Part shown: in pieces, positions 1 through 64,000 of the stretch | Numbering within the stretch: the first letter of the stretch is position 1 | Layout of the letters: each line of letters starts with the position of its first letter | DNA from: Phlegmacium glaucopus | Lineage: Eukaryota > Basidiomycota > Agaricomycetes > Agaricales > Cortinariaceae | Reading direction: 5' to 3' | Length of the DNA: 64,000 bases | Assembly (NCBI GenBank): GCA_015039465.1 | Contig: MU130477.1 | Span: 1,015,218 to 1,079,217, forward strand | Translations under genes and position numbers: made by a program | Notes under the pieces: model-generated | Seen by the model: the letters and a program-made list of their open reading frames with translations, nothing else | Told to the model about the DNA's origin: nothing | Database searches by the model: none

Positions 1-2778
1 CGTTCACGTCTTGGGTCTCCTGCGTTGCCTTAGGTGCAGTCGTAGACAAGAAAAAAGGAGGGCAATAACGATCGAGTCTTGGAGCATCATCAGGAGGAAG
101 CAATTTCTGTGTCCTCATGCACTCGCGGTCTTGGAAAACCAGGAATCGACTGAACCCAATGAAAACATCAACCCAGAGGCCTGGGATGTCGGAATGTGGC
201 AAGTATGGCAACGCTTGTTATACAGCGGCTCAATGTCAACAGTAAACCACGAGAGAAAAACCCACATGTAAGCCAATAGATGCAATGGGTAACAGTGGCA
301 CTACACACCTATTTCGAAGTTGGAAGATTCTGAAGCTTTGAAGGTTGACGAGATGTGGATTAGGACAAAAGCTTAAAGTTGGTTGAGAGCTTAAAGCTTG
401 TGGAAATAAGCTCAAACTCAGAGATCACGTGACAATGATCGCAGCTGACCGCAGCTTGAATTTGGCTTCTCAAAATTCAAATATCGAATTTACTTTTAAG
501 TATAGCTTGCTTATTACTATAGTTATTATAGACTGAAAACTTCATTTGAAACAAAAATATACCCGGACAGTGCGATTCATGTTCAGAAGCTATTTATTCA
601 AGTGCGACACAGCCAGTCTGCCACTAGTATGAACCCATCAGCCTCAACCACCATGATTTTATGATACTGGTGTGAAGAATAATCTATGAATAAGGCTTCG
701 CCAATCTGCTGGAAATTTTATACTTATTATTTTGAGATCTGGAAACCATAGGTCAGTGACTCAGTTGTATATCAGCTACCGTATCCTCTTACTATTATAT
801 AGCACCCAGCGTATTGTTTGCAAGTGGAAATAAAAGTGCTCCCAGTTGATGGATTCCAGTTGTCGTTAGGTGGCTGGTGGTCCCAATCAGCTGCCCCAAC
901 ATAGGATAGGCCATATGCCATCCCCTCCTGCCCTCGGACTTACGAGCATCCCTCATCGTCCGGAGTCCAGACGAATCGATGAACGAACACATGTTCAAGC
1001 CCCCTGTTAAAAGGAGCTCTTGGTCATCTCCGAAAAAGTCGCGAAGCATGCAGCATCAGGCTTCAAATGGTCGACCGTGAGGGAATAAAGATCAAGCTGA
1101 TAGCAAGTTATCAGTACGCATTGTCGTAAGATGTGTCAAGAGAGGAAGTCCATGGACAACGTGTGAGCAAGGAGTCTTCAAACCCTAAATGAGCGCGTTA
1201 ATAACTAGTACGATGTGGTTATAACGCCGGGTAAGTTGACTTTGAACGATCAAGGAGACTCATCAAAACACGGGTCGAATTCATTGGTCTCGGCTAGAGT
1301 GGTCTCAGCTCATACATATCTGCAGAGGCGCGAGCAATACGCTCGGTTTGGCTGTTACAACCGTACTGAATCCGAGTTAGAAACGCCACTGCCAGACTAT
1401 AGACCTACTTACAGCCGTGTCAAGAAATAGACTAATAGGCGAACAATGAAACTATCGAGTTGGACCGTTTGGTCGTCGGCATTTCATGGGAGTTGATAAT
1501 GAGGGCAACGCTTGGAATCTTCAAGTTGGACGGCAGTATCTGAGATGATCACGGGTGGCGAATGCTCTATGTAGAGTGTCGCTGACTCTTGTAGTAACTT
1601 GAAGTGTGGTAGGCCGAAGAGCGGCCAAGCAAATGCCACAGAGTACCTTGTAAGTAGCCATTATTAATCGGAAAAAATTGTCAGCCCTTGGAGTGAAATT
1701 GTGAAGATAGAAGAAGATTTTAGACTCGCCGGATTCCGGAGGTCAGGTCACCCCGGTACAGGCCATCCGACCACGGTCTGAGCGGTACGTGTGATAAAGT
1801 AGTTCTTTACCATTTCGTCGAAAAGCATTCACACAAGCATGCCATTCATTAATCTGCCCAAGCGAATTGCGCTTGGGCACATTGGATGTAATGATTTTTT
1901 GCAGGATGTTGCTTCCATGGTCCTGCAGTGAACAACAATCATAATTAAGGGACTGACATGCAATAATTAAATGGAATGAAAATAGTACGTAACGATTGAG
2001 ATCATCAGGGCCTGCCCATCCATTTTGTTAAGCGTTGCATGTTGATGTTGAGGTGAGTTGAGTCCAAAAACTGAGACTAGTGGGATATGCAAGAAATCCA
2101 TATGAATGCTGTGTTATTATTTGAAAAAAGTATTTGAAGCAAGAAAAAACCAATCCTAAATACTTTAAAGGTTATGTATACTAACAAGATGATCATCAAA
2201 ACAATGAGATGATATCAAGGTAGAAAGAAAAAAAAAGAGACAAACCGTGATGAGAAAAAAAGTGCTGAAAGGAAGGATGATAATTGGTTGACCATGATGG
2301 ATGGATGATGATACAACGAGACACGTTTAGAACTCGGATGAAGGGTAGATAGCAAGATAGCAAGCGCGATACAACAAATGAGAAAATAGGCTTCGAGTGG
2401 ATAAGAGGTTCTGGTGATTTCGTTCCTTGTGCCTTTGGCGAATCATTCCAATTTCGAAACCTTTACCCAACCCAAAAAAGAATAAGAAAAGAAAGCAGTA
2501 GCATCAACAACCGCAGAGATAATAAAACAAGAAATAAAAACGCGGGTAGACGATGATTAGACCGTTTAAGGAGAGAAGTGGGAATGGAACATGGTGTGAA
2601 TTAGGGGTTTAATGATGCTTGAAACGATGCTGAATTAATTGTCGATGCTGAACACGATGCGCCAGACCCCTCAAGTCGGAAATGAAAAAAAAAAAACACA
2701 AGCAAAAAAAACAAGCAAAAAAGAAAATCCAAATTCATCTAGCATGCGCAAGGACAATCACCAAAAAAAGAGGAAAGA
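1..2778. other. Intergenic stretch, no gene recognised
   Basis: Only short frames without recognisable motifs occur here and none can be joined by convincing introns. The last 400 bases before the neighbouring minus-strand gene are A-rich on the plus strand and probably hold its 3' untranslated region. I see no transposon ends and no RNA gene. Confidence 0.5.
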
Positions 2779-5700
2779 TTACCATCCGGAATAATGATAA
2801 TCATTAGCCCAACTGCGATTTCTTGCCATTGCCATCTGCTTCCTCTGTTCTCTCTCATTCTGATCATACACGGCAGGAACGGCACCAGTAGCAATAGCGC
2901 CTCCACTTGCCCGCCTCTCCTTAACACCACCACTGCTTCCTTGATTGGGTTTCACAGACGATCCCGACTCCGAATTAGGCATAGTCCCCTTCGGATGCAA
3001 CTGTACCATATTCGGTGGAGTCGTTAACGGCTGTAAACCCCCAAGGAGTGAATGTCGACTCCCACCCCCACTAGCCGTCCTCCTAGCGGCTAGATTGACT
3101 TTGCTTAGTTGACGTTCCCATAAGAGATTCCGACGGAGACTTTCGGGGAGTTCAGTGGACAACATAAGTCTGCGGGTGGTGCGCGGAGTAGATGGAGGCG
3201 CAGGTGGTGGGAGGTTGTAGGGGTGGCCGACCGGGATGGGAGTTGTGTGATTTGAAGTGGTACCGTTCATCTGGTTGAAATGAAGGCTATTGAGGGAACG
3301 ACGGTTCACGTTGTGATTAGGGACCTGATGTTGATGATATTGATCTTGTGAACGAGTCCGAGTAGGTTGTCGAGGCTGCGAAACCTTGGCCCAATGCGGT
3401 ACATCGTCCTCGTCACCCAGCTGCTTTCTCTGATTGGTACCAGTGGCCGCAGCAGCATCAGTAGTCGTGGTTGATTGATGACCATGAGTAAGAACAATCC
3501 CCCTCCTCTCCGCCAATGCCTTCAATTTCTCCTGCGCGACACTCTTCGACACCTGAATACCACCACCAGACTCTGGCTCACTCCCGCTCTCGTCTTCCAA
3601 CTCTTGATCTTGAGGCGGTCCTTTGGGCCTGTATCCACCCGAAGAATGACCACTATTGAAAGTCATCTTCATGTTCAAGCCATTGACAGTCTGATGCCCG
3701 CCTCCAGCAGCCTTAGACGTATTAGCGCTCACACTCCCAACTAGGACTTGAGAAGACAAGGGTATAGCAGCCGTGCTCTTGGTCATTTGCATACTGAGAG
3801 TGCGAGCTGGAGGCGACAATGCAGCCACAGCTCGGGAATGGCTCAATGCACCACCACCAGTCGACGACGACTTGCGATGCGTAGCTTCATCAGGACGTGA
3901 TGACAACGGAACCGGTTTGTCATCTTGAGTATTATCCATTCTCGTCGCCTGCACATCAATCGATGGCGCCAACGGCTTAACTTGCCCATCCCGAACTCCG
4001 CTCGCACTTCCACCACCACCCACACCTCTAATCTCACTGGAACTATAACCCCTCCTATACGGATGCCCAACCGGGAAGATCTCTGGATCCGGATTCATCA
4101 ACTGCGTCAATAAACCCACACTGCTCGTCCTAGCTATTTGCGTCAAATTCTGGAAACTCTCGGCTGGTTTTTTGGCGAACAATTCGCGTTGGCGTTGAGC
4201 TTCGTGGGCGGCTTGGGTCACGTTGACTGGAGGCTGAGGGGGATGCCGATGGCCACGAGAGGGTAGATTGCGTTGCATACGGTTGGCAGGATGATTATAG
4301 TTAGGAATACGGTTGGCATTGGAGAGTTGGTTATTTGAATTCGTGCGTTGCGCAGGGGGTGGTCGTTGTGCTTGTTGAACCTGTTGTTGTTGTTGTTGTT
4401 GTTGTTGGAGCTGCCGTTGAAGTTGCTGCCGCTGATAATTTTGCTGCAGCAACTGTTCCCGCTCCTGCCTCTGCCGCTCCTCTCCTTTCATTTCCTATAA
4501 TTTTCGAGACGTCAGGTTCCATGCATATAAAGCGTAAAACGGAACGTGGAAAGGGGGAAAAGAAGAAAACCTACCTCATCATCTTCACTCCCCATCTCTT
4601 CGCTACTCCAACTCCCATCATCATCCGAATCCTCAAAATCACTTTCACTCGTTGTCAACACGATTGTTCTTTTATGCTGGCCAGGTAACAGAGGATCCGA
4701 AAGCGTGTGCTTCACTTTGGCAGCTAGCGCAGAGGAAACCAGGTTTATAGCCTCATGAGTCGAGTGCTTGGTGTTGATAGGGGCAAGTGGCGGCGGTGGC
4801 GGGCGTGCGTTGTTGTTACTACCTTTGCTAACTTTGGAAGTCGAACGAGCAGTATTCGGATTGGGATTGGGATCAGAGCGTTCCCCTCCTTCCTTGCCTG
4901 TCACCTCCTTATGAAGTTGACGCTCGACCACCCGCTGTTGAGGAGGCGGAGGATGAGCCGGATGATGAAGAACCGGCATATGCTGTTGCTGCCGCTGTTG
5001 ATGTTGCAAATGCTGTTGTTGCAGAGGATGTGGATGACGAAGATCTTGCTGCTGGTGCTGTTCCTGCTGCTTCATTTCTTGATTCAAAACACCACCAACC
5101 TGCTCCTTGCCTTTACCCTTCGCAATGGAGTTAACAACGGGTTGAACCACCAACCCATCAATGCCAGAAACTTCTGACCCACTCTTCGGATTCGAACCAA
5201 CGCCACTGCCTTCATCTGAGTTAGACCCAATATTAAACCTAACAGGTCGTTTCGAAGAGACACTAAGTAGTCCATTGGTTCCTCCCTGCATCTCTTGCTG
5301 CTGTTGTTCAAGATGATGGCGTTGACGCTGCCTACGAATCTCCGCCTCATGAGCATCCGCATCTTGACGAGCCAGCTGAACAGCCAAAGCCCTTTGTTCA
5401 TCCTCCATCCTCTCTTTCATCTCCTGCAGTTGTTGTTGTTGGATCAATGACTGTTGACGACGCTGCATTTGAATCATCCGCTCTCTCCCTCTCTCCCTCT
5501 CTTTCTCCTCTTTCTCCTTGTCATTATCACCACCATTTTGCTCTGCATCTGCACCATCACCTCCAGGCTCGGCTCCGGAACTTTCTCTCCTGGTCATCGC
5601 CAATACACCCCCACTCACAATTTTCCCACTACCACTAACCCTACCCTTCGACCCAGGACGACCCAACATGAACTTTGGACGCTGTTTAGGTTTGGTAGAA

Positions 5701-8534
5701 ATGGAGATGACGGGTTTCTTCCTTTCCCCACGAGTAACTCCGGTGGCAGCAGTCATCCCCAATAACCCTCCCCCAATTCCATAATTTTCACGACTCCGGC
5801 TACGGCTTGCACTACTGTTGGTTCTCGCTGTCCCAACGCCGACACCAACGCCACTCCTTCCACTCAGACTCCCACTCCGACTACTACTTCGTCCGCTACT
5901 GGCACGTCGGTCCATAGGGGGTGCTGGTGGCACAATACTTCTTTGTTTCTGATTTGTCGATGATGAAGACGTTGATTGATGGAGAACTGGTGGCGGTGAA
6001 AGTGGAGATATCGGAGATCTGAGAGAACTCCTCTTCACAGGTTTTGTTTTTGCTTTGCTCTTGGTCTTGGTCCCCATCCCTTTCTTCTTCCTCATCGTTG
6101 TGGAGGCGCCGGGTGCGATGGTAGGGGTAGTAGGACTCGTCAAACGAGTCGAAGATCTTTGTGCTCTCCCATCTCCCAGCCCCTCATTCTCCACGTTAGA
6201 ATCCTCATCAGAAGTAAAGACAACACTTTCACCCTCCCATTCCCCACCTTTCTTAACCGACATAGACTGAATAGTCGATAAGGAACCCAATCTCATAGAT
6301 GTGTAATCCCCCACCATATCCGGCTTCAACATCGGTTGCGTATCGACATCGAGATCAACCTCCCCAGGTGATCCGACGACGAGACCGTCATCTATCCACC
6401 TATCTTCATCCATTACTTTCCTCGGCTCTTCCACCTCGCACCCTTCATATGCTTCATCAAGTAAAGCACTTGTAGCAGCGGTAGCTGTGCTAACAGCTGT
6501 AGAAGAAGTTGAATCCGTGTTGCTAGTAGTTGTCGTCGTAGAAGAGATAGAATGCCTATTGGAATTCGTGCTGGCAGATATCTCCAGATCCTGGACTAAT
6601 GACTCAGTGGACGCCTGATGATGCTGAACACTAAATGGTTGTGGTGGCAAGACTGCCGACAACGAAGCCGAAGACGAAACGTCGGTGGCGGAGTTAGCCT
6701 CGACTGAATCCAAATCCTCCGATCGTGATCGATCTCGAGTCTGGTCTAAGTATTGTATTTGAGTAGGATGATGTTTAGGAGGTAACATCAACCAGTCTCC
6801 TTTCCTAAATATACCAGAGCTCGAGGTAGCCAAGAGAGGAGAAGTAGGCGGTGTCGGATGAGGTGTTAGATTCGGTGTAGGGTTGACGACTATCAGTCTT
6901 GGTGGCAGTTGGGGGTTCGATAACCCAAATATATGCGCATCTCCAAGCATCGGCGGCGACGGCGACGATGTTGAAACGGAAAGCGAGGGTGCTAAACCCA
7001 CACCTACATCCAATCGCATCGTGTCCGACAGCTGGACTTCTCCAGGATGCGCAAGCGCATATGAATCGGATAAAGAAGGGGAAGGAGGAGTTGTATGTAG
7101 AGATGTATATCTCGTCATCGAGCTTGGCAAACTGGGGATTGTCGTCGTCGTCGTGGTCGTTGTACTCGTTGAAGAAATGATAGTAGCGTGGGTAGGGATG
7201 CCAACATTCTTAGTAGCAGATGTTGGTGTCAAAACGGGAGGCTGTAAAAAACTAGACACTGCCGCTGGTATAGAATCCACTGTTGTCAACGTCCGTGTCG
7301 TCGAAGTAGTCGTCGACGAACGGCCAGCCCATTGCAACCCAAAGTTCAATTCTTTCACCAATCTGGACCCGTCGCTTCCATTAGATGCCAAACCGGGCAA
7401 CATATCACAAATGATCCTGCCTACACATACCGGAGGAGATACGCTGCCCCCAGTATGCATTCGCGCCTGCAACCCGCTAGGCCTTCTTTGCTTCGCACGG
7501 ACGTATTGTGGAGTAATTTCGGCAAAATCATGCTGTGAAGAAGACACTGACAGCGAAAATTGTTGCACCGGTACCCTCGGGGACAATACTGCGTCTGACT
7601 TTGACATTTGCATTGAGGCGGAGGCTGAATCCGAAGGTGGGTATGGGGCTGAACCTGCTGGGGATATTGAGTGGAACGTGGCGTGTGGTGTCAGACCAAC
7701 GCTAGAAGAGGGGAAAGTCGGAGAAGAAGCTGTTTAGAAAGAGGAGGGCGTTAGTAAAGCGGTTGGAAGAAAAATAGGTAAAAAAGTCATGAGGAAAAGT
7801 CAAAAAGAAAAAGGAAAAGCAGGATGACGAGTATAAAAGGACGAGGGTATTAGGAAGCCAAAGATAATACGCAGAAGAAACGTTCGTCTGTGCTGTGTTA
7901 CGCGAAGGTCGCTATGGGGCTAATGCTAACCATTCGGTGACCAGAATGGCAAAAGAATCCGAATTCGGACGCGAACAGCATAGAACGAAACGATTGGAAA
8001 GTTCGAATTCCAATCCGACAGACAAGAAAGACAAGGACGGAACGCCACTAACTTGCATGATCATGATCCTGGGGTAACACAGTAGTAGCCGATATCAGTG
8101 ATGGCTGATAGCTCGAAGTTGAATCGTTAGCGTCCTGAATAGCATAAGGAGGCGGAGGCATAGACTCCGATTCCGATTGCGTTGAACAGCGATGTGAATT
8201 GGCTGGGGTATGCTTCTCCTGCAGGCTAAGAACGTTCTCTTGGTCCTGTTCCAGTTGCTCAATCTCCTTCTCTTGATACAGTCGATTGCTTAAGTCGTCT
8301 CGCATCATGTCGCGATACCATAATCTCCAGGAGATATTCTCCAATCTCCGTCCGTCTTGCAAAGATTCTTTGCATTTCGTAAACACTTGGGGGAGGCGCA
8401 TATAAGCCTACGGATAATGATACGAAGGGAGAAAACCTACAATTCCAAAGACCTGATAGTGCATCTCTACCTTCAAGATCCCTGACTGCATCGGCAGTGA
8501 TAGAGAGGACGGGTGTCGGGAAAGCTGTCAACAT
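2779..8534 (-). CDS. GATA-like (DUF1752) / DUF3295 fungal regulator, four exons
   Basis: Exons on the minus strand are 8534-8441, 8385-8053, 7729-4575 and 4494-2779. All junctions are GT..AG and the spliced length is 5298 nt, giving 1765 residues. The N-terminus spans exons 1-2 and carries the signature ITADAVRDLEGRDALSGLWN, then FTKCKESLQDGRRLENISWR. This is the AreA GATA-like domain (PF08550/DUF1752); its Trp-rich core is rebuilt exactly by splicing the 55-bp first intron. The long middle is Ser/Thr-rich with Gln-rich and charged coiled stretches. The C-terminus, with ESLRRNLLWERQ and the final RNRSWANDYHYSGW, matches the DUF3295 tail. Proteins of this layout are fungal regulators of unknown biochemical function, presumably nuclear. 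The start is the ATG just before the conserved block. The 323-bp second intron is long for this genome and may hide a small exon. Confidence 0.9.
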
Positions 8535-11500
8535 GGCCCCGACCTTAATGATGGTGGTGGTCTAGAAGAGAAGTAAAAAAACAAATTTCTTCGATTTGAA
8601 TGGATGGCTATAGCCACCTGTTGTCGTGTAGAACAGCGGTCACTGAGGGTTGGATGGGGGATGGTGAGATTAAGAATATTTTTTTTAAAAACAAATCGAA
8701 AGCAAACGAACCGAACAGACTTCGGGCCGAGCTGAACAAATATGAGTACACAAAAAAGGTCAGCTGAGCTGTCCACGTTGAGGCCTTAGGTAAACTCTCA
8801 TGAGTGTAGTCCGCAGCCCACTAGCACCTGACCCTTGTGCATGCACCTTGCTCTTCAGCGCTCTTCCATGTCGAGCCTATAACTTATTACCTTAATTAAG
8901 TTGGACTTCCCCTATGTATGGGGAAGCGCTAGCTCTTCCTGTCTACACCTCCCGTCCTTCCATAATTGATATAAACGTAAGTACGTCAACAAACAATTTC
9001 TGATGTTAAAAAATTCGGGGTGGTACTCGATTCTAATCGATCACCGGTAACAAACTTCCATCGAGTCTCCTTGCGATGGGACCACGAGTCCAAACTATAG
9101 AGTCGGTGTTACTCTTTTTTTCCAAGGACTCGGGAGATTAAGAATCATGATAGGGTCACGAGTCGAGCAATTTTTTTTGAATTCTAATTACTGGCTCATG
9201 GCCGGTGATCACAATGCAAACACCTCCGAGGAAGGCTTACTTACTCCAGGTCCACTTGACATCGCCCATAGATCAAGCTCGACCCTCGCTCTCGAACCCA
9301 AAACCCTCTCTCATATATTCCTCCGCCGAGTCGGGAGGGTGAGCAGGTTTGTAAAATAAACGGAGTTACTACTCAGAGTCACCTAAAAACCCGAACGTCT
9401 TTCACATGTCGACCTTGTCTAAGGGTTCTCTCTCTCCCTATGGCTACACGTTTTATCTAAATATTCTCAGCGGAATGGAGGTACTGGGTACTCCATTTTC
9501 CTTTTCTTTCTATTCCCCCGTTCTTGACAGTAGCACACATTATTCTTCTTCTGGTTATCTCGGCTTCACCATCGATTTTCCCGATTTCTATATCGACCCA
9601 CACTGGCACATGATCTCGATCATTGTAAGCTTACAATCATCTATCTATCCTCCCGAGCCATGATCATCTTGATAACAAAGATCATGTGTATAACTTGTAC
9701 TGCTTCGGTGGTGATGAGTACCAGTAATCGGTGACCGAATCATGTATTAATCGGTTGTGGCTTTCATTTTCAATGTTCAAGCTGAACTTAACAAAGCTTA
9801 GAGAATGAGCTGAACTTAGTTGCTGTTTTGAGGTGTTTTGTTCCATTGGTTCAACGTATGCGCTCTCCCTCTCTTCCGCTCTTCCCGCTCGCTATCGATA
9901 TCAATAGCATGATTCATTTTTGCCCTGCCCGAGGCCGAGCCCGTGACAAAATCTATACAAGATATTAACCCGCACCTCGTTCGAGAGTTCAAAACTACTA
10001 GGTTCTGATGAATGTCCTGAATCATATAATCCCTGTTTCCAAACAACAACGTTCGTTCTAGATTTAGGTATCCGTCTGTCAACACGAGACCTAGACTACA
10101 AAATCGACTCGAAAAAATACCCATCTGGGGACGCCACTGTCCTGTCTTCCGGAGTTTCAACCTCAACGCCTTGTTGCTGGTCGTCCGAGATGTCGGGGAG
10201 AAACACTCGCTGGGTCACTTTTTCTCGAAACTGGATGAGTTTATTCCCACCTTGGTTAGGCTTCAGGAGATTTCGTTCTTCCGGAACACTTATGGACCGA
10301 ATGGGCCATCAAGACCTCACGGCACTTACATTCAAATGGCCGAATCGAGGGTTTTTCTTCAACAACCGACTAACGCTAAGCCTGATTTGAGGACGATATT
10401 TATAGGGAGTCAAATGGTTCATGACCGCAAGCGTATTCACGCAGTGCAAGCTCGTCCGTCCGCTATCGACGTCGACACCAATCACTATCAAGCTTAAATC
10501 GAGCCTGCGCTAACTTTACCATTCTGTCATCGCACATAGCCTTACTACTATTAACATTTCTGTTCCTTCTCTTCCCTGTCTCGAAGTCTCCGACCTTGTC
10601 GCTTTCACCTCTGGCTTGCTACTATTGCTCCTGTGTTGTCATCATTTAAACTCCAATTAGTTCACCGGGAGGTCTAAGGAACATTTCTGGCATGTGTTTT
10701 CGATATTAAAGTTCCCAGTTCACACGATTCTTGTTTAACTCGTTAACGTTTCAAGGGAGTTCCCACTATTTTCCTTAACTTATCATTTTCTTACTTTTAG
10801 TACAGAGACCTGATGCAAGACTCGATTTATTGGACGTCAAGTTCGAACTAGCGCGCAGTAGCATCATCCTTTCCAAAAACAACAAAAAGGGTACTAGCGC
10901 TAGGGTACTGTCGGAAACTAGCTGGTCAATAATATTCCTTCACGAGAGGCCTTCTACGGTTTCTTCCGACCTTCATTGGTTCAGTTAACGTTCAAGTTAT
11001 ATATGATTCGGTATGTACACATATACAAACTTTGTGTCAACCTATAAAAAAGATTTGTAACCGACGAATCGCGGTTGACCTTCATAGCTGGGTGAGATTC
11101 TCTTCCAAATATAATATGAGCTGTCGAAATTTGACTGATCAAATTTCACAGGTAGGGCTTATTCGCCCACACTAGTACATCTTATTGATACCTTGATATA
11201 GGTAAGTACTAAACGTCGAACCAAGAGCATGGATAGTCACTCGGACCTATATAATGATAGGCATACTATGTAGTAGCCTGTAGAATCATTTGTATTCGAG
11301 AACCATTTTGTCCATTCAAGTTTTATATTGACTATTTCTCCGACGACCCCGCTGTTTCAACTACTACATAATCATCACAAAAATAAAATGAGGTCCCAGT
11401 TTGAATGGGAATAAAACTTGCAACTGTCAAGGGGATCGATCACGAGGATAATATGTTGTTGTACGTTTGGTTCAATAAGTATTGGTTACAATCTCAAGAA

Positions 11501-14016
11501 TTAGAACCCTCATCCCCGTATATTATCCAGGAGGTCCACCATGCATGTACATTACAAAACAGTGAGCCTCGCCAAGTCAGGATAGATATCCACTTTAATT
11601 TCGTGTTGCGCCCGTCAAGGATTCAACTTGAAGGCTACATATGTGTATAACTATTGGTTACTAGTAGTAACACTGGCAGTAGTTACCATTCCTTCCAATC
11701 TATATGGATTTCGAACCCCACAATCCCCGGATCCCCGAGATAATTCTAAAAATATTCCACGTGTCCAGTTGTGAATCCGACAGAGTTAAGCACCATTTCA
11801 TTTGCATACCGATGATTTTATACTATTTTCAATGTTCCTCAGCCTGAATTCCAGTATTACTGATCAATACACTGGAACTCGAGCTCGCCATCCTGAGTCG
11901 TGTTTTTTTTTAAAAAAAACCCAGGCTACTAGTACTAAAAATAAATATGTAAATTGGTAAAGATCTAACAGTAATCGAGCGCTATGAGCCTACTTTCTCC
12001 GAAAGCTTTTTTGTATTACTACAATAATACTTAGTGTCATTCATTGGACTGACTCAGCTTGAAGGAGAAGGCCTCAGGACGGCCGCTGGCTCATCGATAT
12101 ATGATTGAACACACTGATAGTGCGGCAAAGATACGTAGAACTTCTTGAAGCCACTGGCAGTTGTTATGTCAATCTAGGAACCGTCATGCGCGCTTATAGC
12201 TACTAGAAAACTGGCAGGCAAGGAGTGACATGACTACGCTTCATTTATAAGGGCAATAATCCAAAAAGAATGTGGATAAGGCACATGGCACACTACCATA
12301 ACTTGGCAGAGGCCTCTCTCCCCACCTCTATGATCAAGACCAGCTTCAATGGCAACCCAAAATCCTTGTGATTTATCTATCCATCTGAAACGGAAATCTC
12401 CGCCCTCCATAGACTATATATCAGCGTCGAATGCACATCAATCAAATAAGCCCAGCTTCGGACATCGACAACCCCCCTTGGTCAATGACCTCATTTCCGA
12501 CGCTCGCGTGTTATTAAACACATGTACGCGACTCACCTGGACCAGCCGCCATTGGCGTTGTCAGCGGCAATGACAGGTATAACAGATTTGATACAGGTGG
12601 TTAACTAATCTGGTGTTGTCTTTCCCATAGGGCCTCAGGTTTTACGAAATGTCTATAACGTTAGCGATATTGGATAAAGAGTGCGCGGAATACGGACTTG
12701 TTTTTTTGTTCTTCTTTTGTATACCCGTATGTACAAAGATACTTTGCGTCATTTGTTACCCGAGGAACTTGTTTGGATACGAACTCTGTTTATATTGATT
12801 GTGCTTGATGTGCATCATGGGTTCTTTGTGTGGCCGTGACACTTGGATTGATCAAAGAGAACCCGTTTTGACACACCTTTTGAAAATGATGCCCACTCTG
12901 AAAATTGACTACGTCGTTTTTACTGTCAGCCGTTTCACTTCAAGAATTAACAATCGCCGATGATAGGTTGGTTTCGTGATGGTATGGTTATAGTTATGAC
13001 TTACAATTAATTAATGGGATCAGACTTGCTCGGAGTCGCTCCTGCTATGCGAAGTAATAACCCCTAGCAAGGAATTTTACTGACTGGACGCACGGTTCAT
13101 AAGGTTGGCAAACGTTAATCTTGAACGTCGAATGTTTGAACCAGTCCTCTATCAACCTAGTAAATTATTTGACGTATTCGCTGACGAAACCAAATTACCC
13201 CACCACAATGTCCGAAGCCAGAAATATCGACAAGCAGGAGCAGAAGTTCAATTTATGATAAGGTCAGGCCAGGTCAGGCTAGATGAAGGAAGCCATTTCT
13301 TTTCTTTCCTGGAAAAAAGAGAGCAGTAGGGTGACGCGCGGTTCAAACCTGAACCTATATTAATTAAGGTTGGCCATGTCAATCACAATAACTATGGTGC
13401 ATATGTCAGCGTGGTCGCGTAAGTTGAAAAGGTGTCATTTCGACGATACCCTTGCTCAAAAATAACCCACAGCCTGAGACTTTGGGTAGATGCAGTGCAT
13501 CTGTTACCTACACACCCCCCAATGTCATAAGTAGCGTCGTCAGGGTTCTAACGTTGCATATCAGCACCGTTTTAGTAAATACTAAGAGTTCCTTGCCAAG
13601 ATTTTCATCCATGAGGTGTTCGATGGGAAGAGAAATGGACGCCGCCAGCCAAGAAGTAAGACTGAGATTTGATTTGACAAGGAAAAGATGTGCGAGACAA
13701 GTATGAGAAGCGGCTCGACAAAAGCCCATTGGGTGTTCGAATTTGATGTGCCCTAGGGGAAATATAAGCACGAAGAGTTAAAGGAGAAAGCGAAAAAAAC
13801 CTGTGAATGAGCAAGGCGGGAGGCAAAACGTAGTATGCAAAAGGGAGCCTGAGGGCCGCCATCGCCATCAAGAAATATCATGTGACCTTTGCTAAAACCA
13901 GGACGCGTGCCTACTGATGGCGTCTCTCTATCGCACAACGAAACACCCCAATATGCACCTCAATACGCACCTAAAATACCTTTGATATTATAAACTCCTC
14001 TTCGGGGCACAGCACC
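8535..14016. other. 5.5-kb stretch without a recognisable gene
   Basis: The first few hundred bases should hold the promoter of the minus-strand gene starting at 8534. Beyond that I find only frames of about 60-115 codons with no family signature. CpG looks more frequent than GpC in the parts I counted (9.0-9.35 and 9.96-10.5 kb). A stretch at about 12578-12630 looks like a lone fungal intron (GTATAAC start, CTAAT branch-like core, CATAG end), but its flanks do not translate into anything I know. Old transposon remains are possible; I could not identify one. Confidence 0.4.
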
Positions 14017-14264
14017 CACATTCTCTACTACCTGGCAAAAAACGTATACCCCAACACTACCCTATGAGGCTATGCCACAGCAGCTGCTCACGCCTCATCA
14101 TGATCCACACCACACTCATTTCATCGACCGCAGCAACCTCCAAATACAATAACGCGCCACCTCCACCAAAAAAACCGACCGAAAAACGGCCGAATGATAA
14201 AACCCAGATACGCGGGTCCCTAGAGGACCTCGGAAAACTGCTGGCTCCTCCATTGGTAGTGCAC
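14017..14264. repeat. Dispersed repeat R2, copy 1
   Basis: The segment is repeated in inverted orientation at about 50044-50240. Shared parts include the stretch ending ctcctccattggtagtgcac, the block catttcatcgacc, and a run of caacctccaaatacaa, with small indels. Homology stops abruptly at the gtgcac at 14259-14264, exactly where repeat R1 begins, so two repeats abut here. A 95-codon frame from 14064 runs across both and is probably not a gene. Confidence 0.7.
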
Positions 14265-14512
14265 TTACGAGCTTTTGCATTTGTTAAAAGGGGTGCTTCA
14301 CCTCATGTGTCGATATTACTTATGATTGCACAGCAGAGTGAAGTTACATGACATGTTGTACTTTGACTATGGCTAGTAATACCCCGACTAACTGAAGGTA
14401 GCGCGAGGTGTACCTGTTCAACTGACTCTGCTCGATGGAGTACGAGGGGTACCAGCACACAGATAAACTTAGGTACTAATGACTACCATCTTCATACTGG
14501 GCTGCTGAGTAT
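14265..14512. repeat. Repeat R1, copy A (3' flank of the locus A deaminase)
   Basis: Nearly the whole segment recurs in the same orientation at 23069-23315, with scattered substitutions and short indels, from the ggggtgcttcacctcatg region to gggctgctgagtat. It is the downstream flank of the deaminase gene and marks one edge of the A/B segmental duplication. Confidence 0.85.
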
Positions 14513-14556
14513 ATTGACAGAACAATGAGGACGATGTATACGATAAGCCAAACTAC

Positions 14557-16083
14557 CTACGCTATGTTGTTCATATCTCTGTATTCACTCCACTCGTCTT
14601 CTTCTGACGACTCGGGGTCGTCAATTTGATAAGGACTCTCCCTCGATCCCGTGCTGCTGTCTGAACCGCCGCTATGTATCCTGCGATGCCCATACATCGT
14701 AGCCATATTGGATATTGCAACCTTCAATGCAACGCGAATGATATCGGCAACGACGTCTCCCGGTTCTCCAGGAGGAATTAGCCATGCTTCATGTGCCTTG
14801 CCAGAAGTCCCAGACAACACATAAGGCTTCTTACCATCAACCATCCTGCATTTGTTGATTTCTTTGACGTAGATATCGCACGCCCAGCACATGAGCTTGC
14901 TTACACCGATCAGGTTCATGTGTGCCGTGATATTGTGTTGATCCAAATAACTAATTATCTGTAACTCACAATGAAGGAAGGGGGTAATCGTGGGGGGGTT
15001 GCCTTCTTTAGGCTTTGGCCAAAGCGCCCCGAGGTTCGTCATGAAACTCTGCTGCTTGATTTGACTCGTTTCCTCAAATCCGAACTCTTCCAACAATCTC
15101 TTGAAATGATCCACAGGACAATCATTGAGAAAATATTTCCTACCGTGGTTCTCCGGAAGCGTGCCAGGGACAGCACCAACCCACACGACCGTGAAACAAT
15201 CGCCACCCTCTGTCAACTCATTATTCCCCAATACTTTTTTAATCCACTTGGTTCCAGAAGTGGCTACGGAACCTGCGTCTATCCAATAACGCGCAACGCG
15301 CCATAAGCGCCGTCTGAGCTTCCGCAACCAGATATATTCGTCTGCATCGAAAGGGTTAACGCCCTGAGCGTCAATGGGTACGACACGGCTAAAGAAATCG
15401 CTGAAGACTAATTGCATCGCAATCTGACAAGAGGCCCAGGCCCGTGTGCGGATCGTCGGGGGGTCAAGATCCGCCTGAGGCTTAATAGATTTGACGAAGT
15501 ATTCAAAGAGGGCCTTGAGTGCATTGGCGCCCTCTCCCTCTCCTCCCGACTCATAAGTGGTAAGCTTCAGAGTCGATCGAACGAAATGGATAAATTTCTG
15601 ATTCCCCTCTACACCTCCGGCCTTGGCCCATTTGGTCACCAACGTTTCGAACATCTCGATTAGAAGTCCTACTGGGATGGGGCCGTCATTGCGTGAGCGA
15701 AACCGTATATCTTTGATCATGTCGATCTTGTGGAAGAACCTGCGGTATGTGATGGATATGGCCGAATCGAAGAGTAACCTCTGGGCAGTCTTGGGTTTGG
15801 GCTCGTGAAAGGCTTGGCGAAGAGTCGAAATCAATTTGTTTCCGTTCTGTATGTCCTCATCCTGAGGTCGACCACGATTCGCAGCGAGATAAAGTGTGAT
15901 TTTATGATCTTCAACAGAGAGCGCAGATGCGACGCAGTCGCCTTTGGGATCCCTGACAAAAAACGAAGCGATCCAGTTCAGGATGTATAGCATCTGCCGC
16001 TCGTTTGAGGTTGTCGTTGGAGGATCGGGAAATGGGAGTGGGGAGATCCTCCATTTGAGTTGGATGAAGGCTAGGGCGGTCAT
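14557..16083 (-). CDS. OTT_1508-like fungal deaminase family protein
   Basis: An uninterrupted frame of 508 residues. The C-terminal third has the zinc-binding pattern of the cytidine-deaminase superfamily as seen in fungal OTT_1508-like proteins: His371-Cys-Glu373 (family usually H-A-E) and, after GVSKLMCW, Cys399-x-x-Cys402, with a conserved-looking His430 further on. The N-terminal half is helical and typical of the family, without another known domain. The substrate is unknown for this family; a nucleotide or nucleic-acid base is inferred from the fold only. The HCE in place of HAE is a mild oddity. A full-length paralogue of identical length is hidden in the mirrored block at 27534-29060, and a broken 5' copy lies at 31237-31895. 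The start at 16083 is supported because all three copies share that ATG and upstream sequence. Confidence 0.85.
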   Translation of the reverse strand: MTALAFIQLKWRISPLPFPDPPTTTSNERQMLYILNWIASFFVRDPKGDCVASALSVEDHKITLYLAANRGRPQDEDIQNGNKLISTLRQAFHEPKPKTAQRLLFDSAISITYRRFFHKIDMIKDIRFRSRNDGPIPVGLLIEMFETLVTKWAKAGGVEGNQKFIHFVRSTLKLTTYESGGEGEGANALKALFEYFVKSIKPQADLDPPTIRTRAWASCQIAMQLVFSDFFSRVVPIDAQGVNPFDADEYIWLRKLRRRLWRVARYWIDAGSVATSGTKWIKKVLGNNELTEGGDCFTVVWVGAVPGTLPENHGRKYFLNDCPVDHFKRLLEEFGFEETSQIKQQSFMTNLGALWPKPKEGNPPTITPFLHCELQIISYLDQHNITAHMNLIGVSKLMCWACDIYVKEINKCRMVDGKKPYVLSGTSGKAHEAWLIPPGEPGDVVADIIRVALKVAISNMATMYGHRRIHSGGSDSSTGSRESPYQIDDPESSEEDEWSEYRDMNNIA

Positions 16084-16340
16084 GATTTCGAGTTGAACAT
16101 CCTGGTCAAACTCAGGTTGTGTTATGTTCTAAGAAATATATGCAGTCGTTAGTCAAACTGACATTTTGGATCCACATCGTGCTCACTTCTGTTGACATAT
16201 TGCGGTATGGCGGGGCGTGTGTTGAAGTGCTGGTAAGGTAGGCGACATCTAGTCTTGCATGTAGTCGCAGCCACTAAAACCAAATTGATCATGTGTTGAT
16301 TTCCACGTCCAAGGCGTCTTTAATCAATGCCTCTTTCCTC
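16084..16340. promoter_or_regulatory. Upstream region of the deaminase, shared with loci B and C
   Basis: This spacer lies between the deaminase start (-) and the remnant kinase (+). The part next to the deaminase (16084 to about 16215) is conserved in mirrored locus B. The longer part to about 16330 is conserved, inverted, in locus C (31237-31456). The outer piece, around a gatca(t/c)gtgtt motif, also recurs near 49775-49830. The conservation fits a duplicated promoter, but no specific element is identified. Confidence 0.5.
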
Positions 16341-18944
16341 TTTCCTCTTATCGTAACTCTCTATATTCTTATGGAGTACTGCGGCGGTGGAGACCTCTCA
16401 ACGACCATCAAGCAAGCCACGAAACAGAGTAGACCATTACCTGAAGATACTATCGGGAATTATTTCCTCCAGATACTTCTCGCTTTACACCACTGCCACC
16501 ATTCGAACGCACATGTTGGGAATGCGTCTGGAAGTTCCGCAAACGTTACTGGCGCAATGGATGCAGATGTGAACTCGAGGACACAAATTTTACATAGAGA
16601 TTTGAAGCCCGATAATGACGCACCGCGGTTCTAACGATACAGCCTCTGCTTCTGCTGTTGATGCCACTTCATAGTTTTTCTGGACATGAACAACTTGGTG
16701 ACTTTGGACTGTTGAAAGCTCTGGCGCAAGCTAGTTTCGTCAATACATATGTTGGAGTTAGTTACCTTGCATTTTTACTGCTCTATAAATCTGACTCATC
16801 GCTTGGCAGACACCATATTACATGCCGCCTGAACTTATGTAGGAAAAGGCATATGATTCCAAGTCAGATATCTGGTCACTTGGCTGCCTTACTTACGACC
16901 TCTGCGCCCTCAAACCTCCTTTTCACGAAGCGAAGACGCACGCTTAACTGAGTATATTCATATGGTATGTTTAAACGTTATCTACCAGTTTCCAAGTTTT
17001 ATTCTCGTTAGCAATGGCCGCATACCTCTACTTCCCAGGGGATATTCACAAGCTCTGACTTCCGTCATCAAACCCATGTTTTGTATGTTTTATTTTCTTT
17101 CACTAGTTTCGCATTCTTCATCAACGTTTGATATTGTCAGCCTGCAATGCGTCCTTCAGCCGCCCAGCTCCTCCAACATGAACGCCTCGAATTTATCTTC
17201 AATGTAGCCGAAACGGAGAAAATGTGCGTTCCCTACTTTCCGTCCTTGTGTTACCATTTTCATTACAAGATTAGGCTCTCCGTGGTCAAAGGGCACCGGT
17301 CTACATTAGCCAACAAAGAACGTGATTTTTTTTCTCGAGAACAAGCAACCGTCGAGAGAGCAACACATGGCCTCGCTCTTAAGCCACAAGATCGGGAAAT
17401 TGCTTCTCTTCACCAACTTATGGGCCAACTATGACAATCACATCAGGTGTCAACGGGAGGAAGAGGTAGCCTTGGTGATGGCCCAACATGAAGAGGAGAT
17501 TATGGAAGCGGTACGAAACGGAGAAGAGCAGCTCTCTAACGCCTGGGCAATGAGAGAAGCCAAAATCAGGAAAGAAGTGGAGGAAAGCTTGGGGTCGGTT
17601 GAGGAGAGGATTCAGTAGGTGGTTAATAGGGAGAATGACCTTGTGACGGAAGAGACTCGTCTAAATGAAGCACGAGAAGAGCTCGAGGAGAAGATAAGAA
17701 AGATAGACGAAGGAGTAATAAAGGGTTCGTCACCTGTTTTTCTTTTGAAATAGTTCCCTTTCGACTCACCTCAATATAGTCCGGAAAGAAAGGAGCCCTC
17801 TAGAGGAGGTTAAAAATCGCCTGGGACCAATGAATCGTACGACGCAAGAGACCCCAATCCAGCACCTACGTCGCAAATGTGCATCGCAACCAACGCCAAA
17901 ACTAACGTCTACCACGATGATACCTCCCTCCAAACGCCTATTAGCCGACCAGCCTACATCGATTTCATGCCATCCGCTATGAAAGGTGTTGTTTTGACAT
18001 CAACAGGAGAAACCCTCGCAACACCTTCGCAAGCGGAACTGGTAAATCTTTTTCAAGTGCTCACCTAAAGTTGGGTTAAATTTCGCCAAGATCTTCGACT
18101 TCGAGGGTGGCAATCTTGAAGGGATGCCATCTAGAGAACGTCAGGACGATGAGGAGGAAGCCAATAGTCCGCCTCCTATTCCGAGTTCCAGGAAAACAGG
18201 GAAGGAGCAGAAAAAAGAGAGAGGAGCCTATCTGGTTCTTCTGGGTTGTCGACGACCACCACGTCGCAAGTTGGCGCTGGCGCACCTCCTCCTACCCGAA
18301 TATGTCGACCTTCCATCTGCACCTCAACACCGAGCCGGTACTCTCCCCACATCAACCTCTGAACCCCTTTTCCCAACGCTCATCCTCTGTGCAGCCTAAA
18401 CTACTTCCTCATCCTCACCTGCATCGTTCAAAGAGCATTTCAAACCTCGCCTCTAATCCTGCGGCCGTAGTTCGGGCTGCTACGATGCCAGTTGGACCTA
18501 TTTCTCAAGTTCACCACCACCATACAGCTCCAGAATATGATCTTAACGATGAAGAGAACTTACCTAGTCCGTTTTTAAAGAAGAATGAAAAATCTCCTTC
18601 TCATGCCAAAGCAGTGGGGGCCATTGGACCTATGATGAACCGCGTCTACATCAACCTCTACGTCGACTTCTACAACTTATGGTGCTTCACAAGGAAAGAG
18701 GCGGCCTAGCAGCGGCCTCCTACTGAGAACCGTAGCCGCTGCTAGCAATGTTGGACGAAGAGGAACCACGTCTTCAACGTCAACGATTGTTAGCCCGGTG
18801 TTGGACAATGGCGATCCCCAGATAGAGTACGCGCCTTCTGTAAATGCAGGTGTAACACGGGACAATCGGGATGGGGGTAGAATACCCCGTCCAAGCGCCA
18901 GGAAAGTTAGTGAGGAGGCTAGGAAGGCTTTGTTACGAGCTTGA
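16341..18944 (+). pseudogene. NIMA-related (NEK2-like) serine/threonine kinase, decayed
   Basis: Pieces of one kinase appear in order but in changing frames. They are the hinge (YILMEYCGGGDL), the catalytic loop HRDLKPDN, a DFG motif (GDFGL), the P+1 region (TPYYMPPELM), subdomain IX ([11 protein letters not shown]), a C-lobe end (MRPSAAQLLQHERLEF), a charged coiled-coil tail, and a C-terminus with RPSARKVSEEARKALL. This is the layout of fungal NIMA kinases. The N-lobe with the glycine loop and catalytic lysine is absent. Coding is broken by in-frame stops (TAG at 16840-16842 after PPELM, TAA shortly after HEAKTHA), by a frameshift between HRDLKPDN and DFG, and by more stops in the tail. It cannot encode a working kinase. 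The mirrored sister locus lacks it at this position. Confidence 0.85.
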
Positions 18945-19965
18945 ACCTTCGTCTGGTTGTGGGTCATTTATGATTTATTAGATTCAATGTTTTTATTATG
19001 GGTACCAGTTGTCGAATACTATGTATGATCCTCATGGGGGCTTCTTCATGAAGCTTCCCACATCCCAAATTGCTGTCAACTTTTCGAGCATACAATACCT
19101 TTCAATTTTATGCTTTTGGTTATGGTACTCAAGTTCCAGTGAGTCGATTTGGCTCAACGAGGAGGGTTTTGCTCTTCGTACTTCTGCATCAGTTCCGCCA
19201 TTTGACTGGTTGAACATATGGTGTTGAAGAAAGGAATGAGGTCTTTCGTTTCTGTTCACCTTCTGGAATTGCGTTATGTCGAAATGTCACCAAAGATCAC
19301 CTCCGATACGACCGACATGATTATTCTGTAGAAGCTTTAATGATTCTGAAACTCTTACCAGATCGGATCGATGTCGTCGCTTTCATGATGTGTGGCCCAT
19401 TTTACATCTCGATATGGTGTGTTCGTTGAGAACATATCGAATGAGTCGCGTTGACAAGCACCATAGGCGTGGCGGTACCATATCAGGTACCATCCATGCT
19501 TGATTTGTGCTTGAAAAAAGTGGGAAACAACTCTGCTCAATCAAATGGAACATTTCGTTTCGTCAGTATTGAGGTTTTTATTCTCACGTAATATGCTGTT
19601 TTCATAAGATATAGAGAAAGCTTGATAAATAAACTCACTGAACGTAACTTTATATAACTAGTGTCAACATCTCATCCACTCTTTCATCTATTGTTCCCAA
19701 TAGTTTAGATTTTTGGTTCCAGGATTTCGCGTCTGACACATTTGGCTGCCCATTTTCATCGACTATAGTAGCTTTCCTCTTGCGAGAATCAGATATGGGG
19801 TTCGCTGCAGAATTGTGGGGTGATAATAGGGTGGGTGTTATGCCAGACTGGATGGAGAAGGTGAGATGCTGTTTACTTGGTGAAACAGGCGTGAATGGCA
19901 CTGTGTATTAAGAGGCGCGGGAAAGGGAAAAGAACAAAATTAACAATGTCGGAGGATGATGACGA
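18945..19965. other. Intergenic, no gene recognised
   Basis: A minus-strand frame of 83 codons at 19650-19901 contains a basic SRKRKATIVDENGQP-like stretch, but it has no family I recognise. It could be a C-terminal exon relic of an unknown gene. Nothing else stands out. Confidence 0.4.
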
Positions 19966-20530
19966 TCATTGATCATGCAAGGAGGCAGTTATAGGAAAAG
20001 TAGGTGAATACGATGATGGTGTTGTATTTGACCAGGATAAAGAGATCGATGAGCAACTGGTGGAGGATATTGGTAAGGATAATTGATATGGCTGATGATG
20101 ACGATGTGTTTGTCGGGCAAGCGGCCCCCTCAGATTCATGCCGATGAAACTCCAGAGCTCCATCCTTGATAAGTATGCTGGGTTGCCAGTTGCTAATGAC
20201 CATAGCTCCCGACGTCGGCTACCGCCTGATCAGCTGAGTTCACTTCGGGACAGTGAGGCGATGTCGGTAAAATACGATAAGCATCTAAAGGGAGAGAGGT
20301 TGTAGATAATATTACATAACTGCATCGTAGTGTCTATAAGAACGTAAGAGACAACTATAAGTAAGAAGAGAGAGCAATAAAGTTAAAGAGGAATTATTTA
20401 CCAGACATCGGTATGCCTTTTCTCTTCTGCTTGTATTTGGACTAATGCTCGGACTTCTTTGACAATTCTTCACCTTGCTAAAGATCCACCAGACATCCCC
20501 AGAGTAGACCCATCCAGCGTCGCACTATGC
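19966..20530 (-). pseudogene. Decayed copy of the Sfp1-like C2H2 zinc-finger gene
   Basis: Matches the mirrored gene at 25288-26936 when that block is read in reverse. Shared coding patches on the minus strand include LARQTHRHHQPYQ, the C-terminus ending HDQ, and a TLDG..L..SGGS stretch near 20500. An internal deletion between about 20270 and 20290 removes the region that encodes the second half of zinc finger 2 (SYLNPNGLKYH in the sister copy). Frames are shifted elsewhere, and the N-terminal part with finger 1 is missing because similarity ends near 20550. It is non-functional as a zinc-finger protein. This fragment made the mirror relation visible. Confidence 0.8.
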
Positions 20531-21635
20531 ACAGTGGTGACTGAGGTGCAAGAACAAAATTGGTTCGAATTTGTGTTCAAATTTTTTTTATCCCAAATGC
20601 TGTCTACTTTCACGAACTCAAAGTAATTTTTCTTCAAAGGTAAAGAAACTCGACATGCCACTGGTTTATTTAACAATAAGAGGCTGGCTTCTGAGCCTAT
20701 GGTATAGTCGTGCATGTTGAATGGGACAAGAAAGGAATTCAAGACAAGGCTTCTTTCTGGGTTCTCATTATCTACAGATTTTATCGCTACTCATCCACTC
20801 ATCTTCTCATCTTCTAGTTTTATAAGCCCTAATCACTGGACTCTGCCTGGCATCGTCTCGTCTAGTAAAATTTCCTTCAGTCTTTCTCTTGAGCTTTTAT
20901 ACGCCAAATGTACACTCTCAAACCACAAAAAAGGCCTCGTGTTCACATTCTAGACGTTGATTCCACCCTTTTTGAAATCGTCAGCTATCGTCATTGTTCT
21001 CGGAATACTTGGATCTTCGTATGTCTGACCCTTATCTTGCATCGTCCGTCGTCCGTCTGGGAGCGGCAAGCGTTTGGCGATGGTATATGGTGAGTAGTTA
21101 TCTCTTTGCTCCACTGTTCAACCAAAAAAGCTTTATCACATAGCTAATTCATGCTAATTCATCCATTCTTCTCCTGAAATTTGTTGAACAATAATTCAAA
21201 AAATTCGCCGTTGCCCTCGCATATATTCGAGCTCAAGGATTGCTTCAAATACTTCTTCCTCTTTGCATACCAAACGTTCGCAACACCGTATTATTCGTGT
21301 AGTCGTTTCCGAGTCTTTGTTTTCTGAGTGACAGACTCGCTTGGCTTTGGTATGTCTTCCCTGCCTTCTTGACTTTCTCCGCATTGATTTCTCTTTAGTG
21401 CGACGTTTATGTTGTATTAAAATAACCGAACTCATCCGAACTTCTTGCCACGTAACTATCTTCGCTATTCTGAGTATGTATGTCTACTTATATGTTAATT
21501 TCATTCGCGTTTCTAGCATAATTAATTCTGCAATTAATGTTAAACGGTCAATGGTTCGTTCAAATTATTCCGCCCTTGAATTCTCAATAATAATTAACAA
21601 AAGTATAACAAGGTTATGGGTGGAAATATCCCTGT
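20531..21635. other. Intergenic; possible small intron-bearing fragment at 20.9-21.3 kb
   Basis: A plus-strand path could join a short exon ending at the GTGAGT near 21090 through a CATAG acceptor near 21144 to a frame with FAVALAYIRAQGLLQILLP around 21210-21280. No family is recognised and the start is unclear, so no gene is called. A pyrimidine-rich segment at 20780-20900 may be a promoter. Confidence 0.25.
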
Positions 21636-22362
21636 TTAAGCTCTCGTAGCTTCCTTCGCAAGCTTATCGGCCCTGTGGTTGTAAGTTCGTGGAATATGCC
21701 AAAATCCAACCGCGATGCGCTTCTGCTCCAAGGTCGTGGTGCATCTGTCCAGTTCCATAAACAAGTCAAGGTTTGAAGGTCGTTTACCATCTGCTCTACG
21801 CCACTCTCTGCTCTACAAACAATTCAATTAGTATTGGATATGGTGGAGGTTTGAACAGAACAAAAAAAAAACTTACTTGCCACTTGGGAATATACTCGGA
21901 ATCAGTGACGACGATATATGTGGCATCATAATCTTCTTTAGCACTTCTGCGAACCTTCGAACTGCTGCGATTTAGTTCGCCTCCCATATATGAGGGTACT
22001 TGCTCGTGCATCTTCAAGCCCGCGATGGCCGCCAGCAACTCGGCACGTTGACTGGTTCGCCGAGCAGAGTCCAGAGTGTCATCGACGGTGATATTCCTGG
22101 ACAATGAACCATCGCCGATGACAATTCCGAGTCCAGCCTTAGCATTTCCCTGACCGTTGTTAGAACAAGCGCCGTCGGTGAAGACGAGTTGAAGCTGGTG
22201 GCAAACGCGTTTTTCTGGTTTGTATATATTTCCGCCATGCTGACAACATGCGGCGAAGAATTTAGTGCAGTTAGGACATTGAACGATAAGATCATTGAGA
22301 TCCCAAGCTGAGAGTGTCGGGCAAAAAGAAAATTTGCGCTGTTTGATGTTTGGATGATCCAT
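21636..22362 (-). CDS. Ribonuclease H type 1-like protein, two exons
   Basis: Exons 22362-21877 and 21812-21636 are joined across a 64-bp GTAAGT..TAG intron and give 220 residues. The RNase H fold shows FTDGAC (Asp63), QRAELLAAI (Glu108), TDSEY (Asp154) and, in exon 2, TYNHRADKLAKEA (Asp211), so all four catalytic carboxylates of the D-E-D-D set are present. Upstream lies a short Cys-rich segment (CPNC, CC, H, C) that may bind zinc and is often seen in fungal members. The predicted activity is cleavage of the RNA strand of RNA-DNA hybrids. There are no retroelement domains next to it, so a cellular gene is more likely than a LINE fragment. Reading exon 1 alone would lose the fourth catalytic residue. 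Confidence 0.88.
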
Positions 22363-23068
22363 GTTGTGAATAATAATATCGCACCACGCCTATTATCTAT
22401 ATTAAAAATAACTGTGTGGCTTCGACGCGTCTCGCAAGAATGGATGAAATGGAATAATATATTTCGTAGCTGTACTTTAGTTTATATACTATGTGTCATT
22501 GATGTGGCACCATTGTACTACGGAATGAGTAACTACGGTTTATAACAAGGAAAGAAAAGCGAGACAAAGGTACTAAATAAAGGAAATGCGGCCTGGCCGT
22601 GACGATCCGGCGTCACAGATTAGCAGCACGGCCGCCCCAGCCTAGTCCACTGGAGGCCCATATGTGCGCCTTTATGAGAATATTAAGTCATTCAAGATGG
22701 AAAACACTCGATGATTTTAGTTCAGCGGCACACCTTCCATGATGATGATCATTAGATGACACCCATAAATTCCTCATGCATCCACTGTAATGAGTGCGTG
22801 TGAGCCGTCTTGGTTGGTTATTGACGAGATCCGTGTATATGTACCGAGCGGAGCAGTTGTATGGGGGAAGGCAATTGTGACGGTGATAGCTTGGCGTTAA
22901 ACTTTTTTCTGTGATTAATTAGGGTTTCGCAACTAGCCCGGGGCCCTTTCTCTGGAAGAGAGGGATTTCGCAATAGAATTATCCAATCTGTAGCGTCGAT
23001 CCATTCTCTGTCCTTGCATAACATAAAAACTGCTTCGCTATTACTTCGCAGGCAACAGCCTCCATGTA
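22363..23068. other. Intergenic upstream of the RNase H gene
   Basis: Contains the promoter side of the minus-strand RNase H gene. No other coding or repeat structure is recognised before repeat R1 begins. Confidence 0.4.
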
Positions 23069-23315
23069 TATATTACGGGCTTCTGCATTGGTTAAAGGGG
23101 TGCTTCACCTCATGCGTCGATATTATGATTGCACAGCAGAGTGAAGTTACATGACATGTTGTACTCCGACTATGGCTAGTAATGCCCTGACTAACTGAAG
23201 GTAGTGCAAGGTGTACCTGCTCAACTGACTCTGCTCGATGGAGTACGAGGGGTACCAGCACACAGATAAACTTAGGTACTAATGACTACCATCTTCATAC
23301 TGGGCTGCTGAGTAT
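23069..23315. repeat. Repeat R1, copy B
   Basis: Same orientation and nearly the same sequence as 14265-14512. It ends with gctgctgagtat at 23315. In locus A the next bases are attgacagaac; here they are caaaaatg. The expected continuation is found written backwards starting at 29104, so 23315/23316 is an exact breakpoint. Confidence 0.9.
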
Positions 23316-25287
23316 CAAAAATGTTTTTTTTTAGAACACTACGGTTTATAGATGGCATACAAAAAAAAGAACCCGGTGAGACCGGACCCGAGTTTCGACT
23401 AAAGTTGAACGGAACTAGAGGAGCCCTAGGACCTCGCGATTCAAGATTCTTAGATTCATCGTCTTATCTGTCAGCGATGATAATCATAGAGTAAGTTAAC
23501 AGGGAAATCCAAGTCAGTCTACTAGGAACCAAATGCAAGAAAAATTACCTCATACTACGATCTCCAGGGCCAGGCGAGATTCATATATACATGGATGTTA
23601 ACCACGTTGATGTATGTGTTGAGGTTTACATGATCTCCGCCACAAAGGTCAAAGCCGCAGTCTTTGTAGTAAAGTTATTTAAGTTAACATACCGAACCAT
23701 CCCCACTTCTTAGACCGTAGGACTTGGTCCCCATTGTCGTGTTGACGGTCTTGCGAGTTGCAAGATGAACCATCGCGGGGAACTCGACAAAAAGAACTAA
23801 AAGTACAAGAGTTTGACTAGATTAAACGTAGTACTATATGGTTAACCCAAATCGTAACTCCAAAACGCAAATATCGTATTTGAAGGTTTAATCTAAATCA
23901 GTGACTCCACCAAGCCTGGCTAGTACGCCTGTACTAGGTAAGAGAACAGCTGCAAAAAGCTCAGGACAGTACGTATACGGTTTTACGGTTAGCGCTTTTA
24001 AACTTGCAACTTAGCAAGTTCATGCAATACACAGTTTTTTAACAGCTCATACATATACATACATACATGAAATTTTATCATTCATATTGAAAACCAAGGA
24101 TGCTGCGATCATGTTTTATTGTCACTCCGGAATTATGATCGGGAATGAATGAGGTCATTCATAAACGACCCATTTTCAAAGGGGTATGTATTAATCGTGG
24201 CAATCTGTTATTCAAATTGCAATAGATAGAGAAGCCGGACGTCGCCGGACAAAGTGAAAGTCATAATGAGGTCACCGTTGGACACCGAGATTCATCTTTA
24301 TAAAATAAGGAGAAAGATGCTTAGTAGACACAGAATGGATAAAATATTCAAGTGCAACTCAGGATAAAAACTAAACCCGGGATGTGGCTTACCGACGCGT
24401 ACCGTTCTTTATGCGTAAGATACTAGTATATCCGTCTCTCATTGACTGTATACGTACAACAAAAGATATTCACGACAAGGTAAAGCTCAGCTGCCCCTCC
24501 AACATCTACTACTAGTCAAAACTAGTTACTAAGGTTTTGTAGAGAATAGCTGCTAAATGGATGAGAATCTGACGGAGCACAATTACAACCATAAGTACAG
24601 GCGACATGAAGGACGACTTGAGATGTAAAAACTCCCTGTCGCTTAGATTCAGGTATGATGGTTTTCCTCGTTAAACTTAAAGTATAAAAAAGGTGTAGCG
24701 CGGTTGGGAGTTGACAGAAAGTTCGAGGCAAAGGGACTCATATCTATCGTACCACTTGTTCATCAGCGGTAGGGATGCTGACTGACTTTTCTTCTCCTAG
24801 AGGCGACGTGGGAGGGTTGTTTAAAGAAAGGTTTGATGGAAGGCAAGTGCGCTTAGAGCAGAAATCTTTCCGGGAAAAAATGAAACGGTGGTTAGTGTCC
24901 CGAACTTCGACGGTATGTGCCTCTTGGGGCAACACTGTTATGGAGTGGAGCCATTCAGCACACGTGCTTAAACTGGTGAAAGTCTCGAAACTTCTCTGAA
25001 GAAGTTAAAAGATTGAAGGAAGGCTCAATAGGTAGACGGTAGACTAGGAATGAAAATGAGAAAAGATATACTACCGTTGGGCGAACAGAGTGGGGGAGGA
25101 AAATGCTAAATAACTAGGAAAAAAGATTGCTGAACCAAACACTTCTGAACTTTCGGACTGGAGGGAGGGAGGGAGGGAGAGAGCTAAGGAATGTCAATTA
25201 TAATAATAGTTACCGATGATGTAAGCTAGCTGGTGTACAAGTTGTTCTTAGTTGCACTCAGGGACCAAATTACTATTGGGTAGCTAT

Positions 25288-26936
25288 TACAGGCAAAGAC
25301 TAGTCCCACTTGGGGGGTAAAAGGTCAGAAGTGTAGAAGTTTTCATGGAGCGCAAATGTTACGCAATAGGGGTGAAGGAGAGATCTTCGTAGAAGGAGTG
25401 AACAAAGCAGCTGATGAGGCCACTAACTGTACCTACGGGCGTTGAGTTGAGGACTTGGTGGTCATCATCGCGGTGGGGGTAGTGGTTGTCTGGGATTAGT
25501 CTCATTGTAACTAGTATATTGTAGGAATCTTGCAAGTAACCATACACAGGTCGTAGCATTAGACTAAAGTTCGGAAGCAATAGATTGTTTGGTCACAAAT
25601 CACGAGTCTAAAGCAAACGACACCACGAGTAGAAGGTCTAGAAGTACGCGACAACCTTGTAAAGCTTCTTCTAGTATAATACCACGACCGTGGATTGCCA
25701 TTTGCACAGATGGGTGGTCTTCCAGATGCTCGTCATGGCAATGTGGGAGATGGATGATGAAGGAACGAGTGATGCGGGAGCAGTAGGGCGAGAAGGAGTC
25801 AAAATAGTAGAGGTTTAAGTAGAAGTACAGGTGAGAGAGGAAGTAGCGGACCGGGAAGCAGCGGTAGGCTAGAGGGGTGCGCGGAGGTACCGTGGAAACC
25901 CTCTTCTTTTAGCTCGTAGCAGCATCGTGGGCAGATGTGAGGTAAGTGGGGGTCAGAGGGGCATCTGGGTCGTATAGGAATAGGTCTAAGTTGTCTTTAG
26001 CTATACGGCGACATGCTAAAAAGAGTTCTAAAAATAGGATGAATAAGACAAGTTGAAGGCCGAAGGTTAAAGCTGCTACTCCTACTCCTACTTCTATACA
26101 ACCTACGATGATTGCGACGACTAGTAGGCTGCTCAGGATAAGGCTGTATACAGATACCAGGACTATTTTCAGTAGGATAACGAGTTTAGGGGTTTTGACA
26201 CGCATCGCGCTGCAACCTACCCGAATTTCCATGAGACTCCCACAGACCACCTAGAAGTAGCTTTTTGTCGTTCCACTTCTTTGGAGTTTGTTTAGGCTCG
26301 TAATCAGGTTTATGGTCTTCTTCTCTTTTCCGTATAGCTACAGGCCATTGATTTAGGAGATAATGAGAAAAAAAAAAGAATGAATACCAAAAACAGGAGA
26401 ATGCAAGGAATATCTGCGGTGCTACGTGGTTTCATTCAAGTATAATAGAATGTTGGAGGAGAGAGGGAAAAATCTAACGATTAGTACTAAAGTATGTTTT
26501 CAGCATGGAGTTGGGGTTACCTAATTTTATGGTAAATCTCTTTCCTTGCACGTTCTAACTTTGACTTCTGCTTAGGCTTCAGCCGCTCCTCAGGTGCTTG
26601 GACGATGGTCGACGCGGTTAATGGTGCAGTAGTGGCCGGAGCTACGGCTGTAGCGGAGTAGCAGGGCTTCACGTCCGCCATTGGCTTCAGCCCTCGATAC
26701 TAGTAGTCGTTGGCCGTTGAGTCGTATAAATAGTTCTACCTCCTCAAGTAGCCGTGCTTAGACTCCTCAGCGACCGGGCTGTTTGTGTAGCAGTAGTAGT
26801 CGTCGGTATAGTTATAGGAATGGTTATAGGACGTTGTTGTCGACCACGAGTAGCTAGAGAAATAGGACCAGTTAATGGTTGTGGCGGTAGCATAAGCGGA
26901 TGCTAAGGATATTGACAAAGGAGCGTACTAGTTACT
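25288..26936. CDS. Sfp1-like two-finger C2H2 transcription factor (readable only after un-mirroring)
   Basis: Coding is read by complementing each base of the given strand from left to right, which is the minus strand of the corrected sequence. Finger 1 follows an intron that starts GTATGT after SLERSL and reads CSDFVCCGAHLPDLH, then LLEHFEEDH. Finger 2 is assembled from three exons, AYRCP, TPRCTK and SYLNPNGLKYHLEKGTC, across introns GTAACT..TATAG and GTAAGT..AAAAG. The tail is His/Gln/Pro-rich and ends HDQ with a stop at 26934-26936. Split finger, spacing and LLEHFEE.H are features of fungal Sfp1-type regulators, which control growth-related genes in yeasts. No stop interrupts it. The start is unsettled: candidate ATGs map to 25288-25290 (needs one more intron) or 25430-25432. 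The sister copy at 19966-20530 is broken. Confidence 0.8.
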
Positions 26937-27533
26937 AGCAGGAGGCTGCACACAATTAAAACAAAAAAAGGGGGAAAGACTACTATGTTTTTGTTTTCTG
27001 AATTTTCCCGGAAGCTAGGAAAATATATGAACTTTGGAAGGAGTGTAGGCGATGGAAGGGGTCATTTGGCCGATGGCCAAGAAGATAAATTGTTTTTTTT
27101 TCATAATTTACGTGTGTGGGGGAGGGGCGAAAAAACTGGAACGGGAAGGAACGAAAAAAGGAAGCAAAGAGAAGGGTTTTTTTAAAAAAAAAAATCATAG
27201 AGCCGTAGCTGAATAGGGCATTACTCAATTGGGAGCATTTTTGTTTCATACCCACCCCCCCGAAAAAAAAGCACGCGGAGAAGAGGGGGTAATCTAAGCT
27301 AAGTAACGTGATATATTATAACAAAAAAAAGAGTAACAAACTGTTTGTTTTAGTTTAATGGAACGACAATACATTTGTTCCGGAGACGAGAGCAGTCTTA
27401 CTCGGTGGTATAGCGTTATACAGCTGGTTTCACTCGTGCTACACATAGGGTTTACGGTCAAACTGACTGCTAACGTATATATATAATCTTGTATGTTGTT
27501 GGAGTCGGACTAGTCCTACAAGTTGAGCTTTAG

Positions 27534-29060
27534 TACTAGCGGGATCGGGAGTAGGTTGAGTTAGCCTTCTGGAGGGTTGAGGGTCAAGGGCTAGGGGGTT
27601 GTTGTTGAAGTCTGCTCGTCGTTTACGATATGTAGGACTTAACCTACAGAAACAAAAAACAGTCCCTAAGATTTCCGCTGACGCAGCGTAGACGCGAGAG
27701 ACAACTTCTAGTATTTTAGTGTGAAATAGAACGACGCTTAGCACCAGCTGGAGTCCTACTCCTGTATGTCTTGCCTTTGTTTAACTAAAGCTGAGAAGCG
27801 GTTCGGAAAGTGCTCGGGTTTGGGTTCCGACGGGTCTCCAATGAGAAGCTAAGCCGGTATAGGTAGTGTATGGCGTCCGAGAAAGTGTTCTAGCTGTACT
27901 AATTTCTATATGCTAAAGCGAGTGCGTTACTGCCGGGGTAGGGTCATCCTGAAGGTTAGCTTTACAAGCTTTGCAACCACTGGTTTACCCGGTTCCGGCC
28001 TCCACATCTCCCCTTAGTCTTTAAATAGGTAAAGCAAGCTAGCTGAGACTTCGAATGGTGAATACTCAGCCCTCCTCTCCCTCTCCCGCGGTTACGTGAG
28101 TTCCGGGAGAAACTTATGAAGCAGTTTAGATAATTCGGAGTCCGCCTAGAACTGGGGGGCTGCTAGGCGTGTGCCCGGACCCGGAGAACAGTCTAACGCT
28201 ACGTTAATCAGAAGTCGCTAAAGAAATCGGCACAGCATGGGTAACTGCGAGTCCCGCAATTGGGAAAGCTACGTCTGCTTATATAGACCAACGCCTTCGA
28301 GTCTGCCGCGAATACCGCGCAACGCGCAATAACCTATCTGCGTCCAAGGCATCGGTGAAGACCTTGGTTCACCTAATTTTTTCATAACCCCTTATTACTC
28401 AACTGTCTCCCACCGCTAACGGAGTGCCAGCACACCCAACCACGACAGGGACCGTGCGAAGGCCTCTTGGTGCCATCCTTTATAAAAGAGTTACTAACAG
28501 GACACCTAGTAAAGTTCTCTAACAACCTTCTCAAGCCTAAACTCCTTTGCTCACTTTAGTTCGTCGTCTCAAAGTACTGCTTGGAGCCCCGCGAAACCGG
28601 TTTGGGATTTCTTCCGTTGTGGGGGTGCTAATGGGGGAAGGAAGTAACGCTCAATGTCTATTAATCAATAAACCTAGTTGTGTTATAGTGCCATGTGTAC
28701 TTGGACTAGCCACATTCGTTCGAGTACACGACCCGCACGCTATGGATGCAGTTTCTTTAGTTGTTTGCGTCCTACCAGCTGCCATTCTTCGGAATACACA
28801 ACAGACCCTGAAGACCGTTCCGCGTACTTCGTACCGATTAAGGAGGACCTCTTGGCCCTCTGCAGCAACGGCTATAGTAAGCGCAACGTAACTTCCAACG
28901 TTATAGGTTATACCGATGCTACATACCCGTGGCGTCCTATGTATCGCCGCCAAGTCTGTCGTCGTGCCCTAGCTCCCTCTCAGGAATAGTTTAACTGCTG
29001 GGGCTCAGCAGTCTTCTTCTGTTCACCTCACTTAAGTCTCTATACTTGCTGTATCGCATC
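27534..29060. CDS. Full-length deaminase paralogue (readable only after un-mirroring)
   Basis: Complementing the given strand from left to right gives an ATG at 27534-27536 and a stop at 29058-29060: 1527 nt, 508 residues, identical in length to the gene at 14557-16083. I translated the first 190 or so codons without meeting a stop. They align residue by residue with the locus A protein (for example FVRD.KGDCVASALSVEDHK and the LYLAANRGRPQDEDIQNG stretch) with scattered substitutions mostly near the N-terminus. The 3' end reads M-N-D-I-A-stop against M-N-N-I-A-stop in A. Codon-level conservation over the whole length shows this is a genuine gene whose text has been reversed. Neither strand as given can be translated into it. 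Confidence 0.88.
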
Positions 29061-29104
29061 CATCAAACCGAGTAGCATATGTAGCAGGAGTAACAAGACA
29101 GTTA

Positions 29105-29309
29105 NNNNNNNNNNNNNNNNNNNNNNNNNNNNNNNNNNNNNNNNNNNNNNNNNNNNNNNNNNNNNNNNNNNNNNNNNNNNNNNNNNNNNNNNNNNNNNNN
29201 NNNNNNNNNNNNNNNNNNNNNNNNNNNNNNNNNNNNNNNNNNNNNNNNNNNNNNNNNNNNNNNNNNNNNNNNNNNNNNNNNNNNNNNNNNNNNNNNNNNN
29301 NNNNNNNNN
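29105..29309. other. Assembly gap (205 N)
   Basis: A run of 205 undetermined bases directly follows the mirrored block. The piece to its right also appears mirrored. The two mirrored pieces on either side of a residual gap look like the two ends of an incompletely closed scaffold gap. Confidence 1.
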
Positions 29310-29690
29310 AACGTCTAAACTTATCTAAAGCGTGGGATGTTTTCCAACTGTTCATGAGTAAGTTCGAGAGTTTCTTCGTTCCGTCTTTAAGACTGTTATT
29401 GTCACTAATCCCACGATAATCTATGGTTAAGTTTGCTTCGACGGACAGATAACATCGATAACGAAAAACCACAACAGATCTATGGAATATACAACAAAGG
29501 ACGTAGGGACGGAGCAGACACCGCTAAAACTGTTTAAAACCGCTTTTTATCCGATCTATGACTCTAGGCCTGTTTTAAAACCTTAAAACTCCTCCGGTCC
29601 GCGTTAGGCCTGTTTTTCTGCATTGGAGACAGGCCTGCTTTCCATGGAAAGGCCCTTGTCCGGAGCGGATGGTAACGGGCCCCAGGAGGA
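29310..29690. other. Second mirrored piece, right of the gap
   Basis: Complementing without reversing turns 29551-29565 into ggctagatactgaga, which occurs at 29945-29959, and turns 29667-29687 into the 21 bases found at 30081-30101. Both matches lie in the same order within one repeat. Normal inverted or direct repeats cannot give this relation. The left edge is the gap. The right edge lies between 29687 and about 29860. Confidence 0.75.
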
Positions 29691-31236
29691 TCTCGTTGAG
29701 GCGAGGTCTTTTGTTCATATCTGTTAATAAGGCATAATAAGGGGTAATCTGAAAACAGCCCAACACTTGAGTTGAGGGTATTCATACCAGTATGCCAGGT
29801 CAAATGCGAGAGCTTGAAATAAAATAGCATACAAATCCCACACATGAAAATAAAAATGTATTGAGAGGACTCGAACACCAACTCTCTGGTCTCGACAAAC
29901 GGCGCTGAACCGGTATGACTGATATATGTCCGGACTGTGGACCTGGCTAGATACTGAGACGGAATTTCTGTCCGGATAGATGCCCTGGCTTTTTCGAAAA
30001 TTTCCTCGATTTTGTCCGGATTTTGCCCCGGCTTTTTTCAAAATTTCTGGAAAAACCGTCCGGAATGGCATCAGGCCCTACCTACCATTGCCCGGGGTCC
30101 TGCTATAGACTGTAGCCATATAGGAGGCAAGGGGGCCGATGATGACCGATCGGTATGTACAGTAGTGTACAGTGTATGTACAAACGGGGGAGCTCCAAGA
30201 ATTGTGCCTCTGGTTCAAACTTGCATCAAGACATGTAAGCAAATGAGTGGGGTCATCAGCTCCACCCGTACGTTTTACTAGTGGCCTCCGGAGTAATTCT
30301 GTTGATCAAAGTCAGACTAATTGTGTTTGTGTCCCTGTTCAATAATTGATTGTTATGATTTCTCTAATAAATTTCGTAAGCGAAAGAGTGGGAGTACCTT
30401 GCAAACTCTTGCAAAATGAAAGATAGTTGTGCGCTAGAGCTTGTACGATATCTCCTTCTGAATTCACCATCTCTATTTCCAACCTTTCGGTGCAGGAGGT
30501 GGAAAGACATGCCAAGTAAATTGAAATAACGAGCCAATGATGATAGACGACAACACGGGAAAGCGATCAGGAAACTCACCTCCAACTATGGTTCTTCAGA
30601 TTGCGAGAAGAAATTCTAACGAACGAACGAGAGTCAATGCCACAGGTAGTCACCAACCAGGTACTTTTCATTACAACAACAAATATTTTGCGAACGCACC
30701 GTGCGTTCAAGCTTCAAGAGTTTCCGACTGAAATCCGGACTGGAAATGCGCCAAGATAGACCCTGGCAAGCCAATATCAATTTCTCTTAATCGAGCGTTT
30801 TGATACATCATAAGCGGGCAAAGAGAAGCCGCTGATACAGGATATAAGCCAGGTCAGGCCGCAGACTAGAACATCTTCAAGACGAAACGTGCTTTTCGCA
30901 CACGGGATGATGCCAGGGATCAGGCTTGATTTCAAACAGTTAAAGACTCCGTGGCGTCTAATATCATCAATCATCGGTGGACCTAGTGAGCAGTGGACAA
31001 CAGCGGGTAAGAAGACACCAATGGAACCAGAAAAGTTACGTCGTAAGCAAGAAAGACATTCAGAAGAATAGAATTGAGATGAAGGTCATGAGAGTCATCG
31101 CGGTAGATTTACAAGCCTGGCGAAAATTCTCGAGAAAAGCGCGTTTGAATACAAGGGATGATTCTACTACCGTGCCCTGTAAATTATGGTGAAGAGCGAT
31201 ATAAAGAGGCGAGAATAGAAATATGAAAGCAGTCGT
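29691..31236. other. Repeat-like and intergenic sequence
   Basis: The region 29942-30110 is the normally oriented partner of the mirrored repeat at 29551-29687. It contains two imperfect tandem units, each running from tgtccgga through a ctggctttt or cccggctttt run. Just before it, at about 29870 on the minus strand, gtgttcgagtcc resembles a pol III B box, so a SINE-like element is possible, but no tRNA fold could be drawn. The rest to 31236 shows no gene. Confidence 0.45.
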
Positions 31237-31895
31237 GACGCGTTGAACGTGGGAAGCAACACGTGATCAGTTTGGGTACCAACATCATCATGCAGACTAG
31301 ATGTCGCCTACCAGCACTTCAACAGACGCCAAGCCGCCATACCGCAATATGTCGACGGGAGTGAGCACGATGTAGATGCCAAAATGTTAGTTTGACTGAC
31401 GATTAGCATGCATTTTATTAGAACCTGAGTTTCATCAGGATGATCAACTCGAAATCATGACCGCTCTAGCCCTCATCCAACTCAAATGGAGGATCTCACT
31501 ACTCCCAGTTTGGGACCCTCCAACAATAACTTCAGAGCGGCGGTCGCTATACATCCTGAATTGGATCGCTTCGTTTTTTGTCAGGGATCCCAAAGGCGAC
31601 TGCATCACATCTGCGCTCTCTGTTGAAGATCGTAAAATCACGCTTTACATTGCTGCGAATCGTGGTTGACCTCAGGATGAGGACGTAGAGAACGGAAACA
31701 AATTGATTTCGGCTTTTCGCCAAGCCTATCACGACCCCCCAGACCGCTCAAACGTTACTCTTCAATTCGGCTATATCCATCACATACCGCAGGTTCTTCC
31801 ACAACCTCGACATGATCAAAGATATACAGTTTCCCTCACTCAATGATGACCTCACCCCAGCGGTACTTCCAGTCGAAGTGTTCGAAAGGTTGGTG
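31237..31895 (+). pseudogene. Truncated deaminase copy (locus C)
   Basis: Inverted relative to locus A and similar to it from the upstream region (31237-31456, matching 16330-16084) into the first ~120 codons. The frame starts with the same ATG at 31457 and keeps FVRDPKGDC and the ALSVED.KITLY stretch. It then meets TGA at 31667-31669 where loci A and B have CGA (the NRGRPQDED segment), followed by a frameshift near 31725. Similarity ends near 31895, so the zinc-binding domain is absent. It cannot encode a deaminase. Confidence 0.88.
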
Positions 31896-32407
31896 AAGGC
31901 TATCGCTCGTTTTTTTTTCCACCATTAAAACTTTCAAGTCTGCATGCAGTATACGGGTTAAACTCCCTGAAGTGTGATTGTGTCCACGAAGATACGACCG
32001 TAATACTAAGAGGAGTTCTAGCAGCACGCTTCCTGCCGCCCTTGTCTTCCATGTTCTTTGCTCACCTGCGACTCCTCAGGCTCCAGAGTCCATACATATG
32101 ACGGAAAGCTTGGCTCTCGGGGTCAGCCATCATGACAGATTAGTGGTTTTTAGAGAACGGGCGACAAAATTGGACCACCTCACTAGTTACGACATTGCCG
32201 CACCAGTACAGACTTTGCAAAAAAGCAAGTGTCAAGAATTCGATTAACAGCACTCTCATCTCCGCAATTCTCCATCGTCTTCTACGAAAGCGAGGGAGAA
32301 TTTCTTGGTTTTTGCATTCAAGCCTTTTTACTCACAGCACTCGATCTTCCCAGGCACGATGAATGTAAATTTCGCCTTGACTTTGTATCGCAGGTAATGG
32401 TGTACTC

Positions 32408-32866
32408 ATGACAAAAATCCCGCTAGTGTACATGACAGCCCCGCCGGATGTGTCGGAAGCTGTCCCACTTGATTTGGGTCCGCTCCCCGCGTTTCAATAT
32501 TTCACAACCGAACTGCTGATTTGGCTTGAAGATAATGTGACCACACTTTATTTTCTGAACCGATTGCGCTCTTTCGTCCTCGACAAGTGGCATCGAGACC
32601 CTGTTACTTGGGACGATGTCAAGAATGGATCTGTAATGGATCTGTTTTCATCTGACGCTGGATGGTCCACATTTGACGAGGTTCTAGCTTGTGAGAAGTT
32701 TATCTCCCCTGAGGAAGGTTGTTTTGGGCTTGTGTTTAGAGATGGTGATGAAAAAGAGTCGGTCATAAAGATTATGAGCACATTTTGGGACTTGAATGAC
32801 ATTTTTACCCTTCCATGCATCAACGTTCTCTTTCCAGCGTTTAGGGAAAGTATACTAGAAGCATAG
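32408..32866 (+). CDS. Hypothetical protein, 152 residues
   Basis: An open frame from ATG to TAG with balanced composition, Trp-containing acidic stretches and no recognised domain. An open frame just upstream (about 32255-32390, with FYESEGEFLGFCIQAFLLTA) could be an earlier exon, but the only direct join would need an intron of about 33 bp, shorter than others here. It could be a real small gene or part of a decayed one. There are no neighbours in the same orientation close enough to suggest co-regulation. Confidence 0.4.
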   Translation: MTKIPLVYMTAPPDVSEAVPLDLGPLPAFQYFTTELLIWLEDNVTTLYFLNRLRSFVLDKWHRDPVTWDDVKNGSVMDLFSSDAGWSTFDEVLACEKFISPEEGCFGLVFRDGDEKESVIKIMSTFWDLNDIFTLPCINVLFPAFRESILEA

Positions 32867-33359
32867 ACGTCGAAATCATAAAACTTTGACCCTCTTATTG
32901 AGCCTGGAAATGGCAATCTTGAAGGTTTGAACGTTGACCCTGGTTAAAAGTGATTTATTTACAATGATTCAGTGCATCCTTCCACTAGTTACTGCGCTTC
33001 ATTCTTGCTCGTACATAATTAAATCAACGTCGTCTGCCGCAGCTATAAAATATAATTGTCTGTCGCCATCACCGAACACTGACAATAAGTACACACAAAT
33101 GCAATGCAGCAACCTGCGTTAACTGACTCGGAGCTTCAACCTACAACCGAACAATAAACTTGCAATAAACTATCAAATAAATGTCCGTATTGTCTTCAGA
33201 TCGTTGCCATGGTTGGTGTATCATATACCTATTATTTGACAGGACCACTAACATACAATTACTACTTTTGTTTCTTTCAGCCCGAATTCGATACTTATAC
33301 TACGTTGCGCTGAATCCAATCACTCTTCAAGCTTCACCTTCTGCTGCTTAAATCTCAAC

Positions 33360-34425
33360 ATGTCTCAAATTTTCAGAGGGGCGTCGCCTGTTATTGTCAT
33401 CAGTGCTAGCAATGTTGCGGATCATCATAATACCAGCACTCTCGATGGGTCCGCCAGTCAAACCCCGGTTCCAAATGATTCTGCTTCGAGATCGATCTCC
33501 CCCTCTAATAGTGCCTCAGGTGTGTATCTCCAATGTTTACTTATCCTGGAGAATCGATAGTGAACCTCGCTTCCGCTCCTAGTAGTCTCCAATGTTAGGC
33601 CACCAGGTATGTCCATATTATATACCGATCTCCCGCTGACGCCCCCCTTTTATCATTTGACAGTACGACACTACATTTGTAAGTACAGCATCCAAAAGTA
33701 ACCCTTAATTTGACCTAACATTCGTCTCTGATACAAGTTGAAACCTTTTTCTTTGGGTTGTTTTGCTCAACCATCCCGATGTACTTCATGGCTTTCGAGC
33801 ATTTCGCAAGAAACGCTCGCTTAGCATCACTCTCTGCGGCTACTCCAACGCTCCTTTCTAAATGGTACACGCTCTGGGCATCCGTGTTCCTCGGAATAGG
33901 GGTTGCTGCGTTCCTTTTACTGTGCGATTTTCTCATGGATTTACCAGCTGCTTTTGCGAGAAAAGACGGGAAGTGGTACAGGCATCAGTTCGCCCTCTTC
34001 CACCCCAATATCGTGACAATTGGAGAAGATCTAGGTGAGTAGTACATTATGCTTATCCTCCTTCATTAATTTATTTTACGTTTCTTCATTGGATAGCTAT
34101 AACGGGCAGGGGCATAGTGCTCTGGCGTGTCTGGGCTGTCACGCTCGAAGGGCTCCTACTTTTCTGCACCAAAAAAGAGCTCATTGTGTCTTGGGGACTC
34201 GGATGTCAGTGCCAATCATATATCGGTGCCATACTTTGGGCTTTTGGCATCCTGAGATATGCCAGTTTCACTGTGATCCTGTTTCAAATCTGGGTCATAA
34301 TGATCCTTACCTTCATTTCCGAAACCGTCTCCCCAATCTCGAGCGACCATCCTCGTGCAAGGCAGGTGGTTGAAGCTTGTTTCCTTATCATCTCTATTGT
34401 GATTTCTACTACCACTGTTTCATGA
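33360..34425 (+). CDS. Small multi-pass membrane protein, five exons
   Basis: Exons 33360-33519, 33583-33606, 33664-33678, 33738-34034 and 34097-34425 join through GT..AG introns and keep one frame (825 nt, 274 residues). The N-terminus is Ser/Thr/Pro-rich and hydrophilic. About five hydrophobic segments follow, including ETFFFGLFCSTIPMYFMAF, a stretch with SVFLGIGVAAFLLLCDFL, GIVLWRVWAVTLEGLLLF, and a C-terminal ACFLIISIVISTTTVS. Two exons are only 24 and 15 nt. The family is not recognised; it resembles the many lineage-specific membrane proteins of mushroom genomes. The model rests on frame consistency across four introns, so I consider the gene real but its function unknown. Confidence 0.68.
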
Positions 34426-37080
34426 AGTTTTATCGCAAAACATATTCTCTATAACGTTATTATGGATTGTCATCAATTTTTGCTTGCTTTATCATCTTCA
34501 TCGTCATGTATTTCTTGGTTTTGTTATCATGTGGACATTCGATAAATGGTCACTTATGTTACTTCAGAGGACGATCTTCTTTGGTCGATGACTCTAAGGT
34601 TGTGCTCGTCTACTATTTTCTCTCTTGTGTTGCAAGATCTGGATTTTCTCTTGAAACATCCATAACAATCCGACTATATTCCCAGTACACATTTCCAGTT
34701 CTGGCAGATTCCTAATACCATGATATTCAACCATTCACCGCAGCATTCAAGGACCTTTTGATCTCAAGTATACAGGACGTTGTGAACGTTAGACAAAGAA
34801 TTGAACTGAATATATACATGTACACTTAGGAGGAGTCATCCAAGTCGACTCTAGATGCTAGGAAATATTGAATCTGCTGGGTAGATTCAGCACAACGTAA
34901 AACTTGAAGTGTTGAATTCTGGTTGAAAGATCCGTTGAGAATCTAAGGGAATGGAACAAATCGGTGGTTGAAACTACACATGGGGTTCAATCATTGGGTA
35001 TTGACCGGTTTCCCCATTCATCATGTGCAATATCGCCACAGGCACTTGCTCTTACTTGCCGACCAACACCATGTGGTCGCTTATTGTCTACACCTAGCAT
35101 TGGTTTATTTAGGTGGGAGTAAATGTGTTATGAAACCAATTACACCTGTGGCGGGACCAAGTGCACCTGAGGCGGGGTCAAGTGCACTAGTGGGACCGAG
35201 TACACCCACGGACGGCAGGTGTGCTCGTGGCGAGGCCGAGGATGCTTGGAGGACCATTGACCAACGACGGATGGGGATGACAATTTAGACATCAACCGGT
35301 GCATGAAGGAAGTTGGAGTCAAAATAACAGAAACTATCGATTGATTACGCCGGCCTCGGTTACTGTTGAGAAAAACAGAGAAAAACTCATTCATTACAGT
35401 CCATGCAAGGAAACATTAAAGCTTACGTGAAAGTTGCCAACTTGCCAACTCTTGGAGAGGGAGAACCCGCTCTGCCAGAGAGTGAACAAGGCGAGCATGG
35501 CTGAGAGAAGGTTGGCGTTGAAAAGGTTGCATAATAATGATTTCAGAGTTGCGAGTGGAGCTGAGGTATTATATTTTTGTCAACATTGGAAAAGATGTAA
35601 GCATCTCCGCTTGACCTACTAGAGTCTGGGAACTGCTGTACCGAAGACAGTCTTTCATTAACTGGCGGCGTATTTGGACTGAACAAGCGCAAGGGTTGGC
35701 GGGGTCGACAGGGGCGCCTTTGAGCACCTCTCCGGGTTGTGTAACATGAATAGTTCAGGTCAAGGAGATATTGGTTTGGACAGAAACTTGAATGGAGCAA
35801 TCTTAAATATTGGAAATCGTCATGACAGGTTGTCTGGGTTAACAATTGCCCTTTCAGTTGCGAGGAACAGAGATTTCATAATTGACCTTGCGAATGGAAG
35901 TCTTTGGACGACATAGTCTTCGTCATCCGCTCCGTCGCTCTGCACCATTTAAGTACGTCGCCTATCGCCAAAAGGGGCCCTGGGATAAGTTGGGGATAAG
36001 TGGCACTCAAGGTTGTTAATCAGTGGATACCCTTACGGTGTGAGCACTGATAGACTTATGTCATTTGGGTGACAGTGTCAGTAAACCATCAATCAGTTTG
36101 GTGAGGGGTCTGTGATCATAACAGCTCTAGCAGCTACTATTCATCCGACTACTGTCTTTCTCCGTGCACTCTGGGAACCGATTGGAGTGTGTCACTTTGT
36201 AGAGTGAGATCGCAGAAAGACAGGTGGTGTTGAACATTCTGTTAAATTTCCCTAGAGGCGACTGGACGACGCTTACTTTCCACGGTGTTTGGTCGGCAGC
36301 AAGCATTCGTTCCAGTAACATTTTACCACATATAAACATTACGGGACTAGTGGGGATGTTGACGTCGCGATGACTGACTAGAGGCCATTAATCGGAACCA
36401 ACTTATCGCTGCAGTGTTGTAATGTTGATTCTCCAGCCAGCTTCAGCTACGAAACAACCATCTAAATCGAGCCATGTGCTGGCTCAACGGAATATTATTC
36501 ATTTCGGACTGAGACTCTCATAAGTGCCTGTCAATAATCAAACCCATGGCATGTAGCGACTGACCTAAAGCACTCATTCGTTCAACTTGAATTCATCTTT
36601 GAGACCGCCGCGCCCCGAGTTATAACACGAGCCTAAACAACAAACGCGTATGTGAATGCCGCTGGGAAAGTGTATCACAAAGCCGCTCCGAGTCCTACTC
36701 CCGATCAGGGAGTCGGATGAATCTATGTTCCGACGATGAATCCAGATGTACTGGGAACGTGCCGTGTACCGGTGCCGTGTTTTTCAGTAGTCACACGTAA
36801 GATTTCCCACAGAAATAACCTACAACCTTGTTACGAGTCCTATTTATAGGACTCGTTGATCTGGATGGGCCAAAAATTTACGCTCAACTTTCCGGCAGAC
36901 GCCGAATTCCGCGGAATTCGACATTCACCACGGCCATCACCTTTTTGGGCTTTCAACCATCACGTGTAAATCCACTCAAAGCCAAACAAACTCACCATGC
37001 GAGTAAATTGCAAGAGAGGGCAGAATTTTGAGATTAAGTCAGATTAAGATAGAAACTTTCGATATATGACAAAGAGAAAG
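34426..37080. other. Intergenic, no gene recognised
   Basis: Frames are short. A plus-strand stretch near 35130-35250 encodes a Pro/Ala/Gly/Ser-rich run (PVAGPSAPEAGSS-like) from short repeats around gtgcacctg, without a recognised domain. Confidence 0.4.
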
Positions 37081-37449
37081 GTTGCAATCTACTTTAAATT
37101 GAATAAAATAAATGGACTTGTAAATGCCATGCAAAGCAATGGCCCTCAAGCAAAGTTATACAACTTTGTAACAACCATTTCCCTCATGAATGAATGGAAC
37201 CTTGACAATAGTGATGTTTTGATTCAGCTTGGCCCAGAGCTCTAATCAGATGTAAAGGTACAAAATTTTCACAAGCTGGAAAGTGGTAGAAAGTGGTCTG
37301 GCAAGGCTATTTCTTGCAATCTGAGAGCAGCTGCTTTTGGATTCCAGACAACTCCTGTTCTAAATTGGACAAAATCACCACACTCAGTCCAGCCAATTTT
37401 CAGAAATCTTGGAATAGCTCTCAGTGAGGGTATAATCCGGGGTCCTAGG
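37081..37449 (+). pseudogene. Decayed coding relic, family unknown
   Basis: One frame runs about 120 codons with protein-like composition (for example LYNFVTTISLMNEWNLDNSD and, later, VLNWTKSPHSVQPIFRN) and a single TAA in the middle. No start or continuation is found. It looks like a fragment of an old transposable-element protein, but I cannot name the family. Confidence 0.4.
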
Positions 37450-38405
37450 TATAGGTCTATAATAGTATAAATCTCTTAAGCGCATTTAACACACCGGTAA
37501 CCTCCGGTAACTTGACAGAAGTCAGATTTTCCGAGTTTAGGTTTCCAGGACTCCCTCAACCCGAAACCATCAATTTCTGATGGAATTTAGTATAAATCAT
37601 TACTCCCCTGATAGTGGACAACTACATTTGGGGTGAACCTGTTGTGGAAACAGGTTTTCCCAAAAAAGTGGTCTACATTTTAGTCTCGTACCATGGAGTC
37701 TACGTTTCGTCAATTCGGGTTCTCGCAGTTTTTGTTATTTCTTTTTGGCTTTTCAGGTCAAAAAGCCCAAAATAACTTATGCAGGCATCTACTGTCAATA
37801 TGGGTCGGATGAGATTTGAAAACTTAAAATGTTGAAATATCACGATTGGGATCGTAAGTAGTTGTAAGTAAATTTATAATCAGTACTGTTTACGTGCGTG
37901 GATCAATCAATTACCAAGGTACTTATGTAATCATCCTGCCTGCCAGGACGAAGTTGACAAAAATCATGTTACCACAGTGTGTGTAATATTGCTGGAAATA
38001 AAAGAATATTGTAATTCCAAATCAGTTTTCACAGTTCTTCTGTGGAATACAAGGGAATAATGCTAATAATCATACGGCTTCTGAAGATAGTATGTTCGCC
38101 ACTTTCGTCCAAGGTCCAAGATCCACGAGTCTGGCGACTTTTAGTGCCGCATTACAGTTGGAAAACATAAAACGTTTCACTGAACTCCGGTGGCAAAGGA
38201 ACTGTTGAAGTTACGTCTTCCAATATCATTCAAGGCAGTGAAGAATTAAAATATTCACCCTGTACAATCGCTTGTGGAATGGATCGGCAAACTTGGAAAC
38301 GTAACAGGGCTCATGCCACATGGTTACTACCGCCGGGTGTCCGGACTCAACTCATCTATTTAGTAAAAGGAACGAAGTCCAGCGGGGTATCCCATTCAGC
38401 TCTCG
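37450..38405. other. Upstream region of the Zn2Cys6 gene
   Basis: No gene is recognised. The last few hundred bases should contain the promoter of the transcription factor starting at 38406; no clear TATA element stands out. Confidence 0.4.
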
Positions 38406-41400
38406 ATGTCATCCAACGAGGACGACTACAACGACGGCGACACACTCTCTAACCAGGGTCTTAAGAAACGGAGAATACAAAGGGCATGTGACATTTGCAG
38501 GAGGAAGAAAGGTATGTCAAAAACTGTATTCTCAAATCATTTCCTCATATTCGATATCTAGTTCGATGTCAGTGTTCTTTCACTAGTCAAATGCCCAGTA
38601 CTTGACTCATATTCGTCATAGGCGATGGTGTCCAAATGCCAGGAAATCGATGCTCAAATTGCGTCTCATATAGCCTTGATTGCACATACGTCGAAGCGTC
38701 CAAGGTATGGTTTTGTCGTATTAGTCTTGCCCAAGGTACATGATCATCCTTAGAAACGAGGGCCACCAAAAGGGTGAGCACATTTTATAATATTATGACT
38801 CTAGCAAACTGATTTATGGTTTCATATCAAGTTATGTTGAAAGTCTCGAGAATCGTGTAGAAAAGTTGGATAAACTGCTGCGGAAAGTGCGTCCTTCATA
38901 TCCTTAATTTGCAATACCCTTCTTAAATAAATCCATAGCTTCTTCCTGATGACGCTGTTCTCAAAGCACTCCAGGATACAATTGACAAAGAACGATCTCC
39001 ACTCGATCCAAGTCCACTTGTTGCAACGCAACAGCATCCTACCTCGTTCCATGCGTCACCTACAAATACGTTGACCTCGGCTATTCATGGTACAAGTGAC
39101 TTCGTGGCTTCTCCAGATGACTTGGTGGACGACGATGCGACTGTTTCAATAATTTCGGATAACCTTGCACAAATGGTCATCGAATCAGACCAGTACCGGT
39201 TCTTCGGAGAATCAAGCGCAAGCAGGCTGGTTCAAGCGGCAATGGACTTGAAGACAGAATACATCCAATCAGCAGAGCCGTTTTCCAAAGAATCCCAAAC
39301 ACCAAAATTCTCAAAAACTAAACTCTGGGGTCTGCAAGATGTATGTTGGCCCCTTGGCGTGTTCACTAGTTTTATCTAAACCTTTGCTATTTTAGTGGGA
39401 GTTGAAACCAGACCAACAGTTACCCCAATACACCTTCCCCGAAGCTGACCTCGCCTCAAACCTTGTCGACCTCTATTTCGCTCACATCAACACCTACCAT
39501 CCCCTTCTCCATAGGCCTACTTTCGAAACGTCCGTTGCAGAAGGCCTGCATTATCGAGACGAACGATTTGCATCTACCTACCTCCTTGTATGCGCCGTTG
39601 GTTCGCGCTTCTCGGACGATCAAAGAGTTCTGCTGGATGGGTTTGATGCACATCAGTCTTGTGGCTGGAAATGGTTTAATCAAGTCCAAATGGTCAAAAA
39701 ATCGTTCATGATTCCAGCAACCTTGTATGACATCCAATTTTATGCCGTGCGTACTTTATTTATTTCGCCTGGGAATAGCTGTGGACATGAGCATGATGAT
39801 CTATACAGCTTTCTGTTCATTTTTTGCAAGGAACGTCTGCGCCGCAGTCATGTTGGACCATGGTGGGAATTGGAATACGCTTGGCTCAGGACGTAGGGGC
39901 ACATCGACGGAAGAAACATCAACAGACTCCGACCGTAGAGAATGAGCAATGGAATCGCGCCTTCTGGTATTTTATCTTTATCTTATCCTTTTGGACTCTG
40001 AACAACGTTCATAGGGTGCTTATATGCATGGACAGAATGATTAGCGCTAGTTTGGGTCGACCGTGTGCTATTCATGACGAAGAGTATGTTTGCTCGATGT
40101 ATACCTGTAAACTGTCAGCACCTTACCAAAATTCTATCATCTTTGACTCCAGCTTCAACATCGACCTACCTGTCGATTGTGATGACGAGTACTGGGATAA
40201 TCCGGATCCCGAACAACGATTCAAGCAACCCGAAAATAAACCATCCTCAGTCTCAGGCTTCATTCTGTACATTGGGCTCAATCAGATTTTGTCAAAGTGC
40301 CTTCGAACAATTGTAAGTTTACCCTTCACTTCACGGTAGCTTGCTGACCCATATTTCGCAGTATGCCACCAACCAGTCGAAAATTTTACTTGGTTACGTA
40401 GGACAGCGCTGGGAACAAGATGTCGTCGCACAACTAGACTCGTCGTTAAATCAATGGGTCGATACAGTACCAGACCATCGTACGTTCTCCTATAACCGTC
40501 GTTCAGAGGCAATATATTTACGCTTTTTCAGTGCGATGGGATCCTAATCGGCAAGACATCGACTTTTTCAACAAGTCGGCGGTTTTGTACATGACTTATT
40601 ATCATATCCAAATCCTTATCCACCGACCATTCATCCCGGCTCCCAATAAACCTTCACCTCTTTCTTACCCTTCTTTGGCTATTTGCACAAACGCCGCGCG
40701 ATCGTGTAGCCATATTGCTGACATTATGCGACGGAAAATTCCTTTACCCCCACTACATACCAGTGTCGGTTAAGAGTCTATTGGTGCTTGACTTGATGTC
40801 CTATACTGAAGATTATTTTGTTTAGATGGCGGTGTTTACTGCGGGTATTGTATTAGTCTTCAATATCTGGGGAGGAAAACGGTCTGGATTAGCGCTGGAT
40901 CCGAACAAAGAGATGACGGACGTGCACAAATGCATGAAGGCGTTAAAGGTCATGGAGGATAAATGGCGCGCCATCGGGAGACTTCAGTTTGTTGTCCTGA
41001 TCTTGGTATTTAACTTGGGCTTACGAGCACTTTTGGCAGTGACATTCTCTGTGAGCTAACATCGGCCGGAGATCTTCCAATGCCCCAACCTAGTCCAATG
41101 GCAACGAACAAGCGGGAACGGGATTGTGATACGCCAATCTCAAGCTCTTCTAGTGAATCTCCACCGTCCGTGATACAAGAGGATACCCCCAGGGTCATTG
41201 CAGGTTCTTTGAGGGTAAACAAGGATCTTTCTGGTTCCAGGCTATCCAAGAAGGCTGGTCGATCGCAACAGCAGCAACAGCCGCCGCCGCCACTCCCTTC
41301 GAAGTCTAGCTCGCAATTTAGGCAACCAAGTCATAATCAACAACATCCCGATCGTTCTGTGACGACTTACACTTTGCCTATGTATAGTGATGAGCTTGGC

Positions 41401-42240
41401 CGGCTACCACTACATGGTCATATGAATTTTTCTGCACCTTCTCTCGATCAAGGGCATTATTGGTATCCAAACAGTGGTAGTGCAGTAGGTGGTAATGAAG
41501 GCAACGCTAATTCTAATCATACTCTTCTCTCAAACCCCTCGAGTTTATCTTCCCTGTCTCATCATTCCAACCGCCATCAGCACCAACAAGCTCAAGATCA
41601 CAATCACGTTCAATCCTCCCATAATAATACAAATTACCCCCATAGCACGACCGAAACGAGCAGGATGACACAAGGATTTCCCCTCAATCCAACGATGGGA
41701 ACGGGAGCTATGATGTTTGATCCCATGTCCCTCGGATACATCCCTCCGGGTTCCTATGCTGCAGTCTCGCCGTCAATGGACATGGGCCCACGGCAGAATC
41801 CGTTGGGACTAAGAGGAAGCTCATCATATCCCAACTTTCGAGAAGTCTCGATGGCTCTGAGAGGCGACCTTGGTGGTGTCGTCGATCAGAGGCAAAAGTC
41901 CTCGCAGCCTCCCTCTCATCTGGAACAACCGCAGCACCAACATCACCACCAACAGACGCAAGGCCAACGTGAACACCACGTGCATAGCAATCATCATCAT
42001 CGTGAACAGCAGCAGCAACCAATGGGTTATTCCTATGTGGATGATGGTACAATGGCGATGTGGTCAACTGCACCGACGGGATTCGAGTATGCTTTCTTTT
42101 TGTTTGGATCGGGGACAGAGTTACTGATTCAACATTACTTGTAATATAGGTTGGATGACTGGGGCACATACTTGACCAATATGAGCGAGTCGGCGCCAGG
42201 GGGACACGATGGCAGTGGGCAGATGCAGCAACAACGATAA
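38406..42240 (+). CDS. Zn2Cys6 fungal transcription factor with fungal-specific (PF04082-type) domain
   Basis: Fifteen exons are proposed: 38406-38511, 38562-38567, 38622-38704, 38754-38773, 38832-38886, 38939-39340, 39396-39746, 39809-39966, 40015-40083, 40153-40312, 40362-40479, 40532-40764, 40826-40986, 41040-42086 and 42150-42240 (about 1019 residues). The DNA-binding cluster reads CDICRRKKVRCDG, then NRCSNC and DC, giving the full CX2CX6C...CX2CX6C pattern only if a 6-nt microexon is included. A coiled linker follows (VESLENRVEKLDKLLRK). The middle region matches the xylanolytic-activator-type regulatory domain (YHPLLHRPTFE, IGIRLAQDVGAHRRK, CMDRMISASLGRPCAI). The C-terminus is Gln/His/Ser-rich, an activation-domain-like composition. 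Two donors are non-consensus (GTCAGT, GTCGGT). Predicted role: nuclear transcriptional regulator; targets unknown. Confidence 0.88.
38562..38567 (+). other. 6-nt microexon inside the zinc cluster
   Basis: The six bases ttcgat lie between a CTAG acceptor (intron 38512-38561) and a GTCAGT donor (intron 38568-38621). They supply Val-Arg and the first base of the third zinc-cluster cysteine. Skipping it yields KKGDG and loses that cysteine. Both flanking introns have the usual length of about 50 bp. Confidence 0.75.
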
Positions 42241-42681
42241 CGTTGACGGGTAGCAGCCTGACAAAGGTAAATACACCTTGTCAACCAATCTGTTTTGATC
42301 TTTTTTTATTTTACTTGAAGATATCTATTCTGGATTTCAGGCTCGTCCCTTGTGCTATACTACATGCAATATACCTTTTAGAATTCTAGTGCGTCCTTCT
42401 AGCCCCACTTCGCTTCGATCTGTCGGCTACGAAGTTGTATTCTAGTTATTTTTAATTGTTCCAATAGCAATATGCTCTCCCTCACCACTTTACTTCCGCC
42501 ACGTTCATAATATATACGAATAAAGACATTTTGTTCTCAGCAGGACATGGCAGGGTTGGCACCTGCAGTGCAGGTATTAGTAAACATTGCATTAACGAAG
42601 ATCCATTGAAAACCGTCATATTGTAAATGTAGATTTAAACTCCACTTGTTTTCAAGGTTCTACAGAAACTCTACCTAGGTT

Positions 42682-42707
42682 CCGAGTTCTCAGTATTGAG
42701 AACTCGG
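42682..42707. repeat. Perfect 11-bp inverted repeat
   Basis: Arms ccgagttctca and tgagaactcgg are separated by gtat. It lies about 440 bases past the transcription-factor stop codon. It could be a hairpin in a 3' region or the end of a small inverted-repeat element; no target duplication was seen. Confidence 0.6.
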
Positions 42708-44254
42708 TCTTATACCAAACTGGAGCCCCAAAAAAACGGGTTGGCATCTAATCGTGCGGGTTTAGCCGGTCGGATTTTGAAATGTCCTCGGACTTTGCGG
42801 TGATTTTATTTCAAAGTCAGCTGATGTCCTCGTTCGGACTCAGCTGATGTGCTGCTTCAGGGAAGAAAATGCCAGTGCGAGCTCTCTTCTGCGGAACTTT
42901 CTGGAGTCTCGCTCAGTGGCTTTCCTATAAAGCAACTTGATACATATCCGGCAGGTCAAGAGGTAGTATTTGTATGTACGTATAGCCCAAATTTCTTTTA
43001 GTTGTAGTTTTCACTCACCAGGACGCGTAGGTGGCCTTGGAATGGTTGGTATAGCTATTCGAAATCTCTTTTCTTCCATCAAGTTCCCAATTAACTTTTT
43101 ATAAAAGCATTCATAGTCTTAACCTGGATGAAAACCATAGGTATTTCATTATTACATGCAGAGAACAAGTACACTTTGCTTATACCAAGTTGGGTTCGTC
43201 ACCATCTTGAATGTTATTTTATCCCTTTTCATAAATGTGCCTATATCTAGACCAACAGAATATTTCCAACATTGTAATGTGAGTTTTTTTTGATATCTAG
43301 ACTTATCTCATATTTCCCCCAGGTAGAAGATCTCTACCTGAATGGTACAAGAAGTATATATTCACGGCGGATGGTAGATGTCTATTTGGGGGAATGATGC
43401 TGGCAACTTTGTGAAATTCATTGCTATCATTAAAAAGAAGGCATGTGGCTTCTTGCTGTTCCCCATCGCTGAATTAATATTATTTTTTCTATTTAGAAAG
43501 CGTTGGAAATACCACTGTCACAATTGATCACTGGCGCCAAAAAGGAAGGTGCGGATAATGTGGGGACCTCAATGACGACCCCCAAATTTGTACATGTAAG
43601 TACAAACTTACATCGCGTAAGTTAGTCTGTGCTAATTGATATTCTTAGAACATTTCGAAAAGCAACATTGTAAAATGCATCAAAACGGGAGATTGTACCT
43701 CTACGGAGACCTCAAAGTGAAGTCAGTACTGGATGCGGTGGGTGCATGCCTCTGGTTTGTCATATCGTATAACTCTGCTGGCCATATTTGGACTGAACCC
43801 ATCTTTGGTCATAGGTTACGAACATTTTCAATTCCAAAATGAAGAAAGCAGGGTTGATAAAGATGCTATCGGGAGTATGAGATCTGCAAACCTGCTGTTA
43901 GCAGCATTTTATCAAGTTTGTAATTGCCTTTGTGTAACCTCAAATAAAAAACCCCAATTGATAGTTACTACTATGCAGTATAATGTAACCTGAGCATCAC
44001 CAAAACCAGGATACTAATGATAGGTTCTTGGCAAACATACAGCGGAATGGAACTTTCTACTCCTGAAGGACCTATTGCTATGGGACAAGTGGCAAAACAG
44101 TCTTATACAAATCTCTAACAGGCATCATCTACAAATTGCTAGGAATCCTGTCGATTGGAGGAGCTCGAAGCCTTGAACGACCCCCATTTGCCCACCCCTG
44201 GATCAGCTTTAAAATACAAGTCATGGCGTTACAAGAGGTATGTGGATAGGTGAT

Positions 44255-44430
44255 AGTATCGTAAGATCACTTGACCTGGCAGAACGAGCTCGGATCTGCC
44301 ATGCTGAAGGCAATGGCCCACTCAAACCATTTACCAGGGATATGCGCTCCCCTAATATGTAGTACCGTAAGATCACTTAATCTAACAGAACTCGGATATG
44401 CCATGCTGAAGGCAATGGCCCACTCGAACC
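44255..44430. repeat. Tandem direct duplication, two units about 106 bp apart
   Basis: Units at 44255-44329 and 44361-44430 share the pattern gtaagatcactt...ctcggat and the block gccatgctgaaggcaatggc, with small indels and substitutions. No gene overlaps. Confidence 0.75.
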
Positions 44431-45250
44431 AGTACTAGATGGTATGAAGTGCTTCATTAGTGAGAAACTCTTTTGTACTTCCCTACTTTCCGTAGGTTCC
44501 TGCGTAATTGATTATTGGAATATTCCTGGGCCTGGTGACGTGGACTGGTACTTTCCATAAAAATAGACAGATGTCTCGAGGTGTCAAACTTTCCGGGTTC
44601 TTCCAAACTTGTGCTACATAACCGGGTCTCGAAGTGAACCGCTGGTCTGGCAACAGGTTGAACAACATTATCAGTAAATTTTACCGTTTGAAGAGAGGAC
44701 CAGTTGCCCACAAGTTTCTGCCGCAGCTTGGACTCCGAGTCCTAGCCGTTGTGGCAACCCTACAATGCCCACTACAACTTACAAGGTAGAGATTTAATTT
44801 GAGTCACAAAAGTAACAACAACGGCACTATTGCCTATCTCCAGATCAGCACAATAAACATGTCTTCCAACCTTATTCAAGGCTTCACCAAGAGGGCACCA
44901 AAATTTTTTTAAATACCTGGGGTCAAAAAATTTTAAGGTCAAAATGGGAATCCCAAAAAAAACAGGTTTATTTTATCTTCTCAACCCCCGGACACTATGC
45001 TACCATATTTTATAAATAGATGATATGCTGCCCTAATTGTGCCATCAACTTCCATGAATTAAATAGTTTAAATTATGTCAACTAATACATTTGTTCTTGA
45101 CATTTGAGGCCTTTATGTAGTTGAGGCTGGGCTGTTGAATATATGGATTGGACAATGCAAAATACACTTCTCTCTATAAATGATTACTTCAAATGATGCT
45201 TGCTTTCTGTCCTCAGGCTGATACTGAGAAACATCCAGCAGTTGTAGCCA

Positions 45251-45960
45251 TTAGTGATGCCAATTGCTAAGGCTGATCAATTTCGACTTTTTTACTCTGT
45301 AGCTTAAAATAAACTTGCAGGTGTTGGCCATTGCTCCGCATGGCATATACGAGTCCTTCCATTGTTTATTGCTTGAACCGTGAGGATACCATAGGTTTTC
45401 TGACATCTCAGAAGGTCCATAAGAGTACATCATTCTTGACTGCGAACGACTGGGTACAACTTCATCATGGCGTATCGTTGTTGTCAAAGACGCTTGCATA
45501 ATACCACCCTAATTCAAAATCACCGGTCAAAAAAGGCTCTCGCAGTCAATGTTGAGGCCTACCAATTCCGAAACGTTAGATTCTTCCTAGCCCTCTGAAT
45601 CTTCGAGCATCGTCTTGTGCCATCTGAATAGATTCCTTCGTACGCTGTTCAATACAGTTAATAGAAGTTAGGGGGCGCCAGCATATGGTACATACAATAA
45701 TTCAAAACGGAGAAGGCCAGCTTGTCAAGTTGCTTCAGAAATCTTCGCTTCCATGTGTATTTCAGCTGCATGAAGGCCGTTTGTTTTCGTAGTGTACTAA
45801 AAAAATCACCAATATAAATTTCAGAATGAGCACATAACACGAAAGGGAGAAGGACAAAAACTAACAAACACTTACCACTAATTGCTTGGATAACATCTTG
45901 TGATTGTTTGAACATCCCGCATCGAAGGTACAACCATAATATCCAGATCCTCTAATGTTC
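45251..45960 (-). pseudogene. Possible decayed minus-strand gene
   Basis: Two minus-strand open stretches lie close together: 45933-45658 (with KRRFLKQLDKLAFSVLNYCMY) and 45499-45251 (with MMYSYGPSEMSENLWYPHG). The first faintly recalls the start of the membrane region in allantoate-type MFS transporters. Stops and no clean splice path separate them. This is suggestive only. Confidence 0.2.
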
Positions 45961-47808
45961 CAATTTCATTATACCGATGCAGTCCGAGCAATCTTGGCTA
46001 GCATGTCACCTTTAGATATTCTCTCTTGATGATCTCGACAACAGATATAAGCCGAGATACTTTACTCGACAGCGCGACAATTGAAGATACAAAGGACAGC
46101 GTTGTATACAGACCAAACAATAAACAACACGTGATTTCTATCACGGGAGATGCCGGCTACTGAACCATTACATTTTGAAAACAGGACCTGCGGCGTAAAG
46201 AACGATTCCCTAAAGGGGACTCGTAATTAGTAAAAATTGTAAGAATATTTTAGTGGATAGATCTATCCAAAAGCCAGTGGACTCCTGAAAAATTAAGTGA
46301 TCCATGAAGGCAATTGAGACATATTTGACTGGCTACAAAATGGCTCATTTTTTGAGCTGTTTCATAGCTGGTCAAATAAACATCTTTGAACTGACTATGT
46401 TTCCTGCTTAATATTCACTGGAGACCCACTGGCTTTTGTGGAAATGTATCCACTCAAATATTTTCAGAATTTACCAATTTATGCTTCAACATGTTCTATT
46501 TATAACTTATGAACTTATGAGGTGCTGTAACCTAGAGGAACTCCTACAGTGGAAATAGAAGGTGATACTGGAGTCTGGAGAAGACTTTGCTTGGGAATTA
46601 CCAGATGATGAATCAGTCAGCTGGACTAATTTTACCACATAATTACCATTTTTTATCATAAAAATCATTCACTATGTTCCTATGATGCTTTATCATACAA
46701 AATAAATCATCCAAAATGGAGTGAGCTTCAAGTGTTTCACACTTTGTCACGCATTTTGGCAATGTGACGTGACATAACGCCCCAAATCTGTAACAGGCAT
46801 TATTAATATCATGCCACCCGGGTGACGTAAATAAAATCAATAAAATTAAGGAGAATTATATTTTAACTTTAAGTGGACTAAGATTGGAATGAGACTAAAA
46901 TGAGACCCGAATAATTTTATTCTGATTCTACCGCAATTCCACCAATATCTGATTGTAATGGGTAAAGTACAGCGAAAGTTACATATGTTTTCTTGGAATA
47001 CTCCTCTTTGGGACATAGCCACTTTTAGTATAATGGGCTGGGGTCAACTGAAAACCCGTGCCAATGATGACCGGGCGTGGGAGACACGAGTTGAGTAGCA
47101 GGTCAGAACCGGTTTGGCGGCTCTTAGGCCAGCCAAACGGTCTAAGTCTTTTTATATCTCTAACTAGGTACAGCTGGTACTAGCAAAGATACATAAAGAA
47201 GAAGGAAGTGGGTGGGTGGGTGTCGAATAAACTAGGCTCTGGTACTACAATCAGTCCCTGTGAGAAACAGTGAGCGAAGAGAAACTACGAGTGAGTATGA
47301 AACCTGGGAATCATACCTGGGAGAGACAGTGAGCGAAGGGACGAATGTGAGTCTGTGCAGACTCGTCTTTTGTACCCTTTTTCGCTGTGTCTCTCCTCGG
47401 GACATCAGTGATAGACGTTTTGTCTGTGTTTTAGTTTCATGTCGACGTCACTGTTTTATGTACACGTGACATGGCGTGTGCGTACCAGAGGCCCGTGTGA
47501 GTCGTTCATTGGACTTGCGTAAAGATTTCAAAATTATCTTTAAACTCGATTAATCCTGGTGCCCCTCGGCCCGTCCATACGTTTCTATTATAACGTGTTT
47601 ACGATGCGGACCGCCCAAAGAAAAAAAGAATCTGAGACATTGACTAAATGTCTCCTAACATTCTGTGGTGCTTATTTTAGAACTCAAACTTTGAGCTTCT
47701 AGTGCTTACGTGCATGAACCACTTTCTCCTAAATAATGATCACCCTGACTTACATTGGTTTTTCCATTCGATCTTCCCCCCACCCTCTCTGGCTTTCCTC
47801 AATTCACG
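45961..47808. other. Intergenic with transposon-like relics
   Basis: AT-rich, with a short protein-like patch near 46560-46640 (ESGEDFAWELPDDESVSW) ending in a stop. The segment 47250-47350 repeats acagtgagcgaag twice. The final part should include the promoter of the chitin deacetylase gene. Confidence 0.35.
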
Positions 47809-49191
47809 ATGGTCGCCGCTGGATTCCTTGTTGTTGCTCTACTGGCTGCGGTTTCTTCTGTTTTTTGCCAAGAAGCTCGCGTGATATCAAGCTGCACAAC
47901 CCCGAATACCGTAGCATTGACTTTCGTGAGTGTCTCTTTCCCGTCTTTCAGAGCATCGAAATGCTCAACGATCCCAGGATGATGGTCCATGGATCTACCT
48001 GTAAGGAAATAAATTGCTTCGTTAGTCAATCCCACATCCTGACGCGCTTTATCTAGTCAGGACATTAGCGATGCTCTTACTGCCGCGGGAGCGGTTGGCA
48101 CATTCTTTTTCAGTATGTTCTTGATTACCCATTTATGGCGCCATGATGACTGATGGTTTCTGTAGACGGGAATAATTGTGATACTCATTCCGTCAATGCT
48201 AATTCTATCCATTGATTTCATATTCTAGATGCATGCATCTACGATACAGATTCTGCAGCGCGGGTTTTATACGCGGTTCAGCACGGTCATCAAGTAGGCT
48301 CGCATACATGGAGTCACACGGATTTGACAACACTTAGCTCTGATCAAAGTGAGTACGCTACTCGATTGAAAAGGCAGTTCTTTATTTAATCTTGAATGAT
48401 CTACCTTGCAGTTCATAGCGAGATGTGGCGGGTCGAGCGTAAGCTTCATGCTATTTTTTTTCCCTTCCTACTTATACTTATCGCTATAATCTCTCTCCTT
48501 CCCTTCACTTTAGAGGCCCTCCAGAAGATTGCTGGTGTCTACCCAGCATTCATGCGACCACGTACGCTCCTGGTGGATATTATTTGAACGAACAGCATTA
48601 TTAATCATGTTATTGTTAGCGTATGGAAGTATTAATTCCAACGTCTTGCAAGTTTCGTTCGCCAGGAATCAATCCGTTATCCTTTGGGATTTCGAGTGCG
48701 TGTTATTTAATTCTGTTAGGGGCAAATTTGTTAATCATGGGTTTCATATACATTTTAGCTCAGGGGATTCAACAGGATCAACCCCTGCTCAAAGTGAGGC
48801 CGCCTACGATAGTACCATTGCGCAGAGACCAAGCAATATACTAACTCTCAATCATGAAACATATGGTAAGGTTTAGGTTCAATGCCATGTAATAACGAAA
48901 CTTTCCGATTGATCAATACTTCCTACAGAAACCACTGCGTGAGTGCTTCGTTATCAGCATTTTCGGGAGAGAAAGCATTGATGATGGGTGGAACACAGTC
49001 ATCAAGTACTTCCATATGCGATCTCAAAGCTGAAAGCAGCTGGCTACCGCCTTGTCAGTCTTTCTGATTGTATTGGTTTGCCGCCTTACCAAAGCGTTCA
49101 AGCCCCCGGCGTTCGCGACGTAAGTTACCAAAACGTTTTATTTCGATTATGCGTAATGATCTGTCCCTTGTAGTCCACGTGGACGTGCTAA
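47809..49191 (+). CDS. Secreted chitin deacetylase (polysaccharide deacetylase, CE4), twelve exons
   Basis: Exons: 47809-47925, 47978-48000, 48057-48112, 48166-48177, 48229-48348, 48412-48438, 48514-48561, 48620-48695, 48759-48865, 48929-48938, 48999-49119 and 49174-49191. All introns are GT..AG and the 735-nt frame encodes 244 residues ending STWTC. A signal peptide (MVAAGFLVVALLAAVSSVFC) precedes the NodB domain. The CE4 motifs are intact: TFDDGPW (catalytic Asp plus metal Asp), SHTWSHTDL (metal His pair), RPPYGSIN, WDFDSGDS and LTLNHETY. The enzyme should be secreted, bind a divalent metal and remove acetyl groups from chitin or chitin oligomers, modifying the cell wall or avoiding chitinase recognition. 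No C-terminal GPI signal is seen. Two exons are only 12 and 10 nt, so automated prediction may miss them. Confidence 0.93.
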
Positions 49192-50517
49192 AGTTTGAAC
49201 ATACCAGCTGTCAGTTACTCGGACTTAAACAGGGATCTTCTTCGCACTTTTATATCCACATTTTTCGGACAGTTCTTCTGCTGCCAGAATTTTCCTTATG
49301 TCAGATTTGGTATAGGACTGGTTTTCTTTGGTTTAGCGGTATAAGGACATTTACGTATATCCAGGACATTTAGTATTCCTTCATTCATTGTAATGAACTT
49401 TTGGTTACAAGTACTCCGTCTGACTGTTGAGATTATAATCAGCCTCCTTTCGGTGCAAAAAGACAAAGAAAACGGTCTTTTCAAGCCTATGATTTTCAGA
49501 TTACATAAATGCCAGGTTTTCCATATTCCACGTCGACTCGGACATCTGGAATGTGCGACAGAAGCGCACTCACTTTTCTTCTTCGATTTTAATCATCAGG
49601 GCACATTAGTCTCCTGTAAGCAAAGTTAGCAAACTCCGATATCCCTTATTGATGAGAAGTCGATCACTTCATATATGCCAATGATATTCTCACCACGAAA
49701 ATTTGTTAGCGTCTGTTAGCGTCGTATTTCGTTAGTCTTTAGTCGGCACCCACCAAACCGTATACTAAAATTAAACTGATCACGTGTTGCTTCCCACGTT
49801 CAACACATCTTTAAATAATCATTTGCCCTTTCTCCTATCGTAGACGCGTTACCTATCGTTGTGAGGTACAGAAGCTGGATGTAAGTCCATTCTAAGTCAT
49901 CGTGCTAGACAGCGAAGAAACGGGTTAATTTATGAATTTCAGCATCAGTTAAACTTAAAGCTACGGAATTGCTGCCTCAGAGAGATTATTTGGGTGATCG
50001 GCAGGATTTATATTGCTGTTATCGTCGATACTTAATAGCCATGGTGCACTACCAATGGAGGAGCCAGCAGTTTTCCGAGGTCCTTTAGAGGCCGGAGTAT
50101 CTGGGTTTTCGTCATTCGGCCGATTTTTGGTCCGATTTTTTTTGGCGGGGTAGTGCGTAATTGTATTTGGAGGTTGCTCGGGTCGATGAAACGAATGTGG
50201 TGAAGTTGGATGGGGCGTGGTAGTAGAGAATGTGGATGACGAAGAGGAGTTTCTAGTATTAAAGGTGTTCTAGATACATATTGGGGTGGATGGAGACCAA
50301 GAGTCAAGACGCTCTTAGTAAATGACGTGACGGCAATTAGCAAAGTCACATGATATTTGCGTGGAAATAAATGCACATCTACGGTTTGATGGTCGGGTGT
50401 AGGAGACTCCATAGGAAGGAGATCAACTCATCGTCAACTAATTATCGATAGTTTACGAAGTCTGCCTACGGGAGACTAGTATTTCCTAACCATAACGGCG
50501 CAACCACCGGGACCGAA
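49192..50517. other. Intergenic with two dispersed repeat fragments
   Basis: About 49775-49830 resembles the outer upstream sequence of the deaminase loci (near 16280-16330 and 31237-31275), including a gatcacgtgttgcttcccac stretch. About 50044-50240 is the inverted copy of repeat R2 at 14017-14264. A 126-codon minus-strand frame (50412-50032) crosses this repeat and is probably not a gene. Confidence 0.6.
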
Positions 50518-51573
50518 ATGCAAACCACTGTTGACATTCTAATCCTTGGAGCAGGATGGACGTCTACCTTTCTTATCCCTCTATGCCATGAAAGCTGTCT
50601 GTCATTTGCAGCAACCAGCCGTAAGGGTAGCGACTCAACCTTCAAGTTTGAATTCTACCCGGACTCAGACGACATGGAGCCGTATGAAGCTCTTCCCACT
50701 GCTCCAACTGTTCTGATTACATTTCCCATTCAAGGAAAAGGCGCTTCGGAACGACTGGTGAGACTGTACACAGAAAGTCGCAGACGTCAAGGGGAGGAGG
50801 GCACACAGGTGCGATTCATCCAACTTGGTGCTACCAGTATTTGGGATGTGAGTTATGCATTCATCCTTATAATGTGTGTGTACGCAACCTTAAGCCAAGC
50901 ACTCAGGGACGTCGTACTATGGACCCAAATCAAAGTGTTAGTCCACCGAAAAATCAATGGTATAATCGACATTCACCCATTCTCTCGACTCCACGCGGAG
51001 AAGCAGAGGCAGAACTGCTCGCTCTCTCCCCTTTATTCCCAACTACCGTTCTCAACCTGGCAGGGCTCTGGGGTGGCTCTCGTTCAATGAGAAATTGGGT
51101 GGGTAAAGTTGCTCCAACGAAAGAGGTGCTCAAGAATAAAGTAATTTTATGATTGTTTTCGTGCCACAGGGCCACTAATTCAGGGTAAACTCTAGGGGAG
51201 TATTCATATGATCCACGGGATCGATGTGGCCCGTGCCATCCTCGCCGTGCATGGCAACTTTTCTAAGGTTCAAGGTCAAAGATGGATCCTAACCGATGGT
51301 CGCGTATACGACTGGTGGGATCTTGCTTCGGCATGGGGTTCTAATGCTGAGAAGAAGGAACTGACGGAGACTTCGCATGGAGAGAAGCCTGCTACTTCTT
51401 TGATGGAGAGGGAAGACCGCGGTCCCCAGGCAAAATGGGTGCGGGAGTTGATGGCAGAAATGGGTGTTCTGGCTTTACCTCGCAACGTTGAACTTTTGGG
51501 CCGTGCCTTGGACTCAAGAGATTTTTGGAACGAGTTTGGCTTGAGTCCCATCCAGGCACGATTGGAAGGTTGA
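50518..51573 (+). CDS. NAD(P)-binding Rossmann-fold protein (atypical SDR/epimerase-like), three exons
   Basis: Exons 50518-50847, 50907-51140 and 51196-51573 (942 nt, 313 residues) use GTGAGT and GTAATT donors. The N-terminus MQTTVDILILGAGWTSTFL has the beta strand and glycine-rich loop of a dinucleotide-binding Rossmann fold. Later features fit the extended/atypical SDR type: an LNLAGLWGG segment after strand beta-5 and an MIHGIDVARAILAVHGN stretch where epimerase-like proteins carry the V(H/D)DVA element. No YxxxK pair stands out, so catalytic activity is uncertain. Soluble and probably cytosolic. A common fungal family without a defined substrate. Confidence 0.83.
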
Positions 51574-52399
51574 CAATAACAATGAGGCTATAGGATATTA
51601 CACCCTGGTATGATAGATGGCAGGTGAAATCATCCTGCTTGTTGATGGTCTGTTGAAGCGGCAGCTTGGTGACCTTTTGATGGTCTAGATTCTGAATGTA
51701 TTATCATTTCGATTATCATTTGAGCTTTGTCTAAATTTTATCACCGCGACTGCCATTAGGCCGCAGCAGCGCCTTCGATGCATTTCAGAGTTTGGGGTTT
51801 ATTTTCACTGTCATGATCTTGTTTCTCGCAAAGATTTCTTGAACCAATCAAATGATAAAATTCTATTCGAATCCTAGACATTCTTTCAAACACTTTTTTA
51901 CAATGTGGAGACTTTCCTTTTTCCTTCCTTTATTTTACAGTAACTGGTATCTTCTCGAAATTGCTTTGCGCAAATAGGGTTTCTTGCAGTGTTGCACGGA
52001 CATATCTATCATTTTTCATTATTATTTCATATCAAAGCCGGTATGGACTTGTATAATATCACATTCGTCTAGGCTTTTTAGAATACAGTAATAAGCCATG
52101 TGTATTAATCGGACCAATTGGATACATGTGGAACCCACCTGACGAGAAGACTATGGAAATCACTGATCTGTGAAATATGGACGTTTGAACTTCACCTTAG
52201 TTCAAATTTCAGCCTTCACAAGGTCAACTTAGTTATAGGTAATACTCCGAACCCAAACAGATGCTAGGTCAGGCTTAACATGGCTGCGACTTACCAGTGA
52301 CACTGAGATGCATAGGGTTATAAGGTCACGGCTCTTATGTAATCAGGACGTCTTTCTTTTGCCTCTCATCGATCACTGCACATCGAGCGCCACAACCCA
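51574..52399. other. Intergenic, no gene recognised
   Basis: Holds the 3' region of the Rossmann-fold gene and the promoter of the NLR-like gene. No repeats or RNA genes are recognised. Confidence 0.4.
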
Positions 52400-55262
52400 A
52401 TGTTCAGCGGTATTAAGCATCGTTTTAAGAAACTTGTCAAGTCCAAGACAGAAAAACACCCATCTCTGACCACCACCAATGCTCCGAGTCTTGGTTCAAG
52501 CCTTGGAGCAGCAACTTCGACATCGACGACAATCATAACGAGCACCACTGATCGCATGCCATCCGTTCCGACTAGTGCTGCGGTTGCCAGCGCTCAAGTC
52601 ATTCAAGCCACTGGCATTACTGTGAGTGTTCAACTTCGCCCATCGCATGCATAATTACTTAACCATCGTCGTCGATCAGACTGACCATGAACTCCAAGTC
52701 TCCGCCTTGGAGATCAATGACCTTGCTCTCGTTCAAGCCGCTGATGTTACTGTAAATGTTCAACTTATCCCATCACATCAGTTACTCAATTATCATTGTC
52801 GATTAGGCTGCCCATGAACTCCGAGTCTCCGCCCCAGTTTTTGCATTGGCGACCAATGATCTTGCTCGCGTAGGCGCTCAACTTAGCCCATCACACTTAT
52901 GATTACTTAACCATCCGTTTGTCGATTAGGCTGCTCATGAACTCCAAACTCCCGCCTTGGAGACCAATGATCTTCCTCACGTAAGCGTTCAACTTAGCCC
53001 GTCCATATCCATAATTATTCAATCATCGTCGTCGATCAGACTGCCCATGAATCCCGAGTCCCCGCTTTGCCAGTTGCCCCTGTAGCCCATTCAGAAGAAA
53101 TTTCGCTCTCCTCCCCTGATGCCATAATCCAAGCCAACTTGGTATTTACAGAACCAGAGCAAAATCCCTCTGTGAGTTGCTTATACCCACTGTTCTCACT
53201 ATTGCTGATGATTGATAGAATCAGCATTCTGGCTCAGGTTTCTTTCCAAATGTCCAGAATTTACTCATCACTGGTGGCACTATTGTAAGTCTCTTGTATG
53301 CTGTATAAATGATTTAGCAATAATTCCATCTCCCAGAACTATAATGTCAATATGATCCCAGCCAACCCTGGTGAAGGGCAGATGAAGATATCTGTATCTC
53401 GAAAACCAAATTCCAGCCCAATCTTTACTGGACGGAAAGATGTACTTGACAAACTTCAGAAGATTTTTGTTCATCATACTAATAGTCAACTGATGTCAAG
53501 GCGCTCTTGCATCCTCTGGGGAATGGGTGGGATTGGAAAGACCCAGATCTGTCTTAAGTTCACAGAAGAGATGTCTGAAAGGTAAGTGTCCTCACATGTT
53601 CATTCACAACAAATAGACTCATTTTTATTTTTTTCTTGCTCTAGCTTTTCATATATATTCTGGGTTGATGCCTCCTCTCATGAGAGCATTACAATGTCTT
53701 TGAAGGGCATATCTGCCATTCCTGCTGCACATGCTTCTGGTGTGGATGGCTCAGTTGAGTCTGTCCTCCAGTGGATATCTTGCATTCAAGAGGAATGGTT
53801 GATTGTGTTTGATAATGCTGATGAACCTTCTCCAGAGGTGGTGGCCAAGTTCATTCCCCCAGGTAACAGAGGTAATATTCTGATCACCAGTCGAAACAGA
53901 TCCATAGGAAGGGTTATAGGATTTGAGAACAGAATTGAGATCACTGAAATGGAGGAGCCAGATGCTATAAATCTACTTCTCAAGTCTAGCTGTTTGGATC
54001 CATTACCTGAGCATCAACAAACTGCTAAAGGGATTGTCAAAGAACTTGGCTATATCCCTCTTGCTGTTGATCATGCTGGTGCTTATATTGAAGCTGGGAA
54101 ATGTGATCTCAACAAATATCTGAGACAGTTCTCTTTACATCGTCAGACTCTTATGACAGATACTGCATTCAGAGGAGCATCAGACCATGATAAAACAGTG
54201 TATGGGACCTGGGACCTATCTCTTAGAGAAATAAAAAAAAGAGCTAGTGGAAAATCTGACAGTAGAAATGCACAAGCAGCCCAGGCTGCAATCCTAATTC
54301 TTCAAATATGTGCTTTCTATCATCATAGTAATATTTCTAAAGACATTTTTCGATCCGCTGCTGAGGAGTCCAAGGAGTATGTTGTTGATAGTGTGGCAAG
54401 AAGGCTACCCCAGGCAATCAACTCATTAGATCATACCTTGCTTGCATTGGGTAATGATGGTCACTGGGATGAGTTCATCTTTGGACAAGGTATCAGTGTG
54501 CTTCTTTCATTCTCCTTGATAAAAGGGGGACAATCATCTGAAGTGTTGTCCATTCACCCTTTAGTTCACTGCTGGAGTCGGGAACAAATGTTGAAATCTG
54601 AGAGGCAAAGAATGTACCAGATGGGCAGAACAATTTTGTCCTGTGCAATTTCAATGAGATTTGAAACTCGGGATTATGCATTACGACACTTGATTCATCC
54701 ACATATTCAGGCAAATGAGTTATATGGAAGCCAGATGGGACTCATCAAGCAGTACTATGATGATATATGGACCAGTTTTTCACTAGTAATGAAGGAGAAT
54801 GGAGACTGGAAAAATGCAGAACAGCTGAATATTCAAATCATGGACATGAGAAAAAAGCTGCTTGGTGCAAAACATCTAGACACCATCATAAGCATGGCAA
54901 GTCTAGCAACCACATACTGGAAGCAGGGAAGGTGGAATGAGGCAGAGAAGCTAGAGGTTCAAGTGATGGACATGAGGAAGAAGCTGCTTGGTGCAGAACA
55001 TCCAGACACCCTCACAAGCATAGCAGATTTAGCAGCCACATACTGCAATCAGGGAAGGTGTAATGAGGCAGAGCAACTACAGGTTAAAGTCATGGACATG
55101 AGGAAGAAGCTGCTTGGTGCAGAACATCCAGACACATTTGCAAGCATGGCAAGTCTAGCAGTCACATACCACTATCAGGGAAGGTTGAATGAGGCAGAGC
55201 AGCTAGAGATTCAAGTGATGGACATGGGAAAGAAGCTGCTTGGTGCAGAACATCCAGACTAG
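52400..55262 (+). CDS. NLR-like protein: NB-ARC ATPase with C-terminal TPR repeats, eight exons
   Basis: Exons 52400-52621, 52680-52751, 52807-52869, 52930-52980, 53040-53171, 53219-53284, 53337-53581 and 53645-55262 encode 822 residues in one frame. The basic, Ser/Thr-rich N-terminus is followed by a repeat region and an FFPNVQNLLITGGTI element often seen before the NTPase in basidiomycete NLRs. The NB-ARC part has a P-loop WGMGGIGKTQ (about 263-272), Walker B WLIVFDNAD (about 335-343), a sensor-like NILITSRNRS, GLPL-like LGYIPLAVDHAGAYI and an MHD-like IHPLVH. The end has 42-residue TPR units carrying MDMRKKLLGAEHPDT. Such proteins are signal-sensing ATPases tied to non-self recognition or cell death in fungi. 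The frame stops inside a TPR unit right after AEHPD, so the array may be truncated. No known N-terminal effector domain is recognised. Confidence 0.87.
52622..53060 (+). repeat. Tandem array of exon-intron units within the NLR-like gene
   Basis: Four successive introns (52622-52679, 52752-52806, 52870-52929, 52981-53039) begin with a GT..(A/G)NTGTTCAACTT-like or GGCGCTCAACTT-like start and end in gtcgat(c/t)ag. Each is followed by a small exon opening (A/G)CTG(A/C/T)CCATGAA and encoding (T/A)(D/A)HE. Exons 2-4 are multiples of three (72, 63, 51 nt), so units can be gained or lost without breaking the frame. Period about 110-130 bp. Confidence 0.88.
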
Positions 55263-57284
55263 GTCATTGTCAGAGGACACTATATACACTCATTATTCTA
55301 GCTATGCACTCCATCCTACTTTGTCTTTAGTCATGCATATGAATGGTTATTAGTAGTTCCGACGAATGTTCCTTAGTAGTTGCATGTGTGTACTCCAAGT
55401 AGATTATTATCCTATGCTCCTATGAACATGCATCCTACTTTTCATTTAGATCTTAGCATTAGTTACCTAGGCCCAGTTGTAGTTACCCTGGTCCATCTGT
55501 ATATAGGGTAGCAGGTGTTGTCTTAGAATGACACCTTGTTATAAACTTGGTTACTGGCGACTACATCTTCTCTAAGGTCTACAAACATTTTATTGTTAGT
55601 AGATGTTCCCTAACAGTCATGACTGGTAACAACTGGTGTGATGACCACAGTTTGACCAAATATAGTCTGGTGGTTTCCACAGTTCTGTCAGAAACTTGCC
55701 TGATGGATTGTAATGCAAATGCCTGTTAAGGACAGTGATGCCCCTGATAAGTGGCAAAATATTTTTGTTCCATGATAAGACTAAGCAATAGTACTTAACA
55801 TCAGCTATGACCTTTTTATTAATAGATCCTTGTTACTACCTGGTCTGATCATTGTAATGGTCATGAGATTTGCAGGGCCAAAGGGCAAGTAAAGTCCCAG
55901 TAACCAAGTTAAATTCAAAGGTGCTTATCAAAGATAAGCACCTTTCACTTATATACTACATGCATGTGAATATGACCTAAACTAGCTAGATGAAAGGAAG
56001 GCATGCATGTGTAAAAATAGTATTGACATTATAAATCATTGTTTGTGTTGATATATAACACCAACAGAGAGCAATGGACTAGTCTTTAAGTTGAAAGCCT
56101 CCCTGTTGTTCATTTAGGGAAGGCATAACCTTGACTTGTAACACACAGAGGTAGGGGGTAAGAGTAGGGGTGGGGAATGAGGATGAATAAGAGAGAGTCT
56201 TTGGTGAGACTATAGCAGTAGACAGGATGAGGATGAGGATGATCAAGGAAAGAGTCTTCAGTAAGACTATAGCAGATAGCAGTAGACAATAGGTTGACAG
56301 TAAGGGATTGAAAAAGTGAACTTGGAGGAGGGGGAATTGACTGGAATTCCACTGAGATGATGACTGTTGGGGACTAAGAACTGAATTGGAGGGAACTGAG
56401 GGAAACTACCTATCCTGGTACAAAAAAGCAGTATTTATACCCTAAGGATGAGGCTATGTAGAACAATAAAAAGGAAAGAAGTACGCGCTGTCAAAGGAAG
56501 AAAGATGAAGAGAGGACAGCTGCGAGAAGAAAAGAACAATGGAAAAGAAGAAGGAACAATAAAAAAATCTGTAAAGTGTCAAAGTGTGAGAGAAAAGAAA
56601 AGAAGGCAGTGTACATAGTCCAATAGCAAAAATATATCAACTCCATAGGCGTGTGGTCATGTCAAAAATGTGAAAGGTCCTGAGTCAACACTTGAAAGGT
56701 GCAGCCTTGTTCCTGAGAAAATACTACTTGCCCATGATCCCATGTCGCACAGCCTTGATAACACTTGACACACTGTGAGAATAATCCTCTGCTGCTGATT
56801 CATCTGCAATTCCTGCTTAGTCGTGATCCTCCTGGACTTCCTAAGTTGGCATAAAGAGGGTGGGAAGGCTTCATGTACTGCGTGAATGATGGTTTTGGCA
56901 GTGAATGATAAGATAAAAGGTAGATAATTGAGGATAGGGGACTGAGTGCAATCCAAGAGCGAGGGATGGCAAGATAGATGGCTGAAGCGAAAACTTGTGG
57001 GTCCATAGCCACAACAACAATGACAAAGCCTCTGACATAATGGGAGATGTGGCTGATGCATTCATAAAGAGGCCGTGCTTGAAATGATGGACCAAAGATA
57101 CGATCAAACACGAGCTGATGACTGATGCGAATAGTAGATTGATCACTTTGTTGGATCGCTAGCCAAGGAACAAATGGATGGTAGATGCTTAGGAGCATGT
57201 TGATAGTGTAAACAATGGAGAGCATGGTGACAGACATTGAGGATATGGTGAGCAATGAGGATGATAATGTTGAATGAATGATTT
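55263..57284. other. Intergenic; purine-rich and repeat-like
   Basis: No intact gene. A perfect hairpin lies at 55917-55945. GA-rich simple sequence occupies about 56150-56340 and 56470-56600. Minus-strand frames at 56657-57255 continue downstream of the gypsy pol remnant but show no known domain. Confidence 0.45.
55917..55945. repeat. Perfect 13-bp inverted repeat with 3-base loop
   Basis: Arms aaaggtgcttatc and gataagcaccttt flank aaa. It lies 650 bases past the NLR-like stop codon. It may be a 3'-end hairpin or part of a small inverted-repeat element. Confidence 0.65.
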
Positions 57285-57384
57285 TATTGACCAGGAATGT
57301 GATTCAGGCCCGCTTCCAAAATAGGTAAGTGAATTCAAAGTCCTCTTATTTTCATGATGGCAAATTTTAAGCTTTCTTCTCATG

Positions 57385-58630
57385 CTACCAATCAGTATTG
57401 GTGTGTGATATTGGGGCTGGAGTTAGTTTGACTACGTTAAAGACCGGATGCAGTTGTTTCATGGACAAGGGAAGTCGGAGTCGGTAAGCATTGTTGCCGA
57501 CTTGTTCTTTGATCAGAAAGGGGCCTAGGTGCCAATGGGACAATTTCCTGGATGGTCTCGTTGTTTGTATATTGCTGGCATCCAGGTATACTTTGTCTCC
57601 TGGTTTGTATTCAGGTGCCAAAGTCCTTTTTTGATTATAATACCTTGCCATGTCGTCCTTAGATTTGACCAGTGCTGCTTTTGCTTTGTCTAGGGTATTC
57701 CACATTTGTTCTGTGAATTCATTAACGGACTCCAGTCGGGATTCTGGTTGGCTCAGTTCAAAACCCATTCAGGGGATTTGTCCGGAGTCTAGGAGGAAAG
57801 GCAGGTGCTGGGTGGCGGAGTGGACATGATTATTGTATTGGAATTCTGCAAGGGGAAGGAGTTTGGCCCAATTGGTTTGTCGTTGGTTTGTAAGGAGTTG
57901 GAGATACTGTTCCAATTCCTGATTTACTTGTTCCGTCTGGCCATCTCCTTGTGGATGATAGGTGGTAGTGGCTGCTAACTTGATTCCAAGGATCCGGTAG
58001 AGCTCGCGAGTGAATTCCGCTATGAATTGTGGTCCTCTATCTGATACCACTCTCTGGGGTAGTCCATGATGTTTCCAGACATGTTGGATATACAGGTGTG
58101 CTGTTCTGGACACGGAGGTGGTAGTAAGGGTTGGTGCAAAATGAGCTCGTTTGGTGACCAAATCAACTACTACCATTACCAAGTCGTATCCTGAAGACTC
58201 CGGAAGTTCCACTATGGAAGTCCACACTAATTGTGTCCCATGGAGCATTTGGAATTGGGAGGGGGTGGAGTTCACCGACTGGGTGGCATCTTTGAGCCTT
58301 GGTCTGAAGACACAGGTCACAGGTTGAGGCATATTTTCTGATATACCAGGACATCTGTGGCCACCAATAGTTTCAGGATATGAGTTTGAGGGTTTTCCAT
58401 CTTCCTGGATGCCCAGCAATTAGGGTGTCATGGCAGAGGGATAAAATCCGTCTTCACAAGTCAAACATGTCTGGAACGTAGATTTTTCCTTGGAAGGAGA
58501 GGATGTCATTGTCATGAGACCATTCCGCTGATCGGACAGATTGCATGTGAGTGGTTTTCAACTCCTTTACCACTTTAGCTATGGCCTTTTCTTTTACACC
58601 TTCACAGGTGCCCTTCTGGATGTCTTTCAA
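57385..58630 (-). pseudogene. gypsy integrase part
   Basis: Contains a zinc-binding-like segment (CHD..IAGHPG..KT and C.LC), then the DDE core with VSDRGPQFIAEF and YHPQGDGQTEQVNQELEQ, and a C-terminal KPGDKVYLDASNI...LGPFLI...HPVFNVVKL. Several in-frame stops (for example in the zinc segment near 58420 and at 57769) show decay. Confidence 0.9.
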
Positions 58631-59407
58631 GACGTCTTATATGACTTCCAGTCCTTCTAAGGCCTGAATCGCAAAGAAACCTGGAGTTAGGAGTGTGATG
58701 TTGTCATTGTCACCGGTTCCAGTTCCGTGATCCGCTTGTCTGGATAAGGCGTCTGGTTTTCCCATGCTTTTACCTGGTCTGTGGTGCATAAGGAAATCAA
58801 ACCGGGCAAGGAACAATGACCAACAGGCTTGCCTCCGATTGAGCTTTTTGGCTGTCATGAAGTATTCCAAGTTCTTGTGATCAGTCCAGATCTCACACTT
58901 ATGTTCCACTCCTTCGAAGAAATGTCTCCACTCTTCTAGGGCTCAGATGATCGCTAGCATCTCTTTGTCATGGATCTCATAGTTCTGTTCAACTGGGGAT
59001 AAGGATTTAGACAGGAACACAACTGGGTGCCATTTCTTGTCATTGAGGGATTGTTGGGAGAGTATGGCTCCGGTTGCAAAATTGGAACTGTCTGCCTCGG
59101 TGCGGAATGGCCTGGAGTTGTCTGGAGAGGCTAGAATTGGGGTCAGAGTGATCAGGTTTTTGAGAGAATTGAACACCGATTGCTCCTCCATATTCCATCT
59201 CCATTTAATGTCACTTTTGGTGGGATCAAACAAGGGACAGGCATGATGAGAAAAGTCTTGGATGAACCTTCGGTAAAAGTTGGTAAAGCCTAGAAATGAC
59301 TGGACTTCCTTTTTGTTTGTCAGAATCGGCCATTCTGCTACTCCAGCAACTTTTACAGGGTCCATCTCGATGGAGTTATGAGATATTATGACTCCAAGGT
59401 ATTCCAC
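58630..59407 (-). pseudogene. gypsy RT thumb / RNase H part
   Basis: Begins EYLGVIISHNSIEMDP, continues through SFLGFTNFYRRFI, TEADSSNFATGAILSQ (RNase H first Asp region), NYEIHDKEMLAI, and after a stop DHKNLEYF, then [15 protein letters not shown]. The TGA at 58943-58945 sits where Arg is expected (DKEMLAII-x-ALEEWR), consistent with CGA to TGA. A further stop ends the frame at about 58637. Confidence 0.88.
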
Positions 59408-60287
59408 CTTGGTTTGTTTGAATTCGCACTTGTCCGGTTTTAGGAAGAGTTTATGCTTCCATAAGAGTTCCAGTACTTACAGACCGGTGTTCCTCTAGTG
59501 TCTCCATGAATATCAGCATATCATCAAGGTAGACCACTACAACCCCTTCCATTATGAGTTTGTGGAAGATGTCATTCATCATTGTTTGGAAAGTAGCTGG
59601 ACTGTTGGTGAGGCCAAAGAACATAACTAGGGGTTCAAATAATCCCCAGTTGGTTCGGAAAGCCGCTTTCCATTTGTCCCCTTCCTTCATTCGGACATTG
59701 TTAAAACCCCATCGGACATCCAACTTAGTGAAGTATTTAGCGCCCCAGAGTTGGGTAATCAGTTCCGAAATGAGGGGAAGTGGGTACTTGTTTTTGATGG
59801 TGATTGCATTGAGAGCTCGATAGTCCTGAACACACCGAAGACTTCCATCTTTCTTTTTGATAAAGGAAACCGGAGATGCCATTGGAGATTTGGAAGGTCG
59901 GATGCGTCTGGAATTTAAATTCTCCTGGAGGAATGCATCAAGTTCCTTTTGTTCCGTCGGAGCTAGAGGATAGACCTTGCAACCTGATGGTTTTTCTCCT
60001 GGGATAAGTTCTACTGTGTGGTCCCAAGGTTTCGGATCAGGTAGGATATCAAAAGATTCTTTGGTGAAGACACTATCAAATTCTCGGAGATAATCCGGAA
60101 CTCCTTTTTTTGTTTTGGATTGTGTGTTATGCTGGAAAGCTTCTGCAAGACGTTGGGAGATGGTGGAGGTGGCTTGGATATCTGCCTGCAGTGATAGTAG
60201 GCCAGTGGCGAATATTCTGTCGCCATCCTCAAATTCAGGGTTTGGGCTACTTTCCCCCTCATCATCATCATCCCAATCCTCTACATG
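59408..60287 (-). pseudogene. gypsy reverse transcriptase part
   Basis: Carries the family motifs in order: SRRIRPSKSPMASPVSFIKKKDG, FTKLDVRWGFNN, the F.GLTNSPATFQ block and the active-site YLDDM. The frame breaks shortly after the active site, near 59480, where EEHRSV is followed by a shifted reading; the expected continuation to EYLGVIIS resumes in another frame at 59407. Confidence 0.9.
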
Positions 60288-60688
60288 TGTTATGACTTCG
60301 AACAATTCAGATGTCTCTGATCATAAACAGTCGTAAAGAAGAGTTTGTTTGTTTGTGCTGAGCTCAAAGAATACCAAGAGAGTCATCTCGAGGAATTGTC
60401 TTTAGAGTTTGAGGATGATTCAAGAAGAAAGTAACCAAGTACAATTCTCAAGAATTAGCTAAGGGAATACATGTGTTGTAGATACAGTATTTATAGTAAA
60501 TAGGAGGGTTGTGCATAAGGTGAGTCGTCCACATGTGAAAAGGTATGCATAGGTAAAAATAGGTGAAACGATGAAAAAGAAGAGGTAAACATATGTGGAC
60601 AGAAATGAAAAGAAGAAGTGATGTGCATGTAAGTGAAATGAGCATGTGTTCGGAGGAGTTAAGGAAAGAAAAATAATAGTTCGTAACA
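60288..60688. repeat. Solo LTR, 401 bp, with 5-bp target duplication
   Basis: Begins tgttatgacttcgaac and ends gttcgtaaca, so it has TG...CA ends within short inverted repeats (tgtta/taaca). It is flanked directly by ACATG on both sides (60283-60287 and 60689-60693). It splits the gypsy pol frame between the protease end and the VEDWDD segment. The minus-strand sequence carries a TATAAAT-like element about midway. It therefore inserted after the gypsy element and was reduced to one LTR by recombination. Confidence 0.93.
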
Positions 60689-60860
60689 ACATGAGCCGGA
60701 AGTGGGCTGATTGAACATTTTTCAACCCAGTGTATTTCTGCTTTTTGAATTTTCCATTCTTCTCGGATTTCATTCCTGCATTCCGAACAACAACAGGGTG
60801 GACAACAGGACATTTTCACTTCTCCAGTTGCCCAGTCGATCTCCAGGTTGTGCATCTTAA

Positions 60861-61493
60861 GCCAGGAATGTGTTAAGTTTAAAACAAGGAAGTCACGTCG
60901 GAGTTACTCCGGAACAGTAAGCGGAAAGGACGTTGGCCTCAGCGTGTGTGCTGTGCCGCCCAGCTCCTAAGATGTCCTGATTTCGGAACGGAAGAAGAAG
61001 TAATAAGACGGAAGACCTCAGTGACTTTAGAGGACGAACAAGAGGAGGAAACAAAGTTGATATTCGAACTAAGGGAAAACATACAAGTTCGAGTACTTTA
61101 AATATAAAAGGAATTGCAACCGAAATATAGAATATAAATATAAGTGCTGCGTTCTGCTCCCGGAAAAGGTCCTGCATTCTTGGGTGAATAATCCATGGCT
61201 GGTGTGCTGACTGATGATGGGAAAGATGATGACAAAGAATAGTGGTAGTGGCGAAGAAGTGATAACGGGTTTGGAGTATGGACGGAGGAACCGGAATGAC
61301 ACGGAGAAGTCTCGGAGTTGAACATAGGGAGAGTAGTTCGGGATATAAGGGAAGGCACTGTACGGAGTACGGACTACTGGAAACAGCTCCGACGGAGCCG
61401 GACCGGAGTAATGTATAACGGAATGTAACAGTACCTCCCTGTCAAGGCCGAGACCCTCGAGGCCACGTGATGGTCCGTGCGAGGTTGGCGTGG
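60861..61493. other. Upstream region of the coiled-coil gene
   Basis: No gene recognised. This sequence replaces the 5' part of the gypsy element. It could belong to the same unit as the coiled-coil gene that follows. Confidence 0.35.
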
Positions 61494-61499
61494 TATAAA
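61494..61499 (+). promoter_or_regulatory. Candidate TATA box
   Basis: tataaa lies 74 bases upstream of the first ATG of the coiled-coil gene (61573), a usual distance for a fungal core promoter, and is followed by a pyrimidine-containing start-like stretch. Confidence 0.5.
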
Positions 61500-61572
61500 G
61501 GCCGTCGGAAACTGATTGTGATTCTTCACTTCGGATAACTACCAAAACCCCCATCCTCTAAAACAAAATGTC

Positions 61573-62606
61573 ATGAACTCCAACAACAAAGCTGGCCCCT
61601 CCCTGCCTCCTGCTTCGCAACAAGCTCGGCTCGAAGAAGCACGGGAACGTTGACGGAAGGAACGGGAGGAGGAGGAGAAGCGGGAAGAAGCTGAGATTGA
61701 GGAGGCTCGGAGGCTGGAGGAGGAGGAGGAGAGACAGAGGGTAGAAGCGGAGAGACAGAGGGTAGAGGCGGAGAAACGGAGAGTAGAGGCGGAGAAGAGG
61801 AAGAATGAGGAGTTGCAACGGAGGCAGCAGGAGGAGGAGCAGAGGAAGAGAAAGGCGGCAATCGCGGTTGACGACGACGATGATGAAGAAGAAGAAGAAG
61901 GAAACGGAATGGAGCCGGGGCCGAGTGCCCCGAAAAAGAGAAAAACAAATGAAAAAGTAAGTGGTTCAAAAACAGAAACGGAATAAAACTAACGGAAAGC
62001 ACATAGGAGGTCTATCAGACCAAGACGAAGAAAAACCCGGCGTGCAGCCGGTGTGACGACGCACACGAGGTGTGCTACGAAAAGAGCAGTGGGCCAGGGT
62101 GCTGGCGCTGCTACCAACGGAAGATCGCGTGCAGCTTGGTCGGAGGGAAACGGAAGACAAAGGAGCGGACGGAGGAACGGAGCGGAAAGGTGGATAAGGG
62201 GAAAAAGAAGGAGACAGCGCCAGAGGTGGACGGGACGGAGTTGATGATAGAGGGGCTGGAGATGATTGGGGGACTGTTGAGGAAAATGGTGGAGACCCAG
62301 GAGGGTATAAAATACGCGATGGAAGTACGGATGAGGAGGGAGATAGAAAGGGAGAAAAGGGAGATAGAAAAGGATAGACGGAAAGAAGAGAGGATAGAAG
62401 AGGAGAGAAAACGGAGAGACGCGACAAAAGCAGAGAAGGGTGTGGAGATGGAGGTGCAAGAGGAGACGGAGGACGAGGAATCGGATGACGGGGACGAGTC
62501 GGAGGTGGAAGGAGGGTTGGGAGCGGAGACAGAGAGGACGGACGGAGGGAAGGACGGAGGAGTGGAGACGGAAGGGATGGAAGGAGTAGAAAAAACAGTA
62601 GAGTAG
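61573..62606 (+). pseudogene. Coiled-coil Arg/Glu/Lys-rich protein with Cys cluster; one nonsense codon
   Basis: Exon 1 (61573 to about 61957) encodes a highly charged coiled coil and an acidic stretch before KKRKTNEK. A GTAAGT..CATAG intron leads to exon 2 (62007-62606) with CSRCDDAHEVC, then GCWRCYQRKIACS, a cysteine arrangement resembling a zinc cluster, and another charged coiled coil. This layout is widespread in mushroom genomes, often near retroelements, with no known function. The frame from ATG is interrupted by TGA at 61651-61653 (AREhR-TGA-RKER context, where CGA/Arg is expected); everything after it is open. Either this allele is dead or translation begins downstream. Confidence 0.6.
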
Positions 62607-62749
62607 AAAATAAATTGTATATAATTTTTTCTTGTTATTTTTTTTTTTTGTTTTGTTTATAAAAAATTGTTTTCTTGAACTTTGTTTTGTGAAACAGAAG
62701 AGTAAGATAACGGAAAGGAATAGAACGGAAAAGACATGGAAAGGCACGG
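62607..62749. other. 3' flank with T-rich tract
   Basis: An AT-rich segment with a long run of T at 62636-62650, probably the 3' region of the preceding gene and the junction with an opposed similar sequence. Confidence 0.35.
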
Positions 62750-63260
62750 AAAAAGCAAGGAAAGAGAGACCAGCCTCCCTTTGCCTTCTGCTTCCTCGCC
62801 TCTGCCTCCTTGCCTCACCTTCCCACCTATTCCCCTTTTTCTTCCTCCATCGCGGTCTCCACCTGCCCTGCCTCAACTATTATCTCCCCGACCTCTACTA
62901 ACCCCCCGACAACTCCTTTTACCACCTCTGGGTCCTCCCATATTTTATGCGCTACCTTCATGCCTACTCCTCCCTCTATCTTTCCCTCTTTTCCCTCTAT
63001 CTTTTCCTATCTGCCTTTCTTCTCTCCTATCTTCTCCTCTCTTTTGCCTCTCTGCGCTGTTTTCGCCTCTTCCCACACCTCTGCCTCCACGTTCTCCTCT
63101 GCCTCCTGCTCCTTAGCCTACTGCCCCTGCTCAGCCTCCACCTTCCTCCCAACCCTCGCCTCTGGTGGGCTTTCCACTGCCTGTTTGTCTTGCACAGTTG
63201 GTCTGGGACCTTGTTCTGTAGGCTTCGCTGACGTTCCTCGTCTTTTTTTTGATCTCAAGT
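62750..63260 (-). pseudogene. Antisense relic of a similar charged coiled-coil protein
   Basis: The minus strand is purine-rich and encodes, with several stops, Arg/Glu/Gly-rich text plus a RTRSQTN-like start. It resembles the composition and organisation of the gene at 61573-62606 in opposite orientation. The plus-strand Pro/Ser/Leu-rich frames here are shadows of this purine-rich strand. Confidence 0.4.
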
Positions 63261-64000
63261 GAAGATGTTTATCGCCTTAAGAGTATGTTGTTATGAGGCT
63301 CACGGTGATAGGCCACATAGAGGCAAGAAATGTTTTTTATCCGATGTTAGGCCTTGATACGTGATAGTTTGTCTTCTCATTCTGGAGTAGAATAGGGCTT
63401 TAGTTTTCTTGCCTTTTCTGTACCTTTCCTTGATGTTTTTCTTGAGTTTTTTCGATAGGAATGAAGGGTCCTTGTTATGGTTGCAAGGCGCCTGTTCGCA
63501 GCCTAAGGAGGAGGCCTGAAGTTCCAACCTCTAGCTCGGAAACAGTTTCGTGTTAAGAAGGCATGCTGGTCTGGAAGTTTCTTTGAGAGGCTCTTCATAG
63601 AACCAGGCATACTCTAGTAACGAGTCCGTCCAGGAGACAGGACCTGGGAAGCAGAAGGGCTGTTGTACGCACGGTAGGTAGGGCAGAAGGTACAAAGGTA
63701 CGATCTCGGGAGGCAAGGCTTGTGATAAGGCCTTGCGTAAGTTGGAGGCGGAGGAGGCCAGCAGTAACTGCCTCTCGTCCTTAAACTCCAGAGGCTTTAA
63801 AACCTGAGATTTAACCTATTGTCTGCTGCACATACGTTTGAAGACATGGATCAGTTCACCAGACCGATACTTCCATGGCTGTTTCTTTGAAGGACCAATG
63901 GTCGATTACTTGATCCTGTGCGCAGGCTTGAACAACGACTAAAGGTGGTCTCGATAGGCCGATTTGGGCCTGGAGAAGGCGAGAGAACTAAGGAAAAGGC
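63261..64000 (-). other. Open minus-strand relic reaching toward the window edge
   Basis: Minus-strand frame pieces at 63716-63531 (PPEIVPLYLLPYLPCVQQPFC) and 63527-63300 follow each other in one frame with one stop between, and protein-like text continues upstream to about 63830. No family is recognised. It may be part of a retroelement or a gene extending beyond the window. Confidence 0.3.

Follow-up and report, generated by a model that had tools for sequence, protein, structure and literature searches.

A 5.8-kb block of the Phlegmacium glaucopus assembly is written backwards without complementing and hides two genes

We analysed a window of 64,000 nucleotides from the Phlegmacium glaucopus assembly and found that the text at 23316-29104 (block 1; 5,789 bases) is written, to the base, reversed without complement. 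Read backwards, block 1 aligns with a normally written paralogue in the same window, locus A, and yields a deaminase-like gene and a spliced zinc-finger gene. This is an assembly error and not biology, and it carries no biological novelty. Block 1 is almost certainly a gap-filling artefact, in which the fill was inserted reversed but uncomplemented. The features of the window are as follows; positions are those of the window unless a contig is named.

23316 to 29104, no strand: block 1, backward text ending at an N gap (locus A match, exact junction, Markov LLR)
23073 to 23315, plus strand: normal left flank, called R1 in the first-pass annotation (93.5% identical to 14265-14512)
29105 to 29309, no strand: N gap of 205 bases adjoining block 1, the only N gap of the window
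27534 to 29060, no strand: hidden deaminase-like gene in reversed text, 508 codons and stop (from reversed positions 45-1571)
25430 to 26936, no strand: hidden SFP1-like zinc-finger gene in reversed text (435 aa, three GT..AG introns, homologues)
25430-25540, 25602-26345, 26415-26432 and 26502-26936, no strand: exon text of the zinc-finger gene
14265 to 14512, plus strand: locus A copy of the left flank (flank alignment)
14513 to 16210, plus strand: locus A, the paralogue of block 1 in normal text (96.3% match)
14557 to 16083, minus strand: deaminase-like ORF of locus A, 508 aa (near-identity to BYT27DRAFT_7193163)
19925 to 20479, minus strand: incomplete copy of the zinc-finger gene in locus A; the matched frame contains stops, from decay or introns
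31237 to 31896, plus strand: third deaminase-like copy, normally written and opposite in orientation to locus A (coding strand plus), with a stop in one matched stretch
62768 to 64000, no strand: block 2, the second stretch of backward text, running up to the start of a 4,386-base N gap (64001-68386)
62137 to 62530, plus strand: normal text; its complement, written in the same order, is found again at 62769-63164 (97.2%)

Backward text beside an N gap

Four readings of 23316-29104 were compared with locus A (as given, reverse complement, reversed and complement), and plain reversal was the only one that matched. The comparison also covered the whole window, reversed, against the window itself. 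The first-pass annotation had proposed aligning the uncomplemented reversal as a check on its reading, and the alignment agrees with it: reversed positions 1-1698 correspond to 14513-16210 at 96.3% identity over 1,698 bp (E printed as 0.0). Shorter pieces follow at 80-93% identity, collinear with locus A to 20479, so that the matches fall at several separated points as had been described. Reversed positions 2133-2432 correspond to 19925-20228 (84%), 2433-2459 to 20241-20267, and 2614-2837 to 20270-20479 (80%). The annotation had drawn the collinear copy out to about 20535. Collinearity is supported as far as 20479, and reversed positions 2838-5789 (text 23316-26267, ~3 kb) have no match in locus A. 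When block 1 is read as its complement, it aligns at 82.8% with the inverted third copy (31332-31896); this is one and the same relation in the other strand's view.

The junction is exact. The step from ...GCTGCTGAGTAT to ATTGACAGAAC... stands at 14512/14513 in locus A and at 23315/29104 when the block is read backwards. After 23315, the block read backwards from 29104 gives the letters that follow 14512 in 28 of 28 compared, confirming that R1 joins the reversed text as it does in locus A. The flank and junction matches indicate that block 1 sits at its proper location but backwards, with its own left flank on one side and the gap on the other. Searches with the block as given had been expected to find nothing, and this was so where we looked: block 1 DNA searched in its own 60.5-Mb genome gave one match, itself, and the three given-order frames tested, among the seven with at least 100 aa in block 1, were without a Pfam family.

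Composition flags block 1 independently of homology. We used a strand-symmetric order-4 Markov model trained on 200 kb of the contig, leaving out the neighbourhood of the tested window. The LLR favours the given order, with a mean of +18.9 per 1-kb window, and is negative in 30 of 399 windows. Thirteen of these are consecutive and form one run over block 1, where all 13 windows are negative; two more lie on a third backward block (block 3, see below), and the remaining 15 include one that overlaps block 2 and one just upstream of it. A two-state HMM likewise picked out two segments when the suspected blocks were masked in training: 23240-29610, and C164:1142659-1144213, which extends into Ns. 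Block 2 was not called by composition and rests on sequence matches. To the right of the gap at 29105 the same measure is ambiguous (-3.9 in 1 kb, +15.0 in 2 kb); to the right of those at 64001 and 92350 (window coordinates) the text looks normal.

Two genes in the reversed text

Reversed block 1 contains a 508-codon frame without internal stop, restoring the deaminase frame that the first reading had seen. The Pfam family PF14441 (OTT_1508-like deaminase) is found at 4.4e-12 in reversed block 1 and at 6e-12 in locus A. The longest stop-to-stop frame of block 1 is 116 aa as given versus 523 aa reversed. As a control we took N-free, block-sized windows at 2.5-kb steps from 200 kb, with block 1 left out, and in 63 of these 66 windows the given order has the longer frame.

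The locus A ORF equals BYT27DRAFT_7193163 (protein record P0001, Phlegmacium glaucopus) except for 14 aa missing from that model, which begins 19 aa earlier than the ORF. In a six-frame search of the genome as given, the best match of the 508-aa protein from reversed block 1 was locus A at 95%, and none was identical. The 508-codon frames of block 1 and locus A show 44 differences, of which 35 are transitions, distributed 14/10/20 over the codon positions. They comprise 16 synonymous versus 27 non-synonymous codons, suggesting little protein constraint, and we count this against our explanation of block 1.

Reversal also restores a spliced zinc-finger gene, as had been proposed. Its model has 435 aa in four exons, separated by three GT..AG introns of 61, 69 and 69 nt. 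At E <= 0.001, 152 of the 7,991 scored candidates are homologues of the product. Among the 120 of these that are listed, the named ones are largely hypothetical fungal proteins, many also labelled C2H2-type domain-containing, with a 'transcription factor SFP1' and a 'transcriptional regulator of ribosomal biogenesis proteins' among them. Two pieces of the model found no family in Pfam, and the label 'SFP1-like' therefore rests on homologue names. The best homologue, BYT27DRAFT_6391443 (P0021) of Phlegmacium (Cortinarius) glaucopus, is identical to the C-terminal 264 residues of the model, over a stretch that spans two splice junctions. It is recorded on a separate 5,067-bp contig, which a protein search of the genome as given did not find, the matches being weak. 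Compared with that genome, the zinc-finger protein meets short or weak relatives at 52-71%, the best being 71% over a short stretch.

Recurrence of backward text in the assembly

The error is not confined to block 1. It appears again within this window at 62768-64000, a recurrence that the first-pass annotation had not reported, and its scale is wider than had been seen there. Of four N gaps within 200 kb of the contig, three (that of block 1 among them) are directly preceded by backward text; at the gap at C164:1107567 composition gave no backward signal on either side. Reversed block 2 encodes SH3_Tf2-1 and Chromo domains (Pfam), as in Gypsy-type elements, and it has a frame of 164 aa as given versus 215 aa reversed. 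A 527-letter reversed piece of it matched at least 40 places (40 of 83 candidates scored). Among the matches listed, the flank up to 62767 was found at 29 loci (three with two rows, merged), and in 22 of them the reversed block 2 text continues the flank. The spacing from flank to text was 63 letters, the length trimmed from the query, in 17 of the 29, 62 or 65 letters in four, and 87 in one.

Block 3 occupies C164:1142943-1143713 and is followed by a gap of at least 1,500 N. Reversed, it corresponds to a copy on contig C78 at 99.2% over 771 bp, and the switch is exact. Its 217-aa frame, which we take to resemble Copia RNase H, gave no family in Pfam. A 636-letter reversed piece of block 3 returned at least 42 match rows (40 of 59 candidates scored). 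The switch is exact also at a block on contig C123 (loci L032 and L033 versus L035). The gap-side end continues the opposite flank exactly at block 1, block 3 and L033, and at block 2 as judged by spacing, with 17 of 29 loci exact.

Backward text was also sought on other contigs through the given-order text of the two blocks. That of block 3 matches at least eight (C123, C241, C105, C158, C116, C50, C14 and C206) and that of block 2 at least ten (C144, C62, C191, C82, C228, C106, C92, C237, C138 and C226). Rows inside the block part of the query were counted, with 40 of 138 candidates scored for block 3 and 40 of 103 for block 2, so that these counts are lower bounds for matches. Backward text was confirmed in all eight contigs examined among the 18 matched (C123, C241, C105, C158, C116, C144, C62 and C82). 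An N gap lies beside the block in three of the eight (C123, C105 and C158); in the other five (C241, C116, C144, C62 and C82) there is none within the stretch examined. C158 carries backward text on both sides of its gap, and together with those five it indicates that a position left of a gap does not cover everything. At the five loci, gaps may in some cases have been closed by backward fills, or else the blocks extend past the stretch examined.

Origin and reach of the error

A real biological inversion or mirror repeat is very improbable as the origin of block 1, and no support for either was found. We know of no DNA process that writes kilobases reversed without complement. The reverse complement of 23316-29104 gave no match to locus A, which speaks against an inversion, and several of the switches coincide with N gaps, which speaks against both. 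Mirror repeats form H-DNA and are local and short. They resemble block 1 in their symmetry by reversal on one strand, whereas block 1 has its partner ~11 kb away, shares with it a 1.7-kb match that is largely coding, and ends at an N gap. An ordinary assembly inversion likewise leaves a wrongly oriented segment beside a gap, but such a segment is the reverse complement and is found by similarity searches, whereas the text of block 1 is not. Chance or low-complexity similarity might draw on block 2, which is partly purine-pyrimidine biased; it is practically out of the question given the 1,698 bp at 96.3%, together with the 508-codon frame and the splice sites. We thus rejected real inversion, mirror repeat and chance on the missing reverse-complement match, the 1,698-bp alignment and the coincidence with N gaps.

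The annotation had proposed an error next to an N gap, made during assembly, in gap filling or in a file. Junctions, restored genes, composition and recurrence support this, and favour gap filling in particular. In the mechanism that we propose, the P. glaucopus scaffold would have had a gap after 23315, and a long-read-derived extension of the left contig end, ~5.8 kb in length, would have been inserted in it reversed without complement. The unfilled remainder of the gap would have been kept as 205 Ns, and other gaps of the assembly would have been treated likewise by the same step. Blocks 1 to 3 have exactly the structure that a reversed, uncomplemented fill at the open end of the left contig would produce. 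The text is reversed, its junctions are exact, several blocks adjoin N gaps and the error recurs; the step itself was presumably the long-read extension of the left contig end. Several observations weigh against this explanation: the gap at C164:1107567 with no backward signal, the five backward loci with no N gap in the stretch examined, the two-sided text at C158, the ambiguous right flank at 29105, block 2, which composition misses and which has a 164-aa frame as given, and the absence of a Pfam family for the zinc-finger pieces and the block 3 frame.

The probable culprit, named with modest confidence, is PBJelly, whose one-sided gap extension would reverse the fill without complementing it in one case. 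This genome would then be a hybrid assembly with PBJelly at fault. In excerpts of a paper that includes this species, hybrid assemblies were made with ALLPATHS-LG and then patched by PBJelly with PacBio reads (PMC7550596). Excerpts of two others describe PBJelly extensions reaching into a gap that stays open (PMC9635638, PMC7757076), and this mode of extending without spanning fits blocks that adjoin a remaining N gap. One-sided extension is common, with 2,597 single-extended PBJelly gaps in one bird assembly (PMC7757076, excerpt). Such partial extensions and overfilled gaps resemble our blocks in that long-read sequence is added at one side of a still-open gap. The PBJelly faults described in these excerpts are inflation and duplication (PMC9635638, PMC7757076), whereas here the fill is reversed without complement. 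Several backward loci have no N gap nearby, which argues against PBJelly, as does the lack of any report of a reversed, uncomplemented PBJelly fill in the excerpts of the literature searched; those of PMC6733440, PMC9635638, PMC6191289, PMC7872254, PMC7757076 and PMC10166144 make no mention of the fault.

A different step (scaffolding, a script, conversion between formats or copying) may instead have reversed some fills, a possibility that we rate below PBJelly and hold to be rather doubtful. In its favour, contig sizes here differ from those in the protein records (1,241,598 versus 1,256,101 for P0001; 387,892 versus 389,873 for P0004), suggesting that more than one assembly version exists. 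Against it, the deaminase protein of block 1 is absent among the 20 listed homologues of locus A (scored were the 7,994 candidates with most words in common), as expected if the public version hides the gene too, and the cluster of P0001 has one member.

Outside this genome, a reversed conserved 16S motif gave 0 matches across 84,980 prokaryote species represented by a single genome each, a search that says nothing on eukaryotic assemblies. The forward motif matches E. coli rrsH once, showing that it is sound for that gene. Locus A DNA gave no match among plasmids, which is uninformative.

As the text stands, the genes in block 1 are invisible to similarity searches and gene finders. Detection is cheap in any assembly, by the k-mer likelihood of reversed text or by a search with the plain reversal of gap flanks. 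We suggest, tentatively, that the same silent fault might be widespread among published genomes that the same tool has patched, in which case a sizeable amount of public eukaryotic sequence would stand backward and be counted as orphan or non-coding.

Backward blocks elsewhere on the contig

Two further blocks written backwards, in which the text is reversed without complementing, lie on C164, the contig that carries the window:

62768-64000 of the window: block 2, the second backward block within it, which reaches the last base of the window and directly precedes an N gap of 4,386 bases
C164:1142943-1143713 (L032:2144-2914 in the fetched stretch): block 3, the third backward block, with an N gap adjoining on the right

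Once reversed, block 3 matches a Copia-like element at 99.2%. Composition windows (order-4 Markov LLR, 1 kb; negative values favour reversed order) were also negative at 10001-11500 and at C164:962718-963717, without an adjoining N gap; the two-state HMM made no call at either place. Short direct-repeat arrays occupy 52599-53069 and 54816-55259 of the window.

The flank of block 2

Put in true order, block 2 would repeat its own flank in inverted orientation (62137-62744 and 62769-63429), about 570 bases away. A comparable pair, one copy normal and one complemented in order, is present in contig C82 (L044). Such pairs could be real paralogues or could stem from hairpin long reads.

Other contigs and assembly versions

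Contig sizes in the assembly copy analysed (G000) disagree with those in records for the same proteins (1,241,598 vs 1,256,101; 387,892 vs 389,873), thus two assembly versions seem to exist. Judging by the matches of stretches L034, L040 and L041, an otherwise normal Copia-like copy in contig C78 seems to hold ~200 backward bases adjoining an N gap (L035:223-421). Contig C116 carries a backward piece (L041:1490-2115) with normal flank on either side and no N present, as if a closed gap had likewise been filled backwards.
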